From Ananas comosus (Eukaryota; Streptophyta; Magnoliopsida; Poales; Bromeliaceae), in NCBI RefSeq assembly GCF_001540865.1, contig NC_033641.1, positions 5,694,603 to 5,758,602 on the forward strand: a stretch of DNA of 64,000 bases. The letters run 5' to 3'. Below the pieces are notes generated by a model. It saw nothing but the letters and a program-made list of their open reading frames with translations. It was not told where the DNA came from and searched no databases. Made by a program: the position numbers and the translations under genes. Shown here piece by piece: positions 1 to 64,000 of this stretch (positions are counted from its first letter, which is position 1; each line of letters starts with the position of its first letter).

Positions 1-833
1 ATCTAACATGATCCCTAATTAACCACCATGAGAGCACCTTAAGAAACCATGGATTTTCATGGGTTCAAGGTTCTACTATACCTCTAAAGCCTCTAAAGAG
101 ACCAAAACTCCAAACCTAAGGTTTAAATCCTAACCCTAGCGGAGTTCGTGCACAAAATTTACCTTAGCCACGAACTCACCCAAGATCCTTCTTGTTGCAG
201 AGCCCCAAGAACCACCAAAGCCTCCAAAACCCACTTCTCCAAGCTTCTTCTTCTTCTCTCCTTCTTCTTCTCCTTCTAGAGAAAGAGAGAGAGAGAAATA
301 TGAGAGAGTGTGAGAGGGAGAGAATGAGAGAAAAGAGCTCTCATCACCCTATATATAACCTCACCATGGCATATTTGCATTTAGGCCCCTCAACATTGCA
401 TCCTGTGCACTGCCCAGACTGGGCCCTTTTCGGGCACGGGGACCGGTCTCTCTAGCAGGGGACCGGTCCCCGAGAGCACCCTTTGCAGTTTATGCAGCCG
501 GGGTTCGGTCTCACCCTGAGGGACCGGTCTCACGAGGACCGGTCTCTTCCCGCAGGGACCGGTCCTCGAGAGCAAAACTTCCAGGACTTAGCCGATTTTT
601 TTCCTCTTCTCGCTGGCCGCGCGTACGGGAACCGGTCTCTCCTTCAGGGACCGATCTCCAAGAGCACAAAATTTGCAATGGTGCATATTTGCTCCAGGTT
701 GCTCTTCGAGACCTCCTATAATGTACTTTTGCTCTTTTTGACGCCTTCGGCCTTTCCGAAGTGTACCCACCTCGCATTTTGGTTATTTTGACTAAAGTTC
801 GATATTCGTTTACTGAGGTTTCGGTATATTACA
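1..833 (-). mobile_element. Gypsy-type LTR, minus orientation, cut by the window edge
   Basis: Read on the minus strand, the LTR starts with TGTAATATACC at 833 and runs leftward out of the window. It holds GGGACCGGTCTC-type palindromes between about 442 and 636, then a TATA-like stretch (ctatatataa, about 349-358) and CT/GA-rich leader DNA. The order (start, palindrome array, TATA, purine/pyrimidine-rich leader) matches the plus-strand LTR at 26862. It abuts a second LTR at 834 and appears to be inserted into it. No protein is encoded; short ORFs here are chance frames. Confidence 0.7.
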
Positions 834-3800
834 CAACCACGTCGACTTTCCCACTAAGTCTAAATCAGGCATAATAGAAGAAAAGAGATATAGATAGTAA
901 CCAAACTATACAAATGCAGCTAATATGACTGAACAATAATCAATGCAATGCTCAATAGTATGCTCATGATGAATACAAGATCACAATCTCATTGCCCAAT
1001 CTTTTGGCTAACCCGTAGGTTTCGACCTCAACAACTCACAAACCAAATCCCTACTATCGGGAAGATACCCGCTACTACCCGACGGGACCGTCCTCTGGGG
1101 AGATACTCGCTACGACCCAGTGATGACAACTCCGGAGCACATCGCCCGAGGGGGAGCTACCACCCTCGAGCAAGGATTTACAGGTGAGTATGATCCAATC
1201 CTTAACTATAAGGATGCCGAGTTCAATCAATTCCTTAACTATAAGGAAACAATGTACATATGACCCTTAACTTCAAGGTTGTTATGTCATAATGTTACTA
1301 CCTTTGTATACTTGTATTCGTTAAACTTTACTAGTGTCGTATACACTACTTGTTCTTTGTACTCATACAATGATGCCACACTTGTTCTCTAAGTGTTCAA
1401 AACTAGTAGATGCCACTCTCTACGACTCATGTCCACATGTCATATTTGTTTACTAAGGCTGTGTTTGGTTCCGGTATAAGTAAGAACTACTAGTTCCAGG
1501 GATAGGTACAAGTTCAGGTATAAGCAGGAACTAGATCAATTTTGCGTTTGGATGAAAATTGGGTTGTTTTTAGGAATAAGGTAAATAGTATTTGGATGGT
1601 TAGATTGGAGCAAGAGGAATAAGAGTTATAATTTGAAATTAAAATTATATTATATAATTAATTAACATCAAAATATTATTTAAAAATAAATAATAAATTA
1701 ATTATTAATAATTAATTATAAATAATAATAATTATCAGTAATTAATTATAAATAATAAATTAATAATATCGATTATCTAATTAATAATAATAATTATTAA
1801 TAAATAATAATAATTATTAATTATTCTTATTAATTAATTATAAATAATAAATTAATAATAATATTGATTATCTAATTATTAATAATAATTAATATTAATA
1901 TTTATTAATAAATAATAATAATTATTATTATTTAATTATAAATAATAAATTAATAATAATATCCATTATCTAATTATTAAGAATAAGAATTATTAATTAA
2001 TTATTAATAAATAATAATTATTATTAATTATTAATTATTAATTATAAATAATAAATTAATAATAATATCGATTATCTAATTATTAAGAATAAAAATTATT
2101 AATAATTATTAATAAATAATAATTATTATTAATTATAAATAATTAATTATAAATAATAAATTAATAATAATATCGATTATCTAATTATTAAGAATAAAAA
2201 TTATTAATAATTAATAATAAATAATAATAATTATTAATTATTAATAATTAATTATAAATAATAAATTAATAATAATAATTATCTAATTATTAACAATTAA
2301 TTATAACTAATAAAATAATAATAATAATTTTCTAATTATTAATAATTAATTATAAATAATAAATTAATTAATTATTTAATTATTGAAGCAATAAATAATG
2401 ATTTAAATATATTAATTAGATTAATTAATAATTTACTGCTATTAAAATTAAATTTAGATTTTAATTAACCTTGTTCTCATCAAGGAACAAGCTAGTTCCA
2501 GGAAATGGGTGGAACAGCAGTTCCAGCCTTATACCAGTTTGTTCCAGAAACCCGGGAACTACTGTTCCCGGGAACCAAACATACCGTTTGGGAACAAAGG
2601 GAGGAACAAGGGCTTATTCCCCCCCTTGTTCCCGAACCAAACGCTACCTAAGTCTACTAGGTTCCTGTCACTTGTTATGCATACATAGGGTTTATAAATT
2701 CTCATTTGTTCACTAGCATGTCACATATATTTGAACCCACAACATGCGATAAGAAGCTCACAATTATCCCTACTACGCAATATGCTTAATACATACATAT
2801 GCTTAAATATGACACTTTAGACATAAAAGGAATTCTGAGGTTCTTGGTATGCACCACCCATCTTGTATGTTTGTAAAGATGCTACGGTAAATTTCTTGGA
2901 ATTTTTGAAGTCCTACTTTATCGCCTGCGGCAAAACGAAGTCAAATTAGGCTTAATACTTAGAACTCCTACATAGGCTTTTCGTAACGTCAAACCGAGTT
3001 GCCCAACGTGTCGGGAATACCCTGAATTAAATTTCTATAAGGTCAATTTGTCTTAGAAACTCTCTAGGGCAAACGTCCTAAATTTGGTGCCATAACAATA
3101 CCATTTACTCAAACCTGGGTTTGATCTCTAAAGTAAGTAAAAGAGAGCTTGTCTAACATCTAGAAGCTTATTTAGAACCATCTAAACCATTTCTAGGGCA
3201 TAATAAGCAAACCCTAGGAATTCACCATTAGAGCACTGAAGAAAACTAGGGTTTTCATGTGTTCTAAGCCATTACTAGGTTTCTATATACGAGAGAAGAT
3301 CAAAACCTAGTTTTCTAGGGTATAAAATCAAACCTTATACCTATTGTTACAAAACACCTCACCTTAACCCAAAGCTCTCCAATGTCCACCTTGTAGGAGA
3401 GATCCCAAGCCTTCAAAACCACCAAAAATCCCTCCAAAGCCTTCTTCTCCTTCACCTCCTAGCTCTTGGAAGTGATCTCTAAAGAGAGAAAGAGAGAAAT
3501 GAGAGAATAGGTGTGTGTTGGCTGTGGAAGAGGGAGAGAGAGGTGTTGGGGTGTTTTATAAGGTGCTACAATTGCGTCTAGGTCCCCAATTTCTTTTTAT
3601 TTGCAGCAGACCAAATTGGTGCTGTTAGACCAAAGTGTACCGGTACACTTTGTTCTGTCACTGATTACACGATCACGCAAAGGCAAACCCGAGCGCACGT
3701 TTCTCGGTTACGCAAGATTTGTACCGGTACACTTTCAAAGGTACCAGTACACTTCGGATTTTTCTCTCAAACCCGAGAGCAAGCTCTTCTTGGTCTGCAG

Positions 3801-4044
3801 GGCTGTACCGGTGACAACTCAATCGTTGTACCGGTACACTTTGCCCAGAATGCTGGTTTTGCGTCGTTTTCGATTCTATTTCGCGCCGGTCGATGTTAAA
3901 ATCCTTTTAACTCTTTTAGAACTCCTTTTCAACCCTTCCAACATTGTTGGAATGTCAACCAGACTTTGTCCATCCATTTCTCTCGGCATTTTAACCAATT
4001 TGGCTAAAGTTCGATAATCGCTATCGAGCTTTCGATACATTACA
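834..4044 (-). mobile_element. Gypsy-type LTR, minus orientation, split by a MITE
   Basis: On the minus strand the LTR begins at 4044 (TGTAATGTATCG) and proceeds leftward. Its array uses the alternative palindrome GTACCGGTAC, between 3639 and 3835, followed by a leader with many CT-rich stretches. The part at 2650-3100 resembles, in reverse, the LTR at 27600-28570 (for example the segment around the word cttcgttttgccgc). The LTR is interrupted at 1457-2648 by a MITE and at 833/834 by the neighbouring LTR, so its 3' end is not seen. Confidence 0.6.
1457..2648. mobile_element. PIF/Harbinger-like MITE, about 1.2 kb, very AT-rich core
   Basis: The ends form an inverted repeat: GGCTGTGTTTGGTTCC on the left and, reading the complement of the right end, GGTAGCGTTTGGTTCG. 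A TAA target duplication flanks it (1454-1456 and 2649-2651). Sub-terminal stretches are rich in GGAACAAG/CTTGTTCC-type words. The core, 1620-2460, is nearly pure A/T built from repeats of the word taataataattatt. There is no coding sequence, so it must move, if at all, with a transposase from elsewhere. The TAA duplication points to PIF/Harbinger rather than hAT or Mutator. Confidence 0.75.
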
Positions 4045-4995
4045 TATTTTGTATTTGAAACTAATCCAAATCATCCTATGTAATATTTATTTTCCATTTC
4101 AACTTGGTTTAACATAGAATACAAATTAGTTTAACTAGAATGTAGTTAGATATGTAGTCAAGGCAATTAAACTGATTACATTCATAAACTGTTTATGTTT
4201 TGTAGTGTTTGGTTTGAAGAAAAAAAAATAGTTTTTCATCAATATTTATTTTCTTTGAAAGAAAAAAAATAAATGAAAAGTGCTCTATATGCAAGAATTT
4301 TTAACTTTTTTGGTTGGTCCCTAACTGAAAGATGTTTTAGAAGTCTTTTGATTTTATTGTCTGACTAACCTGATTTTTTTTTTTTTTTTTGCAGAAATTT
4401 CAAAAAAAGGAAGAATTGGTGTTTAATTCTGAGTGAATTCATAAAATAAGTTGAAGAACTCGTAGAAAACTTTGATTTCATATGGATTTTATTTCTGTTA
4501 GATTGAAAACTTCTTTGAATAAAATTTTTAATTGACAATTCTGTTTACTCTGCAAATTCCTATTTGATTAAATGATTTGGCTTGTCTTGTTTGACAATTG
4601 TCGTATGTAATCAAATTTAAATTTGTTTGAATGATGAATTTGTTCTTATATCTCAATTTAAAGAGTATTAAATTTTTGTCTAGTTTTTTTTTTTAATTGT
4701 ATGTTTTATATTTTGTATTAGATTCACAACAATTACGAAACCGATGGTATAAATTTACTAATTTATACTAGCGCTTTTTACTATATTTAGTAGCGGTCGG
4801 AGAAGCGTTACTAAAATTATTTTCTCCAATGGTTGTATAAACTGTCGGTAAAGACTTTTAGCGACAGAGATCTAACAGCGGTTATAGAACTTTTCTCGGC
4901 GGTTTTACAAATGTCGGGAAATATTTTTCCAGCGATCCTAGACACTTTTCCCAGCGGTTTCGACCGCTTCTAAAACCTATTTTTTTTGTAGTGTG
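4045..4995. other. AT-rich spacer with a CACTA-like terminus
   Basis: No gene is seen. The segment ending at 4993 has the sub-terminal look of a CACTA element: repeated words such as agcggt and gcgac, then a poly-T run and the terminal word GTAGTG (4988-4993). A degenerate left end may lie at 4725 (CACAACAA), giving about 270 bp, but no matching 3-bp target duplication was found. The CACTA assignment is tentative. Confidence 0.4.
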
Positions 4996-7020
4996 TGAAA
5001 GCCAAACCTTTATCTCCACCCTCTCTTTTTTTAGTGGCTTCATCTTTCTCCAAGCTTAGAATTGGACAAGAGCACTTGAAGAAGGAGCACTCCAAGGGTG
5101 AGATCAAGTTCTTCGACAATTATTGATCCACCTAATGGTAAGTGAGATGAGTTTCTCGTATTTTGGATGTGATTTTAGGGTTTTCTTAGATAAAGACTTT
5201 CAAAAGTTCTAACTTGATTAGAACTTCTTCTTTAGGCTTGATTAGAAGCCTCAACAACAAAAATCCACTTTACGATGAGGCTCTAGTGACTTGAGGTGGG
5301 TTATGCTTTTCGAAATGGTTGGATCCTTTCCTCTATCTCTAAATCCCTGTTTCTCTAACTTATGGTTGCATGATTTGAATAGTAAGGTTTTTTGATATTC
5401 CTCCTCCTTTTATTTGATATGCATGCATAGTAGATGATAGCTACATCCCATCTTTGGAAACTTATGATTTAGCATACATGAGTAGAGAATGACAATATTG
5501 TGTCCTCATAACCCTATCACTTGTATGATTAGCAGTAAAAGTTATCTTATCATGAGATGCTTGATTAGCATAGTTGCCATGCATGATTACCATAAGGGGC
5601 CGTTTGGTTCCCACTATAAAATATTACTAGGAGTAAAAAGATGTTCGAGAATCTTATTTCTATTCATTCTATTACTAAGAATATGACATTCCGGTGTTTG
5701 GTTCGCACGGTCATATTATTTAGTCATGTTATTTAAGATTACGAAAAATATACAATTAATTTATTTATTTTGTTAATAAAGTTTAGATAATATTATAAAA
5801 AATTTCAACATCTTTTTAGAAAAAAAGGAGAGAAAATATTGGTTAGAGAGAGAGCATAATTAAAGAAAATATGAAGAGAAATAGAGTCGAGGTTAGAGGG
5901 AGTGAGAAAATTGAGACTTTAGAAAAAGAGGGGGAGAGAGAGCTTTGTTTAGAGAGAGAAAAAGAGTTGAAGTTGAGAGAGAAAAAGATAAGTTTGAAGA
6001 GAGATATGAGGTTAGAGTGTAAAAAAAAAAATACTAACTAACCGGCAGGTAGGAAAAAAGAAAGAGATTAGACATATTATAATTACTCTAATCCATTAAT
6101 ATGAGGATATCCACCCTCCTTCAAAGGAATGAGATTAGTACTTTGGGATGAATCTCATTCCCAAGTAAATCCAATATTACAAATTAGATTACTTAGTGCG
6201 TTTAGCCAAACACTGTTATATTTTTTTATTCCTATTAGATTAATAGGAATCTTAAAAAGATAGCGCGAACCAAACGCACCCTAAAGATTTATGAATTTGT
6301 AAACCTAGTATGGTTAATAAACGATGATGACAATTATCCATTTTGGTACCTTCTAGTAGCATGCTGTATTTACCATTGTGATACTTTCTTCATGAGAAAA
6401 GCATGCTAGGATAGCAGGTACCACTATTTTAGAATAGGCGCTCTTCATTGTGAGATTTTTGACCAAGCTTGCGCTAGTTGTTTATTAGCTTGTAGAGTTT
6501 GCGACTACACGGGCAGCGTCCCTCCGAAGGTGATTATACAAATTGGGGGATAGACTGCCGAGGTGGGCGTAGTGCCCATAAAGCCGTGACGAGCAAGCTT
6601 GGAACGGACCATGTGGTCGGTTGATGGTAAAATTGGATCCTTGTGACAAATGTCACATTGCTAGGATTTGAGACATATATCGGCAAAGTTGATCATGTTG
6701 GACCTACATGTACCCTGTACTTTGTAGAGGCATTGTAGCGACATCTTTACTTATACTCCGTTATCCTATTATTTAGTTGCTTTATATCTCGCTTATTCAA
6801 TCCTATTAACTCATTTAGACCTAGTGTGGACATTTGGCCAGGTTTGGCGGTCGTACCCACTAGAAACTTATTGCAGTTCTCACACCCTCTTATTGATATT
6901 TTTATTACAGAAACATCTATCAACAGTGAGGCGCATGATCACGTCAAGGGTGTCGTGAACTAGTTAGAAGGCTACCCTTCACGTGTTGTAGGCGACCCAT
7001 TTCGTGACATGATATCATGT
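4996..7020 (+). mobile_element. Diverged gypsy-type LTR remnant
   Basis: Several landmarks of the LTR family occur in plus order: a GA/CT-rich leader, the word gcagcgtccctccgaagg (about 6515), a block around 6850-6890 with cccactagaaactta and gttctcacaccctc, and a terminal block ending near 7015. The equivalent block in other copies reads cccactgggaacta followed by gttctcacgcc. Neither end has clear TG/CA termini, so this is an old fragment. It is interrupted by a MITE at 5596-6281. Confidence 0.5.
5596..6281. mobile_element. PIF/Harbinger-like MITE, 686 bp
   Basis: The left end GGGGCCGTTTGGTTC is inverted at the right end, where the complement reads GGGTGCGTTTGGTTC. TAA is duplicated at 5593-5595 and 6282-6284. 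The interior is AT-rich with many GAGAG words and no ORF. The termini resemble those of the element at 1457 but the interiors differ, so it is a separate family. Confidence 0.75.
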
Positions 7021-8357
7021 ATTTATAACATTATGAGAGAAGAAGAAATGTGTTTCGTTTTGGTGATGGAATTGTATAAGGAATAAAGATTAGCTTGTAA
7101 AAGTTTATAGTATACTAGTTTCACTCTAATGCTAGATGGTACATGATCTCGTATGTGATGTACAAGTTGAAAGTTTTTATCCGTTTTGTGCGGGCAAAGG
7201 AGACTCTGTGCATTCAGCGGGTCCATCGCACATGCACGAGAGAGAGCCTCGGGTGGTCCGGTGTGAAGGAAACAAATAAAAAGGATACAAGGGATGGTTG
7301 GTGCTATCCAAAAGAATTATTAACATTACAATACGGAGGAGGAGGTGAATGTTAGGTCAGCTAATTTGGTAAATTTTGAGATTTACTAACTAGTCATGCA
7401 ATAGTCATTGGCTGTTCTTGATATAGTTCGATCATAAATTTAATGAAACATTGAAATAAATTGAAAAAAGTAAACTTTCAGGCAAAACAGTAGTCTACAG
7501 TTTTACATTTCACTCGATATGACAATAACTGTTAGATTATCCATCTATGACTACAATTCTAAGTGCATCAATGAGTCAATCAAGACGAGATATTATTTAA
7601 AGTTGTCCAAATTTTCCGAAAGATGAAGAATTATATCATTGATGTTTATAATAGACAGTGCATCTAATAGATCAATTTGACAACCATCCACAATATAGCG
7701 GAGCTAATTCACATAAAATGCCAGTTCAAGAAAGTAACAAGAAAGACATATACATGGATTCCACTCAAATCTAGTATTAAATTTTACGAGGAAGAACTCA
7801 TCAACCAAAAGATAACAATCGATACACAGTAATAGTCATAACTGAAGACCGATCATCAATAGTAACAGCAAAATGGGAATAAATCCCAAAACCGAGATGA
7901 ATTAAAAATGAAAACATCTATGTTGTGTTTTTACCCAATGTAAATAAGCATTAGGGTCTGTTTTGCAATTATTGAAAAATAAAATAGAGTTTTATTTTAC
8001 ACTGTATTTTGACATTTTGAAAACTCCATAAAAAAAAAATTTACTTAGTATTTTATTATTTGGATTGTTTCTTAAAAAAAATACTCGGATTTTATTCTTA
8101 TATAAAGTAAATTAAGAAAAATTGTATTAATTAAAACAAAACTTCTTCGTTTATGAATCAAAGCATGAAAAAAATATATAATTCATTTGTAGATTGTATT
8201 TGTTGAGCCAATAAGGTGCGGACATATGGTATACCGGTACTCCATTCAATTATATAGATTCACAGTGCACCGGGAGTATCGGAAGGATCTAAAACCGCAT
8301 GATTTAAAAGAAGTTACAGTAACCGCAAGCAGTTGCAAGCAGTTCCGATCGACTAGA
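7021..8357. other. Intergenic DNA, no gene recognised
   Basis: AT-rich sequence with short chance ORFs only. From about 8200 onward the sequence may belong to the same LTR-like unit that continues after the Cassandra insertion. The last five bases, CTAGA (8353-8357), are the left copy of the Cassandra target duplication. Confidence 0.5.
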
Positions 8358-8523
8358 TGTGACGCCCCGACTTCCCAGGGGGTCACCCATCCTAGGACTA
8401 CTCCCGTCCTAGCACGCTTAACTCTCTTAACCTCTTGGGTCTAGCCACCACCCAAAATGCTTAAGCCGGGTTAAGAGTTTAGCCCTATTATATCTTATAT
8501 ATAGGACTATCTGGGGTCTCACA
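8358..8523 (-). repeat. Cassandra 3' LTR
   Basis: Matches the 5' LTR (offset 318 bases) with no difference noticed by eye. The 5S-like part is at 8369-8422. Confidence 0.93.
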
Positions 8524-8661
8524 ATCTCCCCTCCTTTAAGCCCTGACGTCCTCGTCAGGCTCAGACTCACAAGTACCAGGCGATGTGAGACTCGTCTCGC
8601 TAGCCCGTCATCCAGACCCTGGCTCAGCCGAGACTCATCTCACACTTCCGGCTGGTAATTG

Positions 8662-8673
8662 GCTCTGATACCA
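8662..8673 (-). other. Cassandra primer binding site
   Basis: The minus strand reads TGGTATCAGAGC, complementary to the 3' end of a plant methionyl-tRNA, two bases from the 5' LTR. Confidence 0.9.
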
Positions 8674-8675
8674 TC

Positions 8676-8841
8676 TGTGACGCCCCGACTTCCCAGGGGG
8701 TCACCCATCCTAGGACTACTCCCGTCCTAGCACGCTTAACTCTCTTAACCTCTTGGGTCTAGCCACCACCCAAAATGCTTAAGCCGGGTTAAGAGTTTAG
8801 CCCTATTATATCTTATATATAGGACTATCTGGGGTCTCACA
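8676..8841 (-). repeat. Cassandra 5' LTR
   Basis: 166 bp, TG...CA ended on its own strand. Contains the 5S rRNA-like segment at 8687-8740 and a TATA-like stretch (tcttatatatagg, 8808-8820). Confidence 0.93.
8687..8740 (-). promoter_or_regulatory. 5S rRNA-derived pol III promoter region in the Cassandra LTR
   Basis: On the minus strand this reads as the middle and 3' part of plant 5S rRNA, including GGATGGGTGACC followed by CCTGGGAAGTC, the region of the internal control (box C) bound by TFIIIA. The upstream GTTAAGCGTGCT is also 5S-like. It is in the sense of the element. The first part of 5S rRNA is missing, so this is not a 5S rRNA gene. Pol III transcription is known for Cassandra; activity of this copy is inferred only. 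Confidence 0.85.
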
Positions 8842-9420
8842 CTAGAAGTGGTCCGGAAAATTAGGAAATAATGGCCGATCGTGTAAAAGCAATAACTGAT
8901 CAATAGGGCAATCTATAAATAGAAAAATAACGTCCTAAAAAGGGGTCTTTTTCCTGTGAACAAATGACCGCCTTTATTTCCTTATAATTTTCTGCATTTT
9001 TTAGGAGTAGTCTACTTGTAACTTTTATTTTTCCGCATTTACTGTTCTTCCTAGGAGTAGTTCATTAAATAGATCAACTGAGTCTGCATGCCATCCGGCA
9101 CACTTAACCCCTGTACTTCTTACCAATTAATATAAAGGCATTCGGTTTTTCAAGCTGACCAATTCCTGTGTTCGTTAGTCATTCGGCTCTTCGGCCGACT
9201 TCAGTTCTTGCTTGGTTCGTGCATTCGGCTCATCCAGCCGAACCGAATTTACTGTAGAGGTTTCGAACCCGGCTGATCCGATCCCTCGTCAGCTGAATCG
9301 CTTGATCAATCGAAGGGCGCAAACTTCGAGGATCACCATTCGAAGCTGTTTTCATCCTGACACGCTCCCCGAAGAGGATCTTTGACCGGGTCAAGAGTCA
9401 GGGAATTCGGCTCGCAACAG
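8842..9420. other. LTR-like sequence hosting the Cassandra insertion
   Basis: The stretch has a TATA-like box (atataaagg, about 9129), then a pyrimidine-rich leader with repeated attcggct words and a GC-richer block up to about 9415, as in the R-U5 part of a plant LTR. The upstream part lies left of 8353, so Cassandra interrupts it. No coding region and no second LTR were found; family unknown. Confidence 0.35.
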
Positions 9421-10260
9421 TATCAAATTGAGAACTTTTAAAAAAATAATTAAAAACAAAATAATTAAACAAGTATCATAGTAAGCGTAATTCTTCTTCA
9501 TCACAAATTTCAAAACATAACAAATTTCATCACAAATGTCGAAAAATCACAAATTTTGTCGTCTTCTTTATGGTCGCCAGGCACTCCCTCATTGCTCGAG
9601 TTTTTTACCGGCTGTGATCATGTTCTTGCCTTAATGATTAAATAAAAAAAAAAAAATCAGTTGGGATCCAAATCGCACGTCATCCCTTTCCCGCAGAGAG
9701 ACTCCCCCTTCCCACCCCTTTCTCTGCGATTCCTAAGGCAGCGGCGGTAGCAGTGATCATCTCCGTCTCCTTTTCCAGCCCCATCTCCACAACCCCATCT
9801 CCACTGCTAGTCCGCTACTGCTGCTTGCATCCATCTCTTCCTACGATTATTCCTCCTGCAGTCGTGGCCGTTAGCATCCATCTCTTCCTACGATTATTCC
9901 TCCTGCATCATGGCTGTTAGCAGGAGCGCATTGTCATTGTAGTCTGCAGAGTCATTGGCAGTGGCACCAGGGAAGGCGATGACATCATTGTTATCATCGT
10001 CGTCGGAGCGAGTAGAGGAGGGAGGAGGAGAGAGAGGATGGGGAGGAAGGATGAGAGGGAGTGAAGGGAGCGGTGAGGGAGACGACTTCTAACCAAACTT
10101 TTTTTATCCCTAAATTACTCTGTAAAATATATATTATAAAGTAATTTTTTTACTTTATTAAACCTTCCAAAATTACTCTGTAAAATATATATTATAATAT
10201 CTTAAGAAGCATCTATATTATAAAGATATTATATAGATGCGTAATAGGATTACATTTCAA
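9421..10260. other. Intergenic DNA with a short tandem duplication
   Basis: No gene. At about 9827-9907 a block reading catccatctcttcctacg... is present twice, about 48 bases apart. It lies in a GC-rich stretch that looks like a captured exon or UTR fragment but has no convincing frame. AT-rich repeats of the word gtaaaatatatattata occur at about 10122 and 10171. Confidence 0.5.
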
Positions 10261-13200
10261 GTGAACAGGCAAGCTGTAACACACATTTGAATATATTGAC
10301 TACAATTTTTGCACCAATTACAAACTATGAGGAACAGATTATTATTTGTAATGAATTAACATATCTGGTAAGTGGGCCAAGCCGCCAAAGTATTGTGCCC
10401 AGGATTTTGTCAATCGATAACTGTTTAATAAATGTTGTCTAAAAGAAAGGATTTGTCTTTTCACCCACCTATGACAAGAAACGATGGACAAACGGCCAGA
10501 CAAATGAAAAAGTTCAAAAGGGAGAAGGGAGGAGGGAGAAAAGTTTTGTTCAACCCTCAAACAACATCTTTTCCTGAACAACGACCTCCATATATACCCA
10601 CCTAGAAAAGAATGAGATCAGATCGAAAAGCAAGTAGCACAAACAAGTAAGCAACTAAGTTTGCTTGGGAAAACAAATGCTTCCGAGCAAGTTATACCCT
10701 CAATACGGCAGATGATGGATTTCTCTAAAGTGATGATATTAAGGAACCAAAGATTCCTCTTTTGTAATGGAGAAAAGATGACACTCAAATGCTCTAAGGG
10801 ACTAGTTAGCAGGCAACATCTCCAACTACATAGGAACCCAAAACTTTTCTTTGGTGTATAGCAGTTAAATCCAGTTCCAGGAACTTGAGTCGTAAATCAA
10901 CGTGCAGAAGTTGCATCTCAACCTACACCCATTGAGAATACAAGAGGAAAAGTAGTAGTTATGATTTCGTTTCACTGATTTAAAACATTTCAGAAATGTT
11001 CTGCATTTTCTTTTCAATTGATTAGATTGCTGACAAGCAACTCGTAACAGTAGGCATATTGACAAGGGATGAAATCATACAAGCTTCTCTAGCAGGAGGA
11101 ATTCTATACTGTCACACTTGCACTACGTCATCAATAACAAGCCAATTACATTTCTTTTTTCAAACAAAAGTACAATAAAAATATTTTTTTATAATCATGA
11201 TGGGGCATATACTCCTAAAAGGAGACATTTGATTAGTTTGTTACGCCACGTCACCAATATATCCGTTGCATTCTAGAATTTTTCCTCTAGTAGGTATCTT
11301 AAATCAACATGAGGGGGGAACTTTTTCTTATCGGCATACCCAGTTGGATGAGATTTATTCCTCGCTAACAAGAATTCACAATTGCCTTGTGTTCTTCCAG
11401 CCCAAGTTGCGAGCTAACAATATTACCAATTGCAATAGAAAATGTGAAGCATTCCCAAAGTGATCCAAATTAGTGAAACAAATTGGTGAAACAAGCACCC
11501 CGTAGGGAATAAATGTCACCCCTCTGCCCAATGCTCAAAGAAAAAAGAGTAATAACTAAGGAATAGACTCACTACCCAATAAATAAAGGGAGAAAATTGA
11601 CAAATCCAACATCAACTGCACACAACCAAACCAAAAGGCAAAAAAGAAAGTTACAGTTACAGCGAGAAAGAGAAGACGCAGCTGCAAACGTGCCTATCCA
11701 ACTAGAAGCATCTCTAGCGACACAGCATTTTATAACTCCATCAAGCTAATCAAACTCTCAATCTAGTGACAATTCGCACCAGAAATTAACATGTAAAAAC
11801 AACTCTATTGTGACAATCAATCAAACATGTGCGGTAAGAAGATACCATAATACAGACTATGCCATTCTTAAATCAGTTAGAGATAGCAAGCAGACAGCAA
11901 TCATGAAGTTCTATTGACTCGGGACCGTAGAGAGAGCGATCTAGGCATGAGAATATTTAAACTACCGCGACAAAATAACAAAGGAGCAAAACTGAAAGGC
12001 ATTAGATAATGATTGTTCTTAAGCAGTAAGTTGCAATAATTAAATCAACTATCTTAGAGTATAAATAGAAATAAATTTAGCATGATATATCAATCATTTG
12101 CTACTTAAACACTCAGACTATCAATTATGATATGCATGATATTGAAAATTTATTTTGATTATCGTTCATCGGTTCATGTGGTACTTCGTTTATTTTTCTC
12201 TCAGTATTTTTCTTAAATAAACTAGAAATTTCAATGAATATAACATTGCAATGCCAAAAAAATATTTTTCTTAAATAAACAGCATGTGGACTGCTCAATT
12301 CATAATTGTCCACATCCTACATTTTCATTATGCGATGGATCGACCGCTTGTACGCTAAATTCAGCTCTTTCAGAACAAAAGTTCTTACATTCTACTAGAA
12401 GATGCTCAACAGGAACTTCTATGGAAAAAAAAAAAGAAAAAAAAAAAACATAATATTAAGGGAATGAATTCAAAAGATCCAAAGTTAAGGGCTCTTTTCG
12501 AAATTATCTTGAAAGCCAGCAGCTTGGAAACAGATTTTCCTTCTATAATTTCGATGTGATAGTCAACACTTCAATGCCCAACTTAGCCAAACTTATTAAT
12601 TTAACTTCTATTACATGTCTCTAATGTAATCATAGTCACATATTTACAAGTTTAATAAAGAAAATAAAGCACTAAAATAAACAAGCAAAACTAGAATTTC
12701 CAGCAAAACCAGTGTTCCAATAGTGTTCACGTATTCACAAATTCAATGAATCACTAAACTGTAGCATTTGAATAGTTTAAAGATCCTATGGATTTGATTA
12801 TGATGTACACAAAAAAAATAGCCACTGACTCCAATATTCTAAATTCAGTCTGCAAGAAAAATATTTATAATTTGATTATCAAAGGTCTTCAAAAGATGAA
12901 GACTTGCACCATGCCACCATTAATGCTTAGTAGTGTAGGGCCCACATTTCGCGGCGAGAGGTAGTATTTCAGCCAATTAATTGGGATTGAAAAAAAATTA
13001 TAACAAAAAAGAAATACAAAAAGAAAAAAAAAAAATAAAGTACCCTTTTATGTACATTATAAAAAGGGATAATATCTGATACGCCCTTCAAAATATCAAA
13101 AATATCTTAAATATCCCTGGAGGACCAAAATATTCTTGTTGATTTTAAAAAATTCCTTCAAATATCGCCATTTCCCATAGGGTTTTCTAATGGGATTTGG

Positions 13201-14180
13201 TTTTAAAAGGATATTTTTGTAATTTAAGGGTAAATTTGAACAATTTGAATAGTAATGGGCAAATACTAATAAAAATTAACCATAACTTTCAGTATTTCTA
13301 GAGTTAAATACTTAAAGTATTCTAATAACTACTAGTTAACTTCTTGGAGATTATCTAACTACTGATTTACCTGTCGAACAACTTCTTCGATGTGATGCCA
13401 TAGTTGAATAATAATAATTTTGAGATGTTATAACAGATGAAATGCTAGCAATCAGTTTTTGATAGCTAAACCAGCCGTCACATCATAATTTCATTAAAAA
13501 AAATAATTTAAATTTGCGAAATAATCTAAGGCAAAATATTTAAAGTTCAATATCTCTACTGAAATAAAGTAAAGTTCACCGACCTAAATGAAATTTCACT
13601 AAAAGTTTGGCGACCAACAGTGAAATTTACTTAAATAAATATTAACAATGCTACGTACACGTAAAACAAAAAAAATTCCACGACAATTATATATATGAAA
13701 ATCGAGAAAGCAATCATCAAATGATCGAAGTCACAATTACTGACCTCTAAACTTGATAACTGTGTACAACTCGCTCATGGTCCATCAAGGGACGAGGAAC
13801 TTGAGAACTCAAATATTTTCCAAACTACTTCCAAACTTGCACCGCATAAATCCATAAACAATACTCTCCTAAGTCCTAACAATGGCAAATCGCACTTTTC
13901 GCGAGGAGAAGGCATTCTGTTAGACGCCAACTTCAAACAACTAGATTTTGCCCCAAAAGCCTAGATGTTCATGAGGGTGAGGAAAAGGTCTATAAAATTG
14001 TAAGGCGCATGCTAAGATAGTAGTTCTACTACACAGACATACAAAGCGTTATCGAACAATTTAGTTAAAGAAGTGCTGCCCAGGGCAACATATTATAATT
14101 TTTAAGAAACTGTAAAATACGCAGATCCCGTATGCGAGTTAGAGCTAGCAATAACACGGGAAACTAAACTCTCTCATGAG
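10261..14180. other. Intergenic DNA, no gene recognised
   Basis: About 3.9 kb of AT-rich sequence downstream of the CGR1-like gene. ORFs up to 79 codons (10342-10581, 10661-10861, 10865-11065, 12125-12313) show no recognisable motif, and I treat them as chance. Short A/T homopolymers are common (12424-12448, 13022-13038). The 3' UTR of the CGR1-like gene presumably occupies the right-hand end. Confidence 0.5.
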
Positions 14181-14242
14181 TCATGATAACACAAAATTTA
14201 AAGGAGGATAAGGTTGATCGGGTTTCACCAAGGGACATTTCG

Positions 14243-14851
14243 CTAGTCCTCGTTCTTCTTCTTCTTCTTCTTGTCCTTCTTGCTCAGCAGCTCATCGGGG
14301 ACCACTTTCAGGAGCTTCCTGTCCTTGGACTTGGCAATCTTCTTGAGGGTCTTGGGGTTGGTGATTTTCTGCAACTTGGTGCCGGATCTGAGGATGTTCT
14401 CCTGCTTCCTCTTCTCCCTCTCCTCCCTCGCCTTCCTCTTACTCTCCTTGCTCTGGCGGATTTTCTCCTTGAGCTCGGCCATGCGCTCCCGATACGCCCG
14501 CTTCGTCTCCTTCTCGATGGTGCGCAGCTCCAGCGACTTGCCGCGGCGGGAGGCGGCGACGGCGGAAGCGCGGTGGGCGCGCGCCTGCTTCCACTTGCGG
14601 CCGGAGACCCTGCCGGCGATGACGCCGTCGTACGTGGGGCGGCCGAAGGAGGCAGGCTTGTCCGGGTCCTCCAGAGAGGGCAGAGCGGCCCGCTTCCACG
14701 GCGGCGGCCCGCCAGCGTCGAGGTCCATGGACGAGGAGGCTCGGCCGTCGTCGTCGCGGTCCTGGCCGACCTCGGATTCCACCCGCTTCCGCTTGTTCTT
14801 CGCACCGCCGACGCCTTCGTCCAAGAAGCGGAAGTCCAGGCCGGACGCCAT
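14243..14851 (-). CDS. CGR1/CCDC86-type rRNA-processing protein
   Basis: A 202-residue intronless ORF. The N-terminal third is acidic and low-complexity. The motif KRAALPSLEDPDKPASFGRP and a GRVSGRKWKQAR box (about residues 53-90) are followed by a long basic coiled-coil (about 95-165, rich in E, K and R), a KITNPKTLKKIAKSKDRKLL segment and a lysine-rich tail. This order fits the Cgr1 family, nucleolar proteins needed for 60S subunit pre-rRNA processing. The first ATG is taken because the upstream DNA is non-coding and the family is short. GC-rich codons contrast with the flanks. Several open frames on the opposite strand are GC-driven shadows. Role in this plant is inferred from the family. 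Confidence 0.88.
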   Translation of the reverse strand: MASGLDFRFLDEGVGGAKNKRKRVESEVGQDRDDDGRASSSMDLDAGGPPPWKRAALPSLEDPDKPASFGRPTYDGVIAGRVSGRKWKQARAHRASAVAASRRGKSLELRTIEKETKRAYRERMAELKEKIRQSKESKRKAREEREKRKQENILRSGTKLQKITNPKTLKKIAKSKDRKLLKVVPDELLSKKDKKKKKKNED

Positions 14852-14970
14852 GCTGATTAGTTATTAGCGTTTCTTTCTTTTTTTCCTTTTGGAGGGCGCC
14901 GCGCGGCGGAGATGATCGCGCGGGGGTCCAAAAAGAAAGGAAGCAGTAGCCGCGAGCGACGGTCTTGTTA

Positions 14971-14979
14971 TTAGGGTTT
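14971..14979 (-). promoter_or_regulatory. Telo-box upstream of the CGR1-like gene
   Basis: The minus strand reads AAACCCTAA about 120 bases before the start codon. Telo-boxes are common in promoters of plant ribosome-biogenesis and ribosomal-protein genes, which fits the product. No site II (TGGGCY) element was seen next to it. Confidence 0.6.
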
Positions 14980-15505
14980 TGAGTCACACGATTGCTTTTG
15001 TAACAGAGGGTGGTGTGTTTACAAGTTTAGGGGGAAAAAAATTATAAGAGAGTATTTGGCCAAGCTTTTTAAAAGTAATTCTGTGCCTAAAAATAATTTT
15101 CGGCTCAGTAGAATATTTGATAATGGAGATTTTAAAATCTAATTCTGCTTCTGAGAATCAGAAAACTGATTTTTCATCCTCTATAAGCAGAGGCAGAAAA
15201 AAACTGCTTCTCAAAACTAATTCCCGCAAAAATAGTTTTCTCACTTAAAAAATTTTATGAAAATACCGAAATTACCCCTAAACAAACAATATAATTATAC
15301 TCTAACCTTTTATCACTTAATACTTTCAACTACCCTCCTCTCTCTCCCATTTTACCACAGCCAACCTCTCTCTCCAAAAAAATTCCCCTTTCCTTTCTTC
15401 TCTCCTCCATCTCTTTCCTTTCTTCCTCTCCGGTGACACCTCTCTCCGGTGAATCTTTTCTTTCCGGCGAACCTCCTCTCCGGCGAACCTCCAAAGAAGG
15501 TACTC

Positions 15506-18500
15506 TGTCACGCCCTGGACTTTAGTGGAAGCTCATCAGTCACGTGTACAGACCCGCCGTATACACCTCAACCCTCAAGTGTACACCAGGCGTCTACAAA
15601 TCAATATAGCAGAAAGGATAATATCTTGACCAGGTAATCAGAGCGAAACTAAAAGTTCATAAACTTATACAAAATAAAACTTTATTACAACTTAAAAAAA
15701 GTACAAAGTACATTCTACATAGTTCTAGTATACAACACTGAAATAAACTAGAAAAGCTGATATGGTTTCATCTATTTAACATCGAGGAGGCTCTAACTAT
15801 CCGTTGACCCCTTGCTAGGAACTCTAGCCTTCCCCGCTATGGAAGGCTCTGTATAAAAACAATCAACAAAAGGGCGTGAGAACTATTAAACAATAGTTCC
15901 CAGTAGGTAAGCCACCGAGAGTGGCGAAGTACACCACTAGGTTAACTGAGGCATAAATAACTGTAACAAGTATGAAAAGTAAATGCAACAAGCAAAGTAA
16001 TTCAATCATAACATGCCTCAATAAGATCTATTTTCTAACATGTCTTATATGCTACTCGTCATAAATACAAGTTCAGTAAGTTAGGCTAATTATCAATTTA
16101 ATCACCTATATGTCATGCTGAATATCAACATTATCATTGAACTGACTAATGGCATCATATAGTTATTTCCTACACTAGCAAGAGTGTAAACATTTCGGAA
16201 CTGTTACTAAACTATTGACTGATAGGGATGTCAACCTTCTAGTATACTCATTACTAGGTATATTCAACTAATGACATAAAGTATCTTTATTACTATGTCC
16301 ATCTAAGGTTAAAGTCTTTAACATTAAACCAATTAATAAGAGACTTACATATGGTAAAGTCCCAGCCCGTGCCGTGCCCAATGGTCCCGTGGAAGTCAAT
16401 ACTACCCACGGCAATCCACCTCGGCGTTCAGTCTCGTACAAAAGCGAGTAATCTGTCGCTAGGCTAACTCCAGAGTGCCGGCTTGTGGGGCGCGACTCTC
16501 ACAAGCATGTGCGAATGAGCACATTGGCAAGCAAGCATAATCCATAACATAGGTATCACAAGTTCATCATGTCTCTAATATGGAATCTCAACTCGATACA
16601 AGGTCGACACTGTAATAGTAAGTCATAATCCACTATCAATTACTTGGTGACATAATTTTACCAATAGATAGTATGACTTAAACAAGTACATGCTTTACAT
16701 CATATTGATGATTCTAACGGGCTATACCTACATACTCACATATAGCTCTCTCACTACTTCCTATACATAAGGAAAGTGGTTTACTAAGATCATACTTAAT
16801 AACTCATTCTAGTGTTCATATAACTCATGGCACATATTCTATAGTTCTACATAAACCTCCACTACCTGGAGTAAAGGAGTATTAGGCAAGTACTTCTACT
16901 TGACTACACAGGTATATCCTCATATCCAATTCTAGTTATTTAACTAGATCATATTCATAGTATAACATTCAGGTTATGTTACAATGCCCAGTTCTAGTTA
17001 CTTGACTAGATCATATATATATATAAGAACATGAAATTCATGCTATTTGTATTCTGTGAAAGCAATAACCAACTTGTCAATACAAGTATGCGAAGCATCC
17101 TCAACTGTACTCTTAACATGATTTTCGTATAATTATATAAGCATGTAACTTCACTATACATGATATGCTAAGAGTTCTATTAACATGTCTACAACATGGA
17201 ATTGCATGAATTTAACGCAAAGATACATCATCACAATACATCATTCACTTAGTTGTCCAACTGAACTAAATATCATGTTCTTGGCTTAACAGCTATTTCA
17301 TATTGAATGATGTTGTACTTAACTTGTCCACACAGGTGTACTAATAACATGAATACATGCTAACCAAGCAAGCAGTCTATGTAGACCAGGCAATTTCACA
17401 ACCCTTCCTCTACTGCATAGAGGTTCCATTTTATGCGATATAATATGCATATTGATGCATGTCCCAATTCATTCAAATATCCATATATTCATGTGAATAT
17501 GCCACAATTCCAATTTCATAATGTCAAAGAAGACATAGAGGGAATTCACCCATTTCGGTAAGGTCAAACCACCAAGTAGTCGACGCCTCGTTGATTCCGC
17601 CATTGAAGGTAATCCGAAGCCTCCGAGGACCATAACAATGATTCTAAAATCAGCTAGGAGTTTAACCAAGCTTCCACATAATAAACCCCACATAATCACA
17701 TAGTCTAGGTTAGAATCTCACCTAGAATAAAATCCAGCTTTAATTCTACTTCAATTCAGGTTGGAGCACCTCAAATTTACCCCTTTAAAGCTCACAAATT
17801 TGAGCTAACGGGGTTCAACAACTTACTGCGAATCTGCTTTGAACATACCCCAAGAATTCCATCAATACTCTACCAATACATCTCAATTTAGTAAGAAGTT
17901 AAATTGCTCACCTTGCACGGCTCTAACTCGGGTTAAAGCACATCAAAATCAGTCCATAAGAGACACTAAACTCATCTCAAAGGAGTCCAATTCCCTGCTG
18001 TGGACTGCATTAAAACTGTTTCAAAGCTACAACCAATACAACTATTATAGCATCAGGATAAGGAAAGGTAGTTAGCTAATCACCTTGTACAGCTTCAACT
18101 CAGGTTCGACTGAGTTGGGAGTGAAGAATCACAACAAAAACACCCTTTCTTCAGCTGCTACAAGCATCCCCAACTCTGCTGGCAGCAAAAACAAAGAACA
18201 AGCTCAACTTCCCTACTACAACTATCAATACCTCAAACTAGAGAGGAAAGTTAGATTACTAACCTCACTAAGCTTTAACTCAGTTCCCAACTAAGTTAGA
18301 ACAGAGAAACACCTCTTCTATAGCTGTTTAGTTCATCCCAAAACCAGCTGATAACAAAAAACCAACAACCAACTCAACTTCACTAGTATAGCACTAATCT
18401 AGAGAGAAGTTGAATTATTTACCTTACCCAGTCTCAACTCAGCTTCTCAACTCAGCTTCTTGCTGAGTTAGGGCCACGAAATACCTCCCAAAATCTCCTT

Positions 18501-18962
18501 CTCCAACAACAAAACACAGCTCCAAGCCTTCCAACCAGCTAACAATCAAAGAGGAGGAAGAACTAAACTCAAATCCACTAGTTTTCCACTTCAAAATGGA
18601 AAACCTAGAGAGAGAAAGGGAAAGAGAGAAGCTCCTACCTTATCCTCAGCTCCAGAGGGATAAGGATAAGCTGAGGGGTCGACCAGAGCTGATAAGAACA
18701 TGTTTTGGAAGTGAAAAGAGCAAAACAACCTTGCTGCCACGCAGCTACAATGCTGGTACCGGTACCCCATCATTTTGTCACCAGTACACAGTGCCAAAAT
18801 ACAGATTTTTGCATTTTGTAATGCACTTTTGCTCTTCCGGCCACTTGTTCGCTCCAGTAACTTGTCGAAAATCTCTCGACAACTATTCAAAAAATGTAGA
18901 CTAGCTCCAATTACCATTCTAACACTCGAACTTCGCAACATGCCAAAGTTCAGTGTACTACA
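15506..18962 (-). mobile_element. Solo LTR, gypsy type, 3.46 kb, TSD TACTC
   Basis: TGTCACGCCC at the left and TGTAGTACACTG (minus strand) at the right give TG...CA ends on the minus strand. TACTC is duplicated at 15501-15505 and 18963-18967. No primer site or coding region lies inside. The landmark block with gccggcttgtggggcgcgac (about 16480) and the cccagtaggtaagcc block (about 15899) are those of the gypsy LTR family. The palindrome array is reduced to one GGTACCGGTACC (about 18756). It is a product of LTR-LTR recombination. Confidence 0.9.
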
Positions 18963-19932
18963 TACTCTCTTCTCTCTTTTTTTTTTTTCTTTTTTTTTTT
19001 TTTACAGCTTTCTCTCTCTCCCTCTCTGTCTTTGTCGGATCTGGGGTCGAATCCCCTTATGGAAGCCATGAGCATTGGCCACGCCGAATTCGTTGCCGGC
19101 CCGGCGTGAGTCCAGCCGCGCCGGGGCTGGATTCGGCAAAGACGGATCCCGCAGGATCCAAGCCGACGGGATCCGTTCTTGCCGAATTCGGGATCCGCAT
19201 CTGGTGAAAATTGAATTTCTCACTTATCCATCAACTCAACTCCTATTTAACTATGCTTTTTTGACATTAAAGTTGAAGCCATTGATGAGATTTTTATGGC
19301 ACTTCTCTTTGCATTTCTCACTTATCCATCAACTCAACGGAAGCGGTTTTTTCTTCATGTATTTCTGAGGCAATTGTTCTACTGATTTCAAAACTCTGGT
19401 AACCTTCTTATGTTTACTTTGATGTGCTAGATTTGTCATTACAGTAGAAAGCTATCAAAGTCGCTTTTTTTTTTATATGAAGAGAAGATATAGAGGCTAA
19501 TGACTTCTGTCATTTATGAAAGAGATTGTCATTAACCTTTTCTTTTCCCCACGAAAAACTATACTGGAGCATGATACTTGTGGTCTGTTGTAGCCAAACT
19601 GGTTGATTAATCACTTCAAGTTGCTTATTATTCCAAGCCTTTCATATTTCAAGTAGTGACACTTGAATTTTCACCGGATGCACATAAACTGAATTTTCAA
19701 TTACTTTCATAAAAATTAAGTTGCAAGAAGACCAAGCATTGTTGCAACCTTTTTTGATGTCTAAACTTAGCATGTGTGTTTGATTGTTTGATTAGTTTGT
19801 AGTGTGTAATGTTTTAAAATTTTATTTAATTTGTACTATTGTGTACTTTGTATCCGATATTTCGATTATTTGTTGTGCATTTGTGTTGCTTGTATTTTTT
19901 AATACATAATTTATTTACTAGAAAGTTGAAAG

Positions 19933-22094
19933 ATGAATCAATCACAAGGAGAACCATCTACCCAGAAAGAAAGAAAAATTAAACCTACATGGGATGCATC
20001 ATTGCTCAAAATTTTTTGCAAAATATGTGTTGTAGAGGTCAATGCCGAGAACCGACCTAATACTCATTTTAATAGAATTAGATGGCAAAATGTGGTTAAT
20101 AAGTTTAGAGAGAAAACAAATAGAGCGTACGACAAAATACAATTGAAAAATAAATAGGATTCTCTTAGAAGGGATTAGGTTTTATAGATGCAATTAGTTG
20201 GTAATTAAAGAGACAGAATTAGGATGGAATCATGTAAGGGGTATCATTGATGCAAGCCCTGAATGGTAGGAGGAGAAATTAAAGGTCAGTATATAATTTA
20301 ATTTTTCACTTATTCATACTGTATGTTTTCTTTACAATATAATGTAACCATATGATATATATAGGTACTTCCTGAAGCTGCGAAGTTCCGTGACACGGGG
20401 TTGGAGAATGCTACACTACTACAAGTTATGTTTTCAAAAACCGTCGCTTTAGGTGACACGGCATGGACACCGGCTTTAGGGACAATGCCTCCCGATCCAT
20501 ATCGTTCACATGATTTAGAGGAAGGTAGTGGAGACTCGGATGAAGATGTTAATGTGGCAGGCATAAATCTTGAATCCGGTGATTCTGAGGTTACTTGTAA
20601 CATACCACATCCCTCGTAAATCGTGTCGAGTTCCGTCAACACGAGCGGAACGCGAAGTTGAACGGGTTAAAGTGGACCCAAAGTGCGTTGGAGTTCTTAA
20701 ACGGAGTAAAAAGGGACCCGGAGAGCAAATTTGGAAATTTGGCTAAGTCCCAGATTTTGAGCTCTCGGGGACCGGTCCCTGAAGGAGAGACCGGTCCCCG
20801 TGCGCGTAGCCTACCAGGAAATCCTGAGGCATCTGGTCCCTGGTGGTGAGACCGGTCCTCGGGAGACCGGTCCCTGACGGGCAGACCGGTCCCTCGCTGC
20901 GCAACAGCGGAAAAACTCGAAAATTGGGCTAAGTCCTGGAAAACCCCCGTTCGGGAACCGGTCCCTGGTCGGGGAGACCGGTCCCAGAAGGCGAAAAATG
21001 CCCAGTCTGGGCAGTTCAAGAGGAAACATGTGGAGGGGCTTAAGTGCAATTGTTACAACACTATATATGGCCCAACCCCTCTCTCCCACAGCCATTCTCC
21101 TCCTCCTCTCTTATTTCCTCACTTTCTCTCTCTAGAATCCCTCTAGGGCTTGGAGAAGAAGAAGAAGAAGAACTTGGGGAAGAAAGTGGATTTGATGCTT
21201 TGGAGGTTCTAGGAGCTCTCCAACAANGCCTGGATGGACCTAGTGGGTAAGTCGGCGAGGTCGGATGCCGAGCCCACTGGGAACTTCGTTGTAGTTCTCA
21301 CACCACTAACCCTACAGGTCCTAGCACGAGCGGGGCGGCGGAGGACCGAGGCAAGGGTTTGGCGCCATAGGTAGCGGCCACCGGGACCTTATACATTTTG
21401 TAGTCATTCCCTTTTGTTACATGTATCAACTTTATTTTGTTGAATTAGAGATGTAAAGTTGCAAACAATCATGTATTTGGTGGATGACTAAATGTAAAAG
21501 ATAAGATGATTGAATGGAATGTAATAGATTTGTTTACTTGAATTTGGTTTAAATGAAATCAAATATCATGTGTGATATATATTTAGCTTAGAGCTTTCGC
21601 TTCCGTTGTTGCTTGCCCTCGTGCGAGCCCTCTATTATATATGCAATTCTCTTATTGATTGCCTATTTATACATGTTGTTAGAGCCTTGGGCGGACAGGG
21701 GAGGCTCTGTCCGTTCGGCGTCTGATGACGTGACCTGAGCCCGACCAAATTGGCGGGGATTGGGGCGTGACATTACTCCTTTAAGTGATAAAGGAAAGAA
21801 CAGAGCACGAGATAGTCAAGGAAAAAAAAATGCAAGAAAGATAAAATTGGGACGGCTACTTATATGCAACGACAATTATCATGTATATGCGATGCAATTA
21901 AGAGCTTTAATTCTCAAAGTAGCCGTTCAGTTACATCTAGGAGCTCGACCTATAGTTTTAAAGATTGTATAGATTTGCTAATGACGATGAGTGAAATTAC
22001 AAGAATGAGTGCACTTTATATGTTTGCCATTCGCTTATTTAAAAAATCAATTAATCGAGAGTTATTCATAGACTTGAAGGAACCGGAAGTGTGA
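19933..22094 (+). pseudogene. Myb/SANT-like ORF of a Harbinger-type element, broken
   Basis: The first piece (19933-20157) matches the start of a plant Myb/SANT-like DNA-binding domain: a TWDASLLKIFC motif, then NRIRWQNVVNKF and a YDKIQLKNK end. At the next codon a TAG replaces the expected tryptophan, and further TAG/TGA codons follow where the family has TGG (20155-20280). The second piece (20370-20595) carries the LPEAAKFRDTG motif and an acidic linker. The third (21778-22094) carries the serine-rich and DCIDLL...LYMFAIRLF tail. A solo LTR splits the second and third pieces. Such proteins act with Harbinger transposases by binding transposon ends. This copy cannot make a full protein. Confidence 0.75.
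20596..21772 (+). mobile_element. Solo LTR, 1.18 kb, TSD TTACT
   Basis: Starts TGTAACATACC and ends GGGGCGTGACA, with TTACT duplicated at 20591-20595 and 21773-21777. Between 20771 and 20982 it has a palindrome array of the GGGACCGGTCCC type, followed by a TATA-like ctatatatgg (21060-21069) and a CT-rich leader. The block with gcccactgggaacttcg and gttctcacacc (about 21270-21303) is shared with other LTRs here. One ambiguous base lies at 21226. It interrupts the Myb/SANT-like pseudogene without removing any of it. Confidence 0.93.
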
Positions 22095-22563
22095 CTTGTG
22101 TGGCTAAAGGATGAATTTGAGGAATATATCGCGGCAAAAAAGTCGACAACTTAGGATATTTTCCATTAGTATTATGTTCTTGTACTAGTAATACTGATTT
22201 AACTTTAAATTTAAATGTGTGTTGTTGTGTGTTTGTTGTGCTCTAATGCTATGTTGTCTTTCTTGGTACTTTTATGTTATGTTGTTTATATAATGCTATG
22301 TTGCTTTAAGTATTATGTTCCTTAAGGATGAATGTACTAGTAACATTAATGTGTGTATTATTTTCCTTCAGCAAAATCATTTTTATATCAGACTCACCAA
22401 ACGCTCTACAGCTTTTAACAGAAATCACTTTTCCAAACCAAAATCACTTTTTCAAAATTACTTTTTCAGAAGCTAGGCCAAACAGGCCCTAAGAACTGTT
22501 TACAAGTTTAGGGGCAAAGGTATAAGTAACAATTGATCAAGGTTTAGTTTGGTATTGAGACCC

Positions 22564-22896
22564 TAGTTAGTTAATTTACGAATTATTCACGAATTATTTG
22601 CGAATTATTGAAAATCCGAATTAAATGATCCGTTTATGAATTTTTTCCAAAGAAATAAAATTATTCGTGAATTTTTGGGCCAGCCGAATTATTTGCGAAT
22701 TATTCCCGAATTATTGAAAATATGAATAAAAAACTTATAATTTTTATTTTTAAATATAGATTATCTTATATTTTATATATTATACCGAATTCGTTTTTTG
22801 AGCCGAATTTTTCAACGAATTTAAAAATTAGAAAACAAATTTTATGCGTATTATATCCGTACCAATTTTTTGCCAAATCCGAATTAACTAACTATG
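22564..22896. mobile_element. Small MITE with a 10-bp target duplication, possibly Mutator-like
   Basis: The left end TAGTTAGTTAATT is inverted at the right end (AATTAACTAACTA), and ATTGAGACCC occurs directly on both sides (22554-22563 and 22897-22906). The interior is AT-rich with many copies of the word cgaattatt. A 9-11 bp duplication is typical of Mutator-like elements. The two ends are offset by two bases, so exact limits are uncertain. Confidence 0.55.
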
Positions 22897-23102
22897 ATTG
22901 AGACCCATTTTGTGCTATTAGATAAAATAAAATTAAAATAAAAGTATATATGAATATATTTCAGCGTTCTCCAGTGGTGTCGCAAAAAATATATCGCAAC
23001 CGACTCATCGTGATATGAAAACGTAATATTACGTAAAGAAACAAAGTAACAAAAAGAGTATTTTACTTTCTCACCATAAGGCAATCTCCCCGCAATCCGG
23101 AA

Positions 23103-23976
23103 GCTCAATTTTGCATTTGGATGAAAATTGGGTTGTTTTCGAAAATAAGAAAAATAACATTTGGATAGGTAAGGTTGAATAAAAAGAATAGTTTGTAGTT
23201 ATAAATAGAAAATAATGATATTACTCCTCTAATTACATTTTATTTTAATTTTTAAATATTACATTTATATTCTTAAATTTAAAATTTTAACTTTTAAATT
23301 TAAATTTTAACTTTTAAATTTCAAAATTTGAAATTAAAATTTAAAATTTAAAATTTAAAATCTCAAATTTTAAATTTCAAAATTTTAAATTTTAAATTTC
23401 AAATTTTAAATTTAAGATAAAATTTAAATTTCAAAATTTTAAAATATCAAATTTAAAATTATAAATTATAATTTTTAATTTAGAATTTAAAACTATAAAC
23501 TTTAATTTAAAGATTACAAATTATAAATTTTAAAAATTTAAAATTTAAAATTTAAAATTTAAAATTTAAAAAATACAAATAGGGGTGGGAACAAATGTCC
23601 CCAACAGCTGTTTCCGCCCTTAGCGAGTTATCCTGATAAATTATTTAATATTAATTATATTAATTAATAATTTAAATATATTAAATAGATTAATTAATAA
23701 TTTAAGTATATTAAATAGATTAATTACCAAGTTAAATATATTAATTCGATTAATTAATAATTTAATACTATAATTAAAGTTAATTAGTGTTTAACTAACT
23801 TTGTTCTCACTTTTTACAGGGATAAAGGTGGAATAGTAATTCCAGACTTATACCAGGTTATACCAGCTTGTTCCAGCTACTCGAGAACTACTGTCCTTGG
23901 GTACGAAATTTCGGTTTGGGTATAAAGGGTGGGATAATCCCTTAACCCACCCTCTATACTTAAACCAAATGGGGTG
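23103..23976. mobile_element. Second copy of the AT-rich Harbinger-like MITE, left end missing
   Basis: It begins with the internal sequence caattttgcatttggatg, which matches the element at 1457 from about 1537 on. It ends with the same type of right end (cagcttgttccag, then aaaccaaatgggg before ttaa). The core is built from aaatttaaaatttaaa words (23250-23580). The first 80 bases or so are absent. Confidence 0.6.
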
Positions 23977-24504
23977 TTAAAGAGATAGCGACCGAGAGCT
24001 ATTCCGCATCCCGTCGCTTGTGGGGTCCGCTTGTAATTGTGGGCCTTGCAAGTTGTCATGTAATGCGTAGCTACGAGATCCGCTATTTATTAAATGTCAT
24101 TTAATGTGTACAGTTTTCCCACTCACTAATGTGAGTTACGCAGTTTGGGGATTCATTATTTTCGCTTTCTTCTATTGTTCCGCATTCGCCCTCTCTTGCT
24201 CCGTCTCCGCCATTGCAGTTCGCCGTTACCTCCATCCTTTCCATGACAGGTGCGGGGTGGGGGTGTCATTGTCTTTGTCGTGCCCAGACGAGTCGGTTGG
24301 TACGATCCCCCCTCCTTTTTTCCTTCTATTGGTTTCCTGTCTTTGTTACCTCGGATGTTGGACCCGCTATGCTCCTCTTCAATGTATCTTTCTGCAACTC
24401 AACGAAGCGCCATGGAGCATGACCACCATTGTAGATAACTCGAAGGGTGTGCCGGTCCCTGACAAGTTGTATGGTCCCCCTACCTCGACCATATACCCAC
24501 TCTT
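23977..24504. other. Unassigned sequence, no gene recognised
   Basis: A 194-codon frame starts at 24104 but overlaps other open frames of similar quality, has no recognisable domain and runs into the LTR-like sequence that follows. I do not call it a gene. Confidence 0.4.
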
Positions 24505-24650
24505 TGTTGGGAACCGGATGGATCGTCCGTCATGTGCTACCAACAAAGATGCACGAAAAATAGAGAAAATCGACCGAACGGTAAAAAAAATAAATGCAGA
24601 AAGAAGAAACCAAGATTTACGTGGTTCGGCAATCGCCTACGTCCACGGGG

Positions 24651-24863
24651 AGAGCGAGAGAGATGTATTCCACTATATGAAGAAATAGAAGTACAAGCTT
24701 ACACCTTATGTCTTCTCCGGATAAAAAATCAAGAACCTTATGGTGAATCCCACTTANAGAGCGAGAGAGATGTATTCCACTATATGAAGAAATAGAAGTA
24801 CAAGCTTACACCTTATGTCTTCTTCGGATAAAAAACCAAAAACCTTATGGTGAATCCCACCTA
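24651..24863. repeat. 106-bp direct duplication around a single N (assembly scar)
   Basis: Bases 24651-24756 are repeated almost exactly at 24758-24863, with one N (24757) between. This is what two overlapping contigs joined end to end without trimming would give. Confidence 0.8.
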
Positions 24864-25176
24864 TCTTGTTCCAACGAAAACTCCAAGAAAATACCGAAAA
24901 AGCTTTTCATAAAACCGAGAAAACCAAATTAGAGAAGTATAGAAACTCTAACCAAATTCCTTTATGCCGTTGCTTCGAAGAATCCGAACCGCTCAGGCAA
25001 TTGGTTGAGAACCGCCGCTCCGCCGCCAACGTCAATCCGTCGCATGCGTGCTACCGCGCATCTCCTTCTCTTGCTACCGTCGTACGGCTCCCGGAACCAT
25101 GAATTAATTAGCCAACAAAGCTAATTAATTTTTTCCATGACTTACCGTACAGTTCGAAGAGGGCCCGAATAGGGCA

Positions 25177-25178
<2 letters not shown>

Positions 25179-25252
<74 letters not shown>
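25179..25252. repeat. (AT)n microsatellite
   Basis: About 74 bp of uninterrupted AT dinucleotide repeat. Length is probably polymorphic and may be misassembled. Confidence 0.95.
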
Positions 25253-25256
<4 letters not shown>

Positions 25257-25400
25257 TGGTTGGCCGGTCAACAAGTCAAATTAGGAATTGAAAATCCTAA
25301 TTCAATTCCTAGTCCATCCAGATTACTACAGAGCCAAATCAAAGTCTATTCAATTTTAAAAAATTAATATATTCCGTAGACCCGGTGCATGGACCAAACC

Positions 25401-26464
25401 AATAAAAGAAGGCATATCTTTAACACTCTTCTCCATTCCTTCATTCTTAAACCGCTTACTCTCTTCCTCAGTGTGGCGGTTGTTTTGTCAAAAATAATGG
25501 GTTGTGTTCGGTTTGTTTCTTTGTTTCTACTGCTTTACTTCTCTCTTTGGTTCCCTCTTGATATTTGTCTGGTCTTCGCCCCTCCTATGGGTGACCGTTT
25601 GGCCCGATTTGCTTTCTACTCGTAGTTGATAATTTTGGTTGTGCTAGGTCTACTTTATTATTATGTCATCTTTTCATGTGCGCGCGTAGGGACTGTGGTT
25701 TGCAAATATGCTACTGTCTGCTTATTGTGATCTATTCTTGGTTAAAATACAGGTTAGTATTTTGTGGTTTGCTTTTTTGTTGCAATAAAGTGTGCGTCTT
25801 GAACTAACTGGCTATTTCATACTGATACATGCTTCCTTATTTATTGCTTGGTTCTGACAATATGGTTAAAGTTGTTTTGCTTCATTCTGTGACTAGCTGA
25901 GGACTAATTATGCTGTATGGTAAAAAAGCAATGTCTGTTTGGTATTGTCTTTCTCTCTGGTTGTTTTTGTGTCTACTTCATGTTGGATTGGATTTTGTAT
26001 TAGTTACATGCTTTTGATGTTTAGCATTCAGTTTTGAATGCAGTTATGGCAGCAATTTTTGTTATCTTCTGCTTCTATGAATTGCTCCATGATGTATGCC
26101 AGCATTTTTCTCTGGCGATCCGAGATACGGTGTCTAGATCGAAAATGAATAAGGGTTGGTTAGTGTTTATATTGATTTGCATGTTGGTGGAGAAGATACT
26201 ATTATGGAGTATAAGGTGTTGGAGTGCGTTGTTTGCGCATATTGATTAGTATGAGGAAGATGCTGTGCACCGGTTTGTTGGAAGCTGCATGATGACTTGC
26301 TTTTTGAAATTAAAGATTTCGATGCTGTTACTTGCTTGCCGTGATCTATTTCTAATTAAAATACAGGTTAGTATTTTGTGGTTTGCTTTTTGGTTGTGAT
26401 GAAGTAGAGGCTTACAATGTGTACTTGTGCATTAAATGACACTTCATGATAAATTTCTCTTGTG
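25401..26464. other. Unassigned sequence with a 70-bp direct repeat
   Basis: No gene. The phrase gttagtattttgtggtttgc and its surroundings occur at about 25720-25800 and again at about 26335-26400. The right-hand end also repeats aaggaatcaaagatgag-like words (26489-26540). The spacing suggests terminal or sub-terminal repeats of an unidentified element. Confidence 0.4.
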
Positions 26465-26861
26465 TAAGCGTAGGAAGCATGTTAGAGATGAAGGAATCAA
26501 AGATGAGAAGGAATCAAAAATGGAGAAGGAATCAAAGATGAGAAAGCTTATCTTGATCTCCACAGGTTAGGGCTCAAAAGAGCTCTCTAAGGGGGCTGGG
26601 GTGTTATATATAGAGTTGCAACAATTGCAAATACAACCCCCAACTAAAACAGCCCTCTCTGCAAAGTGTATCGGTACACGGGAAAGTGTATCGGTACAAA
26701 CCCAGTGTACGCGCGAACTCGAGGCTCGGGTTGGCAGAAAATTTCATTTGTACCGGTACAACCATCAAGGTGTAACCGGTACACTTTCTGTACCGGTACA
26801 ACCATCAAGGTGTACCGGTACACAGCCCAGCAAAATGCAACCTGAGAGCAGCCTAAGTCCA
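26465..26861 (-). mobile_element. LTR fragment, minus orientation, GTACCGGTAC type
   Basis: Contains the alternative palindrome GTACCGGTAC between 26752 and 26819 (earlier copies decayed to ATCGGT), and on the minus strand a TATA-like ctatatataac downstream (26604-26614). It ends where the next, plus-oriented LTR starts, so the two LTRs are nested or abutted head to head. Confidence 0.6.
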
Positions 26862-28574
26862 TGTAATATACCGAAACTTCGGTAAATAAATGTCGAACTT
26901 TAGTCAAATTGACCAAAGTGCGAGGTTGGTACGCTTTGGAAAGGCCGAAGGCGTCAAAATGGGTAAAAGTGCATTGTTGGGGGTTTTCGAGAGCTAAAGA
27001 ATCAAAAATCTGCTTACTGCAGTTTTTGAGCTCTCGGGGACCGGTCCCTGGAGGGATAGACCGGTCCCCGAATGTGAAAAATCTCATAGATGGAAAATCG
27101 GCTAAGTCTCAGAAAACCAGCTTTCGGGAATCGGTCCCTACGGGGAGAGACCAGTCGCCGAGAGACCGGTCCCTCAGGAGAGACCGGTTGCATTGTGCGA
27201 GAGCCTTGCTGAGCTGCGGGAGTGCTCTCTGGGACCGGTCCCATGCTTGAGAGACCGGTCCCCGGGCGCGAAAACTGCCCAGTCAGGGCTATTCAATGAG
27301 ATCAAAGTTGAGGGGCTTATTTGCATTTATGCACTAAGTGGGCTATGTATGAGGGGGTATGAGATATTTCTCTCATTTCTCTCTCTCACACTCTCTCATA
27401 TCTCTCTTTCTCTCTCTAGAAGGCAAGGAGAAGAAGAAAGAAAGGAGAAAAAGGAGAAAGTAGAAGAAATAAAGGAAAAGAAAGAGAAGGAAGGGTGAAG
27501 AAGAAGGCAAGGGAGTGGAGCTACTTCCTCTTCTTCCTCCTTGGTGCAAGAAAGTGAAGCTTTTAGAGGTAACCTTCAACCTCTTTCATGGTAGAACCTA
27601 AGTAGGGTTTTGATAGAGCTAAGAATGGTTTTGATGGAATCTCTTGAGTAGATTAAGCTTTCTTTTGTTTATCTTTAAGATCAAAACCTAGGGTTTTGGT
27701 ATATGTTGGAGCTAGGGCACCCCAAATTGGAGCTTTTGCTTGTGAGGGTTCCAAAGTTAAATCGACCCTCTAGAAACCTAATTGGGGGTATTTCCGACGC
27801 GTTGGTGCGCTCGGTTTAACGTTACAAAAAGCCTATGTAGAGATATAAGCAAAAAGGGCCTAATTTGGCTTCGTTTTGCCGCAGATAGCGATCTAGGCGA
27901 CTAAAAATTCTAAGAAAATCACCGTAGCACCCTAGCAAACCTATGTGGTGGGTGGTGCTTTCCAAACTTATTAAAATTCCTTTTATGTCTAATGTATCAC
28001 TTTCTTGAGCATATGAGCAAATGTTTGTGCATGCATTGTAGGGTAATTGAGATAATGTTATTGGATTGTTTGCATGTTGTGAGTACAAATGCATTATGAG
28101 ACGGTTGAGAACCAATAAGAATGTAATAACCCTATATGTTCATGTAAAGAGACAAGAATTGAGAATAATTAAAGAACAAGTGACATGTGACATGAGGACA
28201 ATGTAATGTTAAGAACAAAAGCTAGAGTTAGCATCAAAAGTGTGGTATTAAAGAATGAAAGCTAGAGTTAGCAACAAATGTGGCATAAAGAACACTAGAG
28301 TTAGTGTAATGACATGGTTGAAAACAAAAAATGCAAAGAACTTGAGATTGAGACACAATGACAGATAACCTTAGAGCTAAGGGTCATTTGTGCATGATTT
28401 CCTTAGAGTTAAGGAACGGATTGAATTGAATATCCTTTGAGTTAAGGATTTGATCATACTCGCTATAAGTCCTTACTCGAGGGTGGTCGCTCCCCCTCGG
28501 GCGATGCGCTCCGGAGTTTGTCATCACTGGGTTGGTGCTGTTCCCTAGAGGACGGTTCCAACGGGAGGAAGCTG
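26862..28574 (+). mobile_element. Gypsy-type LTR, plus orientation, 3' part displaced
   Basis: Starts TGTAATATACCG. The GGGACCGGTCCC array runs from 27040 to 27259, followed by a leader with long GA-rich runs (27420-27510). Farther on it shares the block with ccccctcgggcgatgcgctc (about 28490) with the minus LTR at 834. At about 28574 the match stops at the word gggcccgtttaaatggg, which looks like the start of another insertion. Confidence 0.7.
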
Positions 28575-30660
28575 AGGGCCCGTTTAAATGGGATTTTGAG
28601 TGGGCGAGTTATTAACGTGAATGTAGTGTACCGAATTTTTAATATAGAAATAAGTGTAAATAAAAAATAGTGTTATGAGATGGGCTAAGGTGTAATTGTG
28701 CAAATGAGAGGGGCTAAGGTGTAATGGTGCAAGTAATTGAGTTTACTTGTTGGGCAAGTTTCCTATGTACCTATGTAATTGAGTTAACTTGTGGGGCAAG
28801 TTTCCTATGTAATTGAGTGAATTCTTGACCTTTTACCCCAAACCGTAGGAGAAAGAGAGGGTGGGTTTTCTCTCTTTTTCTCTTTGACTTTATGACCTCT
28901 CTTTCTCTTTGCTTCTCTTTACCAAAGAGAGGATTAGAGAAGAAAGAAAAATTAGAATTTGCTTGGTGGTGAAGCAAGCTTGGTGGAGAAGAAGGCTTGG
29001 AATTGAGTTACTTTCTTCATCTTCTTCATCACTTGGATTAGAGAAGAAAGCTTGTTTAAGGTAAGCTTCATGGGCTCTAATGGCATATAGCTAGAGATGG
29101 GTTTAAATCNCGGCCAGTGAATTGTAATACGACTCACTATAGGGCGAATTCGAGCTCGGTACCCGGGGATCCTCTAGAGTCGACCTGCAGGCATGCAAGC
29201 TTGGTGGAGAAGAAGGCTTGGAATTGAGTTACTTTCTTCATCTTCTTCATCACTTGGATTAGAGAAGAAAGCTTGTTTAAGGTAAGCTTCATGGGCTCTA
29301 ATGGCATATAGCTAGAGATGGGTTTAAATCTCTTAGAATCTAGCTAGATGGAAATCCTAGTTGATGTTAGGTTGCTATTTGCTTGAATCATGAATTTATA
29401 TAGTGTATTATTGCAATAGTGACCTCTAGGATTTTGGAAGAGAGCTCTTGATCATGAGAGGTTTTAATCTCAATTGATCATATGTTTCCGCAATTGAAGG
29501 TGAAACCGACGCGGAGGATCATTCGGATTGAGATTCCGTTGAGCCGGTGGTGGTCAAAGTGAAGAAAATTCTATTTTTGCTTCATTTGTCGCAGTTGGAA
29601 GAAAACAACGGCCGTAAATCGCGCTGCTAGGCTACTCGCTTCGTGTCGACATCACGAGGTGGGGGGTGCTATCCGAAATAGCCGGGTTTCATTCTATGTC
29701 TGAGTTCTACTATTATTGATCATATATCATCATGCATAGAATAGTGCGAATCCTATGAGTTGTGGTAATTTCATGCTTAGTGTAAGGGATAATGATCCAT
29801 GATTGCATGATACTTGTAGGAATATCTATTTGCATGATGTTGAGATAGATGTGGACATGTATGTTGTATGAGAACTTTTATATGATGCCAATATAAATAT
29901 TGTACATGTTGTATGAATTGCTAGTGGACATATGCATGTGAATATGATGTAAGAATAGACTAGATTCATGAGGAACTAGTATGTAAACCAATGACATTGT
30001 GAGAATTGGAAACTAATGCATATGTGGCCGACCTGAGCAAAGCATGCCTTGTGAGGATAGGGATATGGTACCCCTGTGGCCCTCGAATGAGAGGACTTGA
30101 TCATATTCGCATTGTTTGTTATAGCTTGTGGATGGTCGCTCCTCCCAAGCAGTGAGCTCCGGAGTTGAATCACATTGAGATTGGAACGGGGGAGAGAGTC
30201 ACTACGGTGCGCCCTCGGCAGACGGTCACGGTCGCGTGACAGTATGTGTGGCGAGTGATTCGACCTTCGGGCGAATCGTTTGGATTTGACACAGGCATGA
30301 TCATGGCATTTCGTATATAGTTTGCATACATGACAGAACTTAAACATGTACTTGTTGACATGATTTGTAAAGGCATAGCTACACATTTGAAGCATGATAT
30401 AGATGTATATGAGCAGGTTAGGCTTATTGTTTATCTATTATCTCCTTGACATATTATCATTCTATTGTTTCTATGCCTTTCTTGGACCTAGTGGGAAAAT
30501 CGGCGGGGTCGGCGGCCGAACCCACTGGGAACTATGGATAATAGTTCTCTCACCCTGTTTTGCAGAGCCTAGTTCGAGCGCGTGTGTCGAGGATCGCGGC
30601 AAGGGCGTCGCGCAGTAGATAGCGTGGACCACCGGCGTTAGCTCACTACCCTCGAGTATA
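28575..30660 (+). mobile_element. LTR mosaic containing cloning vector
   Basis: The first part (28575-28980) is an unidentified insert with repeated words such as gggcaagtttcctatgta. From 29203 to 30660 the sequence has the LTR family's 3' landmarks: a gagctccggagttg block (about 30147) and cccactgggaactatgg with gttctctcaccctg (30520-30560). Exact termini are lost. Vector DNA interrupts the region at 29111-29202. Confidence 0.5.
29111..29202. other. Cloning-vector contamination (T7 promoter and polylinker)
   Basis: After one N (29110) comes 92 bp of standard vector: a T7 promoter (29125-29144) followed by a pUC-type polylinker with EcoRI, SacI, KpnI, SmaI, BamHI, XbaI, SalI, PstI, SphI and HindIII sites in the usual order, ending at HindIII (29197-29202). 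The plant sequence before it (28974-29109) is repeated right after it (29195-29330). This is a clone-end join, not plant DNA. Confidence 0.97.
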
Positions 30661-33110
30661 AAAAGGAAAGAATGATATGTAAAACCCTTTTGTGAAGAAA
30701 TGTAATGTATTTGAGAGATGGTATTTTGGTTGTATGTATGAGAAGTAAAGTGAAATATGTGATGGTTCATGTGTGTGAACAAGTGATGTAATAGATAGTT
30801 TAAATTCTCTTGTATCTGTGATTGCCTCTCTCAATGTTGAATGCTAATATCACTTGTTGGATATGTATGCATAGACTTTGTTACAATTCGATCCATGTTC
30901 AAAGAATAATGTTCAATGACATTGTTCACTATTCTTTTACCCAATCTGTAGCGAAGCCCTAGAGTTCGCCAATAACTCACCTTTCAATCCCAAAGTGGGG
31001 AGGGAGCTCCAAGTGCACCCAAGCCCGGGACCGTCTGCGGACCTCCATGTGGTCCGGACCTCCAAGTGGTCCTAGTCGCACGACACTCCGGAGTACTTGA
31101 CGACAATCCCCTCCATGTGGGGATATGGATGGCTATACCATCCCAAAAGCAGACTGTGAGCTAGATCTATCCTCTCCAAGTGAGGATACCCTACAACTTG
31201 GGTCAACAACCCAATCCAATCCTCTCCAAGTGAGGATGCTCTATAACTAGAGTCAACAACCCAATCCAATCCTCTCCAAGTGAGGATGCTCTTCAACTAG
31301 AGTCAACAACCCAATCCAATCCTCTTCAAGTGAGGATGCCCTACAACTAGGGTCAATATCTCAATAACTCATCGACAACCTCTCCATGTGAGGGTACTTA
31401 GGTTTACTAAGTTCTTTATCCACAAGGCATTTTCTAAGGGATTCACCTATCCCTAGGTTCTCAAACCTCTAGTGTCAAATACACTACATTAATGCCACTC
31501 GATGTGTTCTTGTTTTCCAATGTCAATTTCTCTAATCGACCAAGTTCAACATGCATAATTCATCCACTATGTTCCACAATATGGCAACATGTATAATTCT
31601 TCTATCATATGCAATATATGTCATCATGTATATGTTTCTATTTAACATAATCCACAATATGTTAATTCACAACATGTCATCATGCACATATATTACTAGC
31701 ATCACATGATATGTCAACATACATATAATCATCATCCAAAGTAGTCTATACTTAGCATCTCATGCATTCTTTTAGCATTTAATTCATTATACATTTCATC
31801 TCATTGGTAGGTAATATCAACTACATAATATGTTTCAAGCATTCATATTATCATGTAAGCCTACCAATACAACTATATGCATCAATGTGAATTCATATGT
31901 TTCTTAAACATAAAGGGCGACCTAGTCGCTTCGGTAAGCACAACCCACCTCAAATCGCTTTCCGATTGCTTGTCGACATTTGCAATCGGCCTCCCGCGGC
32001 ACCCGTGACCCGGTTCGGCCCGAACTCTCACGCGACCACCCGAACGGCCACCAATCCGCGATACGTCTGTTCTGGAGTTTATTCCTCGATACAACGATGC
32101 TCCAGATCCGTTTTCGTGATTTTTGGGCGTCTATTCCGTGTGCTGCTGCTATCTGTACCAAAACAGACTATTTCGTCAATATCTTTGCGTACACTCGTCG
32201 GATTGTCGAACCGAGCGCACCAACGCGTTCGTTATACCCCCAATTAGGTTTGTATAGGGTCAATTGATATCAAAACCCCTCATGAGCAAAAGCCCTCTTT
32301 TTGGAGTCCTAAAACCTCACTATTGCAATTAGCTTCATACAAGCATTAACCCGAGCAATAAATGAGATTAATTACTTCTAGAGCATCATTAAGTTCCATT
32401 TCTAGAGTATAAAACCCTAATCCAAGCATTCTTCTATGAGAAGGCAAAGAGCTTACCTCTACTAAGCTCTTTCTCTAAGCTAAGGAAGAAGACAACAATG
32501 GTGATCCTCCTTCAAGCTCCAAATCTCCACCAATCCTCCTCTTGATTCCACTTCTAGAGAGAGGGAGAGCTTCTAGAGAGAGAGAGGGAGAGTGTTCGGT
32601 GGTTGCAAATGAGAGAAATGAGAGGGGATGAGTTCTACACCCCTCTATAATAGCTTAACTCATGCAACAATTACAAAACAGCCCCTCAACTTTGTGTTTT
32701 ATGCACTGCCCGCGCGGGGTCATTTTTTGTATAAGGGACCGGCCCTCTATACAAATGGGGGACCGGTCCCCGTAAGTCCAGAATTTCAGCATTTTTAGGA
32801 CTTAGCCAAATTTCAGCCTTTTTCGTTTTTTTTCTGTTTTCGCTCGTTTGACCTCCGATTCTTTTCAAATCGAACCGAGACTCTCCAAACATGTTTTTGA
32901 GCGTGTTTTCATCATCTTTTCATCCACGCTAATGCCGGATTCAGTTCATGGTCAAACATAGCCTTTCGGGTTCCGTTTTCGCGCCTACGCGCACCAAAAC
33001 GCCCGTATGCTCCCGAACTTCACCGAACTTCACCGGAACCATTCAAATGGTTTTTCAAACCAATGTACACCGTAACTTCATAATTTTAGAAGTCCGGTAC
33101 CTTACAATTG
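30661..33110 (-). mobile_element. Gypsy-type LTR, minus orientation, with a minisatellite
   Basis: On the minus strand it starts TGTAAGGTACCGG at 33110, directly against the gag fragment. It shows a short ACCGGT array near 32735-32770, a GA-rich leader (about 32550-32600) and the gccggc-poor variant of the family's central block (about 31020-31090). The left limit is not clear; 30661-31000 may belong to the neighbouring LTR. The five bases ATTGC (33111-33115) next to the start are the likely target duplication, but the other copy was not found. Confidence 0.55.
31169..31368. repeat. Minisatellite, four 50-bp units
   Basis: Four units of 50 bp (31169, 31219, 31269, 31319), each beginning atcctctccaagtgagga with few differences, lie in the transcribed part of the minus LTR. 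Copy number may vary among family members. Confidence 0.9.
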
Positions 33111-33840
33111 CACAAATCGGAAGATAGACGGTCGCAATCCTCACTCGAAGATGCCGGCCTTGTCCTCGTCGTCCCGCACGATGAAGGGCACGCAGTGTAG
33201 AAGCCGAGAAAACTCCCTCTCAAACTCGGCTACGGTCCGGTCTCCCTGGCGCAAGTTGCGCAAGTCCTGCTCCATCTTTCTTTTGACACCGTCAAGGAAG
33301 TAGTGCGCCAAAAGAAGCTCCTTGAACGTCTTCCAAGAGATAGCCACGACGTCCGTGCTGGTGTTCTCCTGAATGTCCAACCACCAGAGGTAGGCCTCGC
33401 CGTCCAAGTGGTGTGTGGCGAGCCAAACTCAATCCCTCTCCTCCATGAAGGTGTCGCGGAAGAGCTTCTCCATGTGCATCAACCACTTCTCCACGATCCA
33501 GTGGTCGACCTTCTCTCCGTCGAAGATCCGGGGACTGCACCTCCTGAACTCATTAAGGCGATCCATGAGCCGATCCCGCTTTGCTCCCTCAACTAATGCG
33601 GGAAAAACTGCCCCCGCCGGAGGCACCTGAGCTGGTGGTGCCACACAATCTCTTCCCGAGGTGCGACTGCAGGTGTCGTCCGAGATGTGTCGAGGACGGG
33701 GGACGACCCCCTGGGTGCGACCACATCCACAGGCGCCGGTGGTGTAGGAATCTTATAGGTTGCTTCATACAATGCCAACCGGAGTTGGCAACTCGAAGTT
33801 GAGTTGATCACCGCCCCCCGGGTTTGTTCTCGGTGATCAA
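33111..33840 (-). mobile_element. Ty3/gypsy fragment (gag part)
   Basis: A fragment of the same gypsy family as the element at 51708-57496, cut on the left by the LTR ending at 33110 and on the right by LTR-like DNA at about 33840. Confidence 0.75.
33141..33644 (-). pseudogene. gypsy gag fragment, frame-shifted
   Basis: Two overlapping frames together give the retrotransposon gag core: FRRCSPRIFDGEKVDHWIVE and EKLFRDTF in one (33429-33644), then AYLWWLDIQENT, FKELLLAHYF and LRQGDRTVAEFEREFSRLLH in the other (33141-33407). The frame changes near 33407-33430. The second frame ends at a TGA after DKAGIFE, the same place as in the copy at 53869. Gag would form the virus-like particle. This copy cannot. 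Confidence 0.8.
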
Positions 33841-33910
33841 CATACGATAAAATTAGGCTTCGCCGCTTGAGAACATCTGTGGCATAGCAACCGGGGGGAG
33901 AGACCGAATG

Positions 33911-36560
33911 TGTAACACACTGGACCTTTGCAAATTGCGAGGCTCGAGTGATTGGATGTGTTTCGAGCTTCTCCACACTTGGTGGAGGGTCGTAGAATAT
34001 TTTCCGACCTAAGAAGTTCGAAAACTTGAGTTCCGGACGAGTCCTGAGAGTTTTCACTCTCGGGGACCGGTCCCTGAAAGGAAAGACCGGTCCCCCAGTG
34101 AGCAGTGTTGTGCTGTCGGCGAGGCAACCGGTCCCTGGCGGGCGAAACCGGTCCTCGAGCGCGCCTTCGCAGTGAGAGACCGGTCCCGCGTAGGGAGAGA
34201 CCAGTTCCCGAACGTTGGTTTTTCGGATTCACAGCGAGAGACCGGTCCCTGCTGGGGAGAGACCGGTCCCTCTGGGCGAAAACTGCCCAAACCGGGCTGA
34301 TGTAATATTGGTTTTTTTGAGGGGCCTCTTGGGATTTTGTTGCAATAGATGGTCTATATGACCCATCCACCCTCTCTTCTCCTCATTTCCCTCCTCACAC
34401 TCTCCCCACACCCTTGCTAGAGAGAGAAGAAGGAGAAGAAGAGGAAGGAGAAGAAGAGGAGAAGGATCTAGCTTGGGCTTGAAGCATTCCTTTGCCTTTC
34501 TTCCTCTTCCCACCTTGTTGGTGCTTGAAGGCTTGGACTTGGAGCTTGCAAAGGAGAAGATCTTCACCCTTGGAGCTTGGATTGGAGTTCTCTTGAGGTT
34601 GGTTGTTTGTTTCTTCCCTCTAGACCTAGCTTTGATGGATTTTAGGGGATGAAACCCTAAAATGGGAAATCTAGGGTTTATTTGGGGCTTTTTGATTGAA
34701 GGCTTTTTGGGCTAATCTAATGAGATTAGAACCTTGGTTTAGGTTGCTTTGGAAGGATCCTAGCCTTCTTTTGGAGCTTGAGAGAGAGATTCTACTCCTT
34801 AGGTGAGTTTTTGCTCTATTCTTGTGATTGTTAATGTTTGAGCTAGAGTTGCTCGTAATGCTTGTATATCTCTTCACTGATCACTTTTAGGGTATTTTGA
34901 GACTCGTGAACAACTTCGTTCGGCGAAACGAAGCCTTACGCGACGGTTTGGTGGGTTTGACCTAGCCTTTAATATGAGAAATTCTCATATATGGTGATAA
35001 ATGCTTCGTAAATTGGAAAAGCATGCATATTCACACTAAATGTATTTATTATGATTTTTGGAAGGCTTAAGATGCCTATGTTACATGTGATGAAATTTTG
35101 AGTCTCCTTGTAGTAGAGGATAGCATATAAGGCTTATGCGGGATTTTTGGCATTCTTATATGGAATCATGTTCCTTGTAGTATAAATGAGCTTGGATTCA
35201 TGTATCTAAACCTAATTTTAATTGAGACATGAAAGATAACAAAATTTGCCATAAAGAGGCACCGAACTTGAATGTCATATGATTTAGAGAGCTAATGTCA
35301 TCAAGCGGCGTTGAGCTCGGGACATGGTTGAACCTAGTGAATAGGGCCATTGAGGGATTGGAAACATGTTGAACATTAAATTGTCTAAGTGTCATCAAGG
35401 GGCACTAGGCGTAATAAATGTTGGAACTTCACTTTGTGACTTAGAACTAGATCTTCGGGATGCTAGTGACTATACCATGTTAGAGACATGATGATTGGAT
35501 ACTTGAGACGTTGACTACGCTTGCTTGCCATTTGTGCTCATTCGCACATGCTTGTGAGGGTCGCTCCCTACAAGCCGGCACTCCGGAGTTAGCCTACGCG
35601 ACTTATGTTCGCTCGTGCGGTATTGAGAAGCCTACGGGGTCGAGTGGGACAGACACATTCCAAGAGTAGGGATGTTGGGCTACCATAGGCACTTAGGCGA
35701 CACAAGCTGGACTACCTTTCGTAGGTCCTTAATTGGAAATGAAAATCGACACAGGGTTGAGAATGAATAATCACTACTAGATAGGATTAGTAGTTGGATT
35801 ACTATGACATGCTTGTAGCATAGTGTTGAGACAGGTAGTATACTTGATAGTCTTATTTATTGCATCATAGTATACTCACTACCATGATAGAGCATATTCT
35901 TCGTACATTGTCATAGTAGATCATGTTACCTACTTGCTCGTTATGTTGGGATATATTATTCATGCTTTGATATACTTCATTTGGATATAGTAAATGTACA
36001 ACCATTTGACATCTTGCTTATGTGCAACATAGTAGTTTAGCATTTTATTTTGCTTTCTTAAATGCAAACCGTTTATTATCATTATAATTATCATAGCTTT
36101 TGGACTTACCCTTTTCTTTTGGGGCCTAGTGGTGCATTGTGCTGAGGTCAGTAATTGCCCACTGGGAACTATAAATTATAGTTCTCACGCCCTCGTTTTC
36201 TTGATGTTTTTCAGAGCCTTCCACGCCGGGAGAGGCTAGGAACCGCGGGAAGAGAGTTGCTTCGATCTAGCTTCCTTCGGGGACGATTTGATAGGTGGTC
36301 TACCTCTCGTTATTTTATTTTGTGAGAGGTTGAGAGTTGTACCCGTATATGTATAGAGACCACCCTTCTTTTGGATTTATGTATTTTTTTTGAGGAGTTT
36401 GCTTTGTATCACCCTTGTGCTTTACTATTATGGATTAGTATGTTTCCTTTCTTTTTGTTTTAGATGATAGAACTTTACTCGCTCTGATATCATTAGATGT
36501 TATTCATTCCTAATCGTTGTGATTCTTGCTTTTACTTTCGCTTTTATTTTAGACGCCTTA
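33911..36560 (+). mobile_element. Gypsy-type LTR, plus orientation, 3' end truncated
   Basis: Starts TGTAACACACTGGACC and is preceded by GAATG. The GGGACCGGTCCC array runs from 34066 to 34267. The downstream word aaactgcccaaaccgggc and a GA-rich leader follow. The 3' landmarks (ctacaagccggcactccgga at about 35568; cccactgggaactataaat and gttctcacgccctcg at 36158-36197) are clear. It stops where a minus-oriented LTR starts at 36561, so its terminal GTGACA is missing. Confidence 0.75.
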
Positions 36561-37353
36561 TGTCACGCCCCGCGACCTGCCAATTTGGCCAGATCCGGGC
36601 ACGTCGATCAGACGCCGAACGGACAGCACCTCTCCTGTCCGCCCAAGGCTCAACGACAATATCATGTACAAGAATTTCCAGGAGAAATTCATTCAACATA
36701 CATGATACGACAAAGCACCACTAGTGCTATACAATTAAGAGCAAGGATCACAAGTAACATACAAGTGAAATAAAGAGAGATACATCTAGCTATTACATTC
36801 ATTCAACCTCATTTTTCATATTGATTTACATTTTCATCTTCCCAAATGAATACATATTCTTCTCATAATACAAAATGGCTCTCCAAATGCATAAGTAACT
36901 TCCAAATACATTTACATCTCTATGTACACGAGGGTACTCTAATGCATAAGGAAAGCTACTAGCTACTAGGGCGCTGTGCCCTTACCACGGTCCTCTGCCG
37001 GTACGCTCTCGTGTGTACCTATACCCCAAAACCACACGGGGTGAGAACTATAATGCGTTGATATGCAAGTTTATCCTACGACGATAAGAAGAGAAAGACG
37101 AAGATCATAAAAGGAATGAATACAATATTGTTGATTATGATAAGACAAAATTGGTGCTGAAAAATGATTTTTTCCTCGTTAAACTCTGATTGTATTTATT
37201 TTGTTTCCTGCTGCACTTCTTTGTATTGAGGCATAGAATATTAGTAGCAATGTATTTCTAATGTTACGGTCCCCTATCTATCTACTGTGCCAGCTTTGGA
37301 ACCGTGAAAGTGATCGGCCGGGTCGCGGCGCGACCACTGGAACGTATATTTGA
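36561..37353 (-). mobile_element. LTR fragment of the 20596 type, minus orientation, ends at the gap
   Basis: Starts TGTCACGCCCCGC and runs through ccaatttgg and cagacgccgaacggacag, the reverse of the 3' end of the solo LTR at 20596-21772. The similarity fades after about 37060. From there to the gap no feature is recognised. Confidence 0.65.
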
Positions 37354-37453
37354 NNNNNNNNNNNNNNNNNNNNNNNNNNNNNNNNNNNNNNNNNNNNNNN
37401 NNNNNNNNNNNNNNNNNNNNNNNNNNNNNNNNNNNNNNNNNNNNNNNNNNNNN
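37354..37453. other. Assembly gap, 100 N
   Basis: Exactly 100 N, the usual placeholder for unknown length. Structure on both sides predicts that it hides the 5' LTR, gag and pol of the outer Sirevirus and probably the 3' part of the gypsy element. Confidence 0.97.
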
Positions 37454-37548
37454 CATATCAATTTGCTAAAGTTTTTTGAATCACAAATCGATTGTTCTTA
37501 TGTTCAAAATATATAAATCGTTGTGTTTGACAGGGGTTTTCTTCGAAA

Positions 37549-38623
37549 ATGTACTCATGGCTACTTGTTCTTGTGGTTCTTATGGCTGGTGGTGGTCGTG
37601 GAAGTAAGCGACAGCGCTCGAAAGCTAAAAAGCCGATTGAGTATCAACCGGAGGATGAAGAGAGCGAATATGCTCCTGGCGACGATTCTGAGGAGGACGA
37701 GCAGGATTGGGAGACTTTTGTTCCTGAAGTTTTAGCTAAGGATAAGGACGCTGGGAAAGGCAAGGGAAAAGGAAAAGCCGTGGATAAAGGCAAAGGAAAG
37801 GCAATTGAGCGTCCCAGTCGTCGTAAGTCCGGGGGTGTTGAAATTCGTGAACCGGGCTCTGAACCACCACGTCACAGTCTACAGGATGTTCCATCTAATC
37901 GACGGTCGATGTACTCGTCGAAACACTGTATTGGTGAGCGAGATGTTGGGGTGGCCAGTATCATTAGTTGTGTGCCGGGTTTTCAGGAGTTATTTGAACA
38001 GGGAAATCTTCATCAGATTTGTGATTTTCCGGAGCAAACCGGTTATTGCTTGGAGTTGATCAGAGAATTTTACATGAGAGCAGGTCACCTCCGTGACTCC
38101 GACGGCGGTCCGTACGTGTTTAAGACTTCCGTACGTGGTGTTGAGTTATCCATCACTCCTGAGACAATAGCTTCGGTGCTAGAGATGGAAGCTAAGACTG
38201 ACGGAGTGGAGTATCTGCAGGCCGGGTTCGACTCACTTCGAGATTGGAACCGTGTCGTGAACACTATCTGCATGCCGGGTACTGAATCAAACGGAATTAT
38301 GGTTATGTCCAAAGATTTCAAAATGGAGTACAGATTTTTGCACTTCGTGGTTTGCTATAACATCATGCCTCTCGCAAACACGAAAATTTTGAGATGGGAT
38401 CGTATTTTGTATATGTATCTTTTGGGACGGCCTGATATTGTGAGTGCGAAAAACATTAACATGAATATTCCGTTTCTGATCTGGCGGCGGATGGCGAAAG
38501 ACATCAAAACCTCTGGACAAAATGAGAGGTTACCATTTCCTTTAATCATTATGCGGATTTTGCGACTTCGTGAGGTGGATGTTCGGTGTACATCATATGA
38601 GCACAGTTTGGGTCGGATCAATG
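37549..38623 (+). pseudogene. env-like ORF of the outer element, N-terminal part
   Basis: An open frame of about 358 codons up to the insertion point. The first 20 residues are hydrophobic if the ATG at 37549 is used (YSWLLVLVVLMAGGG). A second ATG at the MAGGG would remove most of that. A basic/acidic region follows (GKGKGKGKAVDKGKGK, about residues 72-90). Then comes a folded domain of about 220 residues, from the conserved SMYSSKHCIGERDVG to LREVDVRCTSYEHSLGRIN, that resembles the putative plant transposon protein domain found next to plant retrotransposons. The protein's job is unknown. The ORF is cut by the inner element at 38624, so it is dead, though the reading frame is otherwise open. 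Confidence 0.75.
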
Positions 38624-39835
38624 TGTTAAGGATTTTATAGGTTGGCGAATTTCGTATAGTTGTTTGGAGTCTTGAAGAGTTGGTCGCAGAAGTTTTTGAG
38701 AAGAGATTCAAATTGGAGGACAAAGACTCATTCGGAAAGATCGACACCTAAGGTATGAATAAAAGATCATTTGTGGTGAAGATACATAATTAGAATAAGT
38801 TCAGAAGGCTTAGATCGATTTAAAACAACTTTTCTGAACTTTCATGTGTTCTGGGACCGGTCTCTGAGATGGAGAGACCGGTTCCCCCAAGGTCCTCACT
38901 GCGTAAACCATGATGGAACCGGTCCCCTGTGATGAGAGACCGGTTCCCGAACCTTGGTGGTTCTGTCGCACAGCGAGGGACCGGTCTCAAGTTTGAGAGA
39001 CCGGTTCCCGAACGTTGGGTTTCTGGTCACGCAGAGAGGGACCGGTTCCTCACTTGAGAGACCGGTCTCTCACAGACCGGTCTCCTCAAAAGGACCGGTC
39101 TCTGAGGACGACACAGGTTTTTGAAAACGACTTTTTGCAATCCTAGTCTACTTCTAAGTCTTCTAAACATATAAATAAGCTATGTGGGTCATCTAAAATT
39201 AAGGCTTTGAATATTTTACCAATTCTAAACTCTAGAAACTTGTTTCTTCCCGTTTCAATGCTTAGATTTACATGATGAGTTTCTAGTAATCAACATCGGC
39301 TTGATTCTTCGTTTTTACTCGATACTTCTTACGAGAATCAAGTAGATGGTTGATTAAAGGTGAACCCTCATAGCTTATGGTTTTCAAAAGTTAAATCACC
39401 ACAAATCTTCAATTCTACAAGCTCCGGAAGGAGGTTCGGCGCGTGGATCTCGCGTGAAGCCGAGGATTCGGTGGACGCTTCGAGGAGTTGAGGCGTTGAC
39501 GCTGCGAGGAGTTGCAGCAAGGTCGATTGGTGGATTCCTATCGATCGAGGACCGGCAAAGATCACCGTCAACGAGAAATCGGTAAATTGAGTCGTGTGTT
39601 TTTGTCGAAATCACTTGTACTCAAGTTTTCTTAGTGGATTTTCTTTGCGTGATCGGTCCCGTGGGTTTTTCACTCCGAATTGGAGTTTTCCCACGTTAAA
39701 TTCTCGGTGTGCTATTTTAATTTCCGCTATTGTGTTTTGTTTGCATCGAGATTTTTCGAGTTTGCCGGATTTACACCTATTCACCCCCCTCTAGGTGTTA
39801 CTTACCTTTTAGATCCTCGGGATCCATATCTTACA
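38624..39835 (+). repeat. 5' LTR of the inner Sirevirus
   Basis: 1212 bp, TGTTAAGG...CTTACA. Ten ACCGGT sites lie between 38856 and 39099, mostly as pairs GGGACCGGTCTC / GAGAGACCGGTTCCC that are inverted relative to each other. A TATA box follows at 39170-39177. Confidence 0.95.
38856..39099. promoter_or_regulatory. ACCGGT palindrome array in the U3 of the 5' LTR
   Basis: Ten ACCGGT hexamers in 244 bp, about 70 bp upstream of the TATA box. Each hexamer is palindromic and contains CpG, and neighbouring pairs form longer inverted repeats. Palindromic arrays at this place are described for Sireviruses. Their use as enhancer, silencing nucleation site or both is unproven. Confidence 0.85.
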
Positions 39836-39837
39836 AG

Positions 39838-39849
39838 TGGTATCAGAGC
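39838..39849 (+). other. Primer binding site of the inner Sirevirus
   Basis: TGGTATCAGAGC, complementary to the 3' end of initiator methionyl-tRNA, two bases after the 5' LTR. Confidence 0.95.
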
Positions 39850-39867
39850 GGGTATAGGTTGTAATTC

Positions 39868-42800
39868 ATGGCTGAGGGCGGTAACATCAATCGACCCCCG
39901 CTCTTCGATGGCACTAACTATGCTTATTGGAAAGTCCGTATGAGGGCGTTTCTTATTGCTATCGACGAGCGGGTTTGGCAAGCCATTGAATTCGGATGGA
40001 AAAATCCTACCGAAGTTGTCGAGAATGTTACCGTGCCGAAACCTAGGAATAAATGGACGAAAGAGGAAAATGAACTATCTTCGTTCAACGGGAAAGGTAT
40101 CAATGCTTTATTCAATGCTTTAAACCAAACTGAATTTTCTCGCGTCTCGGCGTGCGAAACCGCCAAAGAGATTTGGGACACTTTGCGAGTTACACACGAG
40201 GGTACAAGTTTGGTTAAGATTCAAAAATTGCAAATGCTTACTAGCAGATTTGATTCCATTCGTATGGAAGAACATGAATCTTTTACCGAGTACTATACTC
40301 GTTTGCAAGACATTGTAAACACGTGTGCTAACTTGGGCGAGAAAATTCCCGATTCCAAAATTGTTCGAAAAATTTTGAGAACCCTTCCCGAACGATTCCG
40401 TCCTAAGGTTGCGGCTATCGAAACGGTTAAACATCCTGATGAACTCAAGGTAGAAGAACTAGTAGGTGCTCTTCAAACTTATGAAATGACTTTTCCATCT
40501 AATTCATCTTCTTCCAAGTCTTTCTCTAAAGCCTCAGGGATGGCTCTAAAATCAACAAAAGGAGATGCTTCTTCAACCTCATCAGATTCAGAGTCGGAGC
40601 AAAGCTTGGAGGACTTTGAGAAACAACTCGCACTTCTAACAAAGAAGTTCCGTCGGAACTTTAGAAAGAAGTTTCCTCCCAAGTCTACTTCATCAAAGAC
40701 AAACAAATCAAATGGGGGTCCGTCTTCTTCTTCCTCGTCAAAATACAGAAAATCTGATAACTCTCAAAAGGACTCCACAAAAGAGAGGAAAAGCGGTGAA
40801 GGTCAAATCCAATGCTACAAGTGTAGGGGCTTTGGCCATATAGCGTCTGACTGTCCTAATAAAAAGTCATTGAAGAAGAAAGCTATGCAAGCTATGACTT
40901 GGGACGACTCCTCATCTGAAGATTCTACTTCGAGTGAAGAGGATGTGAATGCCACAGCACTGTTTGCACAGGATTCAACTTTCATGTGTCTAGCATCTGC
41001 TGACTCGATTTCTACGACATCTATACAAGAGAGGTCATCTTCGGAGAACTCATCGGATGAAGAATCGGACGAAGACGATATGGTCGCAGCATATCAACAA
41101 TTGGTTGTTGAATCAAAGAAGATGGCTAAACATAACAAGAAACTGCGGCGTAGCCTACATGAGTTGGAACAAGAAAATTCAAAGTTGGCCTCTCTAACAA
41201 AGGATTTAGAACAAGAGAGAGATGGGTTGACCAAGGCTTACAATTCTTTGCTTGAGAAGTGTTCGTTACTTGAAAAAGAAAAGGAGACTCAGGCGGAGAA
41301 CATCAAGTATCTTACCAAGCAAAACTCAGAAGCTAGAGAAGCAAATATGGAATTCACCAAGACGATCATTCAACTGAAGTCGGATTTGAACCAATTTTCA
41401 TCTGGCTCGAGCAAACTAGACAAGATGCTTGGACTTGGTCAAACAAGTAAACTTGGACTTGGTTATGAACGGACTTATCTTGATCAAGCTATGAAGAAAG
41501 ACGATGGAAATTCGTCAACGGCCGTTCCTAAACATTATGGTAAGTTTGTCTCTCCTAAAAACAATGTGGCTAACAAAACTTGTCATATTTGTGGTCTTTT
41601 AGGACATATAAAGAAATTCTGCTACCAAATGGGAAAGAGCTCAATAGCTTCTTTGAAGAGTGATCCTAAAACGACAACGAAGTCAACTGTGATTCCAAGG
41701 AAGATAGAACATAAGAAGAGACAAACTTGGACGCCAAATACTCCAAAGCCAAAGGCAAAACAAGCGTGGAAACCAAAGAAGGAGGATATGAAGAAGAAGT
41801 CAATTCAAATCGTCGACAAGCCACGATCAACAAAAGCAAGCGAACTGTCACAACCCAAAACACGTAAGGTTTGGGTGCGCAAAGGTGAACTCTTCCCATG
41901 CCTAGTCATTCACACTTCACTTCATGCTTACGATAACTCATCTTGGTATCTAGATAGTGGCTGTTCCCGTCACATGACCGGAGATAAAAATTGGTTTGCT
42001 TCTTTGACCAAAATCTCCGGAGGACTTGTTGTCTTTGGGGACGGTCGATCGTCAAAAATCGTTGGAAAAGGAACAGTGGCTATCTCAGATGGCCCTACTT
42101 TGAACGATGTTTTTTATGTTGAGGGGCTTAAATCTAATCTCGTAAGCATAAGCCAACTGTGTGATGATGGGTACTCTGTGAACTTTTCTGATAAAGAATG
42201 CCATGTTACTCGTGATGACAATCTATTCTTAAAGGGCATTAGATCTCAGAATAATTGTTATGTAGTTCCTAGTTCGGCCACTGAACATTGTAACCTAGCG
42301 TCATTAGAAACTGAAACTTTATGGCATGAACGACTAGGTCACATCAATTTTAAAGAGCTATCAAAGATAACCAAGAAGGAAGTAGTTAGAGTTGTACCTA
42401 AGATTGATTTTAAAGAGAACACTGTGTGTGGGGGTTGCCAATTAGGGAAACAAACTAGATCCACACATAAGAACTTGAACCACTTAGGGACAACTAAACC
42501 TCTAGAGTTACTTCACATGGATTTGATGGGACCATCTAGGATTCAAAGTTTGGGTGGTAAACGTTATATTCTGCTTATTGTTGATGATTTTACTCGATAT
42601 GTATGGAGTGCTTTCTTACGAGAAAAAGCTGATACTTTTAATTCTTTTTCTGAAATCTGTCTTCGTCTTATGACTGAACGAAATGAGAAAATCGTACGCA
42701 TTCGAAGCGATCAAGGGGGAGAATTCATAAATTCCAAATTTGTTGATTTCTGTGTTTCAAACGATATAAAACATGAATTCTCGGCCCCCTATACACCCCA

Positions 42801-45030
42801 ACAAAATGGAGTGGTTGAACGTAAGAATCGGGTTGTACAGGAGATGGCTCATGTTATGCTTCATAGTAAGAAAATTGCTTTACATTTTTGGGCCGAAGCA
42901 GTTAACACAGTTGTCTATGTTATCAATCGGATTTATGTACGTCCGGGCACTTTGAATACGCCTTATGAACTTTGGCTTGGTAGAAAACCTAACATTAAAT
43001 ACTTTCGTGTCTTCGGGAGTAAATGTTTTATCCTTCGGGATCGCAAAAATCTTGGAAAATTTGACTCTCGCAGTGACGAAGGCATATTTCTTGGTTATTC
43101 TACTACAAGTCGTGCTTATCGTGCGTACAATTTACGATCTAAGACGGTGATAGAGTCTATCAATATAAAAGTAGATGAAGCTTCTTCTGTAAGTTCTTCT
43201 GTGAATGGTTCTTCTAATTCTTTGATGAATGACAATGATAATGATTCTCCGTTTGTAATGCATGTGAATGATGATGTTTCTATACCTGATAATTCCATTG
43301 CATCTTCTGAAAACATTGCATCAAATGATTCATTTGAGCCACAAAACACTACGCCTGAAATCCCTAGCGGATCTCCTGAAACTATCCCCCTGACTGAGTC
43401 AAGAGATCATCCTTTGTCGAATGTGATTGGGGATCCTAATGTTGGTGTGCGAACAAGAAGTCAGTTACAATGTGAATTTGCGTGTTATGTTTCTTTGATC
43501 GAGCCAAAGAATGTTGACGAAGCTCTTGCTGATGAATATTGGATAAATGCTATGCAAGAAGAACTTGGTCAATTTGTTCGCAATGATGTATGGGAATTGG
43601 TGCCTCGTCCTGAGCAACAACACATTATTGGTACCAAATGGATCTTTAAGAATAAGAAAAATGAGGATGGTACTATCGTGCGGAACAAAGCCAGACTTGT
43701 GGCTCAGGGGTACTGTCAAATTGAGGGAATAGACTTTGAAGAAACCTTTGCTCCGGTTGCCCGCCTTGAATCTATTCGTATCTTGTTTGCGATTGCTTGT
43801 CATTTTAAAATTACGCTTTTTCAAATGGATGTCAAAAGTGCGTTTTTAAATGGATTTTTAAAAGAGGAAGTTTATGTTGAACAACCGAAAGGTTTTATAG
43901 ACTCAAAATTTCCAAATCATATTTTTCGACTGAAAAAGGCACTTTATGGACTAAAACAAGCTCCGCGAGCATGGTACGAACGTTTGACAAAATATCTTTT
44001 GGAAAAGGGCTATAACCGAGGGGGAGCAGACAGAACTCTTTTTGTGAAGCATCTGAAGAATAATTTCAATGTAGCACAAATATATGTGGATGACATAGTT
44101 TTTGGGGCTACTAAAGATAAGGATGCCGCTGATTTTGCAAAGTTAATGACCAGTGAGTTTGAGATGTCAATGATGGGGGAGCTTAATTATTTTCTCGGGC
44201 TGCAAGTAAAACAATCAAAAGATGGAATTCATTTGTCACAGACAAAGTATGCGAAGGAACTAGTTAAGAAATTCGGACTAGAAAGTGCAAAGGATTTTGT
44301 CACTCCGATGGGTACAAGCAACAAAGGATTGGGTTTGAATTCAGAAGGTCAGAGTGTGGATGAGAAACAGTACAGAAGCATGATTGGTAGCCTTTTGTAT
44401 CTGACTACGAGCAGACCTGACATTGCGTTTAGTGTTGGAATATGTGCTCGTTATCAGGCTAATCCTAAGGAAGTACATCTGAAAGCAGTTAAAAGGATTA
44501 TTCGATATGTTAAAGGAACAACCGAGTATGGACTATGGTATCCTATGGGAACGTCTCTTGACCTAATCGGCTACTCGGATGCTGACTGGGCAGGCTCCGC
44601 AGATGATCGAAAAAGTACTAGTGGGGCATGTTTTTACATCGGACATTGTTTGGTCGCTTGGCACAGTAAGAAGCAAAATTGCATCGCTCTTTCCACTGCA
44701 GAAGCTGAATACATTGCAGCTGGAAGTTGCTCTACTCAATTGATTTGGATGAAAAGCTTACTAAGCGACTATCGGATTCCTTCTACCACTCTGACTATTC
44801 TGTGTGACAACACAAGTGCAATTAATATTTCAAAAAACCCTGTTTTACATTCTCGAACAAAACATATTGAACTACGATATTATTTTTTAAGAGAACTGGT
44901 AGAATCAAACGTTTTACAACTTGAATACATTTCAACTGAAAATCAACTTGCAGATATTTTAACCAAACCTTTGGATCAAAAACGTTTTCTGCATTTGAGA
45001 AAGGCAATTGGTATGAACCCATCAATCTAG
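39868..45030 (+). CDS. Sirevirus gag-pol polyprotein, intact
   Basis: 1720 codons without a stop. Order: a DUF4219/UBN2-type gag (about residues 10-220); a CCHC zinc knuckle (C316-C329); a serine-rich, acidic, coiled-coil stretch (about 365-540), typical of the long Sirevirus gag; a second CCHC (C572-C585); aspartic protease with DSG at D696; integrase with H820/H825/C854/C857 and D885, D948, E984 (the last two 35 residues apart); copia-type reverse transcriptase with D1321 and YVDD at 1406-1409; RNase H with D1571, E1612 or E1614 and D1647. All catalytic residues are present. The first ATG lies 19 bases after the primer site. Single-frame gag-pol is normal for copia. It is the only element here with an open pol and could supply proteins in trans. 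Confidence 0.96.
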
Positions 45031-46053
45031 ATGTAGTCTATTGAGCCACAGATCATGTGCATGGTGCATATTTTGTTTCTTTTCTTGCATGATTTTCTGT
45101 GTTTGACAGTAGATTGAATTTCGAGAATAATCTTGCTGTTTTGGGACGTGAATTGGTCTATGACTTGTATTATTTCATATTTGTTTTTTGGTTGATCACT
45201 GTCAGGGTTATTCTCTATTGGCATATTTTTACACGATCAAATCATTAAGATTCTTGTTAACATGTTGAATCATATTCAGCACCTCATGCGTCGAACTTTG
45301 AATGTTGCAATCATTTGTTTGATTATTAGTTTTGAGATGAATAAATCTTTCTCTGTTTTGAAATAACTATAATATTTTAACTTGAGGGTTGCACTAATTT
45401 AGGGGGAGTCTTTCTAATTCTAGCTATGAATATTTCTGAAATTCAAGATGTGGAAAGAGTTACATCCCTGCTGGGAGTGTGAAAACTACCACCACATGGA
45501 GGAAAGAGCTACCACCCCGGTCGTCCGGTTAGTGTGTGCAGCTACCACATGTTGATTAAAGTATTTATGTGAGACAAAAGAAAAGTACTTCTCAGAAAGA
45601 AAAAAAAAAAGAATAATATGCTCAAAGAGCTTTACATCTTGTAGGTGATATAAGGTGGAATGTCAATAAAAGATGCTCAAAGAGCCACTCCTGTCTCAGA
45701 CGATGTGCATAACTCAATTTAATCATATTATGTTAATTTCACAATTTTGAGAAATATTTATTTCATTTTCTTTAACAAAATATGATGATAAAATGATACA
45801 ATTTATTTCTAAGATCTTGCATGATGTGTGGGATTTTATTTTATATGTATCAAGAATTCTCATTGATTTTCGGTTAAAAAGTTTGAAATTTTGAATATCC
45901 CTGAACTTGATTTTTCAAAATTCATTTATGAAATTCTATTTAAAGTTTTTTTTTTGGATGAAAATAAGTTATTTGTGATGATTAGATATTATGAGATACC
46001 CTTCATTTTTTTTGGATTTTTTGGGGAGTATTTAAAATTTTTGAAAATTTTCT
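45031..46053 (+). other. Non-coding spacer between pol and env-like ORF
   Basis: About 1 kb, AT-rich, with an internal polypurine-like motif (ATTTAGGGGGAG, 45398-45409) and repeated agctaccac words (about 45480-45550). No ORF of note. Confidence 0.7.
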
Positions 46054-46060
46054 GGCTCGG

Positions 46061-46112
46061 AGACCGGTCTCAGGGAAGAGAGACCGGTCCCTCCGCCCGA
46101 ACCGATATAAAG
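46061..46112 (+). promoter_or_regulatory. Candidate internal promoter for the env-like ORF
   Basis: Two ACCGGT sites (46063-46068 and 46083-46088), in the words GAGACCGGTCTC and GAGACCGGTCCC, are followed 18 bases later by TATAAAG (46106-46112). This copies the layout of the LTR, where the same palindromes precede the TATA box. Transcription would start near 46135-46145 and lead into the env-like ORF. Function is inferred from layout alone. Confidence 0.5.
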
Positions 46113-46227
46113 GTTTTTGCGGGTTCTTCTTTTTCCTTACCAATCTCGCTCAAGTTTTTTCTCCAGAGCTTCTAATATCCCCAGGTTGCTTTTGCTTCCA
46201 TTCTTCATCAATCTTCACTTGATTTTG

Positions 46228-46607
46228 GTATGATTCTCGGATTTTATTTCATTGTTAACCTAGAATCCGAATTTATGCTTTATTTTCAATTTTTGGAGGA
46301 TTTGTTCCTATTATGTTGTTAGATCTTTCCGTCTTTGCCCTGATCTTACCCCTAGACATGTTAGTCAACATTTTCATGCATTATTTCGTTTTTTATATAC
46401 AATTGTTTGGTTGTTTTTGCTACTTTTTCATCAAAACCTAGGTTTTCGAAGTTTTCGTATTTTTCTTTACTGATTTTTTTTATGCTTGATTTGTTTATGA
46501 TTTATATGATCATGTGGCTCAGAGGATTATCTAATATTTATATACGAATTTGCTGAAATTTTTGGTTTTAAGGAAATTTTATATGTAAATTTCATTATGT
46601 TTAACAG
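46228..46607 (+). other. Candidate 5'-leader intron before the env-like ORF
   Basis: It begins GTATGA, is T-rich throughout, and ends TTTAACAG 16 bases before the ATG at 46624. The outer element has an equivalent T-rich stretch ending TTTGACAG just before its own ATG (about 37533). The intron is inferred from composition and splice-site words. Confidence 0.45.
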
Positions 46608-46623
46608 GTAATTTTTTCACAAA

Positions 46624-48007
46624 ATGTACTCGTGGGTTCTCGTGCTTGTTGTCCTTATGGCTGGGGGTGGTCGCGGTAGCAAGCGACAGCGCTCCTCGAC
46701 TAAGAGGCCGGTTGAGCAACAACCGGAAGATGAAGGGAGTGAATATGCCCCGGGTGATGAATCTGAGGAGGACGAGCAGGATTGGGAGACTTTTGTTCCT
46801 GAAGTTTTAGCTAAGGTTAAGGACGCTGGGAAAGGCAAGGGCAAAGGAAAAGCCGTGGATAAAGGCAAAGGAAAGGCGACTGAGCGTTCCGGTCGTCGTA
46901 AGTCCGGGGGTGTTGAGATTCGAGAACCGGGCTCTGAACCACCACGTCGCAGTCTACAGGATGTTCCATCTAATCGACGGTCAATGTACTCGTCGAAACA
47001 CTGCATTGGTGAGCGAGATGTTGGGGTGGCCAGTATTATTAGTTGTGTGCCGGGTTTTCAGGATTTGTTTGAACAGGGGAATCTTCATCAGATTTGTGAT
47101 TTCCCGGAGCAAACCGGTTATTGTTTGGAGTTGATCAGAGAGTTTTACATGAGAGCAGGTCACCTCAGTGACTCCGATGGGGGTCCGTACGTGTTTAAGA
47201 CTTCTGTCCGTGGTGTTGAGTTATCCATCACTCCGGAGACAATAGCTTCTGTGCTAGAGATAGAAGCTAAGACTGACGGAGTGGAGTATCTGCAGGCCGG
47301 GTTTGACTCACTTCGAGATTGGAACCGTGTCGTGAACACTATCTGCATGCCGGGTACTGAATCAAACGAAATTATGGTTATGTCAAAAGATTTCAAAATG
47401 GAGTACAGGTTTCTGAACTTTGTGGTTTGCTACAACATCATGCCTCTCGCGAACACGAAAATCTTGAGATGGGATCGGATTCTGTACATGTATCTCTTGG
47501 GTAGGCCAGATATTGTGAGTGCAAAAAAATATTAACATGAATATTCCATTTCTGATCTGGCGGCGGATGGCGAAAGACATCAAAACCTCTGGGCAAAATG
47601 AGAGGTTACCATTTCCTATGATAATTATGCGGATTTTGCGACTTCGTGAGGTGGATGTTCGGTGTACATCATATGAGCACAGTTTAGGTCGGATCAATGA
47701 AAGGACGTTTGTAAAGTCCTCGGTGCAGCTTCGTACGCCGTCTCAACGTGCTTCTACCCCTCCTGCAGCTCCACCTCCTGCTACTGCTACTTCTTCCCGT
47801 CCTTCTATCGACATTTCTGAGGAAGATGTTTCTGTTTCATCGGTGTATCGCGAGCAGCAACGTTTATCTGAGGAGCTACAAAAGTTGTCTGCAGAACAAG
47901 CTGTGATTCGTAAGGATGTGAGCAAGATGAAGCGCTTGTTGAATATGATTTTTGACATATTGGGATGTTGTCGGGCAGATTTACCTCCAGGAGATGATTC
48001 TGACTAG
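46624..48007 (+). pseudogene. env-like ORF of the inner element, frameshifted
   Basis: The first frame (46624-47535) and the second (47519-48007) together cover the same protein as the outer element's ORF: hydrophobic start, GKGKGK-type basic region, the putative plant transposon protein domain, a P/A/T linker and a coiled-coil tail. They part at 47521-47528, where seven A's stand in place of five, adding one base and creating a TAA. Everything else is open, so a single late mutation broke it. Position downstream of pol fits the env-like gene of some Sireviruses. I see no proof that it is a true envelope: there is a hydrophobic N-terminus but no second membrane segment. Confidence 0.8.
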
Positions 48008-48495
48008 GGGTTATCGAGCTTCTTCTTTTGTCGTTTTGGCGCTTTCTGACAAAAAGGGGGAGATGGATGGGATGGTCTTAATGATGATGATGATGCATTG
48101 GTGCATTCCTGATGTTTAGTTAGTTAAGATGTTTAATGCATTCCTGATGTTTAGTTAGTTAAGATGTTTAATTATGAACTATGATGCTTTAGGTGTCTGA
48201 CTTAGTGCTTTCGGTTAGTTTGACTATGAACTATGAAGTGTGAACTTTAGTTGATTGTTTGATCTTCTTGATACTTGAATCTTGATTATGTTTTGAGAAT
48301 GTTTTTGCAGGAATAATTCAAGACTTCAAGACTCCATGTCTAAGTCATAGAGTTTGTATTAAGGTTGTAAAAGTGTAAATTTTGTTTATTGGATTGATCA
48401 TGCAGGAGATTATCGTTTGGTGATTGCGATGATCTTCTTTTTATGACTTATTGGTTGTATACAAACTTTGTGTTATATTTTGTCACGAAATCGCC

Positions 48496-48506
48496 AAAGG
48501 GGGAGA
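48496..48506 (+). other. Polypurine tract of the inner Sirevirus
   Basis: AAAGGGGGAGA, one base before the 3' LTR. A near copy lies at 48051-48063, 430 bases upstream, right after the env-like ORF. Confidence 0.9.
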
Positions 48507-48507
48507 T

Positions 48508-49719
48508 TGTTAAGGATTTTATAGGTTGGCGAATTTCGTAAAGTTGTTTGGAGTCTTGAAGAGTTGATCGCAGAAGTTTTTGAGAAAAGATTCAAATTGG
48601 AGGACAAAGACTCATTCGGAAAGATCGACACCTAAGGTATGAAGAAAAGATCATTTGTGGTGAAGATACATAATTAGAATAAGTTCAGAAGGCTTAGATT
48701 GTTTTTAAACAACTTTTCTGAACTTTCTTGTGTTCTGGGACCGGTCTCTGAAATGGAGAGACCGGTTCCCCCAAGGTCCTCACTGCGTAAACCTTGATGC
48801 AACCGGTCCCCTGTGATGAGAGACCGGTTCCCGAACCTTGGTGGTTCTGTCGCGCAGCGAGGGACCGGTCTCAAGTTTGAGAGACCGGTTCCCGAACGTG
48901 GGGTTTTTGGTCACGCAGGGAGGGACCGGTTCCTCACTTGAGAGACCGGTCTCTCACAGACCGGTCTCCTCGACAGGACCGGTCTCTGAGGACGACACAG
49001 GTTTTTGAAATCGACTTTTTGCAATCCTAGTCTACTTCTAAGTCTTCTAAACATATAAATAAGCTATGTGGGTCATCTAAAATTAAGGCTTTGAATATTT
49101 TACCAATTCCAAACCCTAGAAACTTGTTTTCTTCCCGTTTCAATGCTTCGATTTACATGATGAGTTTCTAGCAATCAACATCGGCTTGATTCTTCGTTTT
49201 TACTCGATACTTCTTACGAGAATCAAGTAGATGATTGATTAAAGGTGAACCCTCATAGCTTATGGTTTTCAAAAGTTAAATCACCACAAATCTTCAATTC
49301 TACAAGCTCCGGAAGGAGGTTCGGCGCGTGGATCTCGCGTGAAGCCGAGGATTCGGTGGACGCTTCGAGGAGTTGAGGCGTTGACGCTGCGAGGAGTTGC
49401 AGCAAGGTCGATTGGTGGATTCCTATCGATCGAGGACCGGCAAAGATCACCGTCAACAAGAAATCGGTAAATTGAGTCGTGGGTTTTTGTCGAAATCACT
49501 TGTACTCAAGTTTTCTTAGTGGATTTTCTTTGCGTAATCGGTCACGTGGGTTTTTCACTCCGAATTGGAGTTTTCCCACGTTAAATTCTCGGTGTGCTGT
49601 TTTAATTTTCGCTATTTTGTTTGTTTGCATCGAGATTTTTCGAGTTTGCCGGATTTACACCTATTCACCCCCCTCTAGGTGTTACTTACCTTTTAGATCC
49701 TCGGGATCCATATCTTACA
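48508..49719 (+). repeat. 3' LTR of the inner Sirevirus
   Basis: 1212 bp, same ends as the 5' LTR, with ten ACCGGT sites between 48740 and 48983. By eye it differs from the 5' LTR at about 30 positions, more than half of them in the first 490 bases. Confidence 0.95.
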
Positions 49720-49724
49720 CAATG

Positions 49725-50032
49725 AAAGGACGTTTGTAAAGTCCTCGGTGCAGCTTCGTACGCCGTCTCAACGTGCTTCTTCCCCTCCTGCAGCTCCACC
49801 TCCTGCTACTGCTACTTCTTCCCGTCCTTCTATGGACATTTCTGAGGAAGATATTTCCGTTTCATCGGTGTATCGCGAGCAGCAACGTCTATCTGAGGAG
49901 TTTCAGAAGTTGTCTGCAGAACAAGCTGCGATTCGTAAGGATGTGAGCAAGATGAAGCGCCTGTTGAATATAATTTTTGACAAATTGGGATGTTGTCGGG
50001 CAGATTTACCTCCAGGAGATGATTCTGACTAG
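49725..50032 (+). pseudogene. env-like ORF of the outer element, C-terminal part
   Basis: It continues the frame interrupted at 38623; the same junction is uninterrupted in the inner copy near 47700. It encodes a proline/alanine/threonine-rich linker (PPAAPPPATATSS) and a coiled-coil-like stretch (YREQQRLSEEFQKLSAEQAA) ending in CCRADLPPGDDSD. The two halves lie 11.1 kb apart. Confidence 0.8.
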
Positions 50033-50495
50033 GAGTTACCGAGCTTCTCCTTTTGTCGTTTTGGCGCTTTCTGACAAAAAGGGGGAGAGATGGATGGATG
50101 GTCTCTATGATGATGATGATGCATTTAGCTTAGGGCTTTGCTTAGTTAAGATGAAGATGAACTTTGTTTTAATGCTTTAGGTGTTTGACTTAGTACTTTC
50201 GTTTAGTTTGACTATGAACTATGAAGTGTGAACTTTAGTTGATTGTTTGATCTTCTTGATAATTGAATCTTGATTATGTTTTGAGAATGTTTTTGCAGGA
50301 ATAATTCAAGACTTCAAGACTCCATGTCTAAGTCATAGAGTTTGTATTAAGGATGTAAAAGTGTAAATTTTGTTTATTGGATTGATCATGCAGGAGATTA
50401 TCGTTTGGTGATTGCGATGATCTTCTTTTTATGACTTATTGGTTGTATATGAGCTTTATAGTATATTTTGTCACGAAATCGCCAAAGGGGGAGAT

Positions 50496-51707
50496 TGTTA
50501 AGGATTTTATAAATTGGCGAATTTCGTAAAGTTGTTTGGTGTCTTGAAGAGTTGATCGCAGAAGTTTTTGAGAAAAGATTCAAATTGGAGGACGAAGACT
50601 CATTCGGAAAGATCGACACCTAAGGTATGAAGAAAAGATCATTTGTGGTGAAGATACATAATTAGAATAAGTTCAGAAGGCTTAGATTGCTTTAAAACAA
50701 CTTTTCTGAACTTTCATGTGTTCTGGGACCGGTCTCTGAGATGGAGAGACCAGTTCCCCTAAGGTCCTCACTGCGTAAACCATGATGCAACCGGTCCCCT
50801 GTGATGAGAGACCGGTTCCCGAACCTTGGTGATTCTGTCGCGCAGCGAGGGACCGGTCTCAAGTTTGAGAGACCGGTTCCCGAACGTTGGGTTTTTGGTC
50901 ACGCAGAGAGGGACCGGTTCCTCACTTGAGAGACCGGTCTCTCACAGACCGGTCTCCTCGAGAGGACCGGTCTCTGAGGACGACACAGGTTTTTGAAAAC
51001 GACTTTTTGCAATCCTAGTCTACTTCTAAGTCTTCTAAACATATAAATAAGCTATGGGGGTCATCTAAAATTAAGGCTTTGAATATTTTACCAATTCTAA
51101 ACCCTAGAAACTTGTTTCTCCCCGTTTCAATGCTTAGATTTACATGATGAGTTTCTAGCAATCAACATCGGCTTGATTCTTCGTTTTTACTCGATACTTC
51201 TTACGAGAATCAAGTAGATGGTTGATTAAAGGTGAACCCTCATAGCTTATGGTTTTCAAAAGTTAAATCACCACAAATCTTCAATTCTACAAGCTCCGGA
51301 AGGAGGTTCGGCGCGTGGATCTCGCATGAAGCCGAGGATTCGGTGGATGCTTCGAGGAGTTGAGGCGTTGACGCTGCGAGGAGTTGCAGCAAGGTCGATG
51401 GGTGGATTCCTATCGATCGAGGACTAGCAAAGATCACCGTCAACGAGAAATCGGTAAATTGAGTCGTGTGTTTTTGTCGAAATCACTTGTACTCAAGTTT
51501 TCTTAGTGGATTTTCTTTGCGTGATCGGTCCCGTGGATTTTTCACTCCGAATTGGAGTTTTCCCACGTTAAATTCTCGGTGTGCTGTTTTTAATTTCCGC
51601 TACTTTGTTTTAATTGCATCGAGACTTTCGAGTTTGCCGGATTTACACCTATTCATCCCCCTCTAGGTGTTACTTACCTTTTAGATCCTCGGGATCCATA
51701 TCTTACA
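50496..51707 (+). repeat. 3' LTR of the outer Sirevirus
   Basis: 1212 bp, TGTTAAGG...CTTACA. Its ACCGGT array runs from 50728 to 50971 with nine intact sites. The second site is changed to ACCAGT, as CpG decay would do. A TATA box follows at about 51042 (atataaata). Confidence 0.93.
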
Positions 51708-53352
51708 TCGGGTAGTTCTTCTCATATTCCTTTAGTTGGCGAGAAGCATACGCGATCACCTTGCCATCCTGTATCAATACACAGCCCAATCCATTAAGTG
51801 AAGCATCACTATAAACCACATACCCTGCTCCAGCTACTGGTAGGGTCAAGATCGGGGCGGTCGTCAATCTCTGCTTCAACTCTTGGAAGCTTCGCTCGCA
51901 CGCGTCATTCCAAATGAACTTGACTCCTTTGTGCGTGAGCCTCGTAAGGGGAGTAGACAGTTTAGCAAACCCCTCTACAAATCTCCGGTAGTAACCGGCC
52001 AATCCAAGGAAGCTACGTATCTCCGTGACACTCGTCGGTATCGGCCAATCCTTGATTGCTTCAATCTTCTTGGGATCCACGGCTATACCCGATCCCGAAA
52101 TCAAGTGTCCAAGGAAAGCTACCTCTCGAAGCCAAAATTCACATTTCTTCAACTTGGCATAAAGCTCCTTTTCCCGAAGTACTTGGAGTACAATCCTCAA
52201 ATGCTCCTCGTGATCTGCATCACTTCGAGAGTAGACCAAAATATCGTCGATGAACACCACGACGAACCTATCCAGGTAAGGCTTAAAGACACGGTTCATC
52301 AGATCCATAAAAGCTGCCGAGACATTAGTAAGCCGAAACGGCATAACTGTGAACTCGTAATGTCCATACCGTGTTCTAAAAGCCGTCTTCGATACATTCT
52401 CGGGCTTGATCTTCAACTGGTGGTATCCCGACTGCAAGTCAATCTTGGAATACACACATGATCCCTGAAGCTGATCAAACAAGTCGTCGATCCTCGGCAA
52501 TGGATACTTGTTCTTGATCGTGACTTTATTAAGTTCACGATAATCCACGCAAAGGCGAAGTGATCCGTCCTTCTTCTTGACGAACAAAACTGGTGCTCCC
52601 CAAGGTGAAACACTCGGTCGAATGAAGTCTTTGTCCAACAAATCCTGCAGCTGTGCCCTCAGCTCCCTCAGCTCTGCCGGTGCCATCCTATAGGGTGCCT
52701 TTGAGATTGGGGTAGTCCCAGGGACGAGATCTACTACAAACTCAATCTCCCTATCAGGAGGCATACCCGGTAGCTCAGCTGGAAACACATCCCGAAACTC
52801 TCGCACCACAGGAATATCCTCGATCCTAGGGGTGTCATCCTCGCCCCTCAACACGACACTAGCCAAATAGGCTACACAGCCTCTGCTGATCAGCTCCCTA
52901 GCTCGAGACGAGCTGATCGTCATCGCAAACAGCGAACTCCGGCATCCACTAAATACCACCTCAGTCTGCCCAGGTTCTCTAAAAGTAACCGTGCGATTCT
53001 TGCAATCAATCGTGGCATAATACTTGGTCAACCAATCCATGCCCAAGACCACATCAAAATCCCCCAGCTTGCGCAAAGCTAGCAAATCTATAGGCATGAC
53101 CTAATCTCCTACCCGAATAGGGCAACTGGGGCTATACTCTCTAATGTCCAAGATGTGGTCGGGTACAACAACATGTCCCGTATGCAACAAAGAAACCAAA
53201 GGGATGCCATGCAACTCGGCAAACAGCCGATCTATAAATGAATGCGATGCACCGGTATCGAATAAAGCACGAACTCTAATGCCATCGAGTAAAATAATAC
53301 TTGCAACCACATCCTCGGCTGCTGCCGCCTCCTCGGTCTGAGCGGCGTACAT
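51708..53352 (-). pseudogene. gypsy protease, reverse transcriptase and start of RNase H
   Basis: Protease motif DTGASHSFI near 53240, then a TAG stop at 53101-53103 within the protease region. The following frame is open to 51708: [18 protein letters not shown], the RT motifs [20 protein letters not shown] and FIDDILVYS (catalytic aspartates), the GLAGYYRRF connection, and the RNase H start [16 protein letters not shown]. It breaks off at EKNYP, where the Sirevirus lies. RT residues look intact; the stop and the loss of integrase disable it. Confidence 0.9.
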
Positions 53353-54738
53353 GCGCCCACTCGGGGCCTGTCGAGATCCCTCGCTCTGGCGCTGGGCGGG
53401 TGGCCGCCCAGGCTGGTACTGTGTCGACGGAGTCCCGTGGCTGACGGCTGGTAGAGCCGGTGCCGATGCATTCGACGGTGCCGGTGAAGAACCTCTCGGG
53501 CACTCGGTACGGACGTGGCCCTCCTGGCCACACTAGAAGCACCTGCCCGCTCGCTGTAGACACTGCGGTGGGTAATAGGGACCAACGCAGATCACGCACG
53601 GGGAAGGCCGGCGCCGATCGGATCCTCCTCGCTGTGCTGTTGAGCCGCGTCCACGGTGCTGGCTCCTCGGATGCTTCGGCGGCCTCCTAGAGTGCGCCTG
53701 GCTCGCACCCTCAGCCGTAGGCCTCTTGGCCTTACCCTTGTCCCTAGCCTCTCGCTACTCCTGGACCTCTGTCGCGCCGCTCTCCACGATGAGCGCGCGA
53801 TCCACCACCTCCCGGTAGGTTTGGAGGTTAGAGGATTGCATAAACCGGAAAATCGACGGTCGCAACCCTCACTCGAAGATGCGGGCTTTGTCCTCGTCGT
53901 ACCGCACGACGAAGGGCATGCAATGCAGAAGCCGAGAAAACTCCCTCTCATACTCGGCTACGGTCCTGTCACCCTGGCGCAAGCTGCGCAAATCCTGCTC
54001 CATCTTCCTCTTGACGCTAGTCGGGAAGTAGTGCGCCAGAAGAAGCTCCTTGAACCTCGTCCAAGTAATAGCTGACAAGTCTGTGCGGGGGTTCTCCTAG
54101 AGATCCAACCACCAGCGGTAGGCCACGCCGTCCAAATGGTGAGTGGCGAGCCAAACTCTGTCCCTCTCCTCTACGAAGGTGTCGCGGAAGAGCTTCTCCA
54201 TATGCATCAACCACTTCTCCACGATCCAGTGATCGACCTTCTCGCCATCGAAGACTCGGGGATTGCACCTCCTGAACTCATTGAGGCGCTCCATCAGTCT
54301 GTCCCGCTCCGCCCCCTCAACCAATGCAGGAAACGCTGCTCCAACCGGGGGCCTCTGCACAGATGGGGCTACCAAAACCTCCTCTGGGGGTGCGGCCGCA
54401 GGCGCCGCACGCGAAGAACTGGGCGCGGGGGACGGCGCTCTTGGTGCAACGTCCACAACTGGTGCTGGCGGTGTAGGGGCCTGAGTCTCCCTGGAAGCTG
54501 CCGCCTGCTGCAATAGTAGGTCCTCTAGACGCTTCATCCGCGCCTCCTGTCGGCGCGCCGCCTTGGTCTGCTGTCGGGCCGCCTCTGCCTGCTGAGTGAC
54601 CAAATCAGTGAGGGCCGCAGGCTGGCCCCTGAACTCACGGACCTCGCTGGATCCGGAGGTAGCGGAGGTCTCGACCTCCTCGAAGTTTGCCGCATTGTCC
54701 GCCCCGGCAGATTGGGAGCGAGTAATCAGCATCGTCAC
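53353..54738 (-). pseudogene. gypsy gag, with several stops
   Basis: It opens with MTMLITRSQSAG, then an alanine/glutamine-rich coiled-coil, a P/A-rich linker and the gag core (RRCNPRVFDGEKVDHWIVEK, EKLFRDTFVEERDRVWLATH). Stops: TAG at 54097-54099 (CAG in the sister copy), TGA at 53869-53871 after DKARIFE, and TAG inside the CCHC knuckle (53533-53535), where the second cysteine motif CGQEGHVRTEC is otherwise intact. The TGA is also present in the copy at 33141. Confidence 0.85.
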
Positions 54739-55053
54739 TACAACATTATAAGGCGTAAGTTAGTAAAACCCACGCTATCGCATCCCCGCTCAAAATAGAC
54801 AAACCCCAAATCATGCGAAAGTAAAGAAGTGTTCTTCACTACTAACTCCCGATGTTACGTTGTCGGCCGCCAACGTAATCCTCCGCGAAGTTAGAAGCCA
54901 AACACTCCAATCAACTCTAACTTTTTAGAGTTATCATAATACCCAATCATGATACTTTCGCTCACAAGTCGAATAGACCTCGTCTCTCTCGAGCCTATTT
55001 CCTATAGTCCAACCGGCCTAAGGTTTGCTAGATCCCCTAAGACTCAACCCTAG

Positions 55054-55065
55054 GCTCTGATACCA
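55054..55065 (-). other. Primer binding site of the gypsy element
   Basis: The minus strand reads TGGTATCAGAGC (methionyl-tRNA), eight bases after the LTR end. Confidence 0.9.
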
Positions 55066-55073
55066 AATTAATC

Positions 55074-57496
55074 TGTCACGCCCCGGGACCCAGCGGAAGC
55101 CCGCCCGGCACGTGTCCAGACCCGCCATATGTCTAAAACATATAAGGCGTCTAAAAACAACAATAATAAAAGCGATAGTAAAAGACATCTAGGAGTATCA
55201 GAGCATAATGAAAGTCTAAATGCTACAATAAAGGATAAGGATAAAACTGTAAATCCACTAAATAAGACATAAAGTAATACAAGGAAATTCCAGGTATAAG
55301 TGCTATAGGTAGATACATAGGTGGTCTCTATACATGGATTCAAAAACCTCTCACTCTCTCAACTACAAAAAGAAAGAGTAAACCACCTAGGCAAAGTACC
55401 GCTCCTCGCTAGCTAGCTAAGCAATCCCCTTGCTGCGATCCTGTGCCTCCGCCGGTGCCGAAGGCTCTGAAAAGTAAACCATAAAACAGGGGCGTGAGAA
55501 CTATTAAAAATAGTTCCCAGTGGGCAATTACTGACTTCAGTGAATGCACCATGAGGCCGAAAGCTACAAAGATGTCAGTGAACTATGCATGAAGTAAAAG
55601 TCTCCAACTATCATAATGTCCACAATGCGAAATAGTAAAGTTCCGTTGTTTACTATTCTAGTCAATGTCCAAGTAATACTCTAAGTCATTATCTGTCCAC
55701 GTGTCGTAATGAATACTCAAAGTCAAATCTGAAGAGACCCACCCGAAGGCTGTCTATGGCCCTGAGACCCACCCGTAGGCTGTCTGGCCGGTGCCGAGCC
55801 TAATGGCCCCATGGTAGTCATCATCCCCACCCTAGGAATGAGCCTGTCCCATGGCAATCCACTTCGGCGCCCAATCCCGCACGGCGAATATAAATCGCGA
55901 TGGCCATCTCCGGAGTGCCGGCTTGTAGGGAGCGACCCTTACAAGCATGTGCGAATGAGCACAATGGCAAGTAGTCACACAATCTGTCACAAGTACCAAG
56001 TCCTCATGTCTAATAACATGAAATGTGTCAAGTATCTCAATGGCCTATCCCTATGTCATCATGTCTCTAACATGGAATATAGCAGATATGTAGTGGCCTA
56101 TCAACATGTCTCTACGTTGCAGTTTCATAGTTTACTAGTTTCAAGTGCCCCTTTATGACACTCTTGTTCTCTATGACAAACCATGGTAACTATATTCCGA
56201 AGTACATATTCCAAGTCATAATCCTCATAAGGGATGTATTTTTCACTTGCAAAATAAACACTTTTCCCGTATGCATGCATTCTACTCATATAGCTTTACT
56301 ATATAGTGAAATTTTCATAATACACAAGGCATGCATTTTAAGTGCTCTAAAATTTATATAAATTTCATTTAGCATAGAAATGAACTTAAAAATATTTTAC
56401 AACAAATAGAAAGAGCATAGGGGCCATTTCGCCCCATTTCCACGAAGCCAAACCCACCAAAATCGACTTCTTCGTTTCGCCGAACGAAGGTATCCACAAG
56501 CTTCCTAGTACCCTAGAAACATCAAAAATAGGGTCACCCAAACTAAACGAAGAGCAAATAGCTCAATCATTAACCAACTCAAGCTAGGGTTGGGAGGAAC
56601 TCACCTCAAGTGAAAAACCTTCTCTAAATCCTCAAATAGAAGGTAGGGGTCTTCCAATCTAACTTATATAAAGGTTCCAAACCCATCAAAAGAGATCAGG
56701 AAGCCTCAAATCTAAAAACCCCCAAAATAAATCCTAAATCCCAAAATCTAGGGTTTCATCTAGCAAAACCTAGGAAACAAGTATCAAATGGGGATTATAA
56801 GCTACCAACCTCAAGAGAAGCTCCAATCCAAGCTCAAAACCAAGTAGGGTTGAAGTTTGATCCTCCACAAAGCTCCAGCCGCAAGTTCAAAGCCACCAAA
56901 GGTGAGAAATGATGAAGAAGATGGTGCTCCAAGGCCTCCAAGCAAGCTCCTTCTCCTCTTCTTCTCCTTCTTCTCCTTCCCTTTCTCTCTCTAGAAGTGT
57001 AGGAAGAGTGTGAGGGAGAGAAAATAAGAGTGAGAGGGGAGGAGAGGCTGCCTATGGCCTCTAAGGTAACAAAATCCACTTAGGCCCCTCAAAAACTCAA
57101 ATTTACATCAGCCCGGTCTGAGCAGTTTTCGCCCAGAGGGACCGGTCTCCCCGACCTGGGACCGGTCTCTCAGCCTGCCCCCGACAATCCAACGTTTGGG
57201 AACCGGTCTCTCCCTGCGCGGGACCGGTCTCTCCCCGCGCAGACGCGCTCGGGGACCGGTCTCGACTGCCAGGAACCGGTTGCCTCGCCGGCTGCGCAGC
57301 ACTGTTCACTGGGGGACCGGTCTCTCCCATCAGGGACCGGTCCCCGAGAGTAAAAACTCTCAGGACTCTGCCAAAACTTTCGAGATCGAACTTTTAGGCC
57401 GGTATACCATCGACGGCCCTCCACCAAGTGTGGAAATGTTTGGAATACACATCGAACACTCGAACGTCGCAATTTGTAAAGGTCCAGTGTGCTACA
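55074..57496 (-). repeat. 5' LTR of the gypsy element, 2.42 kb
   Basis: On the minus strand TGTAGCACACTGG...GGGGCGTGACA. The GGGACCGGTCTC-type array is at 57141-57341, followed by the word aaactgctcagaccgggc and a GA-rich leader. The 3' half (about 55074-56150) is close to identical, in reverse, to 59490-60642 of the solo LTR. Confidence 0.88.
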
Positions 57497-58106
57497 AGTT
57501 TGTAGCACTGAACTTCAGAACAGTTGGCAATGCAAATTTTGGATTCTTAATTTCTGATTTTAAGGGCTCTATCTTACGATTTTGACAGTGCGATGTATGA
57601 GATGTACTTATACACCAGGATTAATCTCTTTTGTTCTTTTGAACCATAAAATGTAGGATATTGAAATGATTATCTAATACTAAAAAATTTATTTGTTTAA
57701 GTTTCAGACGCATCTAGCGCTCGTAATATTCATCCACAACCTCATTACCCTGCAGGTAAAAATTAAACTTATATTAATTGGTTTTCATATTAAAAAATTA
57801 TTTGACTAATCTTTTATTAACTTTAGTATTGTTTAATTTGTAGGTTCAACATCTTAATTGCCGAGCTCACTACGACTGGATCTGATATGATATTATTAGC
57901 TTTTGTTTTCATTTCTCCTTCTCTTGGGTTGAAAAGCTAGAAATTATTGGTATTGTGATTTAGTGACTAAATACTCGTTTAAAGATATATGGATAATACC
58001 TTGAGACATTTTGGTATTAATTAGTGTAACTACAAAACTTCTTTTATATGCTTTCTTTGTTAATGCAAATCAAGGCGAATAAAATTAAAGGTATGCTTAA
58101 TGATAA
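57497..58106. other. Spacer between two inverted LTRs
   Basis: 610 bp of AT-rich DNA with no gene. It would be the loop of the inverted repeat formed by the LTRs on either side. It ends with GATAA (58102-58106), the left target duplication of the next LTR. Confidence 0.6.
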
Positions 58107-60642
58107 TGTAATGCACTGGATCTTGCAAATCGCAAGATTCGAGTGTTTGATCTGTGTCTTGAGCTTTTTCACAGTTTTTGTAGGGTCGTTGATAGTGTTC
58201 CGACCCCTGGCACGCACCCCGAGGACGTTGGTTTGAAACTTGGCACCAAAATTCCAAAATTGGAATTCTTGGTCAGTTCTCGGGTAGCCTGCAGCAGGGC
58301 TTGTACCGGAACAAGGATGGTCTTGTACCGGTACAAGGTTGATGGTTGTACCGGTACAGAGCCGCAGACCCAGCCACCCGAGCCTCGGGTTTGCATTTTC
58401 GTGGGCCTTGTACCGGTACAAGGGCCCGTGTACCGGTACAAGGGGGCAGTTTTTGGGCAGATTGTTCTGCAGGGGTGTTTTTGCTATTGTAGCAATACTA
58501 TAACAGCACCCACGCCCCTAGGGCTCTTCTTTGAGCTTGCCACTGTAGGGAGTAAGGTAAGGGGAGCTTCTCTTTGCTTCTCTTTGGTTTTAATCTCCCT
58601 CTAGCCTAGATTTTGGTGGATTAATCCCTCTCTTTCTCCTCTTTTGTGCTTTTCCTCCATGGATGAAGTTGGAGCTTGGTTTTGGGAGCTTGAGTGAGGG
58701 AAAATCCTTGAAGTTTGGAGACTTTGAGCTTGGATTGAGGCTACTTGGGGGTAAGTAGTATGTTACTCTCCTCTAGATTTGGTTTTGATAGTTTCTTTGA
58801 AGTTGCAACCCTAGATTTTGCATTTTAGGGTTGTTTTTGGGGATTTTCGTTTGAGGGCTTTTGTACCAAATTGATGGTTTAGAACCTTTGTTTAGGTTAG
58901 ATTGGAAGGACTCTAGCTCCCATTTGGAGATTGAGAGAGCTTCCTTCGCAATCGGTGAGTTTTCTCCAACCCTAGCCCAAGATGCTTAAAGATTGAACTT
59001 AGCGTCGTTCGTTTCGACTAGATGACACTTGTTCTCATACCTTTAGGGTACTAGGAGTGTGGTGGACGCCTTCGTCGTGGCAAACGAAAGCTTTCGTTGA
59101 CGACGGTGGGTTTGGCTTCTTTGAAATGGGAGGAAATTCCTCCTATGCGGTTAAATGCTTTCATTTACCATAAGTTCATGTATATTCATGTTTAGTAGCA
59201 TTTATGAGAGTTTTTGAATGCTTAGAACTCATATGTTATGCATCAAGAAAATTTACTCTATATAGTAGAGAGAGACAATGTGCTTTGTTAATATGCATGC
59301 GGCGAACATTCTATGAGATGGTAAGAAATCAAGTTTCTTGCTTCGATTTTGACTAAAATTATAAGTGCTTGAACTTAGTATCCATGTTGGGACAAAATAA
59401 GCCATAGTGTCATAAAGAGGCACTTGGCCGAGAGAATTATTAAACTGCAATATAGAGGCTTGATAATAGGTCACGTTGACATCAACTATATTCCATATTT
59501 AAGATATGATGAAATAGTGACTTGGCCACGATGACATTTATTATATTCCATGTTTGAGACATGACGACCTAGAGATAGGCCTATGAGATTAGTGACATAT
59601 TCCATGTTATTAGACATGAGGACTTGGTACTTTTGACAGATCGTTTGACTACTTGCCATTGTGCTCATTCGCACATGCTTGTGAGGGTCGCTCCCTATAA
59701 GCCGGCACTCCGGAGATGGCCATCGCGATTTATATTCGCCGTGCGGGATTGGGCGCCGAAGTGGATTGCCGTGGGCCAGGCTCATTCCTAGGGTGGGGAT
59801 GATGACTACCACGGGGCCATTAGGCTCGGCACCGGCCAGACAGCCTACGGGTGGGTCTCAGGGCCATAGACAGCCTTCGGGTGGGTCTCTTCAGATTTGA
59901 CTTTGAGTATTCATTATGACTTGTGAACAGATGATGACTTAGGGTACTACTTGGACATTGACTAGAATAGTAAACTACGGAACTTTACTATTTCGCGCTG
60001 TGAACATTGTGATAGTTGGAGACTTTCACTTCATGCATAGTTGTTTTCATACTTATGCTATTTATGCTAAGTAGAGACTGTATGTTGTAGTAAGTTACAA
60101 TTTTACTTACCTTTCACTTTTCTACTTTTATAATCACTGACATCTTTTGTAGCTTTGGGCCTCGTGGTGCATTCACTGAAGTCAGTAATTGCCCACTGGG
60201 AACTATTTTTAATAGTTCTCACGCCCCTATTTTATGGTTTACTTTTCAGAGCCTTCAGCACCGGCGGAGGCACGGGATCGCGGCAAGGGGATCGCTTAGC
60301 TAGCTAGCGAGGAGCGGTACTTTGCCTAGGTGGTTTACTCTTTCTTTTTGTAGTTGAGAGAGTGTGAGGTTTTTGTATCCATGTATAGAGACCACCTATG
60401 TATCTACCTATAGCACTTGTATCTGGGATTTCCTTGTATCACTTTATGTTTTATTTAGTGGATTTACAGTTTTATCCTTATCTTTTGTGGTAGCATTTAG
60501 ACATTTATTATGCTCTGATATTCCTAGATGTTTTTTATTATCGCTTTTATTATTATTGTTTTTAGACGCCTTATATGTTTTAGACGTATGGCGGGTCTGG
60601 ACACGCGCCGGGTAGGCTTCCGCTGAGCCCCGGGGCGTGACA
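58107..60642 (+). mobile_element. Solo LTR, gypsy type, 2.54 kb, TSD GATAA
   Basis: TGTAATGCACTGG...GGGGCGTGACA with GATAA duplicated at 58102-58106 and 60643-60647. Its array uses GTACCGGTAC (58327-58437) instead of GGGACCGGTCCC. The 3' half is nearly the same as that of the gypsy 5' LTR at 55074, in the opposite orientation. No internal region remains. Confidence 0.93.
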
Positions 60643-60662
60643 GATAATCATCGTGGAGTGGT

Positions 60663-61176
60663 CACTACAACAGAATTAGGTTATAGGGACACATGTTTGG
60701 GACACTTTTGAGTAAGTGTCCCATTTATGGTAAAACTTAAAACCACATCTACTAATGCTTAAATATAAAGCCCAATCCAACCAAAAATAAAAGATTACTC
60801 TACTCAACCCACCACACCCAGTCCATTTGGCCTGATTACAAACAGAAAAGAAAAAAAAAAGAAAATTCAATTTTCATCTTTTCTTCTCTCTTCACTCAAT
60901 CCACTGAAATTCTAGACGAAGAGCCTTTACTGTCGTCCTCCTCCGCCACCGCAGTCAACGAGATAGAGTTTCGGAGGTTGCTAAATGCTTAAATAAGTGT
61001 TGATAAATTAGTAGCACTTTTTTAGGTTATAGCGACACTCTTTAACTGTCACTATATACCTAGCGACCCCACATATAGCAGCACTTTTTAAAAGTGTCGG
61101 TAATTTTAGCTAGCAGCACTTTTTTGACATTTACCTATATTTAAAAGTGTCGCTATAGACCGTTTTTGTTGTAGTG
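60663..61176. mobile_element. CACTA-like MITE, 514 bp, TSD GGT
   Basis: Starts CACTACAACAG and ends TTTTTGTTGTAGTG, with GGT on both sides (60660-60662, 61177-61179). Sub-terminal words such as agtgtcgctata and gcgacac occur in both orientations. A GC-rich snippet (about 60925-60965) may be captured host sequence. No transposase. Confidence 0.75.
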
Positions 61177-61179
61177 GGT

Positions 61180-61508
61180 ATTATATTTTAAAAAGTGTGA
61201 TGCATCAAAAAAAATTTGGATATTTAAAGAAAATGGGATAGTTATAAAGTGTCGCTGAAATTAAAAAAGGTGTTGCTAGAATATTATTTTGCATTACTTT
61301 TATGTGCTGCTAAAAGCTTAAATAAGTGTCGGTATATTAGTGGCACTCTTTTTAGGTTATACCGACACTCTTAAAAAGTGTCACTATATACCTAGCGACA
61401 CCACATATAGCAACACTTTTTAAAAGTGTCGGTAATTTAGCCATTAGCACTTTTTTTGACCCATACCGACATTTAAAAGTGTCGCTATATCCCGTTTTTG
61501 TTGTAGTG
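61180..61508. mobile_element. Tandem partial copy of the CACTA-like right end
   Basis: About 61290-61508 repeats 60985-61176 with modest differences, ending again in TTGTTGTAGTG. It has no left terminus. Confidence 0.65.
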
Positions 61509-62905
61509 CTAAAAAATAATATTCGAAGTTTTTCCTTAAAATAACTTATGAGTACAAAGAAAATTATACTCGTGATAGTATAAAAATAGTCAATCTCTCT
61601 CTATAAATATATTATAAAATAACTTAACTTTACATTTAGAATGTTCTGAAATATTCAAAAAGGGACACAATATTTTAGATTTTAAATGCTAATTAGTTAC
61701 AATTTCTGACTCAAATTATGAGACATATGATATTTTTAATTCTCAACTCTTATTACTGCTATAAATATAATTCTTCTTATAGTTTTTTTTTATTTAAATG
61801 CTTCTTAAATTTTTACTGTAGTAGCTGTTGTTTCAACTTAAATTTTTTTATCTGTATTTTTTTATTCTTCGACTTTTTTTTCTTATTTTTTATTTTAAGA
61901 TCTATATCATGAAATAGAATTTAAATTATTAACTTTGTAAGTCATGTATGTTTAATTAAGTTTTGATTTAAAAAATATTTATCATCTAATATAAGTTGTG
62001 GTGCATAAAATGTTAATATATATCATGTGAATGTAAGAATTTTTTCTTTTCCAATCAATTTTAATAAAGTAAAGACATCTTCGCCTTTTCGGCAATTTAA
62101 AATACGTTCCCCACTTTTAACTTTTTAGTTAACAAAGTTATTTATAGAACAGTTTCCAAAACTATTAAAATTAATTAATTTTTAAATAAAATTGTTAAAA
62201 ATAATATAACTATTCAAAAATTAAGGAAATATTAATATAAAAGTTATTTTTGTAATGTACATAACATTATTTTATAATATTTTTATTTAGTTATAATTTT
62301 TTAATCTTAAAATTTTAATAATTATATATTTTTATTGACTACCCGCTGCGGAGTACGGACCTGCACTAGTATAGAATTATTCTTTAGTTAAAAAAAAAAC
62401 AAAATTACCAAATAAGTTCTTAACTTAGTAAATTACTAGATTAATATAATATAATAGCATAATCTAGTTTAATTGTATTGGTGGGCCAATAGAAAAGCAT
62501 TATTTTCCATTGGGTTAATTGCAATAAAACGAGAAACTATTTGTTAAACTTTGATAAAAATGTACAGAAATTTTCAAAAGTTATGGCTACAAAATTTTCA
62601 ATTTGTTTGATTTGAACAAATCATCAAAACTTTGACTTCCAAATTGAAGTTAATTACTAGTTTTAATGAATTATAGTTGCGAGAATTATATAAAATATAC
62701 TAAACAAACCTATAATTAAGAATAAATGGCGGATTCAAATTTTGAAATCAAAGACTCAAATAAAATAAATTGAAAAATTATAAAGCAAAGTAAAATTTTT
62801 AAAAGATTGAATAAGTAATGCAAAACGTATGGTTAACAGTTGGGATTATTTCTGGACGTTTTTACTTTAGAAACTACTAACTTGTAATACTAGTGAGGGA
62901 GGAAG
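61509..62905. other. AT-rich intergenic DNA downstream of SOBIR1
   Basis: About 1.4 kb, strongly A/T, no gene recognised. The 3' UTR of the kinase gene should occupy the right end. Confidence 0.55.
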
Positions 62906-64000
62906 CTAATGCTTAATCTGCGCCAACATGTGCCGGGCGTCTCTGCTGCTGGGCCTCTCATTCGGATCATCGTACGTGCAGAAGCAAGCAATCTTCAGAA
63001 CCAACAGCATCTGCTCCTCAAACCCCTTCCCCACCAGCTTCCGGTCGATCGCAGCCGTCGGATTCTCCGACTGCAGCGCAGCCCGGACCCATCCGATGAC
63101 CCACATCTCGTCAGTCTGCTGAAAGAACTCGTCCGACGGGAACCTCCCGGTGACCAGGGCCGCCAGGATGACCCCGAACGAGTAGACATCGCTCTTTTCT
63201 GTGTACGACAGCGTCTGGTAGTACTCCGGCGCGATGTACCCCAGAGTCCCGGCCACGTTGTTTGAATTCATCGGCCCGCTGATCGCGTCGCCGGGGACGA
63301 GCTTCGCGAGCCCGAAGTCGGCGATCCGGGGTTTGAGATCTCCGTCGAGGAGAATATTCCCTGGCTTCAGGTCGCGGTGGATCACCTTCGGACGGTGCAC
63401 GGTGTGCAGGTACTCGAGCCCCGCGGCGACGCCGAGGGCGATCTTGAGCCGGCAGGGCCAGTCCAGCAGCGGAGAGCCGCGTTTCATCACGTCGTGCAAC
63501 GAGCCGTGCGGCATGTACTCGTAGACGAGGTAGTGGCAGCGCGGCTGCGGGAGGTGGGCCAGAAGGCGGAGGAGGTTAGGGTGGCGCATGCGGCCGACCG
63601 TCATGATCTCCGACCGAATCTGGCGCGTGCGGTGGTGGAGCATTTTGCTGTCATCCCGGCACAGCTGCGCGGCGTTGGCGGGCGGCTGGACGATCTTCTT
63701 GATGGCGACGGGAACGGCGCGGTCGCGATAGAGGAGCACGGCCTTGTAGACCTCGCCGCAGCCGCCGCGGCCGATCACCTCGAGAGGGCACGGGAGGTGG
63801 CTGCGCGAAAGGAGGTCGATGAGGGAGATGTTCTCGGGGTCGAGGAGCATCGGGGTGAAGATCGTGGCCGTGTTGTTGCCCGGCTCCTCAGGGCGGCAGA
63901 TCGCGCTCCTGATTCTGGTGCAGCAGGAGACGGACAGCAGCCGGAGGACGAAGGCGACGATTCCGAGCGCAAAGCCGACGGCGAAGGAGACGGAGGCACC
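62906..64000 (-). CDS. SOBIR1: SOBIR1-type receptor-like kinase, C-terminal part
   Basis: The frame is open from the window edge to the stop at 62906-62908, giving 364 residues; the N-terminal signal and leucine-rich repeats lie beyond the window. The first 27 visible residues are a membrane helix with small-residue spacing (GASVSFAVGFALGIVAFVL). A juxtamembrane part and a full kinase domain follow: IGRGGCGEVYKA glycine loop, catalytic-lysine motif VAIKK, QIRSEIMTVG helix, HRDLKPGN catalytic loop, DFG, GYIAPEY, and the ending LLVLKIACFC...LAQIKH. These phrases are characteristic of SOBIR1, the adaptor kinase that pairs with receptor-like proteins and BAK1 at the plasma membrane in cell-surface immunity. 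All key catalytic residues are present. Codons are GC-rich. Confidence 0.92.
   Translation of the reverse strand, partial: GASVSFAVGFALGIVAFVLRLLSVSCCTRIRSAICRPEEPGNNTATIFTPMLLDPENISLIDLLSRSHLPCPLEVIGRGGCGEVYKAVLLYRDRAVPVAIKKIVQPPANAAQLCRDDSKMLHHRTRQIRSEIMTVGRMRHPNLLRLLAHLPQPRCHYLVYEYMPHGSLHDVMKRGSPLLDWPCRLKIALGVAAGLEYLHTVHRPKVIHRDLKPGNILLDGDLKPRIADFGLAKLVPGDAISGPMNSNNVAGTLGYIAPEYYQTLSYTEKSDVYSFGVILAALVTGRFPSDEFFQQTDEMWVIGWVRAALQSENPTAAIDRKLVGKGFEEQMLLVLKIACFCTYDDPNERPSSRDARHMLAQIKH

Follow-up and report, generated by a model that had tools for sequence, protein, structure and literature searches.

Bousios et al. (2010) reported that the palindromes of the LTR recur upstream of ENV in nine Sireviruses (PMC2829016). 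According to passages of that paper, 77 of the 79 copies of the linker motif lie before ENV, and the motifs were termed Sirevirus specific on the basis of a comparison of Copia elements. An internal promoter was favoured there but not conclusively identified, and the idea was credited to Peterson-Burch and Voytas (2002). Further marks of the group given in PMC2829016 are the polypurine tract AGGGGGAG 10 bp upstream of the 3' LTR, with more copies in the linker, a polyC-rich signal at the 3' end of the LTR and a palindromic motif with a CGG-CCG core upstream of the TATA box. Stop-codon suppression and an internal promoter are listed as modes of expression in a passage of PMC3414828, and the expression of the envelope-like gene in Sireviruses other than SIRE1 was left open in 2010 (PMC2829016). 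Passages of PMC5738225, PMC6696364 and PMC6022998 add nothing on the expression of the Sirevirus env-like gene. In the literature searched, with most subscription papers beyond reach, we found no description of a Sirevirus env-like leader intron or of an identified internal promoter. The initial annotation of the locus studied here had regarded the reuse of LTR-type palindromes before an env-like gene as undescribed; this novelty has to be given up, as such reuse is already contained in Bousios et al. (2010).

In this study, we analysed a window of 64,000 nucleotides of Ananas comosus DNA, to which all positions refer unless a locus is named. It contains a Copia element that sits within an older copy of its own family, whose env-like ORF it interrupts, and that is flanked by a 5-bp target duplication, CAATG (38619-38623 and 49720-49724, by eye). 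The features of this inner element are collected in Table 1. As judged from its sequence, it is likely that its env-like ORF forms a transcription unit of its own, with a promoter made of a palindrome pair and a TATA-like box, an ATG-free exon and a leader intron. The primer site of the inner element is at 39838, a Pfam search with pieces of 39868-45027 found the Copia domain set including the RVT_2 reverse transcriptase, and the linker between pol and env is 1.6 kb long. AGGGGGAG is also present in the linker, at 45401 and 48055, and CACCCCCCTCTAGGTG, a candidate for the polyC-rich signal, lies close to the LTR end (by eye). On the basis of the domain set and the polypurine tract, the inner element is classified as a SIRE-type Copia element (Sirevirus, SIRE lineage of Ty1/copia). 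The ten ACCGGT of the LTR, followed by TATAAA, fit the Sirevirus motif in position and palindromy; the motifs in the passages of PMC2829016 have a CGG-CCG core, whereas in ACCGGT, with its core CCGG, these triplets overlap and stand in the opposite order.

Table 1. Features of the inner element, and of the outer copy where indicated, in window positions.
Feature	Position	Strand	Basis or remark
Acceptor TTTGACAG of outer copy, same family	37526..37533	+	15 nt before ATG at 37549
5' LTR	38624..39835	+	Repeat table, self-comparison; start TGTTAAGG and end TTACA by eye
Ten ACCGGT palindromes in LTR, four pairs 20/21 bp apart	38856..39099	+	Motif scan
LTR TATA box, TATAAA	39170..39175	+	76 bp after start of last palindrome
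gag-pol ORF, 1720 aa	39868..45030	+	Copia gag, Pol_BBD, GAG-pre-integrase, integrase, RVT_2
Highly conserved block of pol-env linker	45440..45560	+	Copy alignments; part of it is first exon in P0001
First palindrome of pair, ACCGGT	46063..46068	+	Motif scan, conservation in copies
Second palindrome of pair, ACCGGT	46083..46088	+	Motif scan, conservation in copies
TATA box of proposed internal promoter, TATAAA	46106..46111	+	Motif scan, conservation in copies
Proposed non-coding first exon	46139..46227	+	Start inferred at about TATA+33; end demonstrated by copies lacking the intron
Leader intron, GT-AG, 380 nt	46228..46607	+	Precise absence in L076 and L083; donor and acceptor tables
Donor GT	46228-46229	+	TTTTG/GTATGATT
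Acceptor TTTAACAG	46600-46607	+	Motif scan
Predicted rest of 5' UTR	46608..46623	+	13-18 nt in 30 copies, all three frames
env-like ORF, 303 aa in window copy, PF20167	46624..47535	+	Pfam
Polypurine tract AGGGGGAG	48498..48505	+	Starts 10 bp before 3' LTR
3' LTR	48508..49719	+	Repeat table, self-comparison

The motifs named in the initial annotation (the ACCGGT pair, TATAAA, donor, acceptor and the ATG at 46624) are all present where they had been placed, and their order before the env-like ORF is that of the LTR, in which ACCGGT palindromes are likewise followed by TATAAA. GAGACCGGTCTC occurs both before the env-like ORF (46063) and in the LTR (39061). Among 5000 sequences generated by a first-order Markov model of 45031-46623, not one contained two ACCGGT with 8-30 nt between them.

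For the comparison of copies, the assembly of 382 Mb was searched with window positions 46001-46700, which gave 40 scored matches of 230 candidates; 30 of these 40, the window's own copy included, were taken as loci, and 10 further copies were fetched. A protein search was done with P0001 (Ananas comosus LOC109722274), a public gene model and the best public match of the env-like protein. It returned 131 matches, 130 candidates out of 829 having been scored, and its 30 loci mostly belong to another subfamily. The loci from this protein search are called group III, and groups I and II are told apart by the leader bases that follow the acceptor. Counts for 65 copies refer to those of the 70 loci that could be placed by donor-like and TATA-like patterns, and these copies are mutually related. 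Left out were L012 (start of a contig), L055 and L065 (donors outside the patterns, GT by eye), L059 (N) and L067 (foreign upstream sequence).

Among 768 hexamers (starts 45851-46618), 11 never vary in 29 other copies, one of which is without the palindrome region. The invariant hexamers of the linker start at 46062-46064, 46078-46084 and 46105, which are the two palindromes with their flanks and ATATAA. In the 30-locus set, both ACCGGT and TATAAA/G are kept in all 29 loci that have the region, and the GT donor and the CAG acceptor in 30/30; among the 10 further copies, L032 is without the second palindrome and L038 is altered in the first. Both palindromes are intact in 58 of the 65 copies and one in the remaining seven, with a spacing of 20 bp in 38 copies and of 21 bp in 20. 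The box reads TATAAG in 40 copies, GATAAA in 18, AATAAA in four, TATAAA in two and GAGAAA in one, so that 23/65 are without TATAA; in group III it is mostly GATAAA, and the palindrome pair and the donor are retained in most copies of this group. The donor is GT in 65/65 copies, a figure that is in part a product of the selection, as the copies had been located with the help of a donor-like pattern. Readable acceptors end in CAG in 61 of 63 cases (one by eye) and in TAG in the other two; that of L052 is TTTAACAG (by eye). The conservation across family members on which the initial annotation had made its reading depend is therefore seen for the palindrome pair and the splice sites, but not for TATAAA proper, which is rare (2/65).

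The proposed exon before the donor is characterised by a near lack of ATG. The exon segment 46136-46227 has no ATG in 30/30 copies, while the introns of the same copies contain 330 in total. In the larger set, the stretch from TATA+35 to the donor is ATG-free in 63/65 copies, with two ATGs in 5838 nt where 45.0 +/- 6.7 would be expected (the lowest of 300 shuffles had 29), and the first 370 nt of the intron hold 617 ATGs in 24050 nt. Counted from the start of the box, the first 33 nt contain 26 ATGs, many of them shared by descent; the 28 nt that follow contain none, and two occur further on. The leader exon is only 49% identical between groups I and III and 53% between groups II and III, and both sides avoid ATG. 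In 32 independent nearest pairs, 256 exon substitutions created two new ATGs against 7.4 expected (as low in 6/300 shuffles), and intron windows of the same pairs gained eight against 8.3 expected and 15 against 7.6. Thus, exon substitutions avoid the creation of ATG and intron substitutions do not. Such a pattern is expected if a 5' UTR exon begins about 33 nt past the box.

The intron is 359-426 nt long in 63 copies. When the assembly was scanned with a pattern for the joined leader, six matches were obtained (three with a reversed control, none forward), and one of the six, L076, is genuine; L071-L075 were rejected as they have no likeness to the family loci. In L076, the end of pol, the linker, the palindrome pair, the box and the exon are followed directly by the bases that otherwise stand after the acceptor. 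A search with 256 nt around the junction of L076 yielded 40 scored matches of 145 candidates, of which 38 break at the junction and only L076 and C3057 (= L083) run through it. L083 belongs to a lineage distinct from L076 and its start codon is altered; both its exon 1 and its ORF share about 94-95% identity with L065, in which an intron of 385 nt is present between these sites. GT-AG boundaries together with precise absence from processed copies are the features by which a spliceosomal intron is recognised. Since two different lineages are without the intron exactly between the predicted GT and AG, the leader intron of the initial annotation proves, on this sequence evidence, to be real. The outer copy has the acceptor-like end before its ATG that had been ascribed to it (Table 1). 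L076 is also a recombinant, because its 5' part is nearest to L079 (96.8%) and its 3' part to L052 (97.1%). The two lineages join at or near the splice junction (L076 positions 1507-1645), and template switching with spliced RNA might give such a copy.

Both intron-less copies keep the linker upstream of the palindromes, so either an RNA longer than the proposed internal transcript was copied or templates were switched. For the same reason, these copies prove the intron and not the promoter. The claim that an own promoter of the third ORF would replace splicing of the LTR transcript was accordingly too strong, unless template switching is assumed.

The env-like ORF is under purifying selection, with a median dN/dS of 0.099 (22 sequences, 219 pairs with dS >= 0.1) and a pN/pS of 0.08 in the first 12 alignment columns. 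As the constraint includes these first columns, translation most likely begins at the ATG after the acceptor. The distances from acceptor to ATG spread over the three frames (17, 11 and 2 of 30), so that no upstream coding exon is common to the family. The frame is open for 460 codons in 10/30 loci, and the window copy stops at 47535. The protein has a short hydrophobic N-terminus (by eye) and basic and acidic stretches; its predicted structure had a pLDDT of 33 and no usable fold. In viral contigs, no relatives were found.

A block of the linker of about 110 nt is 96-99% identical on average within and between the groups in 43 copies, a value that is biased upward since the copies were picked by a motif at the ends of the block, as against 66-86% in the first 300 nt of the ORF. 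In 54 of the 70 loci, the match to the window block is 84-100%. The RNA of the block folds (z -2.67), and no covariation was seen in the copies and no match in Rfam. It is possible that the block is a packaging, processing or splicing signal. The N-terminus of P0001, MEERATTPVVR, is encoded in it (near 45499-45526), and contig C1 of the assembly encodes residues 11-303 of P0001 at 100% identity. As a general coding start, this first exon was rejected because the frame is not kept among the copies. It could be a non-coding exon, with GTYAGT as its donor; this donor is kept in 52 of the 53 loci in which it was found.

ACCGGT occurs 84 times in the whole window against 7.7 expected, because other elements carry it too. 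Clusters, in which neighbours are mostly 15-21 bp apart, are located at 57141-57336 (minus strand), 34066-34262, 20771-20977 and 442-631, and the one at 57.1 kb sits in an LTR-like region before a Ty3-type reverse transcriptase ORF. As the clusters occur in other elements, Ty3-type included, ACCGGT is not special to the env-like gene. GAGAGACCGGTCCC is present at 46083 and in several of the clusters of other elements, and this recurrence hints at a host factor. Other elements carry a second type of palindrome, GTACCGGTAC, at 3639-3830, 26752-26814 and 58327-58432. In locus L067, sequence with GTACCGGTAC-type palindromes (350-1010) precedes the acceptor of the env-like ORF; L067 was rejected as an independent promoter, since it resembles the family only from its base 1458 onwards and has foreign sequence upstream. 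The window also contains short direct repeats of 100% identity (8358-8523/8676-8841 and 28974-29109/29195-29330), which are either young terminal repeats or assembly effects, and an ORF with a protein kinase domain at 62909-63850 (minus strand), probably a host gene.

An internal promoter before the env-like ORF is the best reading of these data and probably correct. It would be a Pol II promoter, in which an ACCGGT pair 20/21 bp apart, about two helical turns, is combined with the TATA-like box, and the palindromes may bind an activator. The RNA would start about 33 nt past the box, near 46139, and open with a leader exon, about 90-110 nt long, that is free of AUG in nearly all copies; removal of the AUG-rich leader intron would then leave a short leader before the ORF. 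Because the palindromes before the ORF resemble those before the TATA box of the LTR, one host or element factor may serve both promoters.

Alternatively, the env RNA might start in the LTR as in a retrovirus and reach the ORF by splicing, with 46607 as the acceptor and with a donor that lies at 46228, near 45527 within the conserved block or in the leader of the LTR; the palindromes would then serve something else. We regard this as unlikely, although it would fit with the linker that both intron-less copies retain upstream of the promoter, which means that a longer RNA was spliced if templates were not switched, and with the GTYAGT donor of the block, which is well kept and is used in P0001. 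In both intron-less copies, however, the donor used is of the 46228 type, and only a minority of copies would have the ATG of the block in the reading frame of the ORF (17, 11 and 2 of 30 per frame). Furthermore, an LTR start does not predict that the avoidance of ATG begins right after the TATA-like box.

Two further explanations concern the origin of the region and the role of the palindromes. The ancestral element might have captured the 5' end of a host gene, with promoter, leader intron and ORF, as cargo, and the palindromes would have come to resemble those of the LTR later or by chance. Ordinary plant genes with a leader intron have this very layout, and the Pfam name of PF20167 is 'putative plant transposon protein', not envelope; since GAGACCGGTCTC is common to the LTR and the region before the ORF, such a capture appears very unlikely, and it concerns the origin of the unit more than its working. 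That the palindromes are conserved as silencing targets or structural DNA motifs and are no promoter parts at all is hardly probable: they contain CpG, and ACCGGT is abundant in several elements of the window, but a TATA-like box at a near-fixed distance, the ATG-free exon and the intron would be left unexplained. For the internal promoter, the window offers concrete base pairs, namely the palindrome pair, the TATA-like box, a predicted start near 46139 and the intron boundaries. It also raises the question why nearly all copies seen keep an intron that the RNA of the element can lose.

In BAGY2 and Athila, the env RNA is predicted to be spliced from the LTR. Like the window element, both have a splice acceptor before the env-like gene, and a spliced env RNA is predicted for them (cited in passages of PMC2829016). 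In the window element, unlike in these two, the donor adjoins the promoter-like region and lies 380 nt from the acceptor. Soybean SIRE1 shares with it the SIRE lineage and an envelope-like gene after pol, but has a single stop codon between pol and env, which is suppressed (cited in PMC2829016). As the window element has a linker of 1.6 kb at this place, simple readthrough from pol to env is very unlikely. In foamy viruses, an LTR and an internal promoter answer to one factor, Tas, according to a passage of PMC8670036; these viruses are unrelated to the window element, in which a Tas-like factor is hypothetical. It is tempting to speculate on a similar circuit of two promoters, in which the paired palindromes would tie both to one factor, possibly the env-like protein acting as a regulator and not as an envelope. 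The leader intron might then allow translation of the internally started RNA, with the full-length genomic RNA mostly escaping splicing. We consider this scenario rather improbable. The Sireviruses of PMC2829016 are alike in having palindromes before the TATA box of the LTR and again before the env-like gene. Passages of that paper mention neither a TATA box before ENV nor a leader intron, whereas the window element combines two palindromes and a TATA-like box with an exon free of ATG and with an intron that is absent from two copies. The idea of an internal promoter is itself old; what is apparently new is the layout of the promoter, together with the lack of ATG in the first exon and the leader intron.
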